Notes under the pieces: model-generated | Database searches by the model: none | Told to the model about the DNA's origin: nothing | What the model saw: the letters and a program-made list of their open reading frames with translations, nothing else | In this document: positions 1 through 64,000 of the stretch, piece after piece | Numbering within the stretch: the stretch's first letter is position 1 | Layout of the letters: each line of letters opens with the position of its first letter | NCBI GenBank assembly: GCA_959606905.1 | Contig: CAUHML010000006.1 | Coordinates: 1 to 64,000 of the forward strand | Length of the DNA: 64,000 nt | Direction: 5' to 3' | DNA from: an uncultured Bacteroides sp. | GTDB lineage: Bacteria > Bacteroidota > Bacteroidia > Bacteroidales > Bacteroidaceae | Made by a program: the position numbers and the translations under genes

Positions 1-52
1 GAGCATTAGCCTTCCAAGCTGAGGGTCGCGGGTTTGAGCCCCGTCTTCCGCT
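1..52 (+). tRNA. tRNA-Gly (anticodon TCC), 5' end outside window
   Basis: The window opens inside a tRNA. Visible are the anticodon arm (stem TTAGC/GCTGA, loop CTTCCAA with anticodon TCC), the T arm (GCGGG, loop TTTGAGC, CCCGT) and the 3' acceptor strand CTTCCGC followed by the discriminator base T. No CCA is encoded. The anticodon TCC reads glycine codon GGA. The acceptor 5' strand and most of the D arm lie before base 1. Confidence 0.9.
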
Positions 53-56
53 CTCT

Positions 57-90
57 AAAGAGAATCTGAGAAATTAGATTCTCTTTTTTT
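57..90 (+). terminator. Terminator after tRNA-Gly
   Basis: An 11-bp perfect stem (57-67 with 76-86, AAAGAGAATCT/AGATTCTCTTT) has an 8-base loop and ends in a T tract at 84-90. It lies just downstream of the tRNA and only 24 bases before the next start codon, so the GH109 gene probably has a promoter overlapping it or relies on read-through. Confidence 0.85.
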
Positions 91-114
91 CTATTACTTT
101 AGACCTTTAAGATT

Positions 115-1368
115 ATGAAAGATTCTCCGACACAATCACACGTGCTTCAACTATCGCACCCTCCTATTCCTGTTGTCCGTATCGGAATCATAGGATTGGG
201 CAATCGCGGATTGCTCACCCTGCAACGTTATCTGCAAATTGAAGGAATAGAAATCAACGCTCTTTGTGAAATCAGAGAAGGAAACCTGGCCAAAGCCCAA
301 CAACTACTAAAGGAAAACAATCGTCCCGGAGCCACCGGATACACCGGACCGGAAGGCTGGAAAAAGATGTGCGAGCATGATGAACTGGATATTGTTTTTA
401 TCTGCACCGACTGGCTAATGCATACAGCTATGGCAACCTTTGCCATGGAATGCAACAAACACGTAGCCATTGAGGTCCCGGCAGCCATGAGTGTGGAAGA
501 ATGCTGGCAACTGGTTGATACCGCCGAAAAGACAAGACGACACTGTATCATGCTGGAAAACTGTTGCTACGATCCATTTGCACTAACAACTCTCAATATG
601 GCCCGCCAAGGAATACTCGGAACTATCATGCACGTGGAGGGAGCTTATATACACGACCTGCGTTCCATGTATTTTGCCGAAGAAAGCGAAGGAGGTTACC
701 ACAACCACTGGGGGAAAAGATATAGCATCGAACATACGGGTAATCCCTATCCCACTCATGGTCTGGGACCTGCCTGCCAGATACTTGACATTCACCGGGG
801 CGATAAAATGGAATACCTCGTTTCAATGTCCACCCACCAAGCAGGCATGAGCGAATACGCCCGGAAAAAGTTCGGCAAAGACTCACCGGAAGCCAGACAG
901 GAATATAAATTGGGAGATGTCAACACGACCCTGATCCATACCGCGAAGGGAAAAACAATCATGCTGCAATATGATGTATGCACGCCCCGGCCTTACAGCC
1001 GCCTGCAAACCGTATGCGGTACTCTTGGTTTTGCACAAAAATACCCCGTGCCTTGCATCGCACTGGAGCCCAACGGAGACACTCCTCTTGAAGGAAAAGC
1101 ACTGGAAGAAGTATTATCCCGCTATAAACATCCTTTCAGCGCCACTATCGGCGAAGAAGCACATCGTAGAGGTTTGCCAAACGAAATGAACTACGTGATG
1201 GATTACCGACTGATATACTGTCTACGCAACGGTCTTCCTCTTGACATGGATGTATACGATGCCGCCGAATGGTCCTGCATCACAGAATTAAGCGAGAAGT
1301 CGGTATTGAATGGAAGCATACCGGTAGAGATACCGGATTTCACTCGGGGAGCATGGAAAACAAGATGA
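115..1368 (+). CDS. GH109 family glycosidase (alpha-N-acetylgalactosaminidase type), no signal peptide
   Basis: This 417-residue Gfo/Idh/MocA-fold protein has an N-terminal NAD-binding Rossmann motif (GLGNRG, residues 27-32). The sequence EVPAAM stands where oxidoreductases of the fold carry the catalytic EKP lysine, and the THGLGPACQ motif is shared with the second GH109 at 39650. GH109 enzymes keep NAD bound and remove terminal alpha-GalNAc by an oxidation/elimination route; blood group A antigen is a known substrate class. The paralogue has a 45-residue lipoprotein leader that this copy lacks: it begins directly with the segment equivalent to VIQL of the paralogue, so it should be cytoplasmic. 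A terminator sits immediately upstream, so no hidden leader is possible. The 3' end overlaps the convergent sigma gene by 29 bp. Family assignment is strong; the exact linkage cleaved is inferred. Confidence 0.87.
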
Positions 1369-1900
1369 ATAAAAGAAGATTCTTTTTCAAGAATTTCAAG
1401 GTAAGGTGAATATGCCGTTCTACGGCTTTTTCACCGATACCGCATCGAGCGGCAATCTCCCGATAAGTCATGTTCTCCTCCCTGCTCATCAAGAATATCT
1501 CACGTTGCCTTTTAGGTAACACGGCAATTAACCGATCGATATATTCTTTTAAATCCTCAGCCACCATTTGGTCTTCCTGATTATACGGTTCTTCGTTCTC
1601 TATGGAACGTAGTATCGTCATTTTGAACATATCTTCGCGCATCCTGCTGCGTGCTTTATTAAAAATGATATTCCGGGTAATAACAAACAAAAAGCCCTCC
1701 ACCTTCTTGTTGTTATCCAATAAGTGGCGTGCTTCCCAGAATTTCACAAAAACATCCTGCACGATTTCAGCAACAGTATCAGAAGAAGTTACATAAAGTT
1801 TGGTAAAATTGTAGACCTTCTGACAATAATAATCATACAATGCAGCAAAGGCTATATTATTGCCATTTTTCATTTGTTCTATCAACTCTTCTTCCTTCAT
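1340..1900 (-). CDS. ECF sigma-70 factor of PUL1 (sigma1)
   Basis: This 186-residue ECF sigma factor has region 2 at about residues 20-90 ([13 protein letters not shown], then [14 protein letters not shown]) and region 4 with its helix-turn-helix at about 125-175 ([15 protein letters not shown], then [20 protein letters not shown]). It should direct RNA polymerase to PUL1 promoters once FecR1 receives the SusC signal. I chose the ATG at 1900 rather than 1978: a -7 box lies at 1924-1931, the paralogous sigma2 begins at the equivalent residue, and the longer start lies inside a large palindrome. Unusually, the gene sits at the distal end of the operon behind the M60 gene, far from its anti-sigma gene. 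Its 3' end overlaps the convergent GH109 gene. Confidence 0.9.
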
Positions 1901-1923
1901 ATTGTATAAAATCTTGTGATAGA

Positions 1924-1931
1924 CAAAAGTA
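1924..1931 (-). promoter_or_regulatory. Candidate -7 box for sigma1
   Basis: TACTTTTG on the minus strand matches the Bacteroides housekeeping -7 box TAnnTTTG and lies 23 bases before the ATG at 1900. No clear -33 TTTG is seen at the usual spacing. It suggests sigma1 is transcribed independently of the upstream PUL1 operon. Confidence 0.5.
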
Positions 1932-1972
1932 ATATTTTTACCGCGAATTACATCTATAAAATACATGAAAAA

Positions 1973-2049
1973 TGCCATAGATTAACACAGTCTGTTATAG
2001 TTATCAGATATAACTGATAACTATAACAGTTTTGTACTAATCTATGGCA
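1973..2049. repeat. 77-bp two-tier palindrome between M60 and sigma1
   Basis: Outer arms TGCCATAGATTA (1973-1984) and TAATCTATGGCA (2038-2049) are perfect complements. Inside them, 16-bp arms (1992-2007 and 2014-2029) are also perfect, with a 6-base loop. The structure fills most of the gap between the M60 stop and the sigma gene. It could end or process the PUL1 transcript, or be a small mobile palindrome; neither end has an obvious T tract. Confidence 0.8.
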
Positions 2050-2065
2050 ATATTCAGAACAGCAG

Positions 2066-4936
2066 TTAATTTCCTACCGGAATCTCCGTGCGTTTCCCTG
2101 CTGCCGATACAGCATAAAGTTTATAGCTACTATCCCAGTTGCCGGAAAGAGTGAACATATCGGTAGTAGAAGAGGTTGTTTCACCACTAGAAACAAAGAC
2201 AAGTTTACCAGTCTGATCCTTCACCTCATAAGCCACTACATTCTGCCAATTCTTGATTGTAATGGTATTACCGCTTCGTGTTGCATTTGTTCCGGATATT
2301 ACTTCAGGCTTGTTCTTATACAATTCCCATGTATTGTCCGAAATATATTCCAAAGCAATATTCTGCAATTTGTCATATCCCAGATTCTCTACTTTCTTTT
2401 TCAGTTCATCAACCATTTCTTCGGTAACTTTCAAAGTTTTCGTATCATAATCTTCAATCGACCTGTCCACAGGTGTCAGGAATCCCCATTTCTCGAAGAA
2501 ATCAAGTAAATTCACCTGCGCCGCCACACAACAATTATAAACGAAATCCATTTGAATCTGTCCCTCACTCATGCCACCATAATCTTTTGTACGAGCATAC
2601 TCGAAAACATCCGGATAGAAACCGCCACGGTCCGACTGCTGAAGAGGAGTCCGCCCAAGCACTTTACCGAAGTAAAGCTCCAGTTGCCAGAAAGGAACCA
2701 ACTTGCAAAACACATCATCCGAATCATCGAGATTTTTAAAATCAGCATGAGAAGCTTTCGGAACAATAATACCATTCCATGCCTTTGAATATCTGTTACG
2801 GTAAACCGCTCCCATATCCTCGGTTTGTATCCGGGAGGGTTGCCCGAAAATTGTAGTCTGCACATACTCGGACATGATATTATTGGTCACCTCCGTCAGT
2901 CCTATCCACTTAACGCCCGGGCGGGTCTGGTTGCAATGCCCGATTTCGTGAGCAGGTCCCCAGCAACCGGTGGTTTTCAAGACATTAGGATCACACACAT
3001 CCCCCATGGTTGACTGATTGTAAGCCGTATGATATGCAGTAGCGTACATAAAAGAGTGATACATGACATTCAGATATATCCTGTTCTTGAACATCTTGTC
3101 ATATTTCTCCAATCCGAGAAGTTGCATTTCACTGTGAGCAATCTTATCATAAAGATCAATCAATTCATTACCGTTTGTGGAAACATATTTCCTAAAATCG
3201 TTAGTTTCAAATGTCAAGTGTGCATACTTGCCTACCACATCAAAATATTTGTCCGTAGCTTTCCCCAACAATTCGCTCCAACGTCCCTGATGTTCTTCTT
3301 TCTGCGAATCAAAATAGCCATTCACTGTACCCGAAGCAAAATGAATCTTAACAGGCTGCGCTGTTTCCGCATCCTCCAATGTTTTGGTATGATACATCAC
3401 ATATACGAGTCCTTTCCCTGTCATCGTCAGTTTATTAATACCGCGATATAACGGATACGTAACTCCTCCGAAACCGTCACCTCCCGGTACGTCCAGGTTT
3501 TGTACTTTCATTCCGATGTTCTGTCCATGTGTGTCGCCCACCATTACAACCAGCGTCTCCCCTTCTTTCACCGAGATACCTGTCGGATTGTCAAGAAGGC
3601 TGTACGGGTTTGTTTTGTGGGTTTCCGACTGAATATCCGGATTCGGGAACGCCTTATAGTCCTCCACACGGAAGTTTCTGTCATACTTATCCTTGAACAT
3701 ATAATAAGCCAGATTCTTAAAGAAAGGATACTTGCAGTTCTCAATATCCGCTTCCATGATTCCCGCTTTCAAGTTACTACACGTTTCATCTTCAAAAAGA
3801 GTAGAATAATCAAATGCATTCAGATTCTTGGCATAGAACTCCATTTCGGCACAAGAAGCAAACCCTTGCCCGTCTCCTGCTCCGCTTTTCACGACAAAAC
3901 GGAAAGACTTAGCCCGGACCGTATTATCAAAGGTTACTCTGGTAGCAGTTGCCGAACCCTCAAAATCCTTATCCAGCAACTTCGTAAATACACTCCCGTC
4001 TTCCGAATACTGTATTTCCACTTCTTTAAAATGACCGTTATATCCTGTGGAACGGGGATAATAAATCAGATAATCCACATCAGACGCTTCCGCAAAATTA
4101 TAGGTCAGCGTAATAGGGAAATAATTCGCTCCGCCATTCGACCAGCTCGAATGATACAACGTTGTATAGTCACCGTCAAAAGACTTTTCAATAGCATCTT
4201 CTCCCTGATGAGAAGTATCGTGCCCACTCACCACTTTCACTTTGATGTCACCTTCGATGTCTTCTCCCGCACCTCCATTATATTCATTCAGGCCATGTTG
4301 TGAAACCAAGACCGAAGCAGAAACCGGGGAGTTTTCTTCCGAAGCACCTTCCGGTAAAACCTCAGTAAAGACTATGGCTCCCTCTCTCTTTTCATCCAAC
4401 GTACTACTTTTCACTATATAAGTGTGGGTAGACGTCACCATTTCCGGCGCGCGGGATTTTGCCTTTTCAGTAATCCAATCAGGAAACCCGGCACTCACTT
4501 CCACATTGGTCGTGACATTAAAAGTAATCTCTTTACCAATGACTTCCACTTCAAACACGTTCGTATCAATCAGGATAGCAGCTTCATAGCCCAGTTGCCG
4601 AACTTTAACCGTCTTCTTCTGCCCTTCCGCCGTTATCGTAATGGTAGCTTCACGTACCAATCTTTCTTCACTTTCGTCTACGGAAACTTTCAAGATCTTT
4701 CCTGCCACAGAAAGCGTACACCAGTTTTTATCCGCTTTAGCCTCCCAAGTCGGAGCATTCGTTGAAACCGTTATATTTTGCGTTCCGGCTTCACTTTTGA
4801 AATCCACCACTTCCTTATTAACGGACAAATCGACCACTTCCAGTACTTCATCATCACTGGCACAAGAAAAAGCGACAGCCCCCTGTACAAGTACGAAGAA
4901 GATAATCAAGTATTTTTTTATATGACAATTTACCAT
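2066..4936 (-). CDS. M60-like (enhancin-type) zinc peptidase lipoprotein, PUL1
   Basis: This 956-residue lipoprotein has a lipobox ending at Cys25. Two BACON-type beta domains occupy about residues 35-215, a discoidin/CBM32-like carbohydrate-binding domain about 230-375, and the M60-like peptidase domain runs from about 380 onward. The zinc site is HEIGH (His663, Glu664, His667) with the third ligand Glu682, fitting HExxH(8-28)E of the family. M60-like enzymes from gut and pathogenic bacteria cut O-glycosylated proteins such as mucins, recognising the glycan beside the cut site. The gene is last but one in PUL1, separated from the discoidin gene by a hairpin at 4989-5040. It is closely related along its whole length to the peptidase at 16087. 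Glycan specificity cannot be read from sequence. Confidence 0.9.
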   Translation of the reverse strand: MVNCHIKKYLIIFFVLVQGAVAFSCASDDEVLEVVDLSVNKEVVDFKSEAGTQNITVSTNAPTWEAKADKNWCTLSVAGKILKVSVDESEERLVREATITITAEGQKKTVKVRQLGYEAAILIDTNVFEVEVIGKEITFNVTTNVEVSAGFPDWITEKAKSRAPEMVTSTHTYIVKSSTLDEKREGAIVFTEVLPEGASEENSPVSASVLVSQHGLNEYNGGAGEDIEGDIKVKVVSGHDTSHQGEDAIEKSFDGDYTTLYHSSWSNGGANYFPITLTYNFAEASDVDYLIYYPRSTGYNGHFKEVEIQYSEDGSVFTKLLDKDFEGSATATRVTFDNTVRAKSFRFVVKSGAGDGQGFASCAEMEFYAKNLNAFDYSTLFEDETCSNLKAGIMEADIENCKYPFFKNLAYYMFKDKYDRNFRVEDYKAFPNPDIQSETHKTNPYSLLDNPTGISVKEGETLVVMVGDTHGQNIGMKVQNLDVPGGDGFGGVTYPLYRGINKLTMTGKGLVYVMYHTKTLEDAETAQPVKIHFASGTVNGYFDSQKEEHQGRWSELLGKATDKYFDVVGKYAHLTFETNDFRKYVSTNGNELIDLYDKIAHSEMQLLGLEKYDKMFKNRIYLNVMYHSFMYATAYHTAYNQSTMGDVCDPNVLKTTGCWGPAHEIGHCNQTRPGVKWIGLTEVTNNIMSEYVQTTIFGQPSRIQTEDMGAVYRNRYSKAWNGIIVPKASHADFKNLDDSDDVFCKLVPFWQLELYFGKVLGRTPLQQSDRGGFYPDVFEYARTKDYGGMSEGQIQMDFVYNCCVAAQVNLLDFFEKWGFLTPVDRSIEDYDTKTLKVTEEMVDELKKKVENLGYDKLQNIALEYISDNTWELYKNKPEVISGTNATRSGNTITIKNWQNVVAYEVKDQTGKLVFVSSGETTSSTTDMFTLSGNWDSSYKLYAVSAAGKRTEIPVGN

Positions 4937-4984
4937 TTATCAGATATATTATTATGTAACATCTATTATTCAAAACATCCAAAT

Positions 4985-5040
4985 AAAAAAGGCGGAAATC
5001 TAATATTATTCTTAAAAAGAAATATTCATATTTCCGCCTT
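4985..5040 (-). terminator. Hairpin with T tract between discoidin gene and M60 gene (PUL1)
   Basis: AAGGCGGAAAT (4989-4999) pairs perfectly with ATTTCCGCCTT (5030-5040), and the loop adds an inner stem (TTCTT/AAGAA). On the minus strand a T run follows (complement of 4985-4990), as in a rho-independent terminator. It would lower M60 expression relative to the upstream susCD genes or act as a processing point. Confidence 0.7.
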
Positions 5041-5099
5041 AGTTGTCAAAAAGACAAAATTTCCCCAATTATTTCAATGTCTGCATTCTACGCTCCTTA

Positions 5100-5969
5100 C
5101 TAATCAGCTTCAGGATCGACAACGCTTGCATCAACCTCAAACAGTTTAAATTCCGCCATACTAAAAAAGACAGAACCTGTATTCGTATGATTCACCGAAT
5201 AACGTATATAACGATAAGGTTTTGAATTATTTCCCATGACAGGCGATGTGTAGGGCGATGTACTCATCAACATGCCATTCTTAGCCTTTGTAAGATTCTC
5301 AATTAGTTCGAAGTTGACTCCGTCATTACTACCCATAATATCCACATCATCAGGAATATTATTGCCGTTACGCGCTACCGACTCATACTTGAAATAAGTA
5401 ATCTCTTTCTTCGTATCTATCTGGAACCAGTGGGGAGCCGGAGGAACAGTCCCACTCCAGCTCGTATGGAAGTAAGAAGCGGTATTTCCGTCAATAAGGT
5501 TTGCGATAGGACCTTCCGATTTTTCCTGAGCATTCGTCGACAACTGGTCCACCGTCAACGCTATTTGTTTGGACTCACCAAAGACCACTTGTACCGGAGC
5601 CGGTTCCGAAACAGCCTTGATTGTCTGAACATTTCCCGCATCACCGGTTTCGCTATAAGACTGGACTTTAAATTCATATTCTCCAAACTTTTTACGTGTA
5701 TCCGGAATCAACACACTATCCGCATAAACACTGGCCAATCTTACCACATCCTGTTCCAGCAAATAATCATAATAAGATACTTTTATGTATCTGATCGTAT
5801 TATCATCAGGTGTTGCCCAACGAAGCACAATGTAACCGGGCTTGTTTTGAGTGTCAGCACTCAAGTCGATCACATCAGAAGGGATAATAGGCTTTGTATC
5901 TTCGTCACTACAACTAGCGAATCCTATCAAAAGTAGAGTGACAGCCAATAGAAATATGTTTTTCTTCAT
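5100..5969 (-). CDS. Surface lipoprotein with DUF4959-like and discoidin (F5/8 type C) domains, PUL1
   Basis: This 289-residue lipoprotein has a lipobox FASC and begins MKKNIFLL; a start three codons upstream is also open. Residues ~30-125 form a fibronectin-like domain of the DUF4959 type, and residues ~150-280 a discoidin fold with the typical pattern (ANLIDGNTASYFHTSW, then WFQID and VFFSMAEFKLFE). It lies directly after susD and probably acts as a surface glycan-binding partner of the SusCD complex. The paralogue at 19082 occupies the same slot in PUL2. No enzyme motif is seen. The ligand is unknown; a mucin O-glycan is inferred from the neighbouring M60 gene. Confidence 0.8.
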   Translation of the reverse strand: MKKNIFLLAVTLLLIGFASCSDEDTKPIIPSDVIDLSADTQNKPGYIVLRWATPDDNTIRYIKVSYYDYLLEQDVVRLASVYADSVLIPDTRKKFGEYEFKVQSYSETGDAGNVQTIKAVSEPAPVQVVFGESKQIALTVDQLSTNAQEKSEGPIANLIDGNTASYFHTSWSGTVPPAPHWFQIDTKKEITYFKYESVARNGNNIPDDVDIMGSNDGVNFELIENLTKAKNGMLMSTSPYTSPVMGNNSKPYRYIRYSVNHTNTGSVFFSMAEFKLFEVDASVVDPEAD

Positions 5970-5990
5970 AATAGTCATGCTAAAATTTAA

Positions 5991-7895
5991 TTAATAATTA
6001 GGATTCTGTACCATATTAGGATTCTTGCTCACTTCTGCTGCCGGAATAGGTAACAAATACTGCCGCGGAGTATCAAAATTGCGTACATCAGGAAGAGTTT
6101 TCACAGTGGCAAACCCATTAATATCAGTAGCATCAATATTCATACCCTTCACCGGTACATTAAAGTATTTATCTCCCAGTTTCCAACGACGAATGTCCCA
6201 GAAGTTCTGCTGTTCCAGATAAAGTTCGATCATTCTTTCCTGTCTCACAATCTCTGTCAGTTTACCGTTCAGGCCACCATTTCCCTCATAACTGACAATC
6301 GGATTTTTTGCATTCTTCCAAGAATCCTTGACAGAAAGAAGTCCGGCACGTTCACGTATTCTATCCAGTTTTACCATACCTTTTTCAAGATACCCATCTT
6401 TATTATAAGCGATACATGCCTCCGCATAACTCAAATACAATTCCGCCAGACGAATAACCGGCCATGGGTAATCTTTAGAAGGTTCTTTTTGCGACTTGGA
6501 AGCAGCTACTCCCGGATGAACACCTTTTTTATTCAGGTATCCGGTTTTTGAGTAGTTATTGTTTCTACCTTGCTTACCACAATTACCTTGTTCTGTAAAA
6601 TCTGTCAACCATTTCTTTCCTTCTGCCCGCTCGGCTTTCGCTACATAAGCGTTCTCTTTAGATTCTGTCTGGCATTCATAATAGCCATTCTGAAATGCAA
6701 TCCATGCATAAAAACGAGGTTCACGGTCAACATTCAGTTTTATAGTTTGTCCTTCCCCATAAGTAGCACCATCGGGGAACGGAACTACCGAGAACCGATT
6801 TTGATAATCAAACTCAGGATCTTCGTCAATCGGGAGTCCGTTTTTCGTATAAAAACGTTCCACCATAGTCAAAGTCGGTGCAACTCCATTCCACGAACCG
6901 TCACTTAAATAAGGCAAGGATTTAGGCTGCAAACCATACGCACCTGCTTTACGGGTCTCTGCAAACAATACTTCTTTGGAATTGTCTTTATCCATAAATG
7001 TAAAACGCAACGTACGCTGTGTTAGATCTTGAGGTTCGGGATAACCGCTCAAGTCCCCTTCTCTCATCTCATATAAACTATATCCGTTGGACTCAGCCAG
7101 ATTAATAGCCTCAAGTGCGGCATCAGCCGCCTTTTTCCACTTATTTTCATCATAAGAAAGAGGCATCAACGAACTACCATCCGTATTAACGAAGTCACTA
7201 TAGTATTCTGTATTACCATTAAACAAAGGAGAAGCTGCATAAAGCAATAATCTGGCTTTAAGAGCTTTTGCAGCCACACTGGTTGCAAGTCCATATTCCG
7301 AACCGGTCCGGGTTGCAGGCAACCTTCCGGCAGCATCATCAAACATATCACAAGTCCACTGTACACACTCATCATAAGAGGTACGTCCCAATAAATTATC
7401 TTTGGGAGTATCCAAAACCGGCAATTCTTTCACCAAAACGACAGGACCATAGCATTTAATCAACAACATGTGAAAATAAGCAATCAGGAAATCAGCCTGA
7501 GCCACATAGCTGTCTATGGTTGCCTGGTCGATGCGGGGGACAGACGTAATATTCTTCTTTAACAGATAACACTGGCGAATACCCAGAAACAAATCGTTCC
7601 AGTAACTGATGATTAAGTTTCCCGAGGTATACACACCTTCAGCAAACTTTACGTAAGACTCTTGAGTAAAAGGGCTTATTATTTCATCTCCACTGAAGTC
7701 CAGACAGGTCTGTACCATATTAATCTGCGGTATATATCCATAACATGAATACAGGAATCTTTCTGCTGCTTTAGGACTGGAGAAGGCATCCTTATCGCTT
7801 GCTTTCTCCGCTGGTACCACATCCAAGAAATCACAGGAAACCATTGTAAATCCTGCAAACAATGCTAAAAACAGATATTTTATTATTTTTTTCAT
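5991..7895 (-). CDS. SusD/RagB-type nutrient-binding lipoprotein, PUL1
   Basis: This 634-residue lipoprotein has Cys21 in VSCDFLDVVP, the usual SusD start after cleavage. TPR-like helices give motifs such as RQCYLLKKNI, IAYFHMLLIKCYGPVVLV and the C-terminal VRQERMIELYLEQQNFWDIRRWKLGD, ending with a LLPIPAAEV signature. SusD caps the SusC barrel and binds the glycan or glycopeptide before import. Only 11 bp separate it from susC upstream and 21 bp from the discoidin gene downstream, so it is co-transcribed. The ligand is inferred to be host O-glycan or glycopeptide. Confidence 0.93.
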   Translation of the reverse strand: MKKIIKYLFLALFAGFTMVSCDFLDVVPAEKASDKDAFSSPKAAERFLYSCYGYIPQINMVQTCLDFSGDEIISPFTQESYVKFAEGVYTSGNLIISYWNDLFLGIRQCYLLKKNITSVPRIDQATIDSYVAQADFLIAYFHMLLIKCYGPVVLVKELPVLDTPKDNLLGRTSYDECVQWTCDMFDDAAGRLPATRTGSEYGLATSVAAKALKARLLLYAASPLFNGNTEYYSDFVNTDGSSLMPLSYDENKWKKAADAALEAINLAESNGYSLYEMREGDLSGYPEPQDLTQRTLRFTFMDKDNSKEVLFAETRKAGAYGLQPKSLPYLSDGSWNGVAPTLTMVERFYTKNGLPIDEDPEFDYQNRFSVVPFPDGATYGEGQTIKLNVDREPRFYAWIAFQNGYYECQTESKENAYVAKAERAEGKKWLTDFTEQGNCGKQGRNNNYSKTGYLNKKGVHPGVAASKSQKEPSKDYPWPVIRLAELYLSYAEACIAYNKDGYLEKGMVKLDRIRERAGLLSVKDSWKNAKNPIVSYEGNGGLNGKLTEIVRQERMIELYLEQQNFWDIRRWKLGDKYFNVPVKGMNIDATDINGFATVKTLPDVRNFDTPRQYLLPIPAAEVSKNPNMVQNPNY

Positions 7896-7906
7896 ACTAT
7901 GTAAAT

Positions 7907-10900
7907 TTAATTATTGAAAGTCATTTGGAAACCAACATTAAAGACGCGTTGTGTCGGGTATTTCAAACCACTACCACCGCCTTGTTCCGGATCCCATAAA
8001 TCAAACTTGGAGAATGTCAACAGGTTAGAACCGCTGATATAGAAACGCATTCTCTTAAATGTATACCCGAGCTCCATATTTTTCAGTTTCAAGAACGAAC
8101 CGTCACGCATCCAATAATCGGAAGTACGGCCGGAGTTACCGGGATTCGTATTATTCAAACTTGTCTTACGGGTCAAACGCGGATATTTTGCATCCACATT
8201 CTGATTAGTCGGTGACCATCTGTCGTTTGCCACAAACTGCAACACATTACGCAGTGAATTGTCTCCGAAAGGATGGAATCCACTCATAAACAAAGAAGTT
8301 TTCGCTACTCCCTGGAAAAAGAAAGAGAAGTCCCAGTTCTTATATTTGAACGAAGGTCCGAAACCATATACGATTTCAGGAACAGTCGGATTTCCAATCC
8401 ACGTCCAGTCGTCCACATCCACGATATCATCTCCATAACCATGCATATTTGAGACATTGAGATATTTAATATCACCGGCTCCCAATGTAGATCCCATTTG
8501 TTGATTGTAACGGTCTATTTCAGCCTCATCCAAGAACAATCCATTTGACAAATATCCCTGGCTCACATTAGCACTCTGACCCACTTTTGACTGAAAAGCA
8601 TATTTAGGAGCTTCGTCATATTTAGTAATCTCATTGTGCGCATAAGTAAACGTTCCTTTAAAGTTCATATAGAAATCCTTGCTGAACGCCTTGTTGTAAT
8701 CAATCGAAAGGTCGAGTCCCTGGTTTTTCATCTCGGCAAGATTACCGAACACATCAGTATTTCCGGTTCCCAAATATGTAGGAATAGTTCCTTTTTTCTG
8801 GAATATATCTCTACGGGTCTCACGGAAAATGTCAACAACAATGTTCAGGCTGTTCAATAATTGCAAGTCAATACCCAGATTGATCTTTTCTCCTACCTCC
8901 CAAGTGATGCTATTGTTTTCATAGCGGGTGTAAACAGGTCCGCTCAATCCATAGTTTTGGTCGATACCGGTAGTAAATCCCTTGCCGGACAAGTTAATTG
9001 TAGGCATATAAATAAATCTTTCGCCACCGATCTGGTCATTACCGACCAATCCCCATGAACCACGCAACTTCATGCTGGTGATGACTTTACGCAAAGGTTC
9101 AAAGAAACTTTCTTCACTGATATTATATCCCAGTGCTATGGAAGGGAAAAATCCCCAGCGATGTCCTTTCGCGAAATTCTCCGAACCGTTATATCCCATA
9201 TTGACTTCCGCCATATATTTTCCATCGTATGCATACGAAAGGCGGCCTGCAAGACCTTGTTTACGTTTAGGCAGAGAATTGATAAGATTGTTACCCGGTA
9301 CATTATTCACGAGTTCATCCTGATTATAAAGCAACATGGCATTTACATCATGTCTTCCGAACGTGCGGTTATAATCTACCATTGCTTCCAGATAAATCCG
9401 GCGATCTCCTGCCGTCTCGTTAGTACTATTCAAGTCAGTCGACACTTCATTACCGACTCTGTTTGTAGTATAGCTATATGAACCATCTTCATTCTGTTCA
9501 TACGATCCCAACAGATATTTATTCCAGCCGGCGCTATATTTATTAATAGACTTCGACCAGTTTTTGAACGTACCCAACGCTTTGAAACGAAGCCCTTTAG
9601 TCAGGAAATCCAATTTCTGTTCAAATTCAAGAGCGGCGATAACCGTACTTTCAAACGTATCATTATATCCCGTAGTCAACTGAGCAACCGGGTTACCCTG
9701 ATAAGCCGTAATCAAACGGTCCGTAGTACCCCATTTCACGTGATTGGTTGTTCCGTCCGGTTCATAGAAAACAGGTGCTTCAACCGGGCTTGAATTCATT
9801 GCATCTGCAAAAATATCATCAATTCCGCGGTTAGGCTCGCGCAAATCACGAAGTTGGACGTTCAATCTTACGGATAACTTTGATGATTTGCTGAGATATG
9901 CGTTGATATTATTCTGGAAGGCATAGCGCATCACATCAATATTATTGTTATAAGAGAAAAAGTCCTTAGAACGGTTCTTCAACATACCCGATTCGTGGTT
10001 GACCGAAATACTTGAGAAATAATCAATCTTCTTTCCACCGCCACGGATGTTAAAGTTAACTTTCTCATTGAAAGCTACATCGTTAAACATCTCATCATAC
10101 CAATTCACATCGGGGAAAACATACGGATTGAGTTTCATACGTGTACCGTTAATCTTGTCCTGACTATACAAAACGTCCGGACTGCCGTCGTTCTTTACAG
10201 CCTCGTTGAACAGTTCCATATACGTAGCTCCGTCCACGAACTTAGGCGTCTTGGTCGGTTGGCTGATTTGTCCCTCTACGCGGAAATTTATAATCGGTTT
10301 ATCCAGGTTTTGTCCGGACTTCGTAGTAACAATCATAACACCGTTTGCACCACGGGTTCCGTACATTGCCGTAGCGGTAGCATCCTTCAAAATGGAGAAT
10401 CCGTCAATAACCTCGGGATCCAAAGCATTCAAATCAGCCGAAGATACCTGTACACCGTCGATGATAATCAGAGGAGACGTAGCCTCACTCAAGGTTGAGA
10501 TTCCTCGAATCCAGAAATCCGACCCGTCTGCACCGGGACGACCTGTACGCTGAACAGCAACCACACCGGATAAACGTCCGGCAAATGAATTGGAAAGATT
10601 CGTTGAAGGGACTTTCAATTCCGCCGGACGGATAGCCTGCACCGAGCCTACCATACTCGCCTTCTTCTGTCCTGTTCCGTAAGCTGTCACCACAACCTCT
10701 TCAAGCGCCTGTGCATCTTCCGACAAATCAATAGCAAGTACTTTGCGGTTGCCTACTTTCACTTCCTTAGCTGTGTATCCCACATACGAAATTTTCAGAA
10801 CATCCTGCGGACCTGCCTGAATCACAAACTTACCGTCGATGTCAGTGATAACTCCCGTTGTGGTACCTACAATAGCGACACTCGCCCCAATGACAGCCTC

Positions 10901-11290
10901 GCCCGTGCGTGCATCCGTCACGACACCCACAATTTCCGTTTTCTTAGCTTGTTGGGCCGATTCCGTTTTACTCACTTTCAGAACAACATCATTGCCTTGA
11001 ATCAGATAAGTGATTCCCGTATTAGCAAATACTTCGTTCAATACCTTATCAATCGGACCCGAACAATTGATATTTTTCAATCGAATGTTTTTCAAATCCG
11101 CCGCATTGTAAAAGAAGACATAATTACTGTTTTTTTCAATGAGCATAATAGCTTCTTTGATTGTAATAGACTGCCCTTTCACCGTGATATGCCCCTGAGC
11201 TCCAAGGACCGTCAACGGATAAAAAAGCAAAACCAGCACGATATACTTGAAATATCGCACGCTACTGTGAAAACTGAGTGATTTTCTCAT
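7907..11290 (-). CDS. SusC/RagA-type TonB-dependent transporter with STN signalling domain, PUL1
   Basis: This is a 1127-residue outer membrane protein. The signal peptide ends near GAQG (about residue 32). An STN domain at ~35-105 (GQSITIKEAIMLIEKNS, then NINCSGPIDKVLNEVF) contacts the FecR periplasmic domain in such systems. It is followed by a carboxypeptidase-D-like beta sandwich (~118-205), the plug (VVVTAYGTGQKK, then IRGISTL, SILKDATATAMYGTRGANGV) and a 22-strand barrel to a C-terminal FQMTF end. The STN domain shows that this transporter also signals substrate to the FecR/ECF sigma pair. It starts 42 bp downstream of FecR1. Confidence 0.95.
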   Translation of the reverse strand: MRKSLSFHSSVRYFKYIVLVLLFYPLTVLGAQGHITVKGQSITIKEAIMLIEKNSNYVFFYNAADLKNIRLKNINCSGPIDKVLNEVFANTGITYLIQGNDVVLKVSKTESAQQAKKTEIVGVVTDARTGEAVIGASVAIVGTTTGVITDIDGKFVIQAGPQDVLKISYVGYTAKEVKVGNRKVLAIDLSEDAQALEEVVVTAYGTGQKKASMVGSVQAIRPAELKVPSTNLSNSFAGRLSGVVAVQRTGRPGADGSDFWIRGISTLSEATSPLIIIDGVQVSSADLNALDPEVIDGFSILKDATATAMYGTRGANGVMIVTTKSGQNLDKPIINFRVEGQISQPTKTPKFVDGATYMELFNEAVKNDGSPDVLYSQDKINGTRMKLNPYVFPDVNWYDEMFNDVAFNEKVNFNIRGGGKKIDYFSSISVNHESGMLKNRSKDFFSYNNNIDVMRYAFQNNINAYLSKSSKLSVRLNVQLRDLREPNRGIDDIFADAMNSSPVEAPVFYEPDGTTNHVKWGTTDRLITAYQGNPVAQLTTGYNDTFESTVIAALEFEQKLDFLTKGLRFKALGTFKNWSKSINKYSAGWNKYLLGSYEQNEDGSYSYTTNRVGNEVSTDLNSTNETAGDRRIYLEAMVDYNRTFGRHDVNAMLLYNQDELVNNVPGNNLINSLPKRKQGLAGRLSYAYDGKYMAEVNMGYNGSENFAKGHRWGFFPSIALGYNISEESFFEPLRKVITSMKLRGSWGLVGNDQIGGERFIYMPTINLSGKGFTTGIDQNYGLSGPVYTRYENNSITWEVGEKINLGIDLQLLNSLNIVVDIFRETRRDIFQKKGTIPTYLGTGNTDVFGNLAEMKNQGLDLSIDYNKAFSKDFYMNFKGTFTYAHNEITKYDEAPKYAFQSKVGQSANVSQGYLSNGLFLDEAEIDRYNQQMGSTLGAGDIKYLNVSNMHGYGDDIVDVDDWTWIGNPTVPEIVYGFGPSFKYKNWDFSFFFQGVAKTSLFMSGFHPFGDNSLRNVLQFVANDRWSPTNQNVDAKYPRLTRKTSLNNTNPGNSGRTSDYWMRDGSFLKLKNMELGYTFKRMRFYISGSNLLTFSKFDLWDPEQGGGSGLKYPTQRVFNVGFQMTFNN

Positions 11291-11332
11291 GCTTTAATTA
11301 ATTTGATTAGACATATGGTTAATAAAAATGGA

Positions 11333-12274
11333 CTAGTATAAAACGATCCGGTCATCCGTCTGCCGGATATTTAGATTCAGGCTGAAACAAATCTTATTCA
11401 GTACCTTGTCCAGAGGCTCATTATAATGAATACTGCCGCTGAATGAGGATTCATCCTTACGTACTCCCTGTAAGAGAATATCAGTATGGTACATCTGGCT
11501 TACGATCTGAATCAATTGAGCCAACGGGACATCCTTGAAATTATATCTCCCGTTTTCCCAACTGATATTAGCGATATTGTCAATTTGCGTTTGTGAATCA
11601 ACCGAGTTGTAAATGAGTTTCTGCAAGGGGCGCATCACCGTTTTTTGCCGGGTAGACGGAACATTAAATTCAATCTTACCTTCAAACAGAGTTATCTCGC
11701 TACGGTGTGCGTCCTCTTGCTTTACCAAAAAACAAGTTCCCTTCACCTCAATAAATGCATCATTTATATATACCTGAAACGTATTTCCCTGATGTTTGCG
11801 TACTTCAAATAAGGAATTTCCTTCCAGCCACACTTTCCTGTCCCGGGCGAATGTTTTTGCATACCGAATCGAACTACCCGGCTGCATCCACACTTTTGTG
11901 CTATCAGGCAACACATATAATTGATTCTTTTCTGCGATTATTTTAATCGTTTTTTCTACTCCCATATCATCGTTTCCGGATAAAAACAGTAAACCGCCTA
12001 TTACTAAGAGGATTACGACAGCAGCAGCCAGTGAGTGCCATAGTTCTATATGAACTAAAGTATCGGATTTGCCTTCACATCTACGTTGGACATTCTTCCA
12101 TATCCTTTTTTTAACTTCCGACTTTATTGGGTCATCTTCAAACTGTTTCCATTGCTTTTTCATCTCGTTTTCTACCGAATTTCTTTTCAGTAGATTCTGT
12201 TTTTCTTCCGGCAATAACTGTTCAACCAGAAGTCTTCTTATTAATGTTTTTCTTTTATCTGTATTTGTTTCCAT
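11333..12274 (-). CDS. FecR-type anti-sigma factor (FecR1), 5' part on an invertible segment
   Basis: This 313-residue protein has an N-terminal cytoplasmic anti-sigma region (residues 1-79), one transmembrane helix (about 82-102, AAAVVILLVIGGLLFLSG), a FecR beta domain (VWMQPGSSIRYAKTF, EVRKHQGNTFQVYI, VKGTCFLV) and a C-terminal DUF4974-type domain (VPLAQLIQIVSQMY, then LDKVLNKICFSLNL). It holds its ECF sigma until the SusC STN domain signals. I chose the ATG at 12274 because it aligns with the FecR3 start; an ATG at 12292 is also open. The codons just before the membrane helix contain a 15-bp invertase-type site (12042-12056) with an inverted copy at 12424-12438, so the anti-sigma domain and promoter can probably be flipped away from the rest of the gene. 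Confidence 0.9.
   Translation of the reverse strand: METNTDKRKTLIRRLLVEQLLPEEKQNLLKRNSVENEMKKQWKQFEDDPIKSEVKKRIWKNVQRRCEGKSDTLVHIELWHSLAAAVVILLVIGGLLFLSGNDDMGVEKTIKIIAEKNQLYVLPDSTKVWMQPGSSIRYAKTFARDRKVWLEGNSLFEVRKHQGNTFQVYINDAFIEVKGTCFLVKQEDAHRSEITLFEGKIEFNVPSTRQKTVMRPLQKLIYNSVDSQTQIDNIANISWENGRYNFKDVPLAQLIQIVSQMYHTDILLQGVRKDESSFSGSIHYNEPLDKVLNKICFSLNLNIRQTDDRIVLY
12038..12060 (+). repeat. Invertase-type inverted repeat, site A (inside FecR1)
   Basis: This is one arm of a 23-bp perfect inverted repeat. The core AGTTCTATATGAACT (12042-12056) fits AGTYYYN4GDACT, the site consensus I recall for the Bacteroides fragilis tyrosine recombinase Tsr0667. It encodes FecR1 residues just before the transmembrane helix. 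Confidence 0.8.
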
Positions 12275-12419
12275 TTCAATTCTGTTCTTCAATAATTGGT
12301 GTTACATATATAAATACACCGCAGCCCGGCTTATCCCTACAAGAAAAAACGATTTTATTTGAAAAAAGATAAGATTTTCCTGTTTTTCCCTTTCTTCTCC
12401 TTCTTTTATCTCCGATTTG
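12061..12419. other. Predicted invertible segment carrying FecR1 anti-sigma domain and promoter
   Basis: The 359-bp segment lies between the 23-bp inverted repeats A and B. In the orientation given it supplies FecR1 codons 1 to about 72 and the candidate ECF promoter, reading leftward into PUL1. Inverted, FecR1 would lose its start and promoter. The anti-sigma codons would instead run across site B and stop at a TAA (12443-12445) directly after the tryptophan codon. No recombinase gene lies in the window, so it would act in trans. Confidence 0.75.
12310..12337 (-). promoter_or_regulatory. Candidate ECF promoter of PUL1 (FecR1)
   Basis: On the minus strand GGGATA (12337-12332) is followed after 14 bases by GTATTTAT (12317-12310). 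The same two boxes with exactly the same spacing occur before FecR3, GH110 and the GH109 gene at 39650. The start codon lies 35 bases downstream. There is no TAnnTTTG box at the usual place, which favours an alternative sigma factor. Confidence 0.6.
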
Positions 12420-12442
12420 CTTTAGTTCATATAGAACTATGG
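12420..12442 (-). repeat. Invertase-type inverted repeat, site B
   Basis: This is the perfect reverse complement of site A, with core 12424-12438. It lies in the FecR1-GH110 intergenic region, outside any gene in the present orientation. The base triplet right after it, in the frame FecR1 would have after inversion, is TAA. Confidence 0.8.
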
Positions 12443-12546
12443 TAAGCCCTCCAGTATATTCTAAGGCATATTCTCACTCATCCGTATAATAATCCGCCAA
12501 AAAGAACGCAAATACTAAAAAATCTTTTTTTTTCAGAGAATAGATA

Positions 12547-12574
12547 GGGATACTGGTTAATTAGTAGTATTTAT
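12547..12574 (+). promoter_or_regulatory. Candidate ECF promoter of GH110
   Basis: GGGATA (12547-12552), then 14 bases, then GTATTTAT (12567-12574). The boxes and spacing match those before FecR1 and FecR3, and the ATG of the GH110 gene is 34 bases downstream. Apart from this and sites A and B, the 12275-12608 interval shows only A/T-rich sequence. Confidence 0.6.
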
Positions 12575-12608
12575 GTAAGAAATAAACATCTAATAAACTA
12601 CAAAACGC

Positions 12609-14456
12609 ATGAAAAACCTCTTGCCATTGAAATCACTCTTATCATTTGCATTATTGGTTTGTTCTACCAACATTTCTGCAAATAAAATTATCTCGGTTTC
12701 TGATTTCGGTTTAAAGCCCGACAGCCGCATCAATGCCGTACCGTTTGTACAAAAAGCAATCAATGCCTGCAAACAACATCCCGGCTCCACGCTTGTCTTT
12801 CCCAAGGGGAGATATGACTTTTGGGCACAGCACGCCATTGAAAGAGATTATCACGAAACGAATACTTACGATGTCAATCCTAAAATCCTTGCCGTACTGC
12901 TGGATCAAGTCAACAACCTGACTATTGACGGCAACGGCTCGGAGTTTATCATGCACGGCCGTATGCAACCCTTCACCTTGGACCGCTGCCAAAACATCAC
13001 CCTGAAAAACTTCTCCGTTGACTGGGAAATCCCTCTAACCGCCCAAGGCACCGTCACTCAATCCACCCCCGACTATATAGAAGTGGAAATCGACACCCGC
13101 CAATATCCTTACATCATAGAAAACAAACGGCTCACCTTTGTCGGCGAAGGTTGGAAAAGCGGGCTGTGGTCTATCATGCAGTTTGACCCTGAAACCCACT
13201 TCGTCCTGCCCAATACCGGCGACAACCTGGGATGGCGCCCTTATGATGCGACAGAGGTAAAACCCGGACTGGTACGCCTCGCCGATCCGAAAAGGGAAGC
13301 CAACAAACGTTTCCCCGCACCGGGCACTATCCTCGTGTTGAGACATAGTACCCGTGACCATGCCGGTATCTTCATCTACCACAGCACGGACACCAAACTG
13401 GAGAATCTGAAGTTATTCCATACCTGCGGATTAGGAATCCTGTCACAATACAGCAAAAATATCGCATTCAACGATGTCCACATCATCCCCAATGCCGCAA
13501 AAGGACGTGTATTAAGCGGACACGACGACGGCTTCCATTTTATGGGATGCAGCGGGCTGCTCAAAATAGAAAATTGCAGCTGGGCCGGATTAATGGATGA
13601 CCCGATCAATATCCACGGAACTTGCTCACGCATCATGGAAGTTCTCTCCCCCACCCGTATCAAATGTAAATTCATGCAGGACATGAGCGAAGGTATGGAA
13701 TGGGGACGCCCGGACGAAATGATCGGATTCATTGAACACAATACAATGCGCACCGTAGCAACCGGAAAAATGAATAAGTTTGAAGCGCTCAACAAGGCCG
13801 AATTTATCATTGAGCTATCCGCCCCGCTCCCTGCCGGAGTAGAGGCCGGATACGTGATAGAAAACCTGACTTGCACACCGGATGCGGAAATACGCAACTG
13901 TCATTTCGGAAGTTGCCGTGCACGCGGCTTACTAGTATCAACTCCGGGAAAGGTCGTTATCGAGAATAACATATTCGAATCAAGCGGTTCCGCTATTTTA
14001 ATTGCCGGAGACGCCAATGCCTGGTATGAATCAGGGGCCGTAAAAGATGTACTTATCCGTAATAATGATTTTCGTTATCCTTGCAACTCTTCAATTTACC
14101 AATTCTGCGAGGCTGTGATTAGTATCGACCCGGAAATACCGACACCGGAACAGAAATATCCCTACCACCGCAATATCCGTATTGTGGATAACACCTTTCA
14201 TCTTTTCGACTACCCGATCCTCTTTGCCCGCTCGGTAGACGGACTGACTTTCTCCGACAACACGCTGATACGTGACACGACTTACCAACCTTATCATTAC
14301 CGCAAGGAAGGTATCACGCTGGAAGCCTGCAAATCGGTAGTCATCTCTAATAATAAGATCGAAGGGGATGTGCTAGGGAGAACCGTTAAATTCGACAGGA
14401 TGAAATCGTCGGATATAAAGATTAGCAAGAATCCTTTTTTCCGAAAATTGAAATAA
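12609..14456 (+). CDS. GH110 alpha-1,3-galactosidase
   Basis: This 615-residue secreted protein has a signal peptide at 1-24 (SALLVCSTNISA). It folds as a right-handed parallel beta-helix, visible in the repeated NCxF/NNxF turns (NITLKNFSVDW, IENCSWAGLMDDPINIHG, IRNCHFGSC, IENNIFESSG, IRNNDFRYPC). Asp307 in HDDGFHF and the pair Asp330-Asp331 in MDDPIN have the spacing I recall for the catalytic acids of characterised GH110 enzymes. The family removes alpha-1,3-linked galactose, including the blood group B cap and linear alpha-Gal epitopes, by inversion. The gene stands alone on the plus strand between two minus-strand PULs but carries the same candidate ECF promoter as FecR1, so it is probably part of their regulon. 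Confidence 0.9.
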   Translation: MKNLLPLKSLLSFALLVCSTNISANKIISVSDFGLKPDSRINAVPFVQKAINACKQHPGSTLVFPKGRYDFWAQHAIERDYHETNTYDVNPKILAVLLDQVNNLTIDGNGSEFIMHGRMQPFTLDRCQNITLKNFSVDWEIPLTAQGTVTQSTPDYIEVEIDTRQYPYIIENKRLTFVGEGWKSGLWSIMQFDPETHFVLPNTGDNLGWRPYDATEVKPGLVRLADPKREANKRFPAPGTILVLRHSTRDHAGIFIYHSTDTKLENLKLFHTCGLGILSQYSKNIAFNDVHIIPNAAKGRVLSGHDDGFHFMGCSGLLKIENCSWAGLMDDPINIHGTCSRIMEVLSPTRIKCKFMQDMSEGMEWGRPDEMIGFIEHNTMRTVATGKMNKFEALNKAEFIIELSAPLPAGVEAGYVIENLTCTPDAEIRNCHFGSCRARGLLVSTPGKVVIENNIFESSGSAILIAGDANAWYESGAVKDVLIRNNDFRYPCNSSIYQFCEAVISIDPEIPTPEQKYPYHRNIRIVDNTFHLFDYPILFARSVDGLTFSDNTLIRDTTYQPYHYRKEGITLEACKSVVISNNKIEGDVLGRTVKFDRMKSSDIKISKNPFFRKLK

Positions 14457-14474
14457 TAAGTTCTGCTACAAAAA

Positions 14475-14482
14475 AGTTTTTA
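14475..14482 (+). repeat. Left 8-bp target-site duplication of inserted MITE
   Basis: AGTTTTTA occurs immediately before the inserted element and again at 14735-14742 immediately after it. The duplicated target is the end of the older MITE-like element. Confidence 0.75.
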
Positions 14483-14734
14483 GGTTCTTCTTCAAATTTG
14501 GTGGTAATTTACCCAGTCGGTGGTATCTCCATTCCCCTCCTTCGGGAAGGAGGGGTGGCTGAAAGCCGGGGTGGTAGGTGGATACACAATGCTGATAATA
14601 ACTGACTTACACATTCACCTACCACCTCCCCCTACGGGGGCTCCTCCTTCCCGAAGGAGGAGAATGAAGAATACTATCGATTATCAAATTATTATTTTCC
14701 TAATTAAGTTTACCACCAAATTTGAAGAAGAACC
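14483..14734. mobile_element. 252-bp MITE with 25-bp perfect terminal inverted repeats
   Basis: The terminal repeats 14483-14507 (starts GGTTCTTCTTCAAATTTGG) and 14710-14734 are perfect reverse complements, and the element is flanked by the 8-bp direct repeat AGTTTTTA. Inside is a strong GC-rich hairpin set (CCTCCTTCGGGAAGGAGG around 14535-14553 and its inverted copy near 14650). It has no transposase, so it is non-autonomous. An 8-bp duplication is typical of several IS families (for example IS1595, ISL3 and IS66); I cannot assign one. It landed inside the left end of another MITE-like element. Confidence 0.85.
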
Positions 14735-14742
14735 AGTTTTTA
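14735..14742 (+). repeat. Right 8-bp target-site duplication of inserted MITE
   Basis: The second copy of AGTTTTTA directly abuts the right terminal repeat of the 252-bp element. Confidence 0.75.
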
Positions 14743-15343
14743 TCGATTTAACTCTCATGCCCTCACTAATAGTCTACATTCCTTTATTCATCAGGGTTGC
14801 AGCTATGAGGGTAACTACAAGAAGTAGCCTGAGGGTAAACAGTTACCTTCAGACCGTATTCTCTGGAGAATTCCCTATACATTTGTTACTAAAAGCATAC
14901 GGGATTAAAACATGAAGCAATAAGGAAGCAGAGAGGTTTACCTTCATTAGCTTGTTTGTCAACCTTCGTTAGCTTATCAGCTAATCCCGGTAAACGGAGA
15001 GGCTAACATTGGTTAGCTGTTGAAGGACAAAGAAGACAAACATAAGTAATCTATATCGTTATTATGATAGACCTTATAGCGTTTCATAAGATATATCAGT
15101 GTTTACCGGCTGTATTATATTGCCGGATAAGCTGTATATAAAGAGATTTATGAGGGTAACTTTTTACTCTCAGGCTGTTCCTTGTAGCAACTCTCATAGC
15201 TGCAACCCTGATGAATAAAGGGATGTAGACTATTAATGAGAGTATGAAGGTAAAATTGATAAAAACTTTTTTCTGGAGTCATCTAAAAATTAGAAGTTGA
15301 GACTACCGATGGACCTCAGGAATATAATCGTGTAACACTTCAT

Positions 15344-15889
15344 CTACCCCATAAATACTATAAACATCGGAAGATTATCTCTAAGGAATTTCAACGCCAT
15401 AGTTATCTGCCGCTCTATCGCTTTCTCGGAAACTGCACATCGTTCCGCTATTTCTTTATTAGTCAAATGTTGTTCCCGGCTCATTTTGAAGATCCGCCGC
15501 CGTTGAGGAGGAAGCTGTTCAATCAACTTATCAATATAGCTTTTTAAATCGGCCGCATCCAACTCATCTTCTATATCGTATGAATTTTCAAGACCTCGCA
15601 GGGCTGTCATTTTAAAATTCAACTCATAAAAATGCCGGCGCGAATAATTAAAGATAATGTTACGGGTAATAATAAAGAGGAAACCGTCAAAGTTCTTGGT
15701 TTCATCAAACATTTCCCTTGATTCCCAAACTTTAACAAAAACATCTTGTACCACTTCAGAAACCTCGAAAGACGAAGTTATATAAAGCTGCGCAAAGTTA
15801 TAGACTTTCAGCCAATAACAGTCATATAGACGCTCAAATGCAATTGTATTTCCAGCCTTTACCTCGGTTAATATCTCTGTTTCATCCAT
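15344..15889 (-). CDS. ECF sigma-70 factor of PUL2/PUL3 (sigma2)
   Basis: This 181-residue ECF sigma factor is paralogous to sigma1. Region 2 is at ~15-90 (YDCYWLKVYNFAQLYITSS, then VVQDVFVKVWES) and region 4 at ~120-170 (LPPQRRRIFKMSREQ, then TNKEIAERCAVSEKAIERQI). The start MDET at 15889 is preferred to MYNM at 15898 because a -7 box lies at 15907-15914, which would put the longer start at or before the transcript start. It sits after the M60 gene of PUL2, as sigma1 does in PUL1. PUL3 has no sigma gene of its own, so sigma2 may serve both PUL2 and PUL3. Confidence 0.88.
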   Translation of the reverse strand: MDETEILTEVKAGNTIAFERLYDCYWLKVYNFAQLYITSSFEVSEVVQDVFVKVWESREMFDETKNFDGFLFIITRNIIFNYSRRHFYELNFKMTALRGLENSYDIEDELDAADLKSYIDKLIEQLPPQRRRIFKMSREQHLTNKEIAERCAVSEKAIERQITMALKFLRDNLPMFIVFMG

Positions 15890-15906
15890 ATTGTACAAAA
15901 ACTATA

Positions 15907-15914
15907 CAAATATA
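15907..15914 (-). promoter_or_regulatory. Candidate -7 box for sigma2
   Basis: TATATTTG on the minus strand matches TAnnTTTG 17 bases before the ATG at 15889. No good -33 box is seen. It parallels the box in front of sigma1. Confidence 0.45.
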
Positions 15915-16011
15915 AAAGAAAAATAGATAAACTTCTATATTATTTGAAAAAATCATGCAAAAACAGGTCTTTTTATTCAAATATCTAAAGATTTTACTTC
16001 CGAAAGAAAGA

Positions 16012-16065
16012 GTGCGGAATAACGGAAAAATCTGTTAACCAGAATATTCTTTCATCATCCCGCAC
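16012..16065 (-). terminator. Hairpin after M60 gene of PUL2
   Basis: GTGCGGA (16012-16018) can pair with TCCCGCAC (16058-16065) over about six to eight bases with one mismatch, followed on the minus strand by a pyrimidine-rich run. It lies between the M60 stop and the sigma2 promoter, like the palindrome in PUL1. Confidence 0.45.
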
Positions 16066-16086
16066 CCTGCACTATTGAAAACTTTT

Positions 16087-18972
16087 TTAATTCATCGTCA
16101 CTTCCGTACGATCTCCTGTTGCCGACACAGCATACAATTTAAACCCTTCTTTCCAGCTGAGAGGCAAAATAAACGTATGTGTAGAAGATGGAGTGGTTTC
16201 ACCACTGCAAACAAAAATCAACTTTCCATCTGCATCCTTTACTTCATAAGCCACTACATTTTTCCATCCTTGGATAGTTATCGCTTCACCAATAGCCTCC
16301 GTCTTCCCTTCTGTGAAGCTTTTGGCAGTGTGTGTTGCGTGCGAACCTGCCACTACCGACGCCCTACTTTTATATAGTTCAAACGAATTGTCCGATATGT
16401 ACTCCAAGGCTACATCGGGTTTGGAATATCCCAAGCCATTTACTTTATGCCTTAACGCATCTACCATATCCGGCGTTACGGTAAGAGTCCTGGTGTCATA
16501 GTCCTCAATTTTTTTATTGACAGGAGTAAGGAATCCCCACTTTTCAAAGAAATCAAGCAGATTCATCTTTGCCGACAGGCAGCAATTATAGACAAAATCC
16601 AATTGTATGTCTCCGTCCGTCATGCCTGTATAATCTTTATTACGGGCATACTCATAAACATCCGGATAGAATCCGCCTTTGTCCGACTGTTGCAAAGGAG
16701 TCCGTCCCAGCACTTTTCCGAAGTAAAGTTCCAGTTGCCAGAAAGGAACCAGTTTGCAGAAGACATCATTCGCATCGTCACCTATATTTGAAAAATCAGC
16801 ATGAGAACTACCCGCAACGATTATTCCATTCCAGGCTTTTGAGTATCGATTACGGTAAACATCCCCCATGTCTTCAGTTTGTATACGCGAGCCCTGACCA
16901 AAAATTGTTGTCTGGATATACTCGGACATAATGTTATTTGTCACTTCCGTCATTCCGATCCACATCACTCCCAAACGAGTCTGGTTACAGTGACCTATTT
17001 CGTGTGCCGGTCCCCAGCAAGCGCTTGTCTTAAGTTTGGAAGGATTACAGATATCACTCATTGTCATTTGATTATAAGCGGTATGATAGGAAGTGGCATA
17101 CATATATGATTGATACATGACATTCAAGTACATACGGTTTCTGAACATCTTGTCATATTTCTCCAGTCCCAACAACTGCATTTCGTTCAACGCAATCTGG
17201 TCATACAAATCAATCAGTTCGTTTCCGTTATTAGCAGCATATTTACGATAGTCATTCGTTTCGAAAGTCATGTGTGCATACTTCCCTACTACGTCAAAAT
17301 ACTTATCCGTAGCTTTTCCCAACAGTTCATTCCAACGTCCCTCATGTTTCTGCGAGTCAAAATAACCGTTTACTGTTCCCGATGCAAAATGAATCTTCAC
17401 CGGCAACGCAGCCGCATCATCCAACGTCCGGGTATGGTACATCACGTAAACCAATCCTTTTTCACTGATTGTCAACTTGTTCGTTCCTCGACTCAACGGA
17501 TAGGTCACTCCTCCGAAGCCGTCACTTTCCGGAGCATCCAGATTCTGTACCTTCAAACTGATGTCATAACCGTGCGTATCGCCCACAAGTACAATCAGGT
17601 TTTCATTAGCCTTCACCGAAATACCGGTCGGATTGTCTAAAAGACTATACGGATTCGTTTTATGAGTCCCCGATTGAATATCAGGATTCGGGTATGCTTT
17701 AAATTCACCCACACGGAACTCCGGCTCATATTTACCTTTAATCATGTAATAAGCCAGATTCTTAAAGAACGGGAACTCGCACTTCTCAATGTCAGCCTCA
17801 GTAATTCCCGCTTTTAGCTCACTACACGTCTCGTCTGCAAAAAGAGTTGAATAATCAAAGGCTTCGGGATTCTTTGCATAAAATTCCATTTCAGCACAAG
17901 AAGCAAACCCTTGTCCATCTCCTGCACCAGTTTTTACGATAAAGCGGAAGGATTTAGCACGAACGGGAGCATCGAATAATACTTTAGTAGCAGAAGCGGA
18001 ACCTAAGAAATCTTTATCAGCCAAAGGAGTGAAAGCACTCCCATCTTCGGAATATTGAATTTCCACTTCCTTAAACTTTCCGTTGGCACCGTCCGTGCGA
18101 GGATAATAAACCAGATAATCGACATCGGACACTTCTTCCAAATTATAAGTCAGTGTAATGGGGAAGTAATTGCTGCCGGAGTTATTCCAACTGGAATGAT
18201 AAATGGTAGAGTAGTCTCCGTCAAATGATTTTTCAATTTCTCCACCATCTTGGAAAGAAGAAGCGGTCCCATCCTTTACTTTCAATTTAATATCGCCTTT
18301 GATATCTTCCCCCGTGTCGGCATTATATTCATTGAGTCCATGTTGGGTGACAGACACGGTGGCAGAAACCGGTACATCGTTTTCCGTTGCATCTTCCGGC
18401 AGTTTCTCTGTAAATACGATAGTACCTTGTCTTTTGTTGTCCAATATACTGGCACGTACCGAGTAGCAGTAGTCCGTTGTCACCATTTCGGCAGAACGAG
18501 TTTTAGGAGCTTCGACAATCCAGTCGGACAGAACCGGTTCTACCTCAACATTGGTAGTCACGGCAAATTTGATTTGCGCACCCACCGCCGGTACTTCAAA
18601 CGCTTGCTGATCAATCAAGATAGCCGCTTCATAACCTAGCTGACGGACTCTGATCGTTTTCGATAACCCATCTGCCGTAACCGATACGGTAGCTTCACGT
18701 ACCAATCTTTCGTCACTTTGATCTACGGATATTTTCAGCAGTTTTCCTACAATCGAAGGGCGGCACCAACTTTTATCCGATTGGGCAGTCCACGCAACAG
18801 CATTTGTAGTAATCGTCAGACTTTGTTCGCTTGCTTCACTTTTGAAGTCAACTGTTGTTTTACTGATTTCCAATGTAGCAATTGCTATTTCATCGTCGCT
18901 GGAACAAGCCGCCAGCAGACTCAAGGGAATCAAGAAAAGCAGTAATAAATATATTCTTCTCATAGTTTTCAA
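16087..18972 (-). CDS. M60-like zinc peptidase lipoprotein, PUL2
   Basis: This 961-residue lipoprotein (lipobox LLAAC, Cys23) has the same architecture as the PUL1 enzyme: two BACON-type domains at ~35-215, a discoidin/CBM32-like domain at ~230-375 and an M60-like peptidase domain after ~380. The zinc site is HEIGH (His657, Glu658, His661) with Glu676. It is very similar to the PUL1 copy throughout and differs mainly near the C-terminus, where about ten extra residues are present (around AKSFTEGKTEAIG). It probably cleaves O-glycosylated host protein at the cell surface. An ATG three codons downstream is an alternative start. In the present DNA orientation its operon lacks a recognisable promoter. 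Confidence 0.9.
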   Translation of the reverse strand: MKTMRRIYLLLLFLIPLSLLAACSSDDEIAIATLEISKTTVDFKSEASEQSLTITTNAVAWTAQSDKSWCRPSIVGKLLKISVDQSDERLVREATVSVTADGLSKTIRVRQLGYEAAILIDQQAFEVPAVGAQIKFAVTTNVEVEPVLSDWIVEAPKTRSAEMVTTDYCYSVRASILDNKRQGTIVFTEKLPEDATENDVPVSATVSVTQHGLNEYNADTGEDIKGDIKLKVKDGTASSFQDGGEIEKSFDGDYSTIYHSSWNNSGSNYFPITLTYNLEEVSDVDYLVYYPRTDGANGKFKEVEIQYSEDGSAFTPLADKDFLGSASATKVLFDAPVRAKSFRFIVKTGAGDGQGFASCAEMEFYAKNPEAFDYSTLFADETCSELKAGITEADIEKCEFPFFKNLAYYMIKGKYEPEFRVGEFKAYPNPDIQSGTHKTNPYSLLDNPTGISVKANENLIVLVGDTHGYDISLKVQNLDAPESDGFGGVTYPLSRGTNKLTISEKGLVYVMYHTRTLDDAAALPVKIHFASGTVNGYFDSQKHEGRWNELLGKATDKYFDVVGKYAHMTFETNDYRKYAANNGNELIDLYDQIALNEMQLLGLEKYDKMFRNRMYLNVMYQSYMYATSYHTAYNQMTMSDICNPSKLKTSACWGPAHEIGHCNQTRLGVMWIGMTEVTNNIMSEYIQTTIFGQGSRIQTEDMGDVYRNRYSKAWNGIIVAGSSHADFSNIGDDANDVFCKLVPFWQLELYFGKVLGRTPLQQSDKGGFYPDVYEYARNKDYTGMTDGDIQLDFVYNCCLSAKMNLLDFFEKWGFLTPVNKKIEDYDTRTLTVTPDMVDALRHKVNGLGYSKPDVALEYISDNSFELYKSRASVVAGSHATHTAKSFTEGKTEAIGEAITIQGWKNVVAYEVKDADGKLIFVCSGETTPSSTHTFILPLSWKEGFKLYAVSATGDRTEVTMN

Positions 18973-18990
18973 TTTAATTTATAAAAGGGG

Positions 18991-19038
18991 AAAAAGAACG
19001 GAGATACAAATATATCCTAGCAATCATTTGTATCTCCG
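18991..19038 (-). terminator. Hairpin between discoidin gene and M60 gene (PUL2)
   Basis: CGGAGATACAAAT (18999-19011) pairs perfectly with ATTTGTATCTCCG (19026-19038); on the minus strand TTCTTTTT follows. It matches the position, but not the sequence, of the hairpin in PUL1. Confidence 0.65.
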
Positions 19039-19081
19039 CTATCAATTCTCTGTCAGAGAACGTCACTTATTTCAAGAGACA

Positions 19082-19999
19082 TTAATCCTCCACTACCACT
19101 GTCTCTCCGGTTTCGGGATCATAGATTGTCGTTGTCACTTGTTTCAATGCCAGTTCCGACAGAGCAATCCAGTTACTTCCGGAAGTTGCAGACAATACTT
19201 TAAACCAGACATATCGAAATGTTTCATCCGAAGAAATTCTGTCCGACATATATGAGGCTTTCCGAGTTCCCGGAAGTTCTGAAAGAGAAGCCAACTTAGT
19301 CGTTCCCGTTTCATTTACATAATCAGGCTTCGATCCCACCAGTTCCTTACTTACCAAAATATCCATTTCTTTCGGATTATCACAGTTTGCGTTATCTCTA
19401 GCAGTATAAGTGAAACTAAAAAAGTTTGTTTCTTCTTTTAAATCTACTACGATATAATGCGGAAAAGGAGTCGAAGCACTCCAAGACATATGGAAGTAAT
19501 TATCAGAAGCAGTACTACCGTCAAACAGATTCTTCAACGGCCCTTCTGATGTTTCCTGAGCATCGGTCCATGCATCTCCTTCTCCCGTTATTTTAAAGTC
19601 TTTAGAAATAGTTACAGTCTGCTTATTTGCTGCCGCTGCCTGTGCAGTAATAGAGCAAATTTCTCCGCCATTACCATCAGCACTGCATGGCTGTAACGTA
19701 AACACAATATCTCCATATCTTTTCAATAAATTATCCACCAATATCGTATCACTATATACACTAGCCAGACGTAAACACTCCTTACCACTTTCCGGCAATG
19801 TATAAGTAACTTTGATATACTTATAATTAGCATTCTCCGGAATCTTCCATTTCAGTTTTACAGCTCCTGCTTTCGCCTCATAAGAGAGTGTACTCGCATC
19901 CAAAGCTGTCGGAGTCGGATAAGATTCATCATCAGAGCAAGCAGTAAAAACCGTCACTCCCAAGATTCCCATTATAATATAAGATAATATTTTTTTCAT
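19082..19999 (-). CDS. Surface lipoprotein with DUF4959-like and discoidin domains, PUL2
   Basis: This 305-residue lipoprotein has a TACSDDE lipobox. An N-terminal fibronectin-like DUF4959-type domain (about 30-130, with the block RLASVYSDTILVDNLLKRYG shared with the PUL1 paralogue) precedes a discoidin domain (about 160-295, NLFDGSTASDNYFHMSW and IALSELALKQV). It is a probable surface glycan-binding partner of SusCD. The ATG at 19999 is preferred; one four codons upstream, nearer the susD stop, is also open. It differs most from its paralogue in the predicted ligand-binding loops, so it may bind another glycan. Confidence 0.8.
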   Translation of the reverse strand: MKKILSYIIMGILGVTVFTACSDDESYPTPTALDASTLSYEAKAGAVKLKWKIPENANYKYIKVTYTLPESGKECLRLASVYSDTILVDNLLKRYGDIVFTLQPCSADGNGGEICSITAQAAAANKQTVTISKDFKITGEGDAWTDAQETSEGPLKNLFDGSTASDNYFHMSWSASTPFPHYIVVDLKEETNFFSFTYTARDNANCDNPKEMDILVSKELVGSKPDYVNETGTTKLASLSELPGTRKASYMSDRISSDETFRYVWFKVLSATSGSNWIALSELALKQVTTTIYDPETGETVVVED

Positions 20000-20019
20000 A
20001 TTAATAGACATTTTATTGA

Positions 20020-21927
20020 TTAATACCCCGGATTATTCACCAATTGTGGGTCTCTATTTATATCAGTAGAAGGAATTGGCAACAAATACTGAGTAGGAGA
20101 TTTAAACTTACGCTCAAAACTGATTTCTGTCAGTTTGGCAAAATCATCAATTGTTGACGCTTTAATATTCATACCTTTCGCTTTTACTCCGAAATATTCC
20201 TCAGCCAGAAGCCAACGACGCATATCCCAGAAATTTTGATTCTCCAGATACAATTCAATCATTCTTTCCTGACGGACAATTTCCCGAAGTTTAGATTGGT
20301 TCAGCGTAGCTATTCCATTCCATGAAGTTTCTAATGTCGGAATTCCTGCACGTTCTCTGATATAATTGATATATGTCTTAGCATTCGTCAAATCATCTGA
20401 TGTTCCAATTTCAATGCAAGCTTCTGCATAAGCCAAATATAAATCTGCTAATCTAATAACCGGCCAAGGATATTGGTTCAAAGTCGTACTGCTCGTCCCC
20501 ACGGTAGTATTGGGATCCACTCCTTTTTTATTCAAATATCCACCAGGACTATAGTTACCATCACGCTGCACGTTAGCTGTACCAATACTACAATTACCTC
20601 CCAAAAGGAAACTACATACCAAGCGTCCACCATCTACATAACCATCGCTGTAAGCCGGATTTGTAGCATTGTTCAATACCTCAAAGTAACCACCCTGAAA
20701 AGCTATCCAAGCATAATAACGAGGCTCACGGTCTAAATTAAAGAGAATTGTTTTCTGACCCTGTGCAGCTTGAGTAGCATGAGCAGCATCTACACTAACC
20801 ACTTCGGTTTTCACTTTCGATGCAAATTCCGGATCTTCATCCCAAGGCAAACCATTCTTTGTATAAAAGCGATTCAACATAGCCCAAGTAGGACAAACAC
20901 CATTCCATGCCCAACCGTCTTTCACAAACGGCAATGATTTATTTTGTACGCCATAACTACCTTCATTCCGAGTTTCGGCAAACAAAACTTCTACGTTACG
21001 TGATTCCCAATCCACCATACCTGTACGCAAACATCTGACAGCTCCTTCTTCAGGGTATGGATTAGCTTCTGACTCATCCAGCCGGTAATCTTTCTTTTTA
21101 TATAAATCATGTCCGTTCAGTACGGCAAGTTCAATAGCCTCTTTACAGGCATCTCTTGCAAGTACCCACTTATTAGCGTCATAAGTAAGCGGCATCAACT
21201 GCACACCATCCTTATCTACAAAGTTGCTATAAAATTTTGAATTACCATTGAATAGCGGCGAAGCTGCATAAAGTCGCATCTTTGCCTTTAATGATTTAGC
21301 AGCGATACTAGTGGCAAGTCCGAACTCGGAAGCCGTAGAACGAACAGCCGGCAAATCATTGGCAGCTTCGTCAAACAAATTACATATCCATTCCACACAT
21401 TCATCATAAGGTGTTCTTCCCAAATATTCTTCCACCGGAGTCGTGATAGAAGGTGTTTCTTTTATCAGCAAAGTAGGACCATAACAACGGGCCATCAAAT
21501 AATGATAATAAGCTATCAGAAATTTAGTCTGTGCCTTATAATCCACTTTCAAATCGTTTCTCAAATCAGCTACCTTGTCAATCCTTTCAAGCAACATATA
21601 ACATTGGCGGATACCCTGGAAGAAAGTGTCCCAATAAGAAATTACAGGAGTTGCCGCAGAATAGTTTCCTTTAGGGAAACCGGCAAACGTTTCATGCTCG
21701 AATGCAGTAATCACCTCATCACCTGTCATCTGGTCCAAGCTACCACTCGATATGTTACACTGCGGCAAATAGGCATAACAAGAATAAAGATAATCTCTCA
21801 CTGCATCTTTATCAGCATAAGTATCCTCGTCAGTAGTTGTTTCATCCGGAACAATGTCCAGATAGTTACAAGAACTATATCCAATTAATGCAACTAGCAA
21901 GAATAAAATTCTATATATTTTTTTCAT
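20020..21927 (-). CDS. SusD/RagB-type lipoprotein, PUL2
   Basis: This 635-residue lipoprotein (lipobox SSCNYLDIVP) has SusD helices: RQCYMLLERI, IAYYHYLMARCYGPTLLI, VRQERMIELYLENQNFWDMRRWLLAEEYF and a C-terminal LLPIPSTDI. It binds substrate over the SusC2 barrel. The ATG at 21927 is used; a second in-frame ATG lies two codons upstream. It is adjacent to susC2 (20 bp) and the discoidin gene (20 bp). Confidence 0.92.
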   Translation of the reverse strand: MKKIYRILFLLVALIGYSSCNYLDIVPDETTTDEDTYADKDAVRDYLYSCYAYLPQCNISSGSLDQMTGDEVITAFEHETFAGFPKGNYSAATPVISYWDTFFQGIRQCYMLLERIDKVADLRNDLKVDYKAQTKFLIAYYHYLMARCYGPTLLIKETPSITTPVEEYLGRTPYDECVEWICNLFDEAANDLPAVRSTASEFGLATSIAAKSLKAKMRLYAASPLFNGNSKFYSNFVDKDGVQLMPLTYDANKWVLARDACKEAIELAVLNGHDLYKKKDYRLDESEANPYPEEGAVRCLRTGMVDWESRNVEVLFAETRNEGSYGVQNKSLPFVKDGWAWNGVCPTWAMLNRFYTKNGLPWDEDPEFASKVKTEVVSVDAAHATQAAQGQKTILFNLDREPRYYAWIAFQGGYFEVLNNATNPAYSDGYVDGGRLVCSFLLGGNCSIGTANVQRDGNYSPGGYLNKKGVDPNTTVGTSSTTLNQYPWPVIRLADLYLAYAEACIEIGTSDDLTNAKTYINYIRERAGIPTLETSWNGIATLNQSKLREIVRQERMIELYLENQNFWDMRRWLLAEEYFGVKAKGMNIKASTIDDFAKLTEISFERKFKSPTQYLLPIPSTDINRDPQLVNNPGY

Positions 21928-21947
21928 AATCACTGGTTATTATATGT

Positions 21948-24900
21948 TTATTTGAATGTAATTTGAACACCTAAGTTGAAAGTTCTCTGAGTAGGATAAG
22001 CCATACCTTTTCCTCCACCCATTTCAGGATCCCACAATTTAAACGGAGAGAATGTCAGCAGATTGGTTCCACTCATATAAACTCTTCCCCATTTAAAGTT
22101 ATAACCAACTTCTGCATTCTTTAATTTCAGGAAAGCGGCGTTTCTCAACCAATAAGTAGAAGATTGCATATTATTATTGTTGTTGTACTTAGTCAAACGG
22201 GGATATTTAGCATTCGGATTCTGATTTTCTTTGCTCCAATAATCCTCTGCAATCCACTCCAACACATTGTTTTTACTTTGAGTACCAAAAGGCTCAAAAC
22301 CACTCATCATCAATGAGACGTTAGCCTGTCCCTGGAAGAATACGGAGAAGTCCCATTTCTTCCAAGTAATAGACGGACCGAAACCATAGATAATTTCAGG
22401 AATAGTAGGATGACCAATGGCGACTCTGTCATCGGAGTCTATCTGTCCATCATAATTACCATTTACATCCGGTTGGTCTACATATTTCACATCACCTGCC
22501 GCTATTGTTATATTACCTAATGTAGAGGTAGGATTATTCGCTATATCAGCTTCGTCAATATATAGTCCGTCAGCTACATATCCCCATAGTGTATTCAAGG
22601 GTTTTCCTACTGCGGACAGAGCCGGACGTATATCAGCGGCCTCATCAGTTTCCATTACACGATTTCTGGCAAACGTAAACGTTCCTTTAAACTGAATTGA
22701 TAGATCTCTATTGATCTGTTTACCATAATCAACCGCCAAATCAACTCCCCAGTTCTTTACCTTGGCAAAGTTTCCATAGATTACTGTCTTGGCTGCTCCC
22801 AGATAATTAGGAATAGAACCTTTTGTAGTAAGGATATTACTTCTGATCTCACGGAATGCGTCAACTGTCAAATTGAGAGAGTTAAATAATTGAATGTCTG
22901 CTCCCACATTCAGCTTATGACCTACCTCCCATGTCATATCTTCATTTTCAAATCTTGAGAATGTAGGGCCATTATGTGACTCTTTATGGCTGCCATAACC
23001 AGTCTGATAGCTGGGCGAATCATTCAATGTAGTGATTCCCATATACAAGAAACGAGTATAAGGTACTTGGTCGTTACCCACCAAACCATAAGAACCGCGA
23101 ATTTTGAAATTAGATACTATATTTCTAATTGGTTCCCAGAATTTCTCCTGACTGATATTCCAACCCACTGACACAGAGGGGAAGAATCCGAAACGATGTC
23201 CTTTTGCGAAGTTCTCAGATCCATTATAACCAGCATTGAACTCAAATAAATAGCGATTGGCATAATCATAAGCAGCACGAACGGCAATACCCATTCTACG
23301 TTTGGGCAAAGAGTTCAATAAACTGGAATTAACATTTGAGTTATATTCATCCTGGTTATACAACAACATACCACCTACATGATGATCGCCAAAAGCACGG
23401 TCATAATTAAAGTAACCTTGAATGTAAAAGCGTCTGTCACCGTCAGTACCAAAGAAAGAATCTAACGTATGATTGGTTGCATCCCCTATTGAATTTACTG
23501 TATAATTATATGTTCCATCTTCATTCTTGGTATAGTCAGTCAACTGGTAAGTATTATAACCCTGTAAACGATATTTGGAATTATAACTCCAGTTCTTAAA
23601 TGAAATCAATGCTTTGAAGCTCAATCCTTTGGTAATAAAATCAAGTTTCTGATCAAAGTCCAGATTGGCAACAACCGTACTCTCGAACGTATCCTTATAT
23701 CCCATACTGGACACAGCAACAGGGTTTACAGGATTATAGTTACCTGCCACAATACTACCCCAACGATACCATTTCTCATCTTCTTGCGGATACATTACAG
23801 GAAAATCGACCGGGTTAGTTCCCATGATAGCCCCAAAAATATTATCTACACCGGCTCCTTCTGAAGTTGTCAACGGACCATGCATATTGTTCAACTGTAC
23901 ATTCAAGTGTAAAGACAAAGTAGAAGTCTTCGACATATGGAAGTCCACATTATTCTGAAATGCATATTTCATATAGTCGATATTATTCTTATAAGAGAAG
24001 AAGTTGCTGGAACGGTCTTTCAGCATACCTGTTTCATGATTGACATTCACATTCATAAAGTAAGTAATCTTGGAAGTACCTCCGCGAACATTGAAGTTAG
24101 CTTTCTGATTGAAGGTCGCGTTCTTGAATACTTCGTCGTACCAATCCACATTCGGGTAAATGTATGGATTCAAGTTATTCGCCGTACCATAGATTTTATC
24201 ATCTGAATACAGTGCATCTCCGGTACCTTGATTAGTAACGGCTTCATTATACATTCTCATAAACGTCACTCCGTCCACCGTTTTCGGGCGCTTAATGGGG
24301 GTATTGACGTAAGCCTCTACACGCACACCGATAATCGGTTTTTCAAGGTCGGAACCCGACTTGGTTTTAATGATAAGTACACCATTCGCACCGCGTGTAC
24401 CGTACATGGCGGAAGCAGTTGCATCTTTCAGTACAGAAAAACTTTCAATGACTTCCGGATCAAGTGCATTCAAATCCGCTTTTGAGATTTCAACTCCGTC
24501 AAGTACAATAAGCGGAGTAGCACTGTTCATGGTAGCAACACCACGGATAAAGAAATCCGCACCGTTATTTCCAGGCTCACCACTACGTTGATAAGAGATC
24601 ACACCGGAAAGGCGACCGGCAAAAGCCGTAGAAAGATTAGCAGTCGGTACTTTCAAATCTGCCGGACGTACAGACTGGATAGAACCTGTTACTGTTTCTT
24701 TCTTCTGTCCTGTTCCGAAGGCCGTTACGACTACTTCATCCAGCTGTTCTGCATCGTCAGATAAAGTAACACTCAGTACTTTCTGGTTTCCTACTTTGAT
24801 CTCCTTAGAAGAATATCCGATAAAAGAGATAACCAGAACATCACTGGAAGTCGCCATAACCTCGAACTTACCATCTACATCGGTAGTCGTACCGGTTTTT

Positions 24901-25322
24901 GTTCCTTTAATCATAACAGATGCCCCAGGAATGGGATCTCCGGTGGCCGACTCGGTCACTACACCAATAATCTTGTGTTTGGCCGCTTGTTGAGTAAATT
25001 CGCCTTCAACTTTTAAAATAACTTCGTTACCTTTAATAGTATAACTGACTCCACTCCCTTTGAATACTTCGTTAAGCACTTCATTAATTGTACCCGAACA
25101 ATTAATATTTCTAGTTTTTGTGTTTTTCAGGTCTGCTGCATTGTAGAAAAAAGTATAACTACTGTTTTTTTCAATAAGCTGAATAGCCTGTTTAATAGTG
25201 ATTGACTGCCCTTTTACTGAAACTTGTCCCTGAGCTCCAAGGACAGATAACGGATAAAAAAGCAAAGTGAGGACGATATACTTCAAATATCGCCTGCAAC
25301 TAGAGATTCTTTGTTTTCTCAT
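21948..25322 (-). CDS. SusC/RagA-type TonB-dependent transporter with STN domain, PUL2
   Basis: This protein has 1124 residues from the ATG at 25322; this start aligns with the MRK starts of SusC1 and SusC3, and eight extra upstream codons are open. It has a signal peptide to GAQG, an STN domain (~35-100, GQSITIKQAIQLIEKNS), a carboxypeptidase-D-like domain, a plug (VVVTAFGTGQKK, ATASAMYGTRGANGV) and a barrel ending GVQITFK. It imports glycan or glycopeptide and signals to a FecR protein through STN. Here the neighbouring FecR gene is truncated, so signalling should need the inverted DNA orientation. Confidence 0.94.
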   Translation of the reverse strand: MRKQRISSCRRYLKYIVLTLLFYPLSVLGAQGQVSVKGQSITIKQAIQLIEKNSSYTFFYNAADLKNTKTRNINCSGTINEVLNEVFKGSGVSYTIKGNEVILKVEGEFTQQAAKHKIIGVVTESATGDPIPGASVMIKGTKTGTTTDVDGKFEVMATSSDVLVISFIGYSSKEIKVGNQKVLSVTLSDDAEQLDEVVVTAFGTGQKKETVTGSIQSVRPADLKVPTANLSTAFAGRLSGVISYQRSGEPGNNGADFFIRGVATMNSATPLIVLDGVEISKADLNALDPEVIESFSVLKDATASAMYGTRGANGVLIIKTKSGSDLEKPIIGVRVEAYVNTPIKRPKTVDGVTFMRMYNEAVTNQGTGDALYSDDKIYGTANNLNPYIYPNVDWYDEVFKNATFNQKANFNVRGGTSKITYFMNVNVNHETGMLKDRSSNFFSYKNNIDYMKYAFQNNVDFHMSKTSTLSLHLNVQLNNMHGPLTTSEGAGVDNIFGAIMGTNPVDFPVMYPQEDEKWYRWGSIVAGNYNPVNPVAVSSMGYKDTFESTVVANLDFDQKLDFITKGLSFKALISFKNWSYNSKYRLQGYNTYQLTDYTKNEDGTYNYTVNSIGDATNHTLDSFFGTDGDRRFYIQGYFNYDRAFGDHHVGGMLLYNQDEYNSNVNSSLLNSLPKRRMGIAVRAAYDYANRYLFEFNAGYNGSENFAKGHRFGFFPSVSVGWNISQEKFWEPIRNIVSNFKIRGSYGLVGNDQVPYTRFLYMGITTLNDSPSYQTGYGSHKESHNGPTFSRFENEDMTWEVGHKLNVGADIQLFNSLNLTVDAFREIRSNILTTKGSIPNYLGAAKTVIYGNFAKVKNWGVDLAVDYGKQINRDLSIQFKGTFTFARNRVMETDEAADIRPALSAVGKPLNTLWGYVADGLYIDEADIANNPTSTLGNITIAAGDVKYVDQPDVNGNYDGQIDSDDRVAIGHPTIPEIIYGFGPSITWKKWDFSVFFQGQANVSLMMSGFEPFGTQSKNNVLEWIAEDYWSKENQNPNAKYPRLTKYNNNNNMQSSTYWLRNAAFLKLKNAEVGYNFKWGRVYMSGTNLLTFSPFKLWDPEMGGGKGMAYPTQRTFNLGVQITFK

Positions 25323-25381
25323 GCTTCGACTGATTAGATTAGACATTCGATTAAGTTTATAATAAAATATTTATATTGATA

Positions 25382-26107
25382 TTAATGAATAATAATTTGT
25401 TCATTGTGTGTTTCTATGGTCAAATTGAGACTAAAACAGATTTTATCAAGTACATCATCCAAAGTTTCGTCATAACGGATACTCCCACTAAACAATGCTT
25501 TTTTTCCTAAATTCCTCTTTAAGACTATATTTGTATTATACATCTGATTGACTGTTTCAATCAGTTGAGTCAACGGAACATCTTCAAAGTTATATCTTCC
25601 ATTTTCCCAACTGATATTTGAGATATTCTCTATTTGTGTTTGTGCATTATCTACATTATAAGTCACTTTCTGAAGTGGTTGCATGACTATTTTCTTCCCG
25701 GTAGATTCAACATTAAATTCTATCTTTCCATGAAACAGCGTAATTTCATTCTGCTTTATATCATCTTGCTTGACAAGAAAGCAAGTTCCCTTCACTTCTA
25801 TAAAAGCTTTATTAATGTGTACTTGAAAAGTACTTCCCTCGTGCTTATAAACTTCAAATAATGAATTACCACTCAACCAGACTTTTCTGTCTTTATTAAA
25901 ATCTTTTGCAAATTGAATAGAACTTCCGGGCTTCATCCAGACCTTGGTGCTATCCGGCAAAATATACATCATACTTTGTTGGGCTTCAATCCTTACCAAC
26001 TCATTCATTTCCGCTTTATTATCACCTAAAATCATCCAAAGTCCACCTATCAACAATAGGATAGCTACTGAAGCGGCAGCCAAATATGGCCTTAGTTCTA
26101 CAAGAAC
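25382..26107 (-). pseudogene. FecR anti-sigma gene lacking its 5' part (FecR2), predicted silent phase
   Basis: The open frame begins right after an in-frame TAA (complement of 26108-26110) with Val-Leu-Val-Glu-Leu-Arg, then the transmembrane helix (LAAASVAILLLIGGLW), the FecR beta domain and a DUF4974-type end. The ~75-residue cytoplasmic anti-sigma domain, an ATG and a promoter are all missing. A TTG at 26081-26083 would give 233 residues but cuts into the membrane helix. The first codons fall exactly on an invertase-type site (26094-26108) whose inverted partner lies at the same codons of FecR3. Inversion would fuse the FecR3 anti-sigma domain to this frame without a shift, restoring a protein of about 310 residues. 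It is therefore better read as the OFF phase of a switch than as a decayed gene. Confidence 0.8.
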
Positions 26108-26108
26108 T
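26090..26108 (+). repeat. Invertase-type inverted repeat, site C (FecR2)
   Basis: The core AGTTCTACAAGAACT (26094-26108) fits AGTYYYN4GDACT. The 19-bp arm matches site D in inverted orientation with one mismatch. Confidence 0.8.
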
Positions 26109-26167
26109 TAGTAATACATCTCACATCTTTTTTATTTTTTTTCGCATTAATCAATTAACTACATTGC

Positions 26168-26184
26168 TAATTATCAGATAATTA
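26168..26184. repeat. 17-bp palindrome upstream of FecR3 promoter
   Basis: TAATTATC-A-GATAATTA is a perfect palindrome with one central base, 47 bp upstream of the candidate ECF promoter. It could be a regulator-binding site; no partner is known. Confidence 0.4.
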
Positions 26185-26230
26185 CAGTTTACGTTCAAAA
26201 AAACTTTCACTTTTTTACAAAGTCGATGTG

Positions 26231-26258
26231 GGGTTAGAAAGAGCTGGTGTGTATTTAT
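26231..26258 (+). promoter_or_regulatory. Candidate ECF promoter of PUL3 (FecR3)
   Basis: GGGTTA (26231-26236), 14 bases, GTATTTAT (26251-26258). The similarity to the FecR1 promoter extends beyond the boxes (TGTRGGG before, GTGTATTTATA at the second box). The FecR3 ATG is 46 bases downstream. The element lies on the invertible segment, so it can serve only PUL2 or PUL3 at one time. Confidence 0.62.
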
Positions 26259-26304
26259 AGTATATGAGCAACAATAGAGTTTAAAACCAACAAGGTAGAA
26301 TAGA

Positions 26305-27243
26305 ATGGATAAGGTCGAAAGGAAAAGATTAATCAAAAGTCTGCTGTCAGGTAGACTCTCCAAAAAGCAACGGAAAGCCTTTGCTGACTTGGAATCGGTA
26401 GATATAGAAATAAAAAAACAATGGAATGAATCTGGAAACAGAGCTGCTGATATGGCAATAAAAGAACAAATATGGAAAAAGGTAAAAACTAAATGTGAAT
26501 ACAGGAAAAATAACAGAGTTCTTGTAGAACCAAGGTGGTATTTTGCCGCTGCCTCAATTGCACTTTTATTGACAATAGGCGGATTCTGGTTAACGTTTAA
26601 AGGCGACAAGATAGCTAATGAGCTTATTAAAATTACAGCTCAGCAGAACCAGATGTACACTCTTCCGGATAGCAGCAAAGTATGGATGGAGCCCGGAAGT
26701 TCTATTCAATATACAAAAGCTTTTAACAAAGAAAGAAAAGTCTGGTTGAGTGGTAATTCATTATTTGAAGTTTATAAGCATGAAGGAAGTACTTTCCAAG
26801 TATATATCGACAAGGCTTTTATTGAAGTAAAAGGAACTTGCTTCCATATCAAACAAACCGATGCCGAAAAGAACGAAATTACATTGTTTCGTGGAAAGAT
26901 AGAATTTAATGTTGAATCCACCGGACAAAAAACAGTAATGAAGCCTTTACAAAGAGTGATATACAATCCGCGTAATGCTGAAATGAGAGTAGAACAGATT
27001 ACTAATATAAAATGGGAAAACGGAAAATATAACTTCACGGATATTCCCTTGCAAGAGCTTATTAGTATCATCAATCAAATGTACAACTCCGACGTCACAT
27101 TAGCAAAAGGTATCAATCATGAATCAGCATTTACCGGAAGCATTCGCTATGACGAACCATTGGAAGATGTAGTCAACAAAATTTGTTTCACATTAAACCT
27201 GAATAAAGAAGAACATGCAAATAAAATCATTATAAAAAAATAA
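26305..27243 (+). CDS. FecR-type anti-sigma factor (FecR3), complete
   Basis: This 312-residue protein has a cytoplasmic anti-sigma domain (1-75, very basic: DKVERKRLIKSLLSGRLSKK), a transmembrane helix (79-98), a FecR beta domain (VWMEPGSSIQYTKAF, EVYKHEGSTFQVYI, VKGTCFHI) and a DUF4974-type C-terminus (VNKICFTLNLN). It should hold an ECF sigma until SusC3 is loaded. No sigma gene accompanies PUL3; sigma2 is the likely partner. An invertase-type site (26517-26531) spans codons 71-76, exactly between the anti-sigma domain and the membrane helix, as in FecR1. Confidence 0.9.
   Translation: MDKVERKRLIKSLLSGRLSKKQRKAFADLESVDIEIKKQWNESGNRAADMAIKEQIWKKVKTKCEYRKNNRVLVEPRWYFAAASIALLLTIGGFWLTFKGDKIANELIKITAQQNQMYTLPDSSKVWMEPGSSIQYTKAFNKERKVWLSGNSLFEVYKHEGSTFQVYIDKAFIEVKGTCFHIKQTDAEKNEITLFRGKIEFNVESTGQKTVMKPLQRVIYNPRNAEMRVEQITNIKWENGKYNFTDIPLQELISIINQMYNSDVTLAKGINHESAFTGSIRYDEPLEDVVNKICFTLNLNKEEHANKIIIKK
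26517..26535 (-). repeat. Invertase-type inverted repeat, site D (FecR3)
   Basis: The plus strand reads AGTTCTTGTAGAACC then AAGG. It is the inverted match of site C except for one base (C for T at the end of the core), so it deviates from AGTYYYN4GDACT only in the last position. Confidence 0.75.
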
Positions 27244-27278
27244 TAATTAAACTTATGTCTAATCTAAAATGCTAAAGC

Positions 27279-30200
27279 ATGAGAAAAATTCAAATTTCTT
27301 ACAAGCAACGATATCTGAAGTATATCGTATTGCTGTTGCTTTTTTACCCGCTCAACATCCTAGGAGCACAAGGAGTAATCTCAGTAAAAGGGCAAGCAAT
27401 GACTATCAAACAAGCAATCCAGCTAATTGAAAAAAACAGTAATTACACATTTTTCTACAATGCTGCAGACTTGAAAAACACAACCAACAAAAATCTAAAT
27501 TGTGAAGGGACTATTGAAGAAGTTTTAAAAGAAGTCTTCAAAGGTAGCGGAATCACCTACATGATCAAAGGTAACGAGATCATATTAAAGGTAAACAAAG
27601 AGGAAGCCGCACAGCAGCAACCCAAAAAGAAACGTACCGTTACGGGTACGGTGGTAGACGCTGAAAATGGCGATCCGGTTATCGGTGCTACTGTTGTAGT
27701 GAAAGGACAGAAGGACGGAGTAATTACCGATTTGGATGGTAATTTCACGATTGCTATCAGCGGCTCGAAAGCACAGCTGGAATTCAGTTACATCGGTTAC
27801 AGAAAGAAAACAGTCGATGTAGGCGATCTTGGTGTCATCAACGTAAAGATGGAATCAGACAACCAACTGCTGAGTGAAGTTGTAGTAGTAGGTGCCGGTA
27901 CACAGAAGAAAGTCAGTGTAACAGGGTCAATCACCAGTGTGAAAGGTCTGGAACTGAAAGCTCCAAGTTCTTCGCTTACCACCTCCTTTGCGGGAAAACT
28001 GGCAGGTGTTATTTCTATGACTTCGACCGGCGAACCGGGTGCCGCTTCCGAATTCTACATTCGCGGTGTGAGTACCTTTGGCGGACGAGCCACTCCTTTA
28101 ATACTTTTGGATGATGTAGAAATTTCTACGGCAGACCTGAATAATATTCCGGCTGAAACGATCGAAAGTTTCTCTATTTTGAAAGATGCTTCTGCGACCG
28201 CTATCTACGGTGCCCGTGGTGCCAACGGCGTTATGCTCATCACTACCAAGACCGGTAAAGAAAACGAGAAAACCAGAATTAACGTCACGGTTGAGAACTC
28301 TTTCAATAAACCGATGAACTTCCCCGACTTTGTAAATGGTGCCACTTGGATGGAAATGTACAACGAAGCCCAATTGACACGTAATCCGGGAGCGACCCCA
28401 AAATATTCGCAACTTGACATCGACAACACACGCAACCAAGTTAATCCTTACATTTATCCGGATGTACAATGGAAAGACGTCATCTTCAAAAACATGAATA
28501 TGAATCAGCGTGCCAATGTCAACATCTCAGGCGGTGGTTCAAAAGCATCTTATTATATGAGCTTGCAAGCCAATCACGATACAGGTTTGCTGGATACAAA
28601 GAAAGTATATTCGTATAATAATAATATAAACAATTGGGGATATAATTTCCAAAACAATATCTCTTACAAAATAACATCTACAACTAAAATCGATTTACAC
28701 ATGAACGCCCAGATTCGTAACAAGAAGGGACCGAACTACAGTACTTCCGATTTATTCGCTCAGATGTTGTATTGTAATCCTATTAACTTCCCCGTTACTT
28801 TCCCGGCACAACCCGGAGACACACATATCCGTTTTGGTAATGCTATATGGACAGGATCTTCGGTACGTACCAACCCGTATGCTTATATGTTGAGTTCATT
28901 CAAGGAATATAATGAGAACACACTCAATACTTCTTTAAAAATCAACCAAAAACTTGATTTCGTAACTAAGGGGTTAAGCGTACAAGCAATGGTCAATTGG
29001 AAGAATTGGGCTTCATCTTCCTACAACCGGACGATCGAACCTTATTATTATGGTATTAAAGGAGGAAGTTATAACCCTTCAAATCCTACTGATTATGAAA
29101 TTGAACGCCTGGGAACATCAGGAACTGACTATCTGAAAACATCAGATATAAGCAAAGCTTCCGACCAGACTTTCTATCTGGACGCCCGCGTGAATTATGA
29201 CCGCCAGTTCAATCTACATCATGTAACAGGAATGCTGATGTATATGCAACGTGAATATCGTAGTAGCGTACTACCCGAACGCAATCAAGGATTCTCAGGA
29301 CGTTTTACTTACGACTACGGTCAGCGCTATCTGGTAGAACTGAATTTCGGTTATAACGGAACAGAACGTCTGGCCAAGAAAGAACGTTTCGAATTCTTCC
29401 CCGCCGTATCTCTAGGCTGGGTAATCAGTAACGAAAAGTTCTTTGAACCGATGACCAAGTATATAGATAACCTGAAAATCAGAGGATCTTATGGTCTGGT
29501 AGGTAGTGACGAAACCGGACTTTCTGCCGGTGCACAACACTTCCTGTACATCGACCAGGTATCGCTCAATAACATAGGCTTCACTACCGGTGTAGATATG
29601 AACTATACCTTATATGGTCCTTTAGTAACCAATTATGCAGTTGTTAATGGCGGTTGGGAACGCGTAAAGAAACTGGATATAGGTATCGACCTCGAATTAT
29701 TCCGCCAGTTGACTATTACTGCCGATTATTTTAATGAGAAACGTTACAATATCCTGCTCCACCGCGAAGCATGGCCGGAATCTCTTGGATATTATACAGC
29801 TAAACCTTGGAGCAATAAAGGTAAAGTTGATAACTGGGGTATTGAACTAAGTGTAAACTGGAGAAAAGAATTCACAAAAGATTTATATGTAGATTTCCGT
29901 GGAAACTTCACATATACTGAAAACAAATATGTCAACCTGGATGAACCGGTTTATCCGTATGTATGGAAAACATCTACAGGCAAACCGTTAAGCCGCACAA
30001 CCGGATATATCGCCCAAGGATTATTCAGCAGTCAGGAAGAAATCGATAATAGCCCGACACAGAATCTTGGTAGTACTGTTAAACCGGGAGACATAAAATA
30101 CCGTGATGTAAACGGAGATGGTAAAATAGATGGCAGTGACCAAGTAATGATCTCTCCTTATGGAACTACCCCCCGCATCCAATATGGTTTGGGAATGAAT

Positions 30201-30614
30201 GTAACCTATAAAAAATTCGATTTCGGTGTATTCTTCAATGGGTCGGCTAAACGCACTATCATGATTAGCGGTATTTCACCATTCGGCCAAAGTGACTATA
30301 ATGTCATGCAATTCATTGCAGATGACTACTGGTCTGAGTCAAATCCCAATCCAAATGCTAAATATCCGCGCTTAGGATTGACTAGTTCACAAACAGCCAA
30401 TAATACAGTAGCTAGTACTTACTGGATGCGTAACGGTAATTTCATCCGTTTCAAGACACTGGAACTGGGATATAAATTCAAATATGGACGCGTATACCTG
30501 AACGGTGACAATATAGCCGTATTCAGTCCGTTCAAGCTATGGGACCCAGAACTATCATGGAATGCTTATCCTTTGCAGCGTACATTCAACATCGGAGTAC
30601 AACTTAATTTCTAA
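27279..30614 (+). CDS. SusC/RagA-type TonB-dependent transporter with STN domain, PUL3
   Basis: This 1111-residue protein has a signal peptide to GAQG, an STN domain (~33-100, GQAMTIKQAIQLIEKNS), a carboxypeptidase-D-like domain (VTGTVVDAENGDPVIGATV), a plug (VVVVGAGTQKK, SILKDASATAIYGARGANGV) and a barrel ending GVQLNF. It follows FecR3 by 35 bp. Compared with SusC1 and SusC2, the barrel loops diverge more than the N-terminal signalling part, so it probably takes a different substrate but uses a similar FecR contact. Confidence 0.95.
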   Translation: MRKIQISYKQRYLKYIVLLLLFYPLNILGAQGVISVKGQAMTIKQAIQLIEKNSNYTFFYNAADLKNTTNKNLNCEGTIEEVLKEVFKGSGITYMIKGNEIILKVNKEEAAQQQPKKKRTVTGTVVDAENGDPVIGATVVVKGQKDGVITDLDGNFTIAISGSKAQLEFSYIGYRKKTVDVGDLGVINVKMESDNQLLSEVVVVGAGTQKKVSVTGSITSVKGLELKAPSSSLTTSFAGKLAGVISMTSTGEPGAASEFYIRGVSTFGGRATPLILLDDVEISTADLNNIPAETIESFSILKDASATAIYGARGANGVMLITTKTGKENEKTRINVTVENSFNKPMNFPDFVNGATWMEMYNEAQLTRNPGATPKYSQLDIDNTRNQVNPYIYPDVQWKDVIFKNMNMNQRANVNISGGGSKASYYMSLQANHDTGLLDTKKVYSYNNNINNWGYNFQNNISYKITSTTKIDLHMNAQIRNKKGPNYSTSDLFAQMLYCNPINFPVTFPAQPGDTHIRFGNAIWTGSSVRTNPYAYMLSSFKEYNENTLNTSLKINQKLDFVTKGLSVQAMVNWKNWASSSYNRTIEPYYYGIKGGSYNPSNPTDYEIERLGTSGTDYLKTSDISKASDQTFYLDARVNYDRQFNLHHVTGMLMYMQREYRSSVLPERNQGFSGRFTYDYGQRYLVELNFGYNGTERLAKKERFEFFPAVSLGWVISNEKFFEPMTKYIDNLKIRGSYGLVGSDETGLSAGAQHFLYIDQVSLNNIGFTTGVDMNYTLYGPLVTNYAVVNGGWERVKKLDIGIDLELFRQLTITADYFNEKRYNILLHREAWPESLGYYTAKPWSNKGKVDNWGIELSVNWRKEFTKDLYVDFRGNFTYTENKYVNLDEPVYPYVWKTSTGKPLSRTTGYIAQGLFSSQEEIDNSPTQNLGSTVKPGDIKYRDVNGDGKIDGSDQVMISPYGTTPRIQYGLGMNVTYKKFDFGVFFNGSAKRTIMISGISPFGQSDYNVMQFIADDYWSESNPNPNAKYPRLGLTSSQTANNTVASTYWMRNGNFIRFKTLELGYKFKYGRVYLNGDNIAVFSPFKLWDPELSWNAYPLQRTFNIGVQLNF

Positions 30615-30640
30615 TATATGAACCTAAATACGAGATAAAT

Positions 30641-32572
30641 ATGAGACTTATAGATAAAATAAAAAAGATGGGTAGTCTGTTAATACTCTCTACGTGTTGC
30701 CTGACATCTTGCAATTTCCTAGATGTAGTACCTCCCGAACAAGCAGGTCTGGGAGATGCCGTTAAAAAGCCGGAAAGTACACTTGGCTTCCTCTACTCAT
30801 GCTATGCAGGAATCAAAGGTTCATCCAACCCAATTACTTATACCGGAATGGAAGCTGCATCTACTGATGAATTTGTATTCCCGGAATTATGGGGACACAG
30901 CGGACAGCGTGCCGGTTGGGGACTGCTGACTCCGGAATCTCCCGGAGACTGGAAATGGGGTAATATCTACCGCTATATCGGACAATGTTATCTGTTTCTG
31001 TCCCAATTACCAAATGCCCTCGATGTATCGGAAGTACAAAAAAGAGAATGGACTGCCGAAGCCAATTTCCTAATTGCTTACTATCATTTCCTGATATTAG
31101 AATACTATGGCCCGTGCCCTATCACTGATTCATACATTGATATGGATACACCGAACAATGAATATCACGGACGTTATCACTTTGATTACGTAACAAGCTG
31201 GATTTCCATGAAACTGGACGAAGCAGCTAAAGATCTTCCGGCCTCCCGTATCGGTTCGGAATGGGGACGTGCAACTTCCACTATTGCAAAAGCAGTAAAA
31301 GCACGCTTGTTGCTCTATGCAGCTTCTGACTTATGGAATGGGAAATTCCCTTATCCGGATTGGAAAAACAAGAATTTCGAAACACCGGGATATGGGAAAG
31401 AATTAGTCAGCCAGGTTTATGATCCCGATAAATGGGAACGCGCACTGACTGCTTGTAAAGACGCACTGGAATGGGCAGAAGGAGAAGGCGGATGCGGACT
31501 GATGACTACTAAAGAAAGTGCAATCCTTATGGGTAATCAAGGACTTAATCTAGGAGAGCTTGATGTTCCCGTAGACGGAGTTACCGAAGAATTCAAAAAA
31601 CATGTTTATTTGATGCGTTATCTCGTAACTAGCCGTTACTCGGATGGTAACCGTGAAATGATATGGGGACTTGCAGATGACGGCGGTGTAGTAATGGCTT
31701 CTTTACCAGTACACGTGGTAAAAGTAGACGGAGGCCCTTGGAGAAGTGGATATAGCGGCTACTCTCCTTTATTAAACAGTGTAGAGCGATTCTATACCAA
31801 AGAAGGAGAATTACCTCGAATTGCTGCCAATAAAGGGACTTTCGCAGAAGAAGATTCATGGTATGAATCTGCAGGAAGAAGCAATGCGGATATTATCAAG
31901 TTAAATACCAACCGCGAACCACGATTCTATGCATGGCTTTCATTTGACGGAGACCAATACAGCCCACGAATTTCAGGCGGCAAACCTCTGGTACTCAATC
32001 TTAAGAAAGGCGAAGCACAAGGTTGGAACAGAACTGAATTCGCCCGTGATCACTGTGTCACAGGATACATGTCAAAGAAATTTATCCAACCCGACCTGAA
32101 CTGGGGTACAAACTGGAGTAACAACGAAAAAAGCTATCCACGTCCTCTCTTCCGCTTGGCAGAACTTTACCTGAGTGTAGCCGAATGTTTGGCAGCTTTA
32201 GACAGACCCAAAGAAGCACTTACGTATCTGAACGTAGTTCGTGAACGTGCCGGTATACCAGACGTAACAGAAGAAATGCTGAATGATATGCCGGCCATGG
32301 ATTGGATACGCAACGAACGTTTTGTAGAACTATGGGGAGAAGGTCTACGCTATTACGACGCACGACGTTGGATGATTGCCCCTGAAGTTTTTGCAGCTGG
32401 CGTACGTAAAGGGTTGAATATGGAACAAGTAGAAGAACCTACTTTCGAAGAGTTAAATCAACCTGTTATTGTAAATCAAGATTACAAATGGGAAAACCGT
32501 ATGTATCTGGCACCTATATTTGCTAACGAAACATACAAGAATCCACAAATGGTTCAAGCACCCGAATATTAA
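30641..32572 (+). CDS. SusD/RagB-type lipoprotein, PUL3
   Basis: This 643-residue lipoprotein (TSCNFLDVVPPE after the leader) has SusD helices: IGQCYLFLSQLPNALDV, IAYYHFLILEYYGPCPI, LSVAECLAALDRPKEAL, IRNERFVELWGEGLRYYDARRWMI. It is the substrate-binding lid of SusC3. The region around residues 290-420 has little similarity to SusD1 and SusD2, in line with another ligand. Confidence 0.92.
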   Translation: MRLIDKIKKMGSLLILSTCCLTSCNFLDVVPPEQAGLGDAVKKPESTLGFLYSCYAGIKGSSNPITYTGMEAASTDEFVFPELWGHSGQRAGWGLLTPESPGDWKWGNIYRYIGQCYLFLSQLPNALDVSEVQKREWTAEANFLIAYYHFLILEYYGPCPITDSYIDMDTPNNEYHGRYHFDYVTSWISMKLDEAAKDLPASRIGSEWGRATSTIAKAVKARLLLYAASDLWNGKFPYPDWKNKNFETPGYGKELVSQVYDPDKWERALTACKDALEWAEGEGGCGLMTTKESAILMGNQGLNLGELDVPVDGVTEEFKKHVYLMRYLVTSRYSDGNREMIWGLADDGGVVMASLPVHVVKVDGGPWRSGYSGYSPLLNSVERFYTKEGELPRIAANKGTFAEEDSWYESAGRSNADIIKLNTNREPRFYAWLSFDGDQYSPRISGGKPLVLNLKKGEAQGWNRTEFARDHCVTGYMSKKFIQPDLNWGTNWSNNEKSYPRPLFRLAELYLSVAECLAALDRPKEALTYLNVVRERAGIPDVTEEMLNDMPAMDWIRNERFVELWGEGLRYYDARRWMIAPEVFAAGVRKGLNMEQVEEPTFEELNQPVIVNQDYKWENRMYLAPIFANETYKNPQMVQAPEY

Positions 32573-32593
32573 TCTTTAAACTGTTTACAAATT

Positions 32594-34006
32594 ATGAAAC
32601 AAATATTATACTCACTTCTTTTCTTGGGTTCACTCGCCACATTTACCGGATGTGAAGAAGCTGACTACCAAGAACTGATACCCCAAGAGTACAACAAGAT
32701 TCTTTATTTAAAGAATAGTGGACAGAACGATCTGGTACTCTTCAACGATGGACAACAAGTAAAATATTCTATTACTGTAGTCAAATCCGGAAGCGATCCT
32801 TCCGCTACGGCCCAAGTCAGACTAAGCACATTATCTCAGACCGAAATTGATAATGAATCACGTTACAAAGGCAACAACTATGTTGTATTGAACAGTGATT
32901 GTTATACTTTCCGGAATAAGGATATTAGTTTCGAATCCTCAGATACCTATAAAATAGAAGAGTTTACATTAAATCCGGAAAAAATAACAGAACAGGTGGA
33001 AGCGGAAGCTAATGCCAACAGCATCTTTATTTTGCCTATCCGCTTAACCAGTAAAACTGATTCTGTCAATTTTGAGCAAAGAGACTTAATTCTTAAACCT
33101 CAAGTGAAACAGCTAGGTATCAAATTTGAGAAATCATCCACAATGATAGACCTGGGAATTAATAAGGAAGAAGAAATTATTGCTGAAATCAAAGTCTCCA
33201 TGACATCCGGAGTCATCAACCAGTGGAATTTTACGGCCGGTATAACAGCCAGCACTGACCAAACAGAAATAGATGCATACAATACGGCCCAAGGAACAGA
33301 TTACAAAGCAGTTCCGGAAGGAGCATTTTATCAACTGGAAGATTTGATATTCAGTTCCGGAATTAGTGAAAGCGTCGGGGTTTTAGTAGTAGACCGTTCT
33401 AAATTGACTAAAGGGGCGACTTATTTAATTCCACTACAACTTGAACAAAGTGAAGATCTTGAAACTATTACCTCGGACACTAAAAAACATTATGTAATCT
33501 TGAAGTATATGTTCGATATGGTGGATGATAAGATTGACTTGACAGATAAAATTACTGATCCGTTGAGCTGTGGAGCTAATTCACTAAGTTTTCTTTACGA
33601 TGACGATACCAGTACAGCTTATGAAACCAAATATCAATCAGCAAGCGGAAATGCTCAGTATGGACAACCTATTGACATTAATTTAGGTAAAGAAATGAGA
33701 GCTATCATGTTTGAGTATATTACAAAAGGTTGGAATAACTCAGGACCTAAAGTAATTAAGTTATTTACTAGTAATGACGGAACAAACTGGAATGAGTTTG
33801 TCGAAATAAACGAAGGATTACCAACATCAAGTGAAGGAGGAAAAACATATACCTCAAAAGTATTTACGTCGCCTAATCCTTTCAGCTATCTAAGATTGAC
33901 AGTAATGGAGTCTTATTTAGGAAATTGTATAGGAGAATTCCAGCCAGGTAGTACTTCATGGTATGCATGTTGGGGAATGGCCGAACTTAAATTATGGGGA
34001 ATGTAA
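32594..34006 (+). CDS. Surface glycan-binding lipoprotein with DUF1735-like repeats and discoidin domain, PUL3
   Basis: This 470-residue lipoprotein has lipobox FTGCEEAD. Two DUF1735-type beta domains at ~30-170 and ~175-305 (each with the pattern of strand-forming VxIxxS and a YxxxPEGAFY/YVVLNSDCYTF segment) precede a discoidin domain at ~325-470 (SFLYDDDTSTAYETKYQ, WNNSGPKVIKLFTSNDGTNW, CWGMAELKLWG). It takes the place of the DUF4959 lipoproteins of PUL1 and PUL2. A role as surface glycan-binding protein beside SusCD is inferred from position and domains; no catalytic motif is visible. Confidence 0.8.
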   Translation: MKQILYSLLFLGSLATFTGCEEADYQELIPQEYNKILYLKNSGQNDLVLFNDGQQVKYSITVVKSGSDPSATAQVRLSTLSQTEIDNESRYKGNNYVVLNSDCYTFRNKDISFESSDTYKIEEFTLNPEKITEQVEAEANANSIFILPIRLTSKTDSVNFEQRDLILKPQVKQLGIKFEKSSTMIDLGINKEEEIIAEIKVSMTSGVINQWNFTAGITASTDQTEIDAYNTAQGTDYKAVPEGAFYQLEDLIFSSGISESVGVLVVDRSKLTKGATYLIPLQLEQSEDLETITSDTKKHYVILKYMFDMVDDKIDLTDKITDPLSCGANSLSFLYDDDTSTAYETKYQSASGNAQYGQPIDINLGKEMRAIMFEYITKGWNNSGPKVIKLFTSNDGTNWNEFVEINEGLPTSSEGGKTYTSKVFTSPNPFSYLRLTVMESYLGNCIGEFQPGSTSWYACWGMAELKLWGM

Positions 34007-34022
34007 TCACTAAAGTTAATAC

Positions 34023-34061
34023 ATAGGAAACGTTCTTATTATTTATAGAGCGGTTTCCTAT
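34023..34061 (+). other. Hairpin between surface lipoprotein and M60 gene (PUL3)
   Basis: ATAGGAAAC (34023-34031) pairs perfectly with GTTTCCTAT (34053-34061). No T tract follows, so it is more likely an mRNA processing or stability element than a terminator. Its position matches the hairpins before the M60 genes of PUL1 and PUL2. Confidence 0.55.
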
Positions 34062-34077
34062 ACAAATCCAATAACTT

Positions 34078-36738
34078 ATGAAATATATACATTTATATTT
34101 AACATACTTCTTATGTCTAATAACATCCTTAATATATACCGGATGTAAGGACGATGAGAGTGAACTGATTCCAAATACATTTGAAATCAGCAGTAGTGAC
34201 CTGAACAAAGAGATTGACTTTAGAAGCACTACAATGTCAATCCCGGTAAAAACAAATCTGCGAACCAGCCAATGGAGTGTCAATTCCGACGAAAAATGGG
34301 CTACAGCTTTCCAACAGGATGATAAAATAATGCTTTCTATCCTTGATAATCAAGGAAAAACAAAACGTTATGCCAAATTAGCTGTTAAATCTGAGTTGGG
34401 CAATTATACCATTAATTTAACCCAATATGGAGTTAATGATGTTGATTTCAGAAACGACACTCAAATAGCCATAGTAAGTGGAAATGCTATCTCACAAGGA
34501 GATAACTGGAGCATCGAAAAGACATTCGACGGAATCAAAGGTTCACAGACACAAGGTGATGGATATCATTATCATTCTCCTTGGGATAATACGACTCATC
34601 CATTGCCTATAGATCTAGAATATACACTTCAAGGAGATAAACAAGTCGATTATTTTATCTATTATCCTAGAAACGGAAACGGAAACTTCGGAGCAGTCGA
34701 TGTTTACGTTCAAACAGCGGATAACCCGAATTATGTTCTTGCAGGTACTTATGATTTCGGACAGCAGGGCGGGTTTGACGGCAAGACCGGAATACTAACT
34801 AAAACGGTCAAAGCCACTAAAGTTAAAATCACCGTTAAGACGGGTTTAGGAGGCTTCGCCAGTTGTGGAGAAATGGAGTTTTTTGAAAAAGCAAACTACA
34901 GAGATTTGAATGATCCACTCCTGACTGTCTTTACAGATCTTACTTGTAGTTCCTTGAAAGAAGGAGTTACCGACGAAGAAATCGATGCATTGGAAAGTGA
35001 AACTTTCAGACGTGTGGCCCATGCCTTAAAAGATAACACTTATGACGAATGGGAGAAAGATTTCCGTATACGCGAATATAAAGCATATAGCAATATCGAC
35101 TACTGGGCAACAAGACTACAAACAAAGAAATACAGTAATCTAGACAATCCGACCGGAATCTACGTCAACAAAGATGAAGAAATCATAGTATTAGTAGGTA
35201 ATATCCCGGAAGGACAAAAAGTATCATTACAATGTATTTGGGAGGAGAATGTCTATACAAGCGGTAGCTCCACTGACTACTACAAGCAAACACAAGCAAC
35301 CGGAACGACCTACTCTTTGGAAGAAGGGGTTAACTTATTAAAAATGCAAGGTCCCGGTCAATTGTTCGTTATGTACAATGTGGATGGAGAACAGTTGCTT
35401 AACAACCCTGCTCCTATCAAAATACATATTCCTCTAGGACACGGTGTAGTTAATGGTTTCTTCGATTTGGAAGAACACAAGACAGATGCTAAATATGCAG
35501 AATTAATCAGTAAAGCCACCCACAAATATTTCTGTGTACGTGGAGAACGAATGATGTTCTATTTCCATCGTCTGAAAATGTTGGATGCTGCTCCGACTGA
35601 AATTTTATCCGCTATTCATCTTTGGGATGACATTGTCGGTTGGGAACAATCGTTAATGGGAATCTCTCAATACAGACAGGACGGAAAAATCAATAACCAC
35701 ATGTTTGCCATTTCTCCTGAAGGTTCGTATATGTGGGCATCTGATTATCGCATGGGATTCGTATATACGTATCTGAAAAATATTCTTTTACGTGAAAATG
35801 TAATGGCAGCAGAAGATAATGCTTGGGGACCTGCCCACGAAATGGGACACGTACATCAAGCAGCTATTAACTGGCCGTCGTCCACCGAATCATCCAACAA
35901 TCTGTTCTCTAATTACGTAATTCGCAGATTAGGAAAATATAAGTCACGCGGACGAGGCTTGACATCTTTAGCCAATGCAATTTATAGAGATAAGCAGGTA
36001 TGGTGGAATATGGGTACTTCTACTCACCAGAATGAAGATACTGAGATTCACATGCGTATGAATTGGCAGCTATGGATCTATTATGACTTATGTAAAGGTA
36101 ACGAACAGGAAGCTAAATTCTGGCCTAAAGTATTCGATATCATGCGTACAACATATAAAGATGTGCCAGAAAGCGATCCGGGAGCAAGACAATTGGCTTT
36201 CGTCAAAGCTGTATGCGAAGCTGCCCAGGAAGACCTTACGGATTTCTTCGAAACATGGGGATTCTTCAAAACTGTAGATAATGTAAAAGTAGAACAATAC
36301 GGTACATGGACTTATACAGTGACTGACAAGATGATAGCAGATACTAAAGCATGGATTAAAACTCAGAATTATCCGAAGGCCGCTCCAATACAATATATTG
36401 AAGATCGTAAAATTTCAGATTTTACATCCGGCGACTACCGATATAAAGAGGTTGGAGACTTAGGATATTATACCCAGTTCCAGAACAATGAAAAGATTAC
36501 TAAAACTCCAACCTATACAATGGTGGCATCTGTGACAGGAAGTGAAATCACAATTAAGAATGGAGAACAAGCCGTAGCCTTCGAAGTAAGAAAGCAATCA
36601 ACAGACGGTACTATGGGCGAAGTTGTTTATTTCTCTAACTTCTTAAAATTCAGTGTACCGAGAAATATTCCTTTAATCCGTACAGGCATTTATGCCGTGC
36701 AAGCTGATGGAGAACGTATTCTTGTGAATAAAGAATAA
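34078..36738 (+). CDS. M60-like zinc peptidase lipoprotein (first of two in PUL3)
   Basis: This 886-residue lipoprotein (lipobox YTGCKDD) has one BACON-type domain at ~35-120 instead of two, a discoidin/CBM32-like domain at ~130-275 (FDGIKGSQTQGDGYHYHSPW, FASCGEMEFFEK) and an M60-like domain from ~280. The zinc site is HEMGH (His587, Glu588, His591) with Glu604 in SSTESSNN. The spacing and the WPSSTESSNN block differ from the PUL1/PUL2 enzymes, so it forms a separate subtype with the next gene. It probably cuts O-glycosylated host protein. It is the closest in layout to the characterised B. thetaiotaomicron enzyme BT4244, as I recall it. Confidence 0.9.
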   Translation: MKYIHLYLTYFLCLITSLIYTGCKDDESELIPNTFEISSSDLNKEIDFRSTTMSIPVKTNLRTSQWSVNSDEKWATAFQQDDKIMLSILDNQGKTKRYAKLAVKSELGNYTINLTQYGVNDVDFRNDTQIAIVSGNAISQGDNWSIEKTFDGIKGSQTQGDGYHYHSPWDNTTHPLPIDLEYTLQGDKQVDYFIYYPRNGNGNFGAVDVYVQTADNPNYVLAGTYDFGQQGGFDGKTGILTKTVKATKVKITVKTGLGGFASCGEMEFFEKANYRDLNDPLLTVFTDLTCSSLKEGVTDEEIDALESETFRRVAHALKDNTYDEWEKDFRIREYKAYSNIDYWATRLQTKKYSNLDNPTGIYVNKDEEIIVLVGNIPEGQKVSLQCIWEENVYTSGSSTDYYKQTQATGTTYSLEEGVNLLKMQGPGQLFVMYNVDGEQLLNNPAPIKIHIPLGHGVVNGFFDLEEHKTDAKYAELISKATHKYFCVRGERMMFYFHRLKMLDAAPTEILSAIHLWDDIVGWEQSLMGISQYRQDGKINNHMFAISPEGSYMWASDYRMGFVYTYLKNILLRENVMAAEDNAWGPAHEMGHVHQAAINWPSSTESSNNLFSNYVIRRLGKYKSRGRGLTSLANAIYRDKQVWWNMGTSTHQNEDTEIHMRMNWQLWIYYDLCKGNEQEAKFWPKVFDIMRTTYKDVPESDPGARQLAFVKAVCEAAQEDLTDFFETWGFFKTVDNVKVEQYGTWTYTVTDKMIADTKAWIKTQNYPKAAPIQYIEDRKISDFTSGDYRYKEVGDLGYYTQFQNNEKITKTPTYTMVASVTGSEITIKNGEQAVAFEVRKQSTDGTMGEVVYFSNFLKFSVPRNIPLIRTGIYAVQADGERILVNKE

Positions 36739-36763
36739 GTTGCATTTCACGATAATTATTTAT

Positions 36764-36796
36764 AAAAATGGCAGGTAATATATGCCTGCCATTTTT
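36764..36796 (+). terminator. Terminator-like hairpin between the two PUL3 M60 genes
   Basis: AAAAATGGCAGG (36764-36775) and CCTGCCATTTTT (36785-36796) are perfect complements with a 9-base loop and an ending T run. The symmetrical A/T flanks make it potentially active in both directions. The downstream M60 gene should be expressed less, or from its own promoter. Confidence 0.75.
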
Positions 36797-36844
36797 ATTA
36801 CCTTTATAACGCACAATCTATATCAATAACACAATCAGACTTAT

Positions 36845-39244
36845 ATGAAAACATTCCACAAGTTTACCCTCCTGTTTCTATTTCTCTCTATTTTCAATGC
36901 AACACTTTCTTGCAGTTCCAACGACAAAACACTGCCTCAGCCTATACCTGACATCGAGGAAGAAGAGGAAGAGACAAAAGATGTAGTACTTCCCGAAGAT
37001 ATTCAGATTATACCGTACGGAGGAAAAGCCAGCGAATACCAGCCCGGATCTGACATTGACAAATCATACGATGGCAAATTTACTCAAGGAATCAGCTTCG
37101 AGTCACATTATCACAGTTCATGGAGTAATACATCCTTCCCTGTCACTTTGGAATATTTCTTCAAAGGAGATACGGAAATCAATTACTTTATTTATTATAC
37201 CCGATCAGGGAATGGTAATTTTGGTGAGGTTGAAGTTTACACCTCTACCGATTCCGATAGAAAAAGATATACGCTTCAAGGAACTTATGACTTCAAAATG
37301 AAAGATACTCCGAGCAGAATCGTATTCAAGAAAGGGATGAAAGCCACAGGCGTTAAGTTTGTTGTCAAAAGCGGACTTGGTAACTTTGTCAGTTGTGACG
37401 AAATGCACTTCTTTAAAAAGAATGAGGATAACACTTTGGCAACTAAGTTATTGACCGTATTCAAAGATATTACTTGTAGCGAACTGAAAGCTGATGTCAC
37501 CAATGAAGAAATCAACAAATTGCCAAGCAAATATTTCGTCCACATAGCCGAAGCGTTAAAAAACAACGCTTATGATGAATGGGAGAAAGAATTTCGTATC
37601 CGCAAATACAACGCTTATAGTGATATCAACGAGTGGGCGGAAAAGTTAATGACCAAACATTACAGTAGCTTGGATAACCTGACCGGTATTGCTGTGGAAA
37701 AAAACGACGAAATTATCGTCCTTGTTGGCGATACCTATGGACGCGAAGTTTCAATACAATGTGTAGGAGAAGAAAGAACGAACTTTTGGGAACCGCAGGA
37801 ATATGTACAGACCGCCGCTTCGGGAGACGTTTACTATCTGGAACCGGGTATTAACAAAATCAAAATACGTAATAGGGGCCAGTTATTCGTCATGTACAAC
37901 TGTGACCTGACCAGCCATCCGAAACCTATAAAAATCCATATTCCATTAGGAAGCGGAACGGTCAGCGGTTTCTTTGACTTGAAAGAACACAAAACAAATG
38001 CCAAATATGCCGAATTGTTATCAAAAGCCACCGACAAGTATTTCGGAGTACGTGGTGATAAGATTATCTTTTATTTCCACCGGGATAAACTGCGTGAGTT
38101 TGTGAAAGATGAAATATTGTCCGCTATTAACCTATGGGACAACATCATCGGTTGGGAGCAGGAACTAATGGGTATTGAAGATGTGCGCCCTACTCAGGTT
38201 AATAACCACTTGTTTGCAATTTCACCTGAAGGTGCATATATGTGGGCTTCCGACTACCGTATTGCATTCGTATATACCTATCTGGAAAATATATTACTAT
38301 ACGACAAGGTGATGAGTGCCAAAGATAACGCCTGGGGACCCGCACATGAAATCGGACACATTCACCAACTGGCAATCGACTGGCCTAGTTCTACTGAGTC
38401 GTCCAATAATCTGTTCTCGAATTTCATACTGTATAAACTTGGAAAATATTGTTCACGCGGCACAGAGCTTAATCTTCCTAAAGCGGCCGATAACCGAACG
38501 ACTAACTCCGAAGGAAATATTACAGGAATGACACTTTCGGAAGCCCATTGCGTACTCAACCGACCTTGGTGTAACTTTGGCAGCAATTATCAGGGAGAAA
38601 ATACAGAACTGCATATGCGTATGAACTGGCAACTATGGAATTACTATCATCGTTGCGGACACAAAACGGATTTCTGGCAAAGACTGTTCAAACTCATGCG
38701 GGAGAACCGGACATCCTCCAATAATCCGGGAGTTAAACAACTTCTGTTTGCTCGAATGGCAAGTGAAGCCGCACAAGAAGATCTGACCGAGTTTTTTGAA
38801 ATATGGGGATTCTTTGTAACCGTAGATACACAGATCGATCAATATGGCAGCTATCAGTATACTGTAACGAAGGAAATGATTGAAAATACAAAGAAAGCTA
38901 TGGCTAAATATCCGAAAAAAGCCAAACCTTTCTATTATCTGGAAGACCGGAAGAAAGGAGATATAGGATTGGATACTACTCCACCGGATGTTGGTCATTA
39001 TACCCAGTTTCAAAAGATAAGACCTATAACAAAGGATATAAAAGGAAATATCAACGGACGGGAAGTGAGCATTACAAACGGAGATGAAGCTGTAGCTTTC
39101 GAACTCAGGGAAAAAGACGCTAATGGAAAGTTACTCTATTTTTCTACCTTTATCAAATTCGAAGTTCCCTTGACGGTATCATTGACGTACGCCAAATTAT
39201 ACGCCGTACAAGCCGATGGAAAACGTATTCTACTGGAAGAATGA
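36845..39244 (+). CDS. M60-like zinc peptidase lipoprotein (second of two in PUL3), no BACON domain
   Basis: This 799-residue lipoprotein (lipobox TLSCSSN) has an acidic linker (EEEEEE near residue 45) in place of BACON domains, a discoidin/CBM32-like domain at ~55-200 (SYDGKFTQG, SHYHSSWSN, FVSCDEMHFFKK) and an M60-like domain from ~205. The zinc site is HEIGH (His501, Glu502, His505) with Glu518. It is clearly a duplicate of the preceding gene, sharing MRMNWQLW and WASDYR blocks, with an insertion of about 25 residues near 550-575 (ADNRTTNSEGN). Different inserts beside the active site suggest a different glycopeptide preference. Confidence 0.9.
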   Translation: MKTFHKFTLLFLFLSIFNATLSCSSNDKTLPQPIPDIEEEEEETKDVVLPEDIQIIPYGGKASEYQPGSDIDKSYDGKFTQGISFESHYHSSWSNTSFPVTLEYFFKGDTEINYFIYYTRSGNGNFGEVEVYTSTDSDRKRYTLQGTYDFKMKDTPSRIVFKKGMKATGVKFVVKSGLGNFVSCDEMHFFKKNEDNTLATKLLTVFKDITCSELKADVTNEEINKLPSKYFVHIAEALKNNAYDEWEKEFRIRKYNAYSDINEWAEKLMTKHYSSLDNLTGIAVEKNDEIIVLVGDTYGREVSIQCVGEERTNFWEPQEYVQTAASGDVYYLEPGINKIKIRNRGQLFVMYNCDLTSHPKPIKIHIPLGSGTVSGFFDLKEHKTNAKYAELLSKATDKYFGVRGDKIIFYFHRDKLREFVKDEILSAINLWDNIIGWEQELMGIEDVRPTQVNNHLFAISPEGAYMWASDYRIAFVYTYLENILLYDKVMSAKDNAWGPAHEIGHIHQLAIDWPSSTESSNNLFSNFILYKLGKYCSRGTELNLPKAADNRTTNSEGNITGMTLSEAHCVLNRPWCNFGSNYQGENTELHMRMNWQLWNYYHRCGHKTDFWQRLFKLMRENRTSSNNPGVKQLLFARMASEAAQEDLTEFFEIWGFFVTVDTQIDQYGSYQYTVTKEMIENTKKAMAKYPKKAKPFYYLEDRKKGDIGLDTTPPDVGHYTQFQKIRPITKDIKGNINGREVSITNGDEAVAFELREKDANGKLLYFSTFIKFEVPLTVSLTYAKLYAVQADGKRILLEE

Positions 39245-39413
39245 CTTTGCTTCACATAAACAGCCGATAAGAAGGCAAAAAGTTAAGCAATACTAAAAAG
39301 TGGTTCCTATTCTAGGAGAATGTTCCCATAGTGTGTCTTATATTTGAGTTGGTTTGAAATAGTAATAGTAAACTTAAACATTAAGAAATGCTAAAAAAAA
39401 CATTAGTTCATAG
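39245..39413. other. Non-coding interval after the second PUL3 M60 gene
   Basis: The 39245-39649 gap holds no gene. This first part shows no clear terminator. The second part carries two candidate promoter elements described separately. Confidence 0.5.
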
Positions 39414-39441
39414 GGGAACACCCCTTACGAGGTGTATTTAC
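39414..39441 (+). promoter_or_regulatory. Candidate ECF promoter upstream of GH109 lipoprotein gene
   Basis: GGGAAC (39414-39419), 14 bases, GTATTTAC (39434-39441). The spacing equals that of the FecR1, FecR3 and GH110 elements, but two of six and one of eight box bases differ. It lies about 208 bases before the ATG, leaving a long leader. Confidence 0.45.
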
Positions 39442-39591
39442 TTCGTACACACGGAAATATGACCGTCACAACATAAACGCATTAAGACCATGACAAATCT
39501 GAAAGAAAAAGTAAGACCTGTTTTCTACCCAAATAAGGGTAAAAAAACAAAATTATCTGTTATAATTATATGGAATTGACTAATAAATTAC

Positions 39592-39599
39592 TATTTTTG
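39592..39599 (+). promoter_or_regulatory. Candidate housekeeping -7 box for GH109 lipoprotein gene
   Basis: TATTTTTG matches TAnnTTTG and lies 50 bases before the ATG at 39650. No convincing -33 TTTG at standard spacing. If active, the downstream genes would have basal expression independent of the PUL switch. Confidence 0.45.
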
Positions 39600-39649
39600 A
39601 CCGCAAAATGAAAAACGACAAATAACCCCCTATTAAAAACATAAAAAAT

Positions 39650-41062
39650 ATGATGAAAAAGCTATTCACAGTCGCAGCTATTGGACTAACCTTGTTAACC
39701 TGCCATACAAGCTGCACACAACAACAGAAGGCTCAGGAAGCCTTCGCTCCTATCAAAGTAGAAACTCCTGCCCGCCCTGCCGGACAAGAAGACGTAATCC
39801 AACTTGTTGCTCCCAAAATTGATACCGTACGTGTCGGTTTTATCGGATTGGGAATGCGTGGTCCTGGTGCCGTATCACGGTGGACACATATTCCGGGAAC
39901 CAAGATTGTAGCCTTGTGCGACCTTTCTCCCGAACGTGTAGAGAAATCACAGGAAATCCTGAAGAATGCCGGAATGCCGGAAGCTACTTCTTACAGTGGT
40001 TCGGAAGACGCATGGAAGAAACTATGCGAACAGGAAGATATCGACCTTGTATATATAGCAACTGATTGGAAGCACCATGCAGAAATGGGCGTGTATGCAA
40101 TGGAACATGGCAAACATGTAGCTATCGAAGTACCTGCTGCCATGACATTGGACGAAATCTGGCAGTTAATCAACACTTCAGAAAAGACCCGCAAGCACTG
40201 TATGCAGTTGGAAAACTGTGTATATGACTTCTTCGAGTTGACTTCTCTGAATATGGCACAGCAAGGTGTCTTTGGAGACGTACTACACGTAGAGGGTTCA
40301 TACATTCACAATTTGGAAGACTTCTGGCCTTCATACTGGAATAACTGGCGTATGGATTACAATCAGAAACATCGTGGTGATGTATATGCTACTCACGGTA
40401 TGGGTCCTGCTTGCCAAGTACTTAACATCCACCGTGGTGACCGTATGAAAACTTTAGTATCAATGGATACGAAAGCTGTCAATGGTCCGGCTTATATTAA
40501 AAAGCAAACAGGAGAAGAAGTGAAGGATTTCCAGAACGGTGACCAGACTTCAACTTTGATTCGCACAGAAAATGGTAAGACTATGTTGATCCAACATAAT
40601 GTAATGACTCCGCGTCCTTACAGTCGTATGTATCAGATTGTAGGAGCAGACGGTTACGCAAGCAAATATCCGATTGAAGAATATTGCCTGAGACCTTCAC
40701 AAGTTGATTCAAACGATGTTCCTAATCATGAAAACCTGAACGCACACGGTTCTGTACCTGCTGACGTTAAAAAAGCCCTAATGGATAAATACAAACATCC
40801 TATCCACAAAGAACTGGAAGAAACAGCTAAGAAGGTAGGCGGCCACGGTGGTATGGACTTTATCATGGATTATCGTCTGGCATACTGCTTACAGAATGGT
40901 TTACCTTTAGACATGGACGTTTACGACTTGGCAGAATGGTGCTGCATGGCTGAACTGACCCGCCTCTCTATTGAAAACAATTCAGCTCCGGTTGAAATTC
41001 CCGACTTTACTCGTGGAGGATGGAATAAAGTACAAGGCTACCACCACGCTTTCGTAAAATAA
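39650..41062 (+). CDS. GH109 alpha-N-acetylgalactosaminidase-type lipoprotein
   Basis: This 470-residue protein has a lipoprotein signal (TSC, Cys22) followed by a spacer, then the Rossmann motif GLGMRG (residues 66-71), EVPAAMT instead of the oxidoreductase EKP, and THGMGPACQ. GH109 enzymes use bound NAD to cleave terminal alpha-GalNAc, including blood group A. The lipid anchor puts it in the periplasm or at the surface, unlike the leaderless paralogue at 115. It is followed by a strong terminator and preceded by its own promoter elements, so it may be transcribed as a single gene. Removal of the A cap would expose core O-glycan for the GH2 and the M60 peptidases. Confidence 0.9.
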   Translation: MMKKLFTVAAIGLTLLTCHTSCTQQQKAQEAFAPIKVETPARPAGQEDVIQLVAPKIDTVRVGFIGLGMRGPGAVSRWTHIPGTKIVALCDLSPERVEKSQEILKNAGMPEATSYSGSEDAWKKLCEQEDIDLVYIATDWKHHAEMGVYAMEHGKHVAIEVPAAMTLDEIWQLINTSEKTRKHCMQLENCVYDFFELTSLNMAQQGVFGDVLHVEGSYIHNLEDFWPSYWNNWRMDYNQKHRGDVYATHGMGPACQVLNIHRGDRMKTLVSMDTKAVNGPAYIKKQTGEEVKDFQNGDQTSTLIRTENGKTMLIQHNVMTPRPYSRMYQIVGADGYASKYPIEEYCLRPSQVDSNDVPNHENLNAHGSVPADVKKALMDKYKHPIHKELEETAKKVGGHGGMDFIMDYRLAYCLQNGLPLDMDVYDLAEWCCMAELTRLSIENNSAPVEIPDFTRGGWNKVQGYHHAFVK

Positions 41063-41079
41063 AAATAGTATTTTTGCAG

Positions 41080-41138
41080 ACACGAACATAAATTAATCCG
41101 GCTTCTCCCCCAAAGCCGGATTATTCATTGGTTCGTGT
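41080..41138 (+). terminator. Nested hairpin after GH109 gene
   Basis: An inner perfect stem TAATCCGGCTT/AAGCCGGATTA (41094-41104 with 41113-41123) is enclosed by outer arms ACACGAAC/GTTCGTGT (41080-41087 with 41131-41138). It lies between GH109 and the membrane protein gene. Confidence 0.75.
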
Positions 41139-41171
41139 TTCAACATTTTATAGATTATCATAATCACGTTT

Positions 41172-42062
41172 ATGAAAACAGCTATTCCAAAGCCTTCTAA
41201 GCAAAGCATTATCCGTGAGGCTAGAGACTATGTAATGATTGCCATTGGCATGATTCTGTACGGCATCGGGTGGACGGTATTTTTACTACCCAACGATATC
41301 ACTACCGGGGGAGTACCGGGTATTGCTTCCATTGTATATTGGGCGACCGGCTTTCCGGTGCAATATACGTATTTCACTATCAACTTCTTCCTGCTGCTGT
41401 TAGCTCTTAAATTACTGGGATTGAAGTTTTGTATCAAAACCATCTTCGGAGTGTTCACCCTGACTTTCTTTTTATCCGTTATCCAGAAACTGGCGGCTGG
41501 GATCAGTCTCCTTCACGACCAGCCTTTCATGGCGTGTGTCATCGGAGCGTCATTCTGTGGAGGTGGAATCGGGGTTGCCTTCTCAGCTAACGGAAGTACC
41601 GGAGGCACAGATATCATTGCAGCTATCATAAACAAGTACCGGGATATTACACTGGGAAGAGTTGTACTTATCTGCGACATGATCATTATATCTTCCAGTT
41701 ATTTTGTCTTAAAAGACTGGGAAAAAGTAGTATATGGATTTGTAACTCTATATATTTGTAGCTTCGTGCTCGATCAGGTGGTGAACAGCGCACGTCAGTC
41801 CGTACAATTCTTTATCATCTCAAATAAATATGAAGAAATAGGACGACGTATCAACGAATATCCGCACCGAGGCGTTACAATCATCAATGCAACGGGCTTT
41901 TATACCGGACGCGAAGTGAAGATGATGTTTGTATTGGCTAAAAAACGGGAATCCCCCATTATCTTCCGGTTTATAAAGGATATAGACCCTAACGCATTTG
42001 TTTCACAAAGTGCTGTTATCGGAGTTTATGGAGAAGGATTCGACCATATTAAAGTTAAATAA
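41172..42062 (+). CDS. YitT family membrane protein (DUF161/DUF2179 type)
   Basis: This 296-residue protein has about five to six transmembrane helices in residues 15-205 (MIAIGMILYGIGWTVFLL, YTYFTINFFLLLLALKLLGL, IFGVFTLTFFLSVI, VVLICDMIIISSSYFVL) with the family motif GGVPGIA and ANGSTGGTDIIA. A soluble C-terminal DUF2179-type domain follows (ITNATGFYTG-like segment INATGFYTGREVKMMFVL). YitT proteins are inner membrane proteins of unproven transport role. It lies 30 bp before the GH2 gene and may belong to the salvage part of PUL3, for example in uptake, but no substrate can be read from sequence. Confidence 0.85.
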   Translation: MKTAIPKPSKQSIIREARDYVMIAIGMILYGIGWTVFLLPNDITTGGVPGIASIVYWATGFPVQYTYFTINFFLLLLALKLLGLKFCIKTIFGVFTLTFFLSVIQKLAAGISLLHDQPFMACVIGASFCGGGIGVAFSANGSTGGTDIIAAIINKYRDITLGRVVLICDMIIISSSYFVLKDWEKVVYGFVTLYICSFVLDQVVNSARQSVQFFIISNKYEEIGRRINEYPHRGVTIINATGFYTGREVKMMFVLAKKRESPIIFRFIKDIDPNAFVSQSAVIGVYGEGFDHIKVK

Positions 42063-45488
<3,426 letters not shown>

Positions 45489-45517
45489 CCTTATTATAAA
45501 TTTTAAAGAAAAGACCC

Positions 45518-46606
45518 ATGAAAGATTTATCTAGCATTGTTGCTAAATTCAAAGTACAAGGCACAGTGGAAGAAATCAAGCCACTAGGTGCAGGACTTAT
45601 CAACGACACTTACAAAGTAAACACCAAGGAAACAGATGCTCCCGACTACGTTCTACAACGCATCAACCATGCCATTTTTCAGAATGTGGAAATGCTTCAA
45701 TCCAATATTGCCGCTGTCACAAGCCATATCCGTAAGAAACTGACCGAAGCCGGAGAATCGGATATTGACCGTAAAGTTTTATCCTTTCTTTCTACTGAAG
45801 AAGGTAAGACTTATTGGTTCGACGGCGACAGCTATTGGCGTGTAATGGTTTTCATTCCTCGCGCCAAGACATACGAAACCGTCAATCCGGAATATTCTAA
45901 TTATGCCGGACAGGCATTCGGTAACTTCCAGGCTATGCTGGCTGATATTCCTGAGACTTTAGGTGAAACAATTCCCGACTTCCATAATATGGAGTTCCGC
46001 CTGAAACAATTACGTGACGCCGTTGCAACCAACGCAGCCGGACGCGTAGCAGAAGTGCAGTATTATTTGGATGAAATAGAAAAACGGGCGGATGAAATGT
46101 GCAAGGCAGAACGTCTGTACCGCGAAGGCAAACTTCCTAAACGTGTATGCCATTGTGATACAAAAGTAAATAACATGATGTTCGATGAAGACGGAAAAGT
46201 GCTTTGTGTCATTGATCTGGATACGGTAATGCCTAGTTTCATATTCTCTGATTACGGAGATTTCCTACGCACGGGAGCCAACACCGGTGATGAAGACGAC
46301 AAAGACCTTGATCGTGTAAACTTCAATATGGAAATATTCAAAGCATTCACCAAAGGATATCTGGAAGGTGCAAAATCATTCCTGACTCCTATTGAAATAG
46401 AGAATCTTCCCTATGCTGCAGCTTTATTCCCCTATATGCAATGTGTACGTTTCCTTGCCGATTATATCAATGGAGATACTTACTACAAGATTAAATATCC
46501 CGAACATAATCTGGTACGTACAAAAGCACAATTCAAATTGCTTCAAAGCGTAGAAGAACATACACCGGAAATGGTAGCATTCATCAATGAATGCTTAAAA
46601 AAGTGA
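45518..46606 (+). CDS. Phosphotransferase of the N-acetylhexosamine 1-kinase type
   Basis: This 362-residue APH/choline-kinase-fold enzyme is cytoplasmic (no signal). The catalytic loop is CHCDTKVNNMMF (His212, Asp214, Asn218 region) and the metal-binding motif VIDLDT (Asp233, Asp235). It resembles NahK-type kinases that phosphorylate GlcNAc or GalNAc at C1, the entry to salvage into UDP-sugars or glycolysis. The position after GH109 and beta-galactosidase genes, which release GalNAc and galactose, supports GalNAc or the galacto/lacto-N-biose pathway as source. A homoserine kinase-like or other small-molecule role cannot be excluded. Confidence 0.8.
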   Translation: MKDLSSIVAKFKVQGTVEEIKPLGAGLINDTYKVNTKETDAPDYVLQRINHAIFQNVEMLQSNIAAVTSHIRKKLTEAGESDIDRKVLSFLSTEEGKTYWFDGDSYWRVMVFIPRAKTYETVNPEYSNYAGQAFGNFQAMLADIPETLGETIPDFHNMEFRLKQLRDAVATNAAGRVAEVQYYLDEIEKRADEMCKAERLYREGKLPKRVCHCDTKVNNMMFDEDGKVLCVIDLDTVMPSFIFSDYGDFLRTGANTGDEDDKDLDRVNFNMEIFKAFTKGYLEGAKSFLTPIEIENLPYAAALFPYMQCVRFLADYINGDTYYKIKYPEHNLVRTKAQFKLLQSVEEHTPEMVAFINECLKK

Positions 46607-46618
46607 GAATAGAAAATT

Positions 46619-46655
46619 GAGAATGGAGATTTTACTTAGTGAAAACTCCATTCTT
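46619..46655. terminator. Bidirectional terminator between convergent genes
   Basis: GAATGGAG (46621-46628) pairs with CTCCATTC (46646-46653) and the inner TTTT/AAAA extends the stem. It covers the stop codon of the minus-strand DUF3256 gene and follows the plus-strand kinase gene by 13 bp. Confidence 0.65.
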
Positions 46656-47282
46656 CCAATGATAAACAATTGGGCGGCGGAGGAACGGTTTTAGTTTTTC
46701 CGCCGTTTCTTTTGCCATATAGTCAGGAGTGGTCAATGTAAGAGTCAGTTCCGAATTATCTTTGCTAAAATCAGCCTTCATCAGCAACATATCAGCAGAA
46801 CGGCGAGCCTCATCAAAATCATAAATAGTTGTCGAATCAGGAGTACTCAAAAAGTCACTCATCACCGGTAGAGAGATAAACTGAGAATCTGCAAGTGGTT
46901 TCCAATCGGTCGTATAGAAACGCAGACTACTATCACATGCCGGAGCACAAGCAGTAGAGACCAGACATACCACTTTCGTCGTATCGCTCAGTGCCAACAC
47001 CTTCATCTGCCAAGATGTTTGCGGAGACATTTGCATACGGACATAATCCGTACCAAGCTCTGTCATTTCCGACTTTTTACCAAAACGGTTTTCAACTTGC
47101 GCTTTCATCTTGCTTTCCAAAAAGTCAATACAATCTTCACGATTTACTTTAGTAAGCAAAGGAGTTAATGAATCCGGGATATTCACAAACAAAGTTTTAG
47201 CTTCCTGCGCCTGAAGAGAAGCCAGCGAAAACAATCCTACAACAAAAAAGAATATAGCGGAAACGAGTCTATTTATTTTCAT
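46632..47282 (-). CDS. DUF3256 family secreted protein
   Basis: This 216-residue protein has a signal peptide (FFFVVGLFSLASLQAQ). The rest is a compact alpha/beta protein with the segments VNREDCIDFLESKMKAQVENRFGKKSEMTELG and a repeated Leu-Thr-Leu-Thr pattern near the end, typical of the Bacteroidetes-only family DUF3256. Function unknown. It is the last gene of a four-gene minus-strand run (regulator, truA, EamA transporter, this gene), 46 bp after the transporter. Confidence 0.75.
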   Translation of the reverse strand: MKINRLVSAIFFFVVGLFSLASLQAQEAKTLFVNIPDSLTPLLTKVNREDCIDFLESKMKAQVENRFGKKSEMTELGTDYVRMQMSPQTSWQMKVLALSDTTKVVCLVSTACAPACDSSLRFYTTDWKPLADSQFISLPVMSDFLSTPDSTTIYDFDEARRSADMLLMKADFSKDNSELTLTLTTPDYMAKETAEKLKPFLRRPIVYHWKNGVFTK

Positions 47283-47328
47283 ATCAATCTTATTTAACCT
47301 ATAATAGTCAGATTATGAATCTGCCGTT

Positions 47329-48231
47329 TTAACTTTTAGACCCCAAATATAAGAATATCATTCCGATTAACACCAGTATAAGGTCAATCGCTTTGCTTTT
47401 TAAATTCTTTTCACGGAAGAAGAGTGCTCCAAAAGTGAAAGAAACAATTACACTTCCCCGGCGAATCATCGAAACAATGGAAATCATAGAATCATCATAA
47501 CTCAATGCATAAAAGTAAACGAAATCGGCGGCCGAAAGAAATACGGAAATCAGGATAATTGTCCAGTCCCAACGAAACGGTGTGGTAGACTTCCGTTTAG
47601 GCCACCAAAGCAGAAGCAGAATAGGACACATGATAAAAACCTGATAGACATTGTACCATGACTGCACCAGCATTGGATTCAGAGATTTCATCAGATATTT
47701 ATCATACAATCCGCTGATAGCTCCTGTTATTGCGGCCAGTACAATAAAAAATATCCACTTATTATGCTTAAAATCAATTCCTTCCTTCTTTCCCGAACGG
47801 CTTAACATGAAAAAAGAAGCAATAGCCAGCATCACCCCAATCCATTGGTAGAGATTCAACCTTTCGCCAAATACCAACATCGCTCCGATAAGCACCATTA
47901 CCGGACGAGTAGCATTGATAGGTCCCACGATAGTGATAGGAAGGTGTTTCATCCCAAAATACCCGAATATCCATGAGGATAACACGATGAATGACTTGAT
48001 AATGATATATTTATGCTGTTCCCAACCAGCAACAGGAACATTAAATATTGTTCCTCCCAACAAATCCGGCTCATACACGGACAGCAAGATGAAAGGCAGA
48101 AAGACAAGACTGGAAAAGAAAGTATTCAAAAACAAAACGGGAAGCACTGCATTATCTTTCAGCGACTGTTTCTTGAATACATCATAAAAGCCCAGCAAAG
48201 TGGCTGAGAGAAAAGCTAATAATAACCACAT
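47329..48231 (-). CDS. EamA/DMT-superfamily permease
   Basis: This 300-residue inner membrane protein has about ten transmembrane helices in two EamA repeats (e.g. LLLAFLSATLLGFYDVFKK, ITIVGPINATRPVMVLIGAML, IFFIVLAAITGAISGLYDKYLM, IDLILVLIGMIFLYLGSKS). The motif NATRPVMV at the end of the first repeat is typical of the superfamily. DMT permeases move metabolites such as amino acids or nucleotide sugars; the substrate cannot be predicted. It lies 23 bp downstream of truA on the same strand. Confidence 0.85.
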   Translation of the reverse strand: MWLLLAFLSATLLGFYDVFKKQSLKDNAVLPVLFLNTFFSSLVFLPFILLSVYEPDLLGGTIFNVPVAGWEQHKYIIIKSFIVLSSWIFGYFGMKHLPITIVGPINATRPVMVLIGAMLVFGERLNLYQWIGVMLAIASFFMLSRSGKKEGIDFKHNKWIFFIVLAAITGAISGLYDKYLMKSLNPMLVQSWYNVYQVFIMCPILLLLWWPKRKSTTPFRWDWTIILISVFLSAADFVYFYALSYDDSMISIVSMIRRGSVIVSFTFGALFFREKNLKSKAIDLILVLIGMIFLYLGSKS

Positions 48232-48254
48232 AAAAGATTGTTATAAGTTATTAG

Positions 48255-49043
48255 TTATATAAACAAGGTTTCCGGATATTCCACATTGACCAAGAACAAG
48301 GCTTGTCCCGGAGCAGATGTCCCGGCCTTGCAACGATCCTGCTGCTCGATTATTCTTCGGAAATCTTCAACAGAAAGTTTTCCACGTCCCACTTCAATCA
48401 GTGTACCTACTATGGCACGCACCATATTTCGCAAGAAGCGATCGGCACGAATGGTAAACACCCAAGTAGCTTCATCATCCGTCACTTTTGTCCATTCGGC
48501 ATGAGTGATATGGCAGATGTTGGTTTTTACATCCGTATGCAGCTTGCTGAAACTTGTAAAGTCGCTATATTCAAAAAGGGTACGTGCAGCCTCGTTCATC
48601 CGTTCATAATCCAGCGAACTATAAATCCGCCAACGATATTGCCGGTTGAAAGGATACTTCACTGCTGTCACATAATATTTGTAAGTCCTTGCTGTTGCAT
48701 CAAAACGGGCATGAGCTTCCGGTTTTACACGGCAAACCCGATAAACAGAAATATCCGGAGGTAACAAACGATTCAATTTTTCAGCAACAGAAACTGTATC
48801 TAATAGTCCGTCATAATCGAAATGAGCCACCATTAAAGAAGCATGTACTCCGGCGTCTGTTCTACCCGCCCCCACTACCTCTATTTCGCAACGTAGAAAA
48901 GTGGATAACGCTTTCACCAGACATTCCTGCACACTAATCCCATTCGGTTGAATCTGCCAACCGTGATAGTTGGTTCCGTCATAAGCCAAATAAATGAAAT
49001 ACCTTTGCACTCTAATTCCTGTTTTTAGGGTTTTCGTGTGCAA
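48255..49043 (-). CDS. truA: tRNA pseudouridine(38-40) synthase TruA
   Basis: This 262-residue protein has the TruA signature [11 protein letters not shown]; Asp63 is the catalytic residue. Other family blocks are [13 protein letters not shown] near the start, RTYKYYV and the C-terminal [19 protein letters not shown]. It converts uridines 38-40 of the tRNA anticodon arm to pseudouridine. The ATG at 49043 is given; a GTG at 49010 (VQRYF) would be closer to the usual N-terminus of the family and is quite possible. It sits 14 bp behind the regulator gene. Confidence 0.93.
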
Positions 49044-49057
49044 AAGTACTCATTTTT

Positions 49058-52000
49058 TTATTCATAAGTAGAAGGAGTAGTACCAAAAGCGTCTACAAAA
49101 TGTTTACGGAACGTCGGAATATCATTATATCCCACCATTTCAGCTACTTCCTGCACACCGTATTGTTTCGTTTTCAACAATACACCCGCACGACGCATAC
49201 GTACTCCCCTGATAAGTTCTATAATCGTATAGTCCGTACTTTGCTTCACTTTTCGGTAAAGAGTCGGCTGACTCATATTTAATTCCGATGCAAGCTTCTT
49301 CACACTAAAGTCAGCTTCACAGATATTTTCCTCTACAATTTTAATTACGGAAGTGATAAATGGATCTTCTGCCTTTGCTTCTTCTTTTCCCGGCTGCTCT
49401 GTTTCATCTGCGTCAACGGCATCTGCTCCAGGTAACTTAAATAACTTTGCATACATTTGTTTCAACGTCTGACGGCCATTAATCAAATTACTGACTTTCG
49501 CTTTCAGAATACCGGGTGTGAAAGGTTTCAACACATAATCATCTGCTCCCAACTCCAAACCATGGATAATATCGTCATCCTCTACCTTCGCTGTCAGCAT
49601 AATAAAAGGGATACTACAAGTTTCCGGGCATTCTTTTACTTCACGGCAACATTCAAATCCGTCTTTTATCGGCATCATGACATCACAAATTATCAAATCC
49701 GGCAACTCTTTCATAGCCATATCCACGCCTTCTTGACCGTTAGTAGCCATCAACAGATTATATTCATTCCCAAATAAAACTTTCAGATAAAGCCGAATAT
49801 CTTTATGATCTTCCACAATTAATATTGTCTTTTTCTCTTCATTTGTCACAGATTGTGCCATTTCTTTAGGAGACAATACTCCCGGAAAAAGTATTGGACC
49901 CTGTCTCCCTATATTTTCGCTAATTTTCGAATCAGCTTTGAGTTGATCCAACACTTCCGGTTCTACTTCAGGCAGTTCTTCCGGATCAATAAACAATATA
50001 TTCGGCTCACTTTCCAGGACGGCTCTATCTACCGGAAGATTCACCGTTACCTTTGTCCCCTTTCCTTCAACACTTTCCAATGAGATTGTTCCTTGATGCG
50101 CCTCTATCATCTGCCGCATAATAGAAAAGCCTAACTGTGCGGCAGATAAATCATTATCCAATGTCCCGTTCTCACTCATTAATTGCTCGGAAGTTCTCAC
50201 CTTCTTCATTCCATTATCCTCTACTATCAGACTGACATAATGCACATTATTCTCTATTATTTCACAAACAGAAAAATAAACTGTTCCTGCATAATGCGTA
50301 TGAGTGAAAGCATTTGTCAACAGATTATGAATAATAAATTCTATTTTCTTCTTATTTACATAGAATTCCAGTTCTTTCTTGACCCTTTTCTCGCAACGAA
50401 AATCAATCGGATATACTTTCAACAAATCACGGACTCCAAAGACACTACTATCAATCATCTTTTCTACCGAATAGGGAGCTACTTCCAACTTCGTTTCCGG
50501 ACTCCCCTGTCGGTATATAGCCAGTAATTGATCACAAGCATCAACCATACGAAGCGAATTCCGGTATGCAACCTGCAAAGAAAGGTTCGATATTTGGGAA
50601 TTGTCTTTCTGTAATTCTTTCAACGGAGCGATGATCAACGAAAGAGGAGTACGCAATTCCTGTACAAACAACATAAGCAAGCCGTTCCGCAAAGCTTCTA
50701 TCTCCTTCTTTTGAGTCTGCTTCATCTTCTCCAGGCTCAAGTTCTCTTTCAATACCAACTCCCGGTCACGGTGCATCTGCTTACGCTGCTCTTTCTTCTT
50801 AAAATAAATGTAGAAAAAACAAGAAAATGCGACAAATAACAAAACATAAGCTATATAAGCCCAAATAGTTTGAAACCATTTATCTTTTACAACCACAAGA
50901 ATCTCATTCACATCCCCTTCCTTACCATCCGGAAATACAAGTTTCGCCTGCAAAGTATATTTTCCGGTAGACAGTCCATTGAACCATAAGCCTTCCGAAA
51001 GTGGCACCATTCTCCAATCCTTATCTAAGGGAAGTAATCGATAAGCTATCTTACGTTCAGCCATCCCATAACGTAAATCGGAAAAGAACAAATGGAAATC
51101 ATTGTTATCAGAATTGAATACAAGCTTTTTCTGTTGTTCCGGAGAACCTGAAAGAATCAACTGTCCATTTCGTTTCTCCCCAGCCAAGATCGTTTCTCCA
51201 CCCACTTCTATATCTGTCAACATCAGCTGCCTTCTTTCACAATCCGCTTTCGTAGCAGAGGGATCAAAGAAAATCAATCCCCAAGAATTTGCCCAAAGCA
51301 ACCGTCCATCATTCAAACGGCATACCGCACTACAATTACCTACCGAAAGATAATTATAGAAAGCATCCTGCCCATTTCTAATCGTCATCACTCCGACATT
51401 ATTTCCGGCCCAAGTATTCCCGATACGATCATCTACCATACAGCCTACATGTCCATTGGTCAGTCCGTTTTGCAAAGTGTATATAGCTTCCAACTTATCC
51501 TTCTCCCTTCCATCAATACGGATAACGACATTCAAATAAGCTACATAAATCTGATTATAGTTATTTACATAAATAGTTCGTACAGCCGCCTCTTCCAGTC
51601 CATTTTCTTTCTCAATATTTCCTTCTACTCTAATTTGTACTCCATCCGTTTCAAGTCTTTTCAAACCTCTATCCGTCCCAATCCACACATTGCCTTCTTT
51701 ATCCTCTGCTATTGCAAATACATTCTTTATTTCTTCAGGCAATTTAATGCTCTTGCATTCGTGAGTTTCAAGTTCAACCTGCATCAACCCATTTGAAGTG
51801 CCTACCCACAAACGATTCCATGAGTCCAGGCAAAGACTATAAATAACAGTTTGTATCCTCTCACCTTTATTATTTTGCAGATGAAAGGATTCCACCTCAT
51901 TTGTTAATGGATCAATGATAACAATCTCTCCCCAATTATTACCCAACCAGATATTCCCGTTCTTACCTTTATATATATGAAAGCGTCCGGAAAAGTCTGA

Positions 52001-53203
52001 TGCTTTTTTCCAAGGTTCAAAATGTGTATCCAACGAAAACACAGGAGTAGTACTTTTCATAATCCCCCCATCGCTAACGGTCAACCATACATATCCTTTT
52101 GAATCTTCGACCATACCATCCACCCGAGAGCCAAAATCCTGCCGTACCCTACTGTACATACTATCACTAATATCAAATTTCACGACCCCACCGCCAAATG
52201 TACCTACCCAAAGAATTTGTTGTTTATCATCCCAAAACAGGCTGGTCATTTTATTCTCAATACTCGAATGGAATGCCTTCTCATTCTTCGTCAGCAAAGT
52301 CAACACAAACGGACTCTTACACAGATTGTCATTATCGAAGCGCAACTTATACAATCCATTCCAAGTTGTCAAATAAAAAGTCCGGTTATCTTTCAAAACC
52401 AGATCCGTAACATAAGAATTAGAGAATTCAGACTGATCTTTTCCTTCCATGGAGATAACACGTTCCTCATTCGTTTTAAGGTCATAACATATAATGTCAT
52501 CCCATAATCGGCAAATCCATAAATAACCATGCCTTAAAAACAATCTATTTACTACGCTGTATTCCTTAATCAAAGAAGTTTTTTTCGCCACTAAATCATA
52601 ATGTACCACTTTCCTCTGATTAACAGAGAAATACAAATTTGTTTTTCTATCACTACAAAGATGAGCAACCTTTCCTCTTACCAAAGGCTCAGGATTCAAA
52701 AGACATAACACAAAATCATGTTTTCCTTCTGTCTTGCGAACAATGCGCGATTCAAATAAACCTTGTGAAGTAACCAAATACAAACTCCCGTCATTCCAGC
52801 AGAAATCCAGAATATCTTTCAGTTCCAGAGGCTTATCAAAACGTACCGGCAAAAACTTTTCAATATCCTTATCAAAACAAGTAATTCCACCTTGGAAAAG
52901 TAACGCATAATATAAACCGTCGGGACCTTCGCAAAGTTTTTTCACAGCTTGATGCAGAGGAGTGGAAAGAGAATCAATCCCCATAATGAGGGGATAGTCA
53001 CGAAATCTAAATCCGTCATAACGTGAAATTCCTTTATCAGTAGAGAGCCATATAAAACCGTCACTTCCATAACAAACATTATAAATAGTATTGTCACTGA
53101 CTCCGTTTTTGATTACTACCGGTTCCAGATTCCAATGAGTATCTATTGAATATGCAGGGAAAATACCTGACAATACCAGTAGTAAAAAGAAGAATTTCCT
53201 CAT
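49058..53203 (-). CDS. Hybrid two-component system regulator (HTCS) with degenerate kinase site
   Basis: This 1381-residue protein has a signal peptide (1-20). The periplasmic two-component regulator propeller (about 30-690) shows repeats such as DGFIWLSTDKGISRYDG, NRLWVGTSNGLMQVE and GNVWIGTDRGLKRLE. A Y_Y_Y domain (~700-770), transmembrane helix (~776-800), HisKA-like helix, HATPase domain, receiver (from ~1124, phospho-acceptor Asp1174 in CDVMMP, LTAK, LKPF) and AraC-type DNA-binding domain (~1277-1381) follow. The dimerisation helix reads FVQELRTPL: Gln848 (codon CAG) replaces the phospho-accepting histidine of HELRTP. The G1 box is DNGMKK rather than DxGxG, while the N box (NLLTNAFTHT) is recognisable. 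The receiver and HTH look intact. It may therefore signal without autophosphorylation. No susCD pair is adjacent; the target is unknown. Confidence 0.92.
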   Translation of the reverse strand: MRKFFFLLLVLSGIFPAYSIDTHWNLEPVVIKNGVSDNTIYNVCYGSDGFIWLSTDKGISRYDGFRFRDYPLIMGIDSLSTPLHQAVKKLCEGPDGLYYALLFQGGITCFDKDIEKFLPVRFDKPLELKDILDFCWNDGSLYLVTSQGLFESRIVRKTEGKHDFVLCLLNPEPLVRGKVAHLCSDRKTNLYFSVNQRKVVHYDLVAKKTSLIKEYSVVNRLFLRHGYLWICRLWDDIICYDLKTNEERVISMEGKDQSEFSNSYVTDLVLKDNRTFYLTTWNGLYKLRFDNDNLCKSPFVLTLLTKNEKAFHSSIENKMTSLFWDDKQQILWVGTFGGGVVKFDISDSMYSRVRQDFGSRVDGMVEDSKGYVWLTVSDGGIMKSTTPVFSLDTHFEPWKKASDFSGRFHIYKGKNGNIWLGNNWGEIVIIDPLTNEVESFHLQNNKGERIQTVIYSLCLDSWNRLWVGTSNGLMQVELETHECKSIKLPEEIKNVFAIAEDKEGNVWIGTDRGLKRLETDGVQIRVEGNIEKENGLEEAAVRTIYVNNYNQIYVAYLNVVIRIDGREKDKLEAIYTLQNGLTNGHVGCMVDDRIGNTWAGNNVGVMTIRNGQDAFYNYLSVGNCSAVCRLNDGRLLWANSWGLIFFDPSATKADCERRQLMLTDIEVGGETILAGEKRNGQLILSGSPEQQKKLVFNSDNNDFHLFFSDLRYGMAERKIAYRLLPLDKDWRMVPLSEGLWFNGLSTGKYTLQAKLVFPDGKEGDVNEILVVVKDKWFQTIWAYIAYVLLFVAFSCFFYIYFKKKEQRKQMHRDRELVLKENLSLEKMKQTQKKEIEALRNGLLMLFVQELRTPLSLIIAPLKELQKDNSQISNLSLQVAYRNSLRMVDACDQLLAIYRQGSPETKLEVAPYSVEKMIDSSVFGVRDLLKVYPIDFRCEKRVKKELEFYVNKKKIEFIIHNLLTNAFTHTHYAGTVYFSVCEIIENNVHYVSLIVEDNGMKKVRTSEQLMSENGTLDNDLSAAQLGFSIMRQMIEAHQGTISLESVEGKGTKVTVNLPVDRAVLESEPNILFIDPEELPEVEPEVLDQLKADSKISENIGRQGPILFPGVLSPKEMAQSVTNEEKKTILIVEDHKDIRLYLKVLFGNEYNLLMATNGQEGVDMAMKELPDLIICDVMMPIKDGFECCREVKECPETCSIPFIMLTAKVEDDDIIHGLELGADDYVLKPFTPGILKAKVSNLINGRQTLKQMYAKLFKLPGADAVDADETEQPGKEEAKAEDPFITSVIKIVEENICEADFSVKKLASELNMSQPTLYRKVKQSTDYTIIELIRGVRMRRAGVLLKTKQYGVQEVAEMVGYNDIPTFRKHFVDAFGTTPSTYE

Positions 53204-53501
53204 ATCTTAATAGTATTTTGTTCATGTGTATTGGTCGATAAAGGTAGACAAAATAATTATCATCAAATCACATAACAAATATTTTTTAGAAATAATTCAC
53301 AATAAAACAAAAGCCCTCCTATTCTTTTGAAATAGAAAGACTTTTGCCGTTTGTTTTGTTCATTACGCAATCAATCTCCAATTATTATATTGTTTGCTGC
53401 TCGGTTCCTCTTTTTTATTGAAAGGAGCGACTCATATCATACAGACACTCCTTAATAATATATATTATACTAATACCTAAATGCAATAAATTCTTATGAT
53501 A
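53204..53501. other. Non-coding interval upstream of HTCS and downstream of lipoprotein gene
   Basis: A/T-rich, no gene. A weak inverted repeat (CAAAAG near 53308 and CTTTTG near 53340) may end the lipoprotein transcript. A near-match to TAnnTTTG (TACCTTTA on the minus strand, about 53236-53243) could be the HTCS promoter, but support is poor. Confidence 0.3.
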
Positions 53502-54134
53502 TTATTTAGCAGCTTTCAGAGTAAAGCTATAAGTTCCTTGACCGGCAGCAAAGTTATAGCTACCTTTGAAGTTTACCGGTACCTTTACTACACAGTTCCC
53601 CTGGTCGCTTACACGGAAATAAAGATAAGTAGTAGAATTGAAGATGCTGTTACCGTCAGCAGTTGTTGATAAAGAAGCGCCATATCCCTGCCAACTGAAT
53701 AAGTCAGTCGAAGAAGAGTAAGTAGTACCGATATAATACACCGCACCTTTATCTATATTAAAGTTCAATGATACACATAATGCGAATTGCTCAACGAAAG
53801 CGCCACTTCTTGTACGAGCCTGATATTCGGCAAGCATTTTCACCGCTTTCTTATCAGTAGCATCACCATAAAATCCTTCTGTTGTTTCCGATTCACAGTT
53901 ACGGACAGTATTACCATTCTGACGAAGCGCTTCCAGCACACTTGCCATTTCCTCTGCAGTAACAGAAGGAATTTCCTCAGCTTTCTGATCGTAAGCTGCC
54001 GACTCAATACCATATAAAGATTTCATGGATTCGAAGTTTGAAGTATTATCTTCAAAACTGTCACTTTCAGCATTAGAACATGCTACAAAAGTTAATGCCA
54101 ATACACATGCGAAAAAGAATTTAATTGATTTCAT
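53502..54134 (-). CDS. Small secreted lipoprotein, function unknown
   Basis: This 210-residue protein has lipobox FVACSNAE (Cys19). Residues 25-95 are acidic and helical, with TAEEMASVLEALRQNG; residues 105-210 are rich in Ser/Thr/Gly with alternating hydrophobic residues, suggesting a beta sandwich (VEQFALCVSLNFNI, STTYLYFRVSDQG, GSYNFAAGQGTYSFTLKA). I recognise no family. It has its own promoter and an unusually good Shine-Dalgarno sequence, so it is probably well expressed. It stands alone between the HTCS and the divergent fimbrial region. Confidence 0.7.
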   Translation of the reverse strand: MKSIKFFFACVLALTFVACSNAESDSFEDNTSNFESMKSLYGIESAAYDQKAEEIPSVTAEEMASVLEALRQNGNTVRNCESETTEGFYGDATDKKAVKMLAEYQARTRSGAFVEQFALCVSLNFNIDKGAVYYIGTTYSSSTDLFSWQGYGASLSTTADGNSIFNSTTYLYFRVSDQGNCVVKVPVNFKGSYNFAAGQGTYSFTLKAAK

Positions 54135-54141
54135 ATTAGTT

Positions 54142-54147
54142 CCTCCT
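54142..54147 (-). promoter_or_regulatory. Strong Shine-Dalgarno sequence of the lipoprotein gene
   Basis: AGGAGG on the minus strand, seven bases before the ATG at 54134. Most genes of this window lack such a site, as usual in Bacteroides. Confidence 0.6.
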
Positions 54148-54301
54148 AAATTTTACTTATTCATTTAATCTGCTTGCGAATCGTTATTTATCAGTTCGCG
54201 GTCTTTTTACACTTTTAATTGTTTATTTATTCATGTTCCTTAGGAGGGGAATCTTAAACTTAAGTTGTCTTATTTATCTTTCCTTGTTCGTTTGCACATC
54301 G

Positions 54302-54309
54302 CAAACATA
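54302..54309 (-). promoter_or_regulatory. Candidate -7 box of the lipoprotein gene
   Basis: TATGTTTG followed by C on the minus strand is a full match to TAnnTTTG; the leader would be about 160 bases and includes a short GCGAA/TTCGC hairpin near 54167-54190. Confidence 0.55.
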
Positions 54310-54592
54310 GGTATTTTATTCAATAAGGAAAACTTTCTGAAAAGAAAAATGAATGAATTACCACTCTTTAACGAATGAAATACAGCTTACTCAAGCGATT
54401 GACTAAGTTCTACAAGTATTAAAACACCACCCACATGCAAATCATTCATCACAAAAGACAAAAACACCAATTAACAACAACGAATGATCAACCACCCATA
54501 AATGAATTATTCACCACCCTACTTATCAATTTCCATTGAAGACAAAGGCAAGAAAGATGAATCTGCCAATCAACAGCTATCTGCATTATGCC
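54310..54592. other. Non-coding region with repeated GAATGA/TCATTC words
   Basis: The divergent intergenic region contains several copies of GAATGA or its complement (about 54351, 54372, 54442 and 54482) and one perfect AAATCATTC at 54439-54447. The same nonamer recurs three times before the fimbrillin gene, which points to a common regulator. Confidence 0.4.
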
Positions 54593-54600
54593 TACTTTTG
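54593..54600 (+). promoter_or_regulatory. -7 box of the DUF3575 operon
   Basis: TACTTTTG matches TAnnTTTG and lies 29 bases before the ATG at 54630. It falls inside the longer open frame that begins at 54588 and so argues against that start. Confidence 0.6.
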
Positions 54601-54629
54601 TAACATCAACAAACAAAACCCATCATGCG

Positions 54630-55199
54630 ATGAAAAAGAAAAGAATCTTATTTTTGTTCGTTACCCTGTTTGCTTCTACCTTATTATATAGTCAGGTAGT
54701 CGGAGTAAAAACCAACGTCGTAATGGACGCGCTTAAAATTATCAATCTTGGAGCCGAAGTCGGTTTAAGTAAGAAATTAACTCTGGACTTGTATGCCAAC
54801 TACAACCCTTGGACATACAAAGATCAGAAGATGATGAAGATGCTTGCCTTCCAACCGGAGCTTCGATATTGGTTCTGTGATAAATTCAACGGTCATTTCG
54901 TAGGTGCACACCTTCATGGAGGCGTTTATCAGGCAGCAGCCATTGATATGCCATGGGGCATCTGGCCCGAATTGAAAGACCACCGTTTCAAAGGACACTT
55001 TTACGGATTGGGCGTTTCCTACGGTTATCAATGGATTCTGGGCAAGCACTGGAATCTTGAAGGAAATATCGGTATAGGTTACGCGCGTGTCAAGTATGAG
55101 CAGTTCGAATGCAAGACGTGCGGTGAAAAAGTCAAGGAAGGACATAAGAACTATGTAGGTCCTACAAAAGCCGCCGTCAGTTTAATCTATTTATTTTAA
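54630..55199 (+). CDS. DUF3575 family outer membrane protein
   Basis: This 189-residue protein has a signal peptide (ILFLFVTLFASTLLYSQ). The mature part alternates polar and hydrophobic residues in eight or so strands (KTNVVMDALKIINLGAEVGL, LTLDLYANYNPW, FVGAHLHGGVYQ, WNLEGNIGIGYARVKYE, AAVSLIYLF), and ends in an aromatic residue, as in small outer membrane beta-barrels. DUF3575 genes commonly accompany fimbrial loci in Bacteroidales. The start is set by the -7 box at 54593-54600. It is 12 bp before the next gene. Confidence 0.82.
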   Translation: MKKKRILFLFVTLFASTLLYSQVVGVKTNVVMDALKIINLGAEVGLSKKLTLDLYANYNPWTYKDQKMMKMLAFQPELRYWFCDKFNGHFVGAHLHGGVYQAAAIDMPWGIWPELKDHRFKGHFYGLGVSYGYQWILGKHWNLEGNIGIGYARVKYEQFECKTCGEKVKEGHKNYVGPTKAAVSLIYLF

Positions 55200-55211
55200 A
55201 ACAAAACAAAT

Positions 55212-56663
55212 ATGAAAAAGATATTATGCATATTCTTCTGCCTGCTGCCTATATTAGGCGGGAAAGCACAGACTCTCTATAAAGATCAAGTGCGTATAGA
55301 GAAAGAATCTATCACACGCAGTGAAGATAACAATGTATTAACTATCAATCTGGACATTGTTCTAAAAGAAAACCTGAAACTGGAATCCAACAATGTAGCC
55401 ACATTGACTCCATTTCTTGAGGCAAACGGAAAGACCAAGGTGTTATCTTCTATTGTGGTATACGGACGTAAGCGCGACATCGTCAACCAGCGTAACCATA
55501 AAGCTCCCGAAAACACTTATACCATTTTACGTCGTAAACAGCATCAGGAACAAAAAGTAAACTACTTGGTACAAATGCCGTTCGAAGCATGGATGCGCAA
55601 TGCAAATATGAAATTGAATATTGACCTATGCGGTTGCTGTGACATCCTGGAGGAGAACAGCGGTGAATTAATCACCCAATTGAACATTTTACCACTGAAA
55701 GTAAAACCTTCCATAGCCTATATCACTCCTAAAGCTGAAGACATAAAATATCGTGCAGTAGAAGGAAGCGCATTTCTGGATTTCCCGGTCAACAAAATCA
55801 TCATCTATCCGGAGTATCGTCGTAACACAAGTGAGTTGGCAAAAATACGTGCAACAATCGATACCGTGCGCAACGACAAATATACAACTCTTACCCGTAT
55901 AAAGATTCACGGTTACGCTTCACCCGAAGGCAGCTACGCCAACAATACCCGTTTGGCAAAGAATCGTACCCAGGCTCTTGTAGATTATGTGACCAGTTAT
56001 TACAATTTCGATAAGAAGCTCATCACTTCGGAATATACCCCGGAGGACTGGAAAGGTTTCCGCAAATTTGTTTCCGCTTCATCAATAGAGAAAAAGGAGG
56101 AAGTTCTTCGCCTGATAGATGATGAAAGCATAAACATTGATAAGAAGGAACGCGATATCGCTAATCTGGTTGGACCTCAGACATATCAATATATATTGGC
56201 AGAATGTTATCCTGCACTCCGTCATTCAGATTATACGGTCAATTATACAGTTCGTGGCCTCAGCCTTGAAGAGTCTAAAGAGATAATTAATAAACGCCCG
56301 CAATTATTGAGTTTACAGGAAATCTACCGGATTGCAGAAAGTTGTGAACCGGGAAGCGAAGAATTCAACCATTCTTTCCAAGTAGCCGCTACAATGTTTC
56401 CGGATGATCCAATCGCCAACCTCAATGCCGGAGCAATGGAAATACAAAAAGGTGGTGATATGACAACCGCCAAGAGATATCTGGCTAAAGCTGATCCAAA
56501 AGCGGCAGAGACACAGAACAACCTGGGAATTATCGCTATGATAGAAGGAGACTTAGACACAGCCGAAAAATATTTCAATGCAGCTAAAGCTGCCGGTCTC
56601 ATAAAGCAAGCAGACGCTAACTTGAAAGAATTAAAGAAGAAACAAAATTATCCCTTAGAATAA
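55212..56663 (+). CDS. DUF3868 protein with OmpA-like and TPR-like regions
   Basis: This 483-residue secreted protein has a signal peptide to GGKAQ. Residues ~20-125 form a DUF3868-type beta domain, ~200-300 an OmpA/MotB-type peptidoglycan-associated domain (IKIHGYASPEGSYANNTRLAKNRTQALVDYV), and ~385-475 contain helical TPR-like repeats (ANLNAGAMEIQKGGDMTTAKRYLAKA and NLGIIAMIEGDLDTAEKYFNAAK). It probably anchors a surface structure to the cell wall, likely the fimbriae encoded next. It is co-transcribed with the DUF3575 gene. Confidence 0.82.
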   Translation: MKKILCIFFCLLPILGGKAQTLYKDQVRIEKESITRSEDNNVLTINLDIVLKENLKLESNNVATLTPFLEANGKTKVLSSIVVYGRKRDIVNQRNHKAPENTYTILRRKQHQEQKVNYLVQMPFEAWMRNANMKLNIDLCGCCDILEENSGELITQLNILPLKVKPSIAYITPKAEDIKYRAVEGSAFLDFPVNKIIIYPEYRRNTSELAKIRATIDTVRNDKYTTLTRIKIHGYASPEGSYANNTRLAKNRTQALVDYVTSYYNFDKKLITSEYTPEDWKGFRKFVSASSIEKKEEVLRLIDDESINIDKKERDIANLVGPQTYQYILAECYPALRHSDYTVNYTVRGLSLEESKEIINKRPQLLSLQEIYRIAESCEPGSEEFNHSFQVAATMFPDDPIANLNAGAMEIQKGGDMTTAKRYLAKADPKAAETQNNLGIIAMIEGDLDTAEKYFNAAKAAGLIKQADANLKELKKKQNYPLE

Positions 56664-56739
56664 CAAAAAACAATAACACAGACAAACAGTATTTGTTCCC
56701 CCCTATGATTTATAATTAAAATTTTAACCCCAAATCAAG

Positions 56740-56775
56740 AAACGCATCACCTGAGAAGGCAGTGCGTTTTTTCTT
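56740..56775 (+). terminator. Terminator after the DUF3868 gene
   Basis: AAACGCA (56740-56746) and TGCGTTT (56763-56769) form a stem followed by a T-rich run to 56775. It separates this operon from the fimbrillin genes. Confidence 0.65.
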
Positions 56776-56978
56776 ATCTATCAAGTAACGGCTCACATTA
56801 TTTTCCTGGGGATTTAATATATTATTTCAGTTTGCCAATTTGAGGGGGTTATTTCAAAGCAGCCGCATCCGAAATATTAGTCTCCGCTACTACAGATCCG
56901 AACTTTTTCAACACGGTCACAAACCAGCTATTTGACTAATACACAGCGAAATACGTTTCATTAAATTCTCAAACAATT
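56776..56978. other. Non-coding stretch upstream of the palindrome array
   Basis: No gene or clear repeat seen. The whole 56664-57730 gap, over 1 kb, is unusually long for this compact region and carries the repeat array, the nonamer motifs and the promoter listed separately. Confidence 0.4.
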
Positions 56979-57080
56979 CTCACCGTTGTGAGAAAAAATA
57001 CTCATCACTATGAGAAAATATTCTCACCTTGATAAGAATTAATCCTCACTAAGGTGAGAAAGTATTCTTGTAACGATGAG
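56979..57080. repeat. Array of five 14-bp palindromes with exact 22-bp period
   Basis: Units start at 56979, 57001, 57023, 57045 and 57067. They read CTCACCGTTGTGAG, CTCATCACTATGAG, CTCACCTTGATAAG, CTCACTAAGGTGAG and CTTGTAACGATGAG, with A/T-rich 8-base spacers. Units 1, 2 and 4 are perfect 5-bp inverted repeats; the arm sequences change together (CAC with GTG, CAT with ATG), so symmetry is kept while sequence varies. The period equals about two helical turns, placing all units on one DNA face. It lies about 330 bp upstream of the fimbrillin promoter. Confidence 0.85.
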
Positions 57081-57136
57081 ATCATCCACCTGTTCCACGT
57101 AATGCAGTCTGCTATGAACACGGCAACAGCAGCAGT

Positions 57137-57301
57137 AAATCATTCAAAACAGAATGAAAAAGACACAAATCATTCCATCCCGCCTAAATAGTTGCAAAAT
57201 TTATTCTATTGCGCAGAATAAGTTGAAGAAAATATATAATACAAACAGTGGAAAAAGAAAAGGAAAGGCGGTATAATATTCATCTCCTCAACAAATCATT
57301 C
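57137..57301 (+). promoter_or_regulatory. Three AAATCATTC motifs upstream of the fimbrillin gene
   Basis: Perfect copies lie at 57137-57145, 57167-57175 and 57293-57301; a fourth is at 54439-54447 upstream of the DUF3575 operon. Spacing of the first two is 30 bp. A binding site for a regulator of both fimbrial operons is possible. Confidence 0.4.
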
Positions 57302-57405
57302 ACAAAATGACTAATTCCCCCACCCCAAAAGTGACATTTGAAAGATTGAAAAATTCACCTTGAAAATTGAAAAAAACACCAATCAACAGTTTTACATTTC
57401 TCCCG

Positions 57406-57413
57406 TAACTTTG
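57406..57413 (+). promoter_or_regulatory. -7 box of the fimbrillin operon
   Basis: TAACTTTG followed by C is a full match to TAnnTTTG. The predicted leader is about 310 bases and begins with a small hairpin (AAGGAA/TTCCTT, about 57423-57444). I found no inverted repeats flanking it that would indicate an invertible promoter. Confidence 0.6.
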
Positions 57414-57730
57414 CAATGTCGATAAGGAACAAAAAGATTCCTTAAAACAAACAAAACAAAAATTTAGTAATAAACAAATAAAAGAAACATTGCCTATAAG
57501 AAACAAACAAAATCCCTCCAACTGGAAGTTAGTTATTTCACCTTATAATATATAAGGGCTTCCGATCAGAAAAAGAAATGATGTTTTTCACAAAACAAAT
57601 GCTCCTCATCTTTTAGATGACTCTTACCCCCAAAAAAGAAAAAGAAATCAGCATAACTACTAATAATATGTAGTGTGCAACTAAAGAAAAGAAAAAAATT
57701 ATAGCATCACACATTAAACTCAAAACAAAG

Positions 57731-58969
57731 ATGAAAGTTAGAAATTTATTATTAGCAAGTCTAGCAGTAGCTGCCATGACAGCTTGTAGCAACGAGAATG
57801 ACGAATTCGTAAACAATGGTAATCAAACCGGTGAAAAGAATGCGATTATGGAATTTGGTATCGCATTTCCTAGTTTAACCCGCGCCACAGAAACTGGATT
57901 GTCTGCAGAACAGGACTTCCAAAGCGCAACTGTTATTATTAGTTATGAAAGCGGAGGAAAAGATGTGACCATTATTCCTAGAATTAAGTTCGAAGAATCG
58001 ACTCCCAATGTATTGTATACCAAAGACAAAATCACGGTACAGCCAGGAAATGCTACTGTAGATGTTGTGCTTAACCCGACATCAGCAATTGAAGCTGCTT
58101 TAACCGGGGATGGCTGGTTCACCAGCATTTATAACACATCCACATATAATGCTGGCGAAATCACTGGAATCGACGATATCACTGGCAAAAACAATTTCTT
58201 GATGAGTAGTGACGGCAAGACAAAAGTTAAATTTGTAGCAGAACAAGAAGTCCCTGCTTTAGTAAAAGTCAGTCGAGTAGCTGCTAAACTGGAAGAAACA
58301 ACTCCAACCAATAATGCTTTTGATGTTACCAATAGCAGCGAAGGAACAGCTATGAAAGATCCGGCTGGAAATGCTATCAAGGTGGAAATTTCCATAAGCA
58401 ACTATTCATATGCTAATTTGCAAACGACTTCGTATGTATTCCCACAGACAAATGCCATCACCCCAGCTTTGTTCCAAGAATATACATTAGGTTCGTTTGC
58501 TTACAAGCCTATTACTGGTATAACGACTCAAAACGAAGAAGAATTTGGTTCTATCGTATACTGTCTCGAAAACTATGGAGAAAATCACACAATGGCGATA
58601 TATAAAGCTACAGCTACTATCAATGATGAAGCCAAAACATTCTGGGTAGACAGAGACAATGTATTGTACCAATCTATCAATGAATTAAAAGCAGTATATA
58701 CAGACATTGAAGCAACGACCTCTATTGCAGATTGTTGGAGTAAGTACGGTGTCAGAAAATATGAAGAAGGTGTATGCTACTACAAAGCAGACATCCTAAG
58801 TAATGGCAAAGCCGAGATTGTTCGTAACAACGTTTATAAATTAAAAGTTACAGGCATAGCAAAGCTAGGATTACCGGAACCAAAAGACGAACCCAAGCTG
58901 GCAACATTGAAACTCTCAGTTGAAGTTGAACCATGGACTATTCAAACAAATAATTTTGAATTCAAATAA
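57731..58969 (+). CDS. Mfa1/FimA-like major fimbrillin
   Basis: This 412-residue lipoprotein precursor (lipobox MTACSNEN, Cys19) has a short propeptide followed by the segment PSLTRATETG, where Arg51 offers the arginine cleavage site used in type V (Mfa/Fim) pilin assembly. The mature part is rich in Thr/Asn/Val beta strands and ends VEVEPWTIQTNNFEFK, the usual C-terminal strand of this fimbrillin class. It builds the fimbrial shaft. Its long leader and high-quality promoter fit high expression. Classification among the fimbrillin subfamilies is less certain than the general role. Confidence 0.8.
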   Translation: MKVRNLLLASLAVAAMTACSNENDEFVNNGNQTGEKNAIMEFGIAFPSLTRATETGLSAEQDFQSATVIISYESGGKDVTIIPRIKFEESTPNVLYTKDKITVQPGNATVDVVLNPTSAIEAALTGDGWFTSIYNTSTYNAGEITGIDDITGKNNFLMSSDGKTKVKFVAEQEVPALVKVSRVAAKLEETTPTNNAFDVTNSSEGTAMKDPAGNAIKVEISISNYSYANLQTTSYVFPQTNAITPALFQEYTLGSFAYKPITGITTQNEEEFGSIVYCLENYGENHTMAIYKATATINDEAKTFWVDRDNVLYQSINELKAVYTDIEATTSIADCWSKYGVRKYEEGVCYYKADILSNGKAEIVRNNVYKLKVTGIAKLGLPEPKDEPKLATLKLSVEVEPWTIQTNNFEFK

Positions 58970-58994
58970 TTTCCAAAGATAAAAAGTTGCAAGA

Positions 58995-59021
58995 GGGAGA
59001 GAAGGAGATTCCTCCTCTCCC
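58995..59021 (+). other. Hairpin between major and minor fimbrillin genes
   Basis: GGGAGAG (58995-59001) pairs with CTCTCCC (59015-59021), with additional GGA/TCC pairing inside. Only a short mixed T-rich run follows. It could reduce read-through so that the anchor subunits are made in smaller amounts than the shaft. Confidence 0.5.
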
Positions 59022-59111
59022 CCCTTATCTATTTCTACATCTCTCGCGCTTCACCAAAAGAAGATTAATCAAACAAAACATAAGCGTTCCAAAAGCATAA
59101 AAACAGAAACA

Positions 59112-60200
59112 ATGATAAGCATATTAACTGACATACAAAAAAAAGCAAACAAGATATTGCTATTCACAACATTGGTTGGTACAATGACTGCTTGCGATTC
59201 CGTACTTGATTTCGATGAAGGCGATTGCAGTATCGAATACGGCGTAACATTCAAGTACGACTACAATATAAAAAATGTGGACGCGTTCGCTCAAGAGGTG
59301 AAAAACATAACGCTTTATGCTTTTGATGACAACAATAATCTCGTAGCCATGAAAGCGGAATCAGGAGATATGTTGGCAACAGGCGAATATGCCATGACAA
59401 TGGATATCGATCCCGAAAAATATCACCTCATAGCATGGGCAGGACTGGACGATGAATCATTTGCTGTTCCCTTGCTTACTCCCGGCAAGGCTAATATTAC
59501 AGACCTTAACGTCAAAACGATACGCAACAGTGTGGTAGTCCCTACTAAACAGGGTAGATCAGAAGGAGATAAAGACAAGTTTATTGTAGAACATGAACTC
59601 TCCTCATTATGGCACGGAGAATTAAAGAAAGGCCCCTCTACCCGTAGTGGAAGAAAGCGCTTCACAGAAGTCAGTTTAATAAAAAACACAAACAATATAC
59701 GCATTGCTTTGGTGCAAGTAAAACAAAACGAAAATGCAACAATCACACGTGCTATCAATAAAAACGAATTAAAATTCAATATATACGACGATAACGGATT
59801 TATGAATTATGACAATACGCTATTGGACGATGATATGTTGACTTATAAACCATTTATGACTGAACAAAAAACAGTTGCTACTAGGGCATTCAACGTGGTA
59901 GACACTGAATATCCTGCTGTCATTGCAGAATTGAGCGTAGCACGACTCATGAAGGACAAAAATCCCGAATTAAGTATCATAGATACGAAAACAAATAAAA
60001 ATATCCTAAAAACCGGAGATTTGATCGGGTATCTTAACCTGTTGAGAACAGAGAAATACGCAGATATGCCGTTACAAGAATACCTAGACAGAGAAGACAA
60101 CTATAGTATGCTTGTCTTTGTAGACGAAAACCTAACATTAATCAATACAGTCATCGAGATCAATGATTGGGTTATCCAATTAAACGACTTTGACTTGTAA
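59112..60200 (+). CDS. FimB/Mfa2-type fimbrial anchor subunit
   Basis: This 362-residue lipoprotein (TMTACDSVLDFDEGDC) carries the hallmark FKYDYNIKNVDAFAQEVKNITLYAFDDNNNLV of the Mfa2 family, where a conserved FKYDxN segment precedes an acidic strand. Residues ~65-150 continue as a beta sandwich (MTMDIDPEKYHLIAWAGL). Mfa2/FimB-type proteins cap and anchor the fimbria to the outer membrane. It follows the major fimbrillin and precedes a large accessory lipoprotein by 32 bp. Confidence 0.85.
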   Translation: MISILTDIQKKANKILLFTTLVGTMTACDSVLDFDEGDCSIEYGVTFKYDYNIKNVDAFAQEVKNITLYAFDDNNNLVAMKAESGDMLATGEYAMTMDIDPEKYHLIAWAGLDDESFAVPLLTPGKANITDLNVKTIRNSVVVPTKQGRSEGDKDKFIVEHELSSLWHGELKKGPSTRSGRKRFTEVSLIKNTNNIRIALVQVKQNENATITRAINKNELKFNIYDDNGFMNYDNTLLDDDMLTYKPFMTEQKTVATRAFNVVDTEYPAVIAELSVARLMKDKNPELSIIDTKTNKNILKTGDLIGYLNLLRTEKYADMPLQEYLDREDNYSMLVFVDENLTLINTVIEINDWVIQLNDFDL

Positions 60201-60232
60201 GAGAAGTTTTAAAACAAAACAACCCATTAGCC

Positions 60233-62290
60233 ATGATACGAAAAAACGATATATACAGTTGGTTGTCCATATTAGCAATGCTTCCTATGGTGTTGACAGC
60301 GTGTTTGGAAGAGGATAATTATAAACAATGTCCCAACCAAACTGATAAAATTCAACTTACAATAAGCCTACCGGAGCAGACACGCATCGCTACAAACACC
60401 CGTGCGGTAAGTAACCGTGTTGATTATTCTATTGTTAATAATTTAAATATTGTATTAGCTAGTGGAAATGATATAACTAAGATCTATTATTTTGATGAAA
60501 GTGGTTTGACTCCCAACGATGACCGTGTTATCATGACCAGAAACTCTTTACCAATGAGACCCGAAGAAGGAGACAATAAAAGGTATATCACGATCAGAGG
60601 AGAAGAAGGAGATTTCGACCAAGTTACTGAAATATATGCAATTGCTAATTATAACAATTCTATCACGATAAAAACCATTGATGCACTCAAGCAATTAAAA
60701 CAAACAGCTGCAGACGGGCAGCCCAATCGAGCAAACGATTGTATGATGTTCGGCTCCACTAAACAATTAACAAACGGGACACTTTCATTAAAGCGTACTC
60801 TTGCTATGTTTTCAGTAAAGATAGATGGCAGCGAACTGAAAGATGGCGTTAGAATCACTCCAAAAAGAATGAGTTTGCACAATGTCCCCAAATCTTGTTT
60901 CATCGGAAACGATAATAAAATAAGCCATTCGGATGGATTTGTTTCATTAGGCCAAACGATCGACTTGGCAAATGCCGAAGGTTGGGGAGCCCTAACAAAT
61001 ACAACCGAATTTGTAGGAGGACATGAACTAGAACCGGGGACTATCCCCATGTTTATGTTTGAAAATCTTCAAGGAACCAATGAAAACATCGCAATAGGTG
61101 ACCAAAGAAACAAACATCCTAAAGAATACACAGGCAATACGCCTGCTGATTTACAATCATTTTTAGATGGTAACAATGGGAATAAGTATTCATATATTTT
61201 AGTTGAAGCTGAATATTATTATCAAGACCCCAACAACTCAAACAAAGGGGTTCAGGGAAGTATCGCATACCGTTTTCTATTAGGCGACAATGCATACAAT
61301 GACTTTAATATAAAAAGGAATAACTATTATCAAGTTACGCTAACTTTAAAAGGTAATGGTGGCGCTAATGAAGATGGAAAAGAAGATGCCAATGGAAATC
61401 TAGTAGTCAACAAAGAAGATCTTAGTTGGCGCGTAGATATGAATATTCAAGACTGGGGATTCGTAAAAGACGATTTTGATTTCGATTGCCATGCAACACA
61501 CGGGTATTTAGAAGTAGTGGGTGATAACAATTGGAAAATCAGTGCTGGTCCAGCCAGTGGTCAGTCATGGGTTAAGTTTTACTCTGAGACAGAAGGTAGA
61601 TGGGTAGAACCTACTGAATACGGTGAGTGCGGTCAGAATGGAAGAATAGAATACTATGTTCAAACATGGTCTCTATATGCGACAGGCTTCACTGGAACAG
61701 AAGACATATCAAGAGAAATCACATTAACAATTAAATCCAAAGAAACTGGCGAGACTCAGACAGTCACCATGAAGCAATGGACTCCTATAAAAATCGCCAA
61801 TAAAGTATGGGTTGAACGTTTCGAAGAGGAAGACAATTTAGCTTGGGGATATATGGATAATGATATGAGTGGAACAGTTACTCAATCTAATCCTTATTTC
61901 AATACAACGTTCAATTTCGGAGAAAGTACAACCCAGCATGGACTTTATAATACATGGTTCATGTACTTTAAAGAGAATGAAACATCCCCGGTTCAAACAT
62001 ATTGTTATAGGAAATCCGGTCGCGATTTACCACACGGAGCTCCGACAAGTACTTCTGATGACTATTGTCTACCAGATGCAGAGACCATGAAAACTATCAT
62101 GAATTTTAAGTATACAGGAAATAATCCGTTCCAACCGCTTCGGACTGATAAAGATTACTGGACCGGTTCTGTAGATAGTAATAGTAAACAAAGTACTTAC
62201 TATCTGGACTCCGCTACGAAAACTCTTAAAACGACTCAAGACAGAAATGCCACTAAAAGAGCCAGAGCGATATATGTAACTCCCTATTAA
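60233..62290 (+). CDS. Large fimbrial accessory/tip-type lipoprotein (DUF4906-like)
   Basis: This 685-residue lipoprotein (VLTACLEED) has an N-terminal fimbrillin-like half: VDYSIVNNLNIVLASG, IYYFDESG, and NDCMMFGSTKQLTNGTLSLKRTLAMFSVKI, a pattern of DUF4906-type fimbrial proteins. The region around 380-400 contains NNYYQVTLTLKG and WRVDMNIQDWGF, the usual end of a fimbrillin domain. A C-terminal extension (~410-685) with DFDCHATHGYLEVVGDN, KMKQWTPIKIAN-like and an aromatic-rich end may be the adhesive part. Position after major and anchor subunits suggests a tip or accessory role. The ligand is unknown. Confidence 0.7.
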   Translation: MIRKNDIYSWLSILAMLPMVLTACLEEDNYKQCPNQTDKIQLTISLPEQTRIATNTRAVSNRVDYSIVNNLNIVLASGNDITKIYYFDESGLTPNDDRVIMTRNSLPMRPEEGDNKRYITIRGEEGDFDQVTEIYAIANYNNSITIKTIDALKQLKQTAADGQPNRANDCMMFGSTKQLTNGTLSLKRTLAMFSVKIDGSELKDGVRITPKRMSLHNVPKSCFIGNDNKISHSDGFVSLGQTIDLANAEGWGALTNTTEFVGGHELEPGTIPMFMFENLQGTNENIAIGDQRNKHPKEYTGNTPADLQSFLDGNNGNKYSYILVEAEYYYQDPNNSNKGVQGSIAYRFLLGDNAYNDFNIKRNNYYQVTLTLKGNGGANEDGKEDANGNLVVNKEDLSWRVDMNIQDWGFVKDDFDFDCHATHGYLEVVGDNNWKISAGPASGQSWVKFYSETEGRWVEPTEYGECGQNGRIEYYVQTWSLYATGFTGTEDISREITLTIKSKETGETQTVTMKQWTPIKIANKVWVERFEEEDNLAWGYMDNDMSGTVTQSNPYFNTTFNFGESTTQHGLYNTWFMYFKENETSPVQTYCYRKSGRDLPHGAPTSTSDDYCLPDAETMKTIMNFKYTGNNPFQPLRTDKDYWTGSVDSNSKQSTYYLDSATKTLKTTQDRNATKRARAIYVTPY

Positions 62291-62306
62291 TTTAATACAC
62301 CATATT

Positions 62307-62567
62307 ATGACACCGAAAGACATCCTACAACTAGAATCAACAGATATACGCCAAGCGTATCTGTTTGAAGAAAACGGGCACTGGTATGCATACGAACATT
62401 CAGCCAACCGGATAGAGAAATTCGTGAAGGGTTTTGTAGACTTTAAACACAAAGTGCAAGATGTCTGCGGTAGAATAAAAATAGAGATCGATCTCAACGT
62501 CCTGGAAAAATGCTCCGTTACGCTGTGTGAAGACTCACTGCTTATACTCGACTGTCCTACGGCATAG
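62307..62567 (+). CDS. Small hypothetical protein at end of fimbrial operon
   Basis: This 86-residue soluble protein without signal peptide starts 16 bp after the fimbrial gene. It contains GHWYAYEHSANRIEKFVKGF and a Cys-rich second half (VCGRIKIEI, KCSVTLCEDSLLILDCP). The spacing and lack of overlap with other genes favour a real gene, but I recognise no family and cannot suggest a function. Confidence 0.55.
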   Translation: MTPKDILQLESTDIRQAYLFEENGHWYAYEHSANRIEKFVKGFVDFKHKVQDVCGRIKIEIDLNVLEKCSVTLCEDSLLILDCPTA

Positions 62568-62648
62568 AAGCCGTCAAAGAGTATAAGCTTCATAACTAGA
62601 TATAAAAGAATTACACAGAAATTGTTTGTTTTGTTTGTGTTCCTCAGT

Positions 62649-62700
62649 CCACTCAGAGGCAGCTTGTGAAAGTAGCGCTGAGTGGGTGGGGATTTTTTTT
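62649..62700 (+). terminator. Terminator of the fimbrial operon
   Basis: CCACTCAG (62649-62656) pairs with CTGAGTGG (62678-62685); after GTGGGGA an uninterrupted run of eight T follows (62693-62700). Confidence 0.8.
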
Positions 62701-62710
62701 ATGAATTATC

Positions 62711-62741
62711 TTTGTTTATCTCCCATAAACCCGTATATTTG
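62711..62741 (+). promoter_or_regulatory. Promoter of the nfeD-flotillin operon
   Basis: TTTG (62711-62714), 19 bases, TATATTTG (62734-62741): a complete match to the Bacteroides -33 TTTG / -7 TAnnTTTG promoter at ideal spacing. The ATG is at 62783. Confidence 0.75.
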
Positions 62742-62782
62742 AGGTATTATAACTAGAGACTTTATATTAATACAGAATTACT

Positions 62783-63280
62783 ATGAGCCATACCTTTTTT
62801 CTCATTATCGCTCTTGTCACAACGGGAATCTTTCTCATCCAATTCGTATTATCTATCTTTTTCGGAGATCTGGATGCAGATGTAGACGTAGATACTGACA
62901 TCAGCAGTGTGGTTTCCTTTAAAGGACTTACCCACTTCGGAATCGGATTCGGCTGGTATATGTATCTGGCGGGAAACACGGAAATCCAAAGTTACGTTGT
63001 CGGTATTCTGGTAGGGTTATTCTTTGTTTTTGCCGTCTGGTTTCTGTATAAGAAAGCCTACCAACTGCAACAAGTCAACCGCACGGAACAGACAGACCAG
63101 CTTGTGGGACGTGAATGTACCATCTATTTCAAACAAAGCGACAGCAAATACACCGTACAAACCAACCGTGACGGAGCAATGCGCGAAGTAGACGTCATCT
63201 CCGAATCGGGAAAAGCTTATCAAACCGGAGACCGTACCGTTATCACCAGATATCAGGACGGAACATTGTATATTCAATAA
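62783..63280 (+). CDS. NfeD-like membrane protein (flotillin partner)
   Basis: This 165-residue protein has two transmembrane helices (about 5-27 and 68-90), a very acidic loop between them (DLDADVDVDTDIS) and a C-terminal OB-fold-like domain (QLVGRECTIYFKQSDSKYTV, VISESGKAYQTGDRTVITRYQDGTLYIQ). Short NfeD proteins of this kind are encoded directly before flotillins and are thought to act with them in membrane microdomains. It is 21 bp before the flotillin gene, under a clear housekeeping promoter. Confidence 0.85.
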   Translation: MSHTFFLIIALVTTGIFLIQFVLSIFFGDLDADVDVDTDISSVVSFKGLTHFGIGFGWYMYLAGNTEIQSYVVGILVGLFFVFAVWFLYKKAYQLQQVNRTEQTDQLVGRECTIYFKQSDSKYTVQTNRDGAMREVDVISESGKAYQTGDRTVITRYQDGTLYIQ

Positions 63281-63301
63281 TTATTCTAAATACACAAATT
63301 T

Positions 63302-64000
63302 ATGACACAAGAAATGCTAATCATGGCCGCTATATTAGTAGCGGTTATCCTGCTCACTTTCATCGGTATCCTTTCACGCTACCGCAAATGTAAGAGTGAC
63401 GAAGTCCTCGTTGTATATGGTAAGACGGGAGGAGAAAAGAAATCTGCTAAATTATACCACGGTGGTGCCGCATTCGTCTGGCCGATTATCCAAGGCTACG
63501 AATTTCTGTCAATGAAGCCGATGCAGATCGACTGCAAACTGACAGGCGCACTTTCCGCACAAAATATCCGTGTAGATGTTCCGACTACAATCACTGTTGC
63601 TATCAGCACCGATGCCGAAGTCATGCAAAACGCCGCCGAACGTATGCTGGGATTGACCATGGACGACAAACAGAATCTGATTACAGATGTCGTTTACGGT
63701 CAGATGCGTCTGGTCATAGCCGACATGACAATCGAAGAACTGAACTCCGACCGCGATAAATTCCTTTCTAAGGTAAAAGACAATATCGACACGGAACTCC
63801 GCAAATTCGGTTTGTATCTGATGAATATCAACATCAGTGATATCCGCGATGCTGCCAACTACATCGTGAACCTGGGTAAGGAAGCCGAGAGCAAGGCCCA
63901 GAACGAAGCACAAGCTAATATCGAAGAACAGGAAAAACTCGGTGCTATCAAAATCGCGACTCAAATCAAGGAACGTGAAACGAAGGTTGCAGAAACCCGC
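63302..64000 (+). CDS. Flotillin-like SPFH protein, 3' end outside window
   Basis: The frame opens at the ATG at 63302 and runs without stop to the window end (233 codons seen). It has an N-terminal membrane helix (about 6-24, LIMAAILVAVILLTFIGIL), the SPFH/Band 7 domain (YGKTGGEKKSAKLYHGGAAFVWPI, LSAQNIRVDVPTTITVAIS, TDVVYGQMRLVIADMTIEELNSDRDKFLSKV, INISDIRDAANYI) and the start of the coiled-coil region rich in Glu/Ala (GKEAESKAQNEAQANIEEQEK). Flotillins form oligomers that organise membrane microdomains. Pairing with the NfeD-like gene supports the call. Confidence 0.92.
   Translation, partial: MTQEMLIMAAILVAVILLTFIGILSRYRKCKSDEVLVVYGKTGGEKKSAKLYHGGAAFVWPIIQGYEFLSMKPMQIDCKLTGALSAQNIRVDVPTTITVAISTDAEVMQNAAERMLGLTMDDKQNLITDVVYGQMRLVIADMTIEELNSDRDKFLSKVKDNIDTELRKFGLYLMNINISDIRDAANYIVNLGKEAESKAQNEAQANIEEQEKLGAIKIATQIKERETKVAETR

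Follow-up and report, generated by a model that had tools for sequence, protein, structure and literature searches.

The window analyzed here, a 64,000-nucleotide stretch of DNA from an uncultured Bacteroides sp., contains PUL1, PUL2 and PUL3, the regulator genes FecR1, FecR2 and FecR3, and the ECF sigma factor genes sigma1 and sigma2 (Table 1). SusC1, SusC2 and SusC3 each carry an STN domain (PF07660). The M60 peptidases of the PULs and the adjacent GLAA-B glycosidase, which from its name we take to be GH110-like, presumably point to host glycoproteins as the likely food. FecR1, the C-part of FecR2, and FecR3 match PF04773 and PF16344 (FecR and FecR_C) above cut-off. The periplasmic domain has its best fold matches in 4m0h (E 3e-15) and PupR 6ovk (E 7e-11), with moderate TM-scores of 0.35-0.53 and a model pLDDT of 71. 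The N-domain, which has no Pfam match, is modeled as four helices ahead of the membrane segment, at a pLDDT of about 50-63.

Table 1. Features of the window (positions in the 64,000-nucleotide stretch).
Feature	Position	Strand	Remarks
ECF sigma factor sigma1	1340..1978	-	downstream of last PUL1 gene
PUL1	2066..11290	-	SusC1, SusD1, F5/8 protein, M60 peptidase (ORFs, domain searches)
FecR1	11333..12274	-	313 aa from ATG (ORF list: TTG at 12292); complete in window, disconnected in G001
Sister invertible segment A/B	12042..12438	.	promoter-like element and FecR1 N-domain; inverted in G001
ECF-type promoter-like element	12311..12337	-	in segment A/B
ECF-type promoter-like element, fixed copy	12547..12573	+	upstream of GLAA-B gene
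GLAA-B type glycosidase gene	12609..14456	+	faced by segment A/B when PUL1 is disconnected
ECF sigma factor sigma2 (TIGR02985)	15344..15898	-	beyond PUL2 end; relatives of sigma2 face the switch directly in other species
PUL2	16087..25346	-	SusC2, SusD2, F5/8-DUF4959 protein, M60 peptidase (ORFs, domain searches)
FecR2 C-part	25382..26089	-	membrane helix and periplasmic domains; without N-domain in present orientation; in-frame TAA 26108-26110
Perfect inverted-repeat arm, 47 nt	25842..25888	.	common to FecR2-C and FecR3-C; partner 26734-26780; chimeric FecR proteins seen
Invertible segment C/D	26090..26535	.	446 bases; promoter-like element and FecR N-domain between 19-bp inverted repeats; inverted allele P0002
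Recombination site C	26090..26108	.	joined to FecR2
ECF-type promoter-like element GGGWTA-N14-GTRTTTA	26231..26257	+	inside segment C/D
FecR3, complete sigma regulator	26305..27243	+	312-aa ORF; N-domain 26305-26520
Recombination site D	26517..26535	.	in FecR3, just 5' of membrane-helix codons
PUL3	27279..39244	+	SusC3, SusD3, BT_3987-like protein, two M60 peptidases (ORFs, domain searches)

Probable recombination sites and the FecR N-domain between them

FecR2 and FecR3 lie head to head, and sites C and D fall at the same codon of the two genes. The reverse complement of site C is AGTTCTTGTAGAACTAAGG and site D reads AGTTCTTGTAGAACCAAGG, with 18 of 19 bases matching. In a shuffle test of positions 26000-26650, one such pair (two 19-nt arms with no more than one mismatch and a spacing of 300-700 nt) was present in the real sequence and none in 300 mononucleotide shuffles, which bears out an earlier note on this DNA that had described 19-bp inverted repeats with one mismatch at the same FecR codons. 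The site consensus reported for the recombinase Tsr0667 is AGTYYYN4GDACT; site C fits it fully on both strands and site D misses one base, again as the earlier note had it. The motif by itself is not significant in the window, where 23 matches (at most one mismatch) compare with 19.0 expected and 22 of 100 shuffles reach 23.

FecR3 is complete, as had been claimed. FecR2 had been described as lacking its start, anti-sigma domain and promoter: the N-domain is absent, an in-frame TAA precedes the C-part, and no copy of the GGGWTA-N14-GTRTTTA pattern, the one promoter type searched, lies ahead of FecR2 in the present orientation. The ORF finder offers a single start, a TTG at 26083 within the membrane-helix codons. 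FecR2 and SusC2 are just 35 bp apart, so a promoter between them would have little space. The promoter-like pattern occurs 3 times in the window against 0.04 expected, and the proposal that two PULs share one promoter and one anti-sigma domain agrees with the single promoter-like element and single N-domain found between them. When segment C/D is inverted in silico, FecR2 becomes a 312-aa protein in frame and FecR3 shrinks to an ORF of 224 aa that begins with TTG.

Beyond what the earlier note covers, the sister segment A/B is bounded by an inverted pair (12042-12056 and 12424-12438) with perfect arms of 23 nt, and both of its sites match AGTYYYN4GDACT fully. No partner FecR lies on its far side. 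Genome comparison finds A/B in opposite orientations in the window and in the nearest genome, G001, in which C/D has the orientation of the window.

The inverted allele and switches in relatives

The central expectation, that an inverted C/D allele exists, is upheld by protein data. P0002 (312 aa), from a protein database, consists of the FecR3 N-domain and the FecR2 C-part joined at exactly the predicted junction, VLVE-LRPYLAAAS, so that the in-frame fusion foreseen in the earlier note is met both in the in silico flip and in a natural protein. It is found on 341 contigs, the longest of 4,570,941 bases, and is known from protein sequence, so another rearrangement is possible for individual contigs. 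P0002 carries the leucine of site C at the residue fixed by the one mismatch, which places the crossover within 14 bases, AGTTCTTGTAGAAC. A further 28 full-length proteins (96-99%) are intact FecR2 fusions. The shortened forms are present as well: P0122 (99%, 216 members) corresponds to the 224-aa FecR3 that the predicted flip would leave, and P0055 (99%, 568 members) to the 233-aa FecR2 left in the orientation seen here. Both orientations of C/D are thus seen, as protein products only. Gene calls for FecR proteins of 224 or 233 aa need not be pseudogenes and can reflect a switch in its alternative state. Chimeric FecR proteins (P0001, P0031, P0034, P0036 and others) point either to exchange within the FecR C-parts as well or to chimeric assemblies.

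FecR matches at E 1e-30 were obtained in 46 of 158 genomes, a proportion that is not a genus frequency; the regions of 8 of these were studied, along with G001, G010, G002, G013 and G015. Fourteen switches were analyzed, namely the two of the window and 12 in relatives, with the distant loci L066 and L067 outside this set. A FecR of 310-313 aa is formed in at least one orientation in 13 of the 14, the exception being L065, which has a broken C-part. The far side, on which the earlier note is silent for relatives, holds an ECF sigma gene in 7 of the 12 relatives' switches and, in one of the 12, a second PUL, as in the window. This second PUL (in G099) is a different one, resembling PUL3 (SusC 71%) and not PUL2, and descent of the dual-PUL arrangement as one inherited unit was therefore dropped. 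Two species with a disconnected stored genome, B. congonensis and B. faecis, have close counterparts among connected-form proteins, P0090 at 99.0% and P0107 at 97.8% respectively, though these may stem from other species. In B. fragilis-group genomes, short dispersed sites of this sort and a like FecR switch are both present.

Exact AGTTCTNNNNGAACT sites occur at 89 places in 8 genomes, and 40 of these form 20 pairs within 2.5 kb, all 20 inverted and with an identical core; the other 49 places have no exact partner nearby. Cores vary between the pairs of one genome; the exception is G019, where two pairs are identical. Equality within pairs and inequality between them is as expected if strand exchange needs equal spacers. 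The three other close pairs in G001 and one lone site, the one examined among five besides C/D, lie in SusC-family genes or at most 1.7 kb from them. A scan of 149 genomes for the site-pair pattern with a gap of 370-400 gave one match (G074), a tally left unused since this gap misses A/B of G001 (367).

Among 33 PF00589 matches in G001, 10 were inspected by region and four, none of them XerC/XerD-like, served as queries. None of these four candidate tyrosine recombinases (L122, L125, L126, L127) tracks the distribution of the sites. L122 (314 aa) was rejected as the invertase because its E 1e-60 matches are absent from the site-rich G094 and G146 and it is only 41% alike in the site-rich G015 and G137; L125, L126 and L127 were rejected for their patchy occurrence across site-bearing genomes. 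On the site motif alone, we infer an invertase of the Tsr0667 kind, acting on dispersed sites, as the probable catalyst.

A probable switch between two PULs and its alternatives

Taken as sequence evidence, these data make it very probable that 26090-26535 is a site-specific inversion switch that gives one promoter and one sigma-binding domain to either PUL2 or PUL3. The segment would supply a single ECF-type promoter and encode a single cytoplasmic domain for sigma binding; recombination at the two 19-bp sites would fuse it in frame with the remainder, membrane helix and periplasmic domains, of either FecR3, as here, or FecR2. Because the FecR so completed would head its SusC/SusD operon, only that PUL would be transcribable and able to signal from its own SusC. 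Since the N-domain is the same in both fusions, a common ECF sigma factor is expected to serve both; it is most likely sigma2 and would use the promoter-like element. Promoter boxes of their own are found at 14 of 17 sigma genes checked, sigma1 having none; the fixed box of sigma2 suggests that this factor would be made in either state. Expression of PUL2 and PUL3 is predicted to be mutually exclusive in single cells. The statement that PUL2 is off and PUL3 on in the window would thus refer to competence for expression, and internal promoters could express part of PUL2.

The orientations might instead be fixed strain differences that arose by rare homologous recombination between the long inverted arms of the FecR genes, with no dedicated switch. 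Such arms do exist (470 nt, 75% alike, including the 47-nt perfect stretch), and P0034, P0036 and P0031 switch parent, as judged by eye, in stretches common to both proteins, so that exchange of this type probably happens too. This account is nevertheless improbable: P0002 changes parent within the 19-bp site and follows FecR2 thereafter, A/B has no far-side FecR, so its inversion in G001 did not come from such arms, and like sites recur at the same FecR codon in other species. It is far harder still to credit that FecR2 is a decayed, truncated gene, with PUL2 dead or independently promoted and the repeat a relic. The missing N-domain and upstream in-frame TAA of the window's FecR2 would fit, but the frame of the C-part is open with both Pfam domains kept, and P0002 and the 28 other intact fusions refute the dead gene as a general state.

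A rather unlikely alternative accepts the inversion and holds that it mainly alters sigma control, by leaving a free sigma-binding fragment beside the sigma gene in single-PUL relatives, with PUL choice a late by-product. The far-side sigma genes of the relatives favor it, as does the prompt end of the disconnected N-domain, which measures 78-98 aa in every one of the 12 single-PUL switches. In Escherichia coli, N-terminal fragments of FecR activate FecI without signal, according to a passage of one report (PMC9249621). Fragments of Pseudomonas FpvR reportedly inhibit instead, so that the effect could be of either sign; the window's dual switch, moreover, yields a free fragment in neither orientation, and the majority of sigma genes possess a promoter box themselves. 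A bolder proposal, which we regard as a tentative possibility, is that inversion lets the cell bypass regulated proteolysis by means encoded in its DNA. A single-PUL flip, with a stop codon following closely on the site, would yield a free sigma-binding fragment of approximately the size released by proteolysis, so that the regulator would alternate between a tethered, glycan-sensing form and a soluble one. With the soluble form, the genes under sigma control, among them GLAA-B with its fixed promoter-like copy, would either escape the need for a signal or fall silent. The lineage of the window would then have gained a second PUL between switch and sigma gene, producing a two-PUL selector; the different PUL found there in another species would mean, on this proposal, that the site can accept PUL cassettes.

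Relation to known systems and biological meaning

Hin and hsdS are inversion systems with alternative ends, and the R64 Rci shufflon, as described, joins a constant part to alternative variable parts. The present switch likewise has one constant part and alternative variable parts joined by inversion; unlike these systems, its constant part, a regulatory N-domain with a promoter, would select between two whole operons. Promoter inversion is shared with the Mpi-dependent capsule promoters of Bacteroides, where, as described, it causes phase variation; the FecR switches differ from that description in having one or both sites in coding sequence, so that protein is spliced along with the promoter.

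Nakayama-Imaohji and colleagues reportedly described Tsr0667-dependent SusC/SusD inversions in B. fragilis in 2009. Short dispersed inverted-repeat sites beside SusC/SusD genes are common to that system and the present one, and site C fits the consensus given in the earlier note. Passages of two papers describe Tsr0667 as inverting and shuffling SusC/SusD clusters with different promoters (PMC4747536, PMC11852207). As far as those passages go, C/D is unlike them in that it moves a promoter-like element and the predicted sigma-binding end of FecR, which one or the other of two regulators receives as an in-frame fusion, though the "nine other invertible regions" of Tsr0667 might include C/D. In the nutrient-receptor shufflons of B. 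thetaiotaomicron, inversion likewise varies the receptors expressed, there via a single transcription factor; the one passage concerned names no FecR fusion, and overlap is possible (PMC12548429). Excerpts of two further papers mention invertible regions, some of them in or near SusC/SusD systems (PMC10939037), and an inverton group near TonB/SusD genes (PMC11892184). As in FecI/FecR/FecA signaling (PupR, FoxR, FpvR), there is a FecR N-terminal part, a hydrophobic stretch, a periplasmic signaling domain, a SusC with STN and ECF sigma genes; what differs is that the putative sigma-binding end is detachable by inversion and common to two sensors, and that the sigma gene of the relatives runs divergently from FecR. 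A literature search of titles and abstract starts gave no description of an invertible FecR N-domain; published inversion lists (Nakayama-Imaohji 2009, Chanin 2024, Milman 2023, Cerdeno-Tarraga 2005, Kuwahara 2004, Jiang 2019) may include these loci. These comparisons suggest that the FecR switch is a variant of the Bacteroides SusC/SusD inversion systems, in which the in-frame exchange of a FecR N-domain appears new.

With the single-PUL switches, nature provides a test of what a free FecR N-domain does to its sigma factor in Bacteroides, activation or block. In the dual switch, PUL2 and PUL3 are predicted to be alternatives even with both inducers present. Sensing itself would be made phase-variable, as the output end of the sensor is moved by DNA inversion, and siblings with the same genome would prepare for different targets.

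The C/D Segment and Its Flipped Allele

An earlier note had proposed that the C/D segment is bounded by inverted repeats (sites C and D) in two head-to-head genes, FecR2 of PUL2 and FecR3 of PUL3, both PULs being SusC/SusD nutrient-uptake clusters. The repeats are indeed at the claimed positions and share 18 of 19 bases; as the note had also said, site C matches AGTYYYN4GDACT, the consensus of the B. fragilis recombinase Tsr0667, and site D matches with 1 mismatch. The match of site C holds on both strands. This motif alone is common (at ≤1 mismatch, 23 observed vs. 19 expected in the window), and an inverted 19-nt pair was found once in 26000–26650 vs. 0 of 300 mononucleotide shuffles. The C/D inverted pair is not due to chance. 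The gene structures were also described correctly: FecR3 is intact, and FecR2 is a membrane and periplasmic part alone, preceded by an in-frame TAA. When the segment is inverted in silico, FecR2 becomes 312 aa long and FecR3 is cut down to a 224-aa remnant, in line with the proposed fusion.

The in silico FecR3/FecR2 hybrid was used as a query against 5.8 billion proteins, and a protein of 312 aa, P0002, was found with full coverage (341 contigs, the longest of 4,570,941 bases). P0002 carries the junction that the note had predicted (FecR3 through VLVE, then FecR2 from LRPYLAAAS) and is 99.7% identical to the hybrid (311/312 residues). The one residue that differs is encoded at the repeat mismatch and is a leucine in P0002, as coded by site C, which places the crossover within the 14 bases preceding the mismatch. 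Another 28 proteins (P0003–P0030) span the whole hybrid at 96–99%, a few with FecR3 traces in the C-part. The flipped orientation, known here from protein products alone, is also represented by a FecR3 fragment (P0122, 224 aa, 216 members), and the present one by a FecR3 cluster (P0056, 803 members, 98% to FecR3) and a FecR2 fragment (P0055, 233 aa, 568 members); the counts for these three and P0002 mix members and contigs, so that no orientation ratio is derivable. In G001, the stored genome nearest to the window, C/D is oriented as in the window, with no difference over 25900–26700. Judged from sequence, the inversion can be regarded as all but established.

FecR2 and FecR3 also form long inverted arms that are 75% alike. 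Fifteen database proteins (P0034, P0036–P0038, P0040–P0050) combine the FecR3 N-domain, a FecR2 front and a FecR3 end, and two (P0031, P0001) have the reverse arrangement. In the chimeras whose sequences were inspected, the parent change falls, by eye, in stretches common to both parents, for example the 47-nt perfect arms, where P0001 has a longer duplication. It is possible that such proteins are assembly chimeras; because P0036 occurs on 9 contigs of up to 537,087 bases, homologous recombination is their likely origin.

Coordinates of the features (window unless a locus or genome is named)
Feature	Position	Remark
Site C	26090–26108	
Site D	26517–26535	
In-frame TAA	26108–26110	upstream of FecR2
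FecR2/FecR3 long inverted arms	25536–26005, 26617–27086	
47-nt perfect arms	25842–25888, 26734–26780	coding
A/B segment	12042–12438	FecR1/PUL1
A/B inverted repeat	bounds 12038–12442	23-nt perfect arms, around FecR1
Lone site-like AGTTCTACAAGTATT	54406–54420	1 mismatch to consensus
DUF3575 gene	54588	downstream of AGTTCTACAAGTATT
G001 pairs and lone site (L068–L071)	513790, 963534, 4475455, 3899823	
B. congonensis C/D segment (L052)	8888–10032	
G099 C/D segment (L111)	8717–9935	
B. acidifaciens L017	18592–19206	contig stops in or near C/D-type switch
B. acidifaciens L021	19381–19536	contig stops in or near C/D-type switch

A Family of Related Switches

A/B is a second switch of the C/D kind, its far side facing GLAA-B, a glycosidase gene. 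G001 and the window are 99.3–99.7% identical along two main blocks, and 12038–12442 aligns in the opposite direction (98.8%); FecR1 is whole in the window, and in G001 its N-domain is directed away from its C-part.

From a genome-contig scan (16 loci) and genome searches, 14 switches were analysed, each genome copy entered once: 2 from the window and 12 from relatives, namely Bacteroides congonensis (two), B. faecis, Bacteroides sp. GM023 (two), B. acidifaciens, B. neonati, G099 (two), two B. fragilis genomes and G094, which resembles them (these last three are not independent). Loci that yielded no site pair (P. vulgatus L057, L059, L060, L062; G120, L114), or only a site-like sequence within FecR with no partner (G095, L113), were not counted as switches. 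MAG fragments cut by contig ends (L053/L061, again as L118/L119) and the B. acidifaciens C/D locus, split over two contigs (L058/L064), were left out. The contigs of B. acidifaciens L017 and L021 end as a mixed-orientation assembly would. The C/D segments of B. congonensis and G099 are 1.1–1.2 kb long, with an apparent inserted element of nested inverted repeats containing CCTATCACC.

A FecR of 310–313 aa results from at least one orientation in 13 of the 14 switches; in the exception, L065 of B. neonati, the C-part itself is broken into two pieces starting 1.9 kb apart. Twelve switches have a PUL on one side (single-PUL switches). The N-domain is joined to the C-part (connected) in the stored genome in two, window A/B and B. 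acidifaciens, and points away (disconnected) in ten; the G001 copy of A/B, also disconnected, duplicates window A/B and stays outside this count. Connected proteins close to two stored disconnected switches were found, for B. congonensis C/D (P0090, 99.0% over 312 aa) and B. faecis (P0107, 97.8% over 312 aa); for the other eight, there was none above 66% in a protein set drawn around FecR2/FecR3 only.

Across the segment, a divergent ECF sigma gene lies opposite FecR in 7/12 relatives' switches (B. congonensis C/D, B. faecis, GM023 C/D, B. neonati and the three B. fragilis-group genomes). The B. acidifaciens N-domain also faces a sigma gene, the FecR C-part being on a separate contig. The window's sigma2 is 73–82% identical to the sigma factors of B. 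congonensis, B. acidifaciens, B. faecis and GM023, and 56–60% to those of the B. fragilis group and B. neonati; it lies 10 kb from the switch because PUL2 intervenes. G099 has the window's order and a sigma2 88% identical to the window's, but another PUL occupies its slot (SusC 71% to SusC3, with no closer match to SusC2), and the two named B. fragilis genomes have a single switched PUL like PUL2 (SusC 75–76%). These differing occupants suggest that filling of the slot took place on more than one occasion. GLAA-B is faced by window A/B and by all three relatives' A/B-type switches that were checked, of four in all with B. acidifaciens. The divergent sigma/FecR order also occurs without a site pair, in P. 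vulgatus, in G120 and at L059/L060/L062, which suggests that a switch could have originated when one site arose in the FecR codons ahead of the membrane helix and another between sigma and FecR.

Recombination Sites and Promoter-Like Elements

There are 89 matches to AGTTCTNNNNGAACT in 8 genomes, 40 of which form 20 pairs within 2.5 kb; pairs occur in 6/8 genomes, with none found in G004 and G018. Every pair is inverted with identical cores. Two pairs in G019 are identical; otherwise, cores differ from pair to pair inside a genome. Some cores are shared across genomes. In G001, three further pairs, and the one lone site examined of five besides C/D, are in or ≤1.7 kb from SusC-family genes; at L069, the listed SusC-like frame starts right at the site. 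This pattern fits one invertase with dispersed targets, as is described for Tsr0667. Four candidate recombinases were rejected, as their distribution does not follow the sites. G120, which is site-poor and has a non-invertible FecR, has 3 and 3 matches vs. 3 and 2 in a reversed control. A lone site-like sequence, AGTTCTACAAGTATT, lies upstream of the window's DUF3575 gene.

Upstream of the FecR start in 11 segments are TGTRGGGWTAR-like and GTGTATTTA-like elements, ~14–15 bases apart; B. neonati and the B. fragilis group have a looser form. Strict GGGWTA-N13-16-GTRTTTA occurs 3 times in the window vs. 0.04 expected: once each in A/B and C/D, and as a fixed copy upstream of GLAA-B. The sigma genes have a box of their own, TAnnTTTG, given as the Bacteroides -7 consensus in PMC4747536. 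Of 17 sigma genes, several of them near-identical, 14 have it 16–29 bases upstream of the listed start, and it was not found at that position in sigma1, L060 and L065; among shuffled upstream regions, 502/3400 contain it anywhere in 200 bases. From this box we infer that sigma2 would be made in either state, the switched promoter being the sigma-dependent one. The pairing of each sigma with an N-domain is a putative one, assigned from position only.

The Disconnected State and the Probable Role of the Switch

The disconnected N-domain is a predicted 78–98-aa protein in all 12 single-PUL switches, with a stop ≤7 residues from the shared site codons in 11 (counted by eye). In PMC9249621, N-terminal fragments of E. 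coli FecR (59–116 residues) activate FecI without signal, and an FpvR fragment is inhibitory. In the boldest reading, the disconnected state may thus be an active regulatory state.

The switch belongs with the known Bacteroides invertible SusC/SusD systems, but here the functional end of the regulator travels together with the promoter; a literature search found no precedent for this, several key papers being outside its reach. Judged from sequence, the best-supported reading is that the inversion would serve a choice between PUL2 and PUL3.
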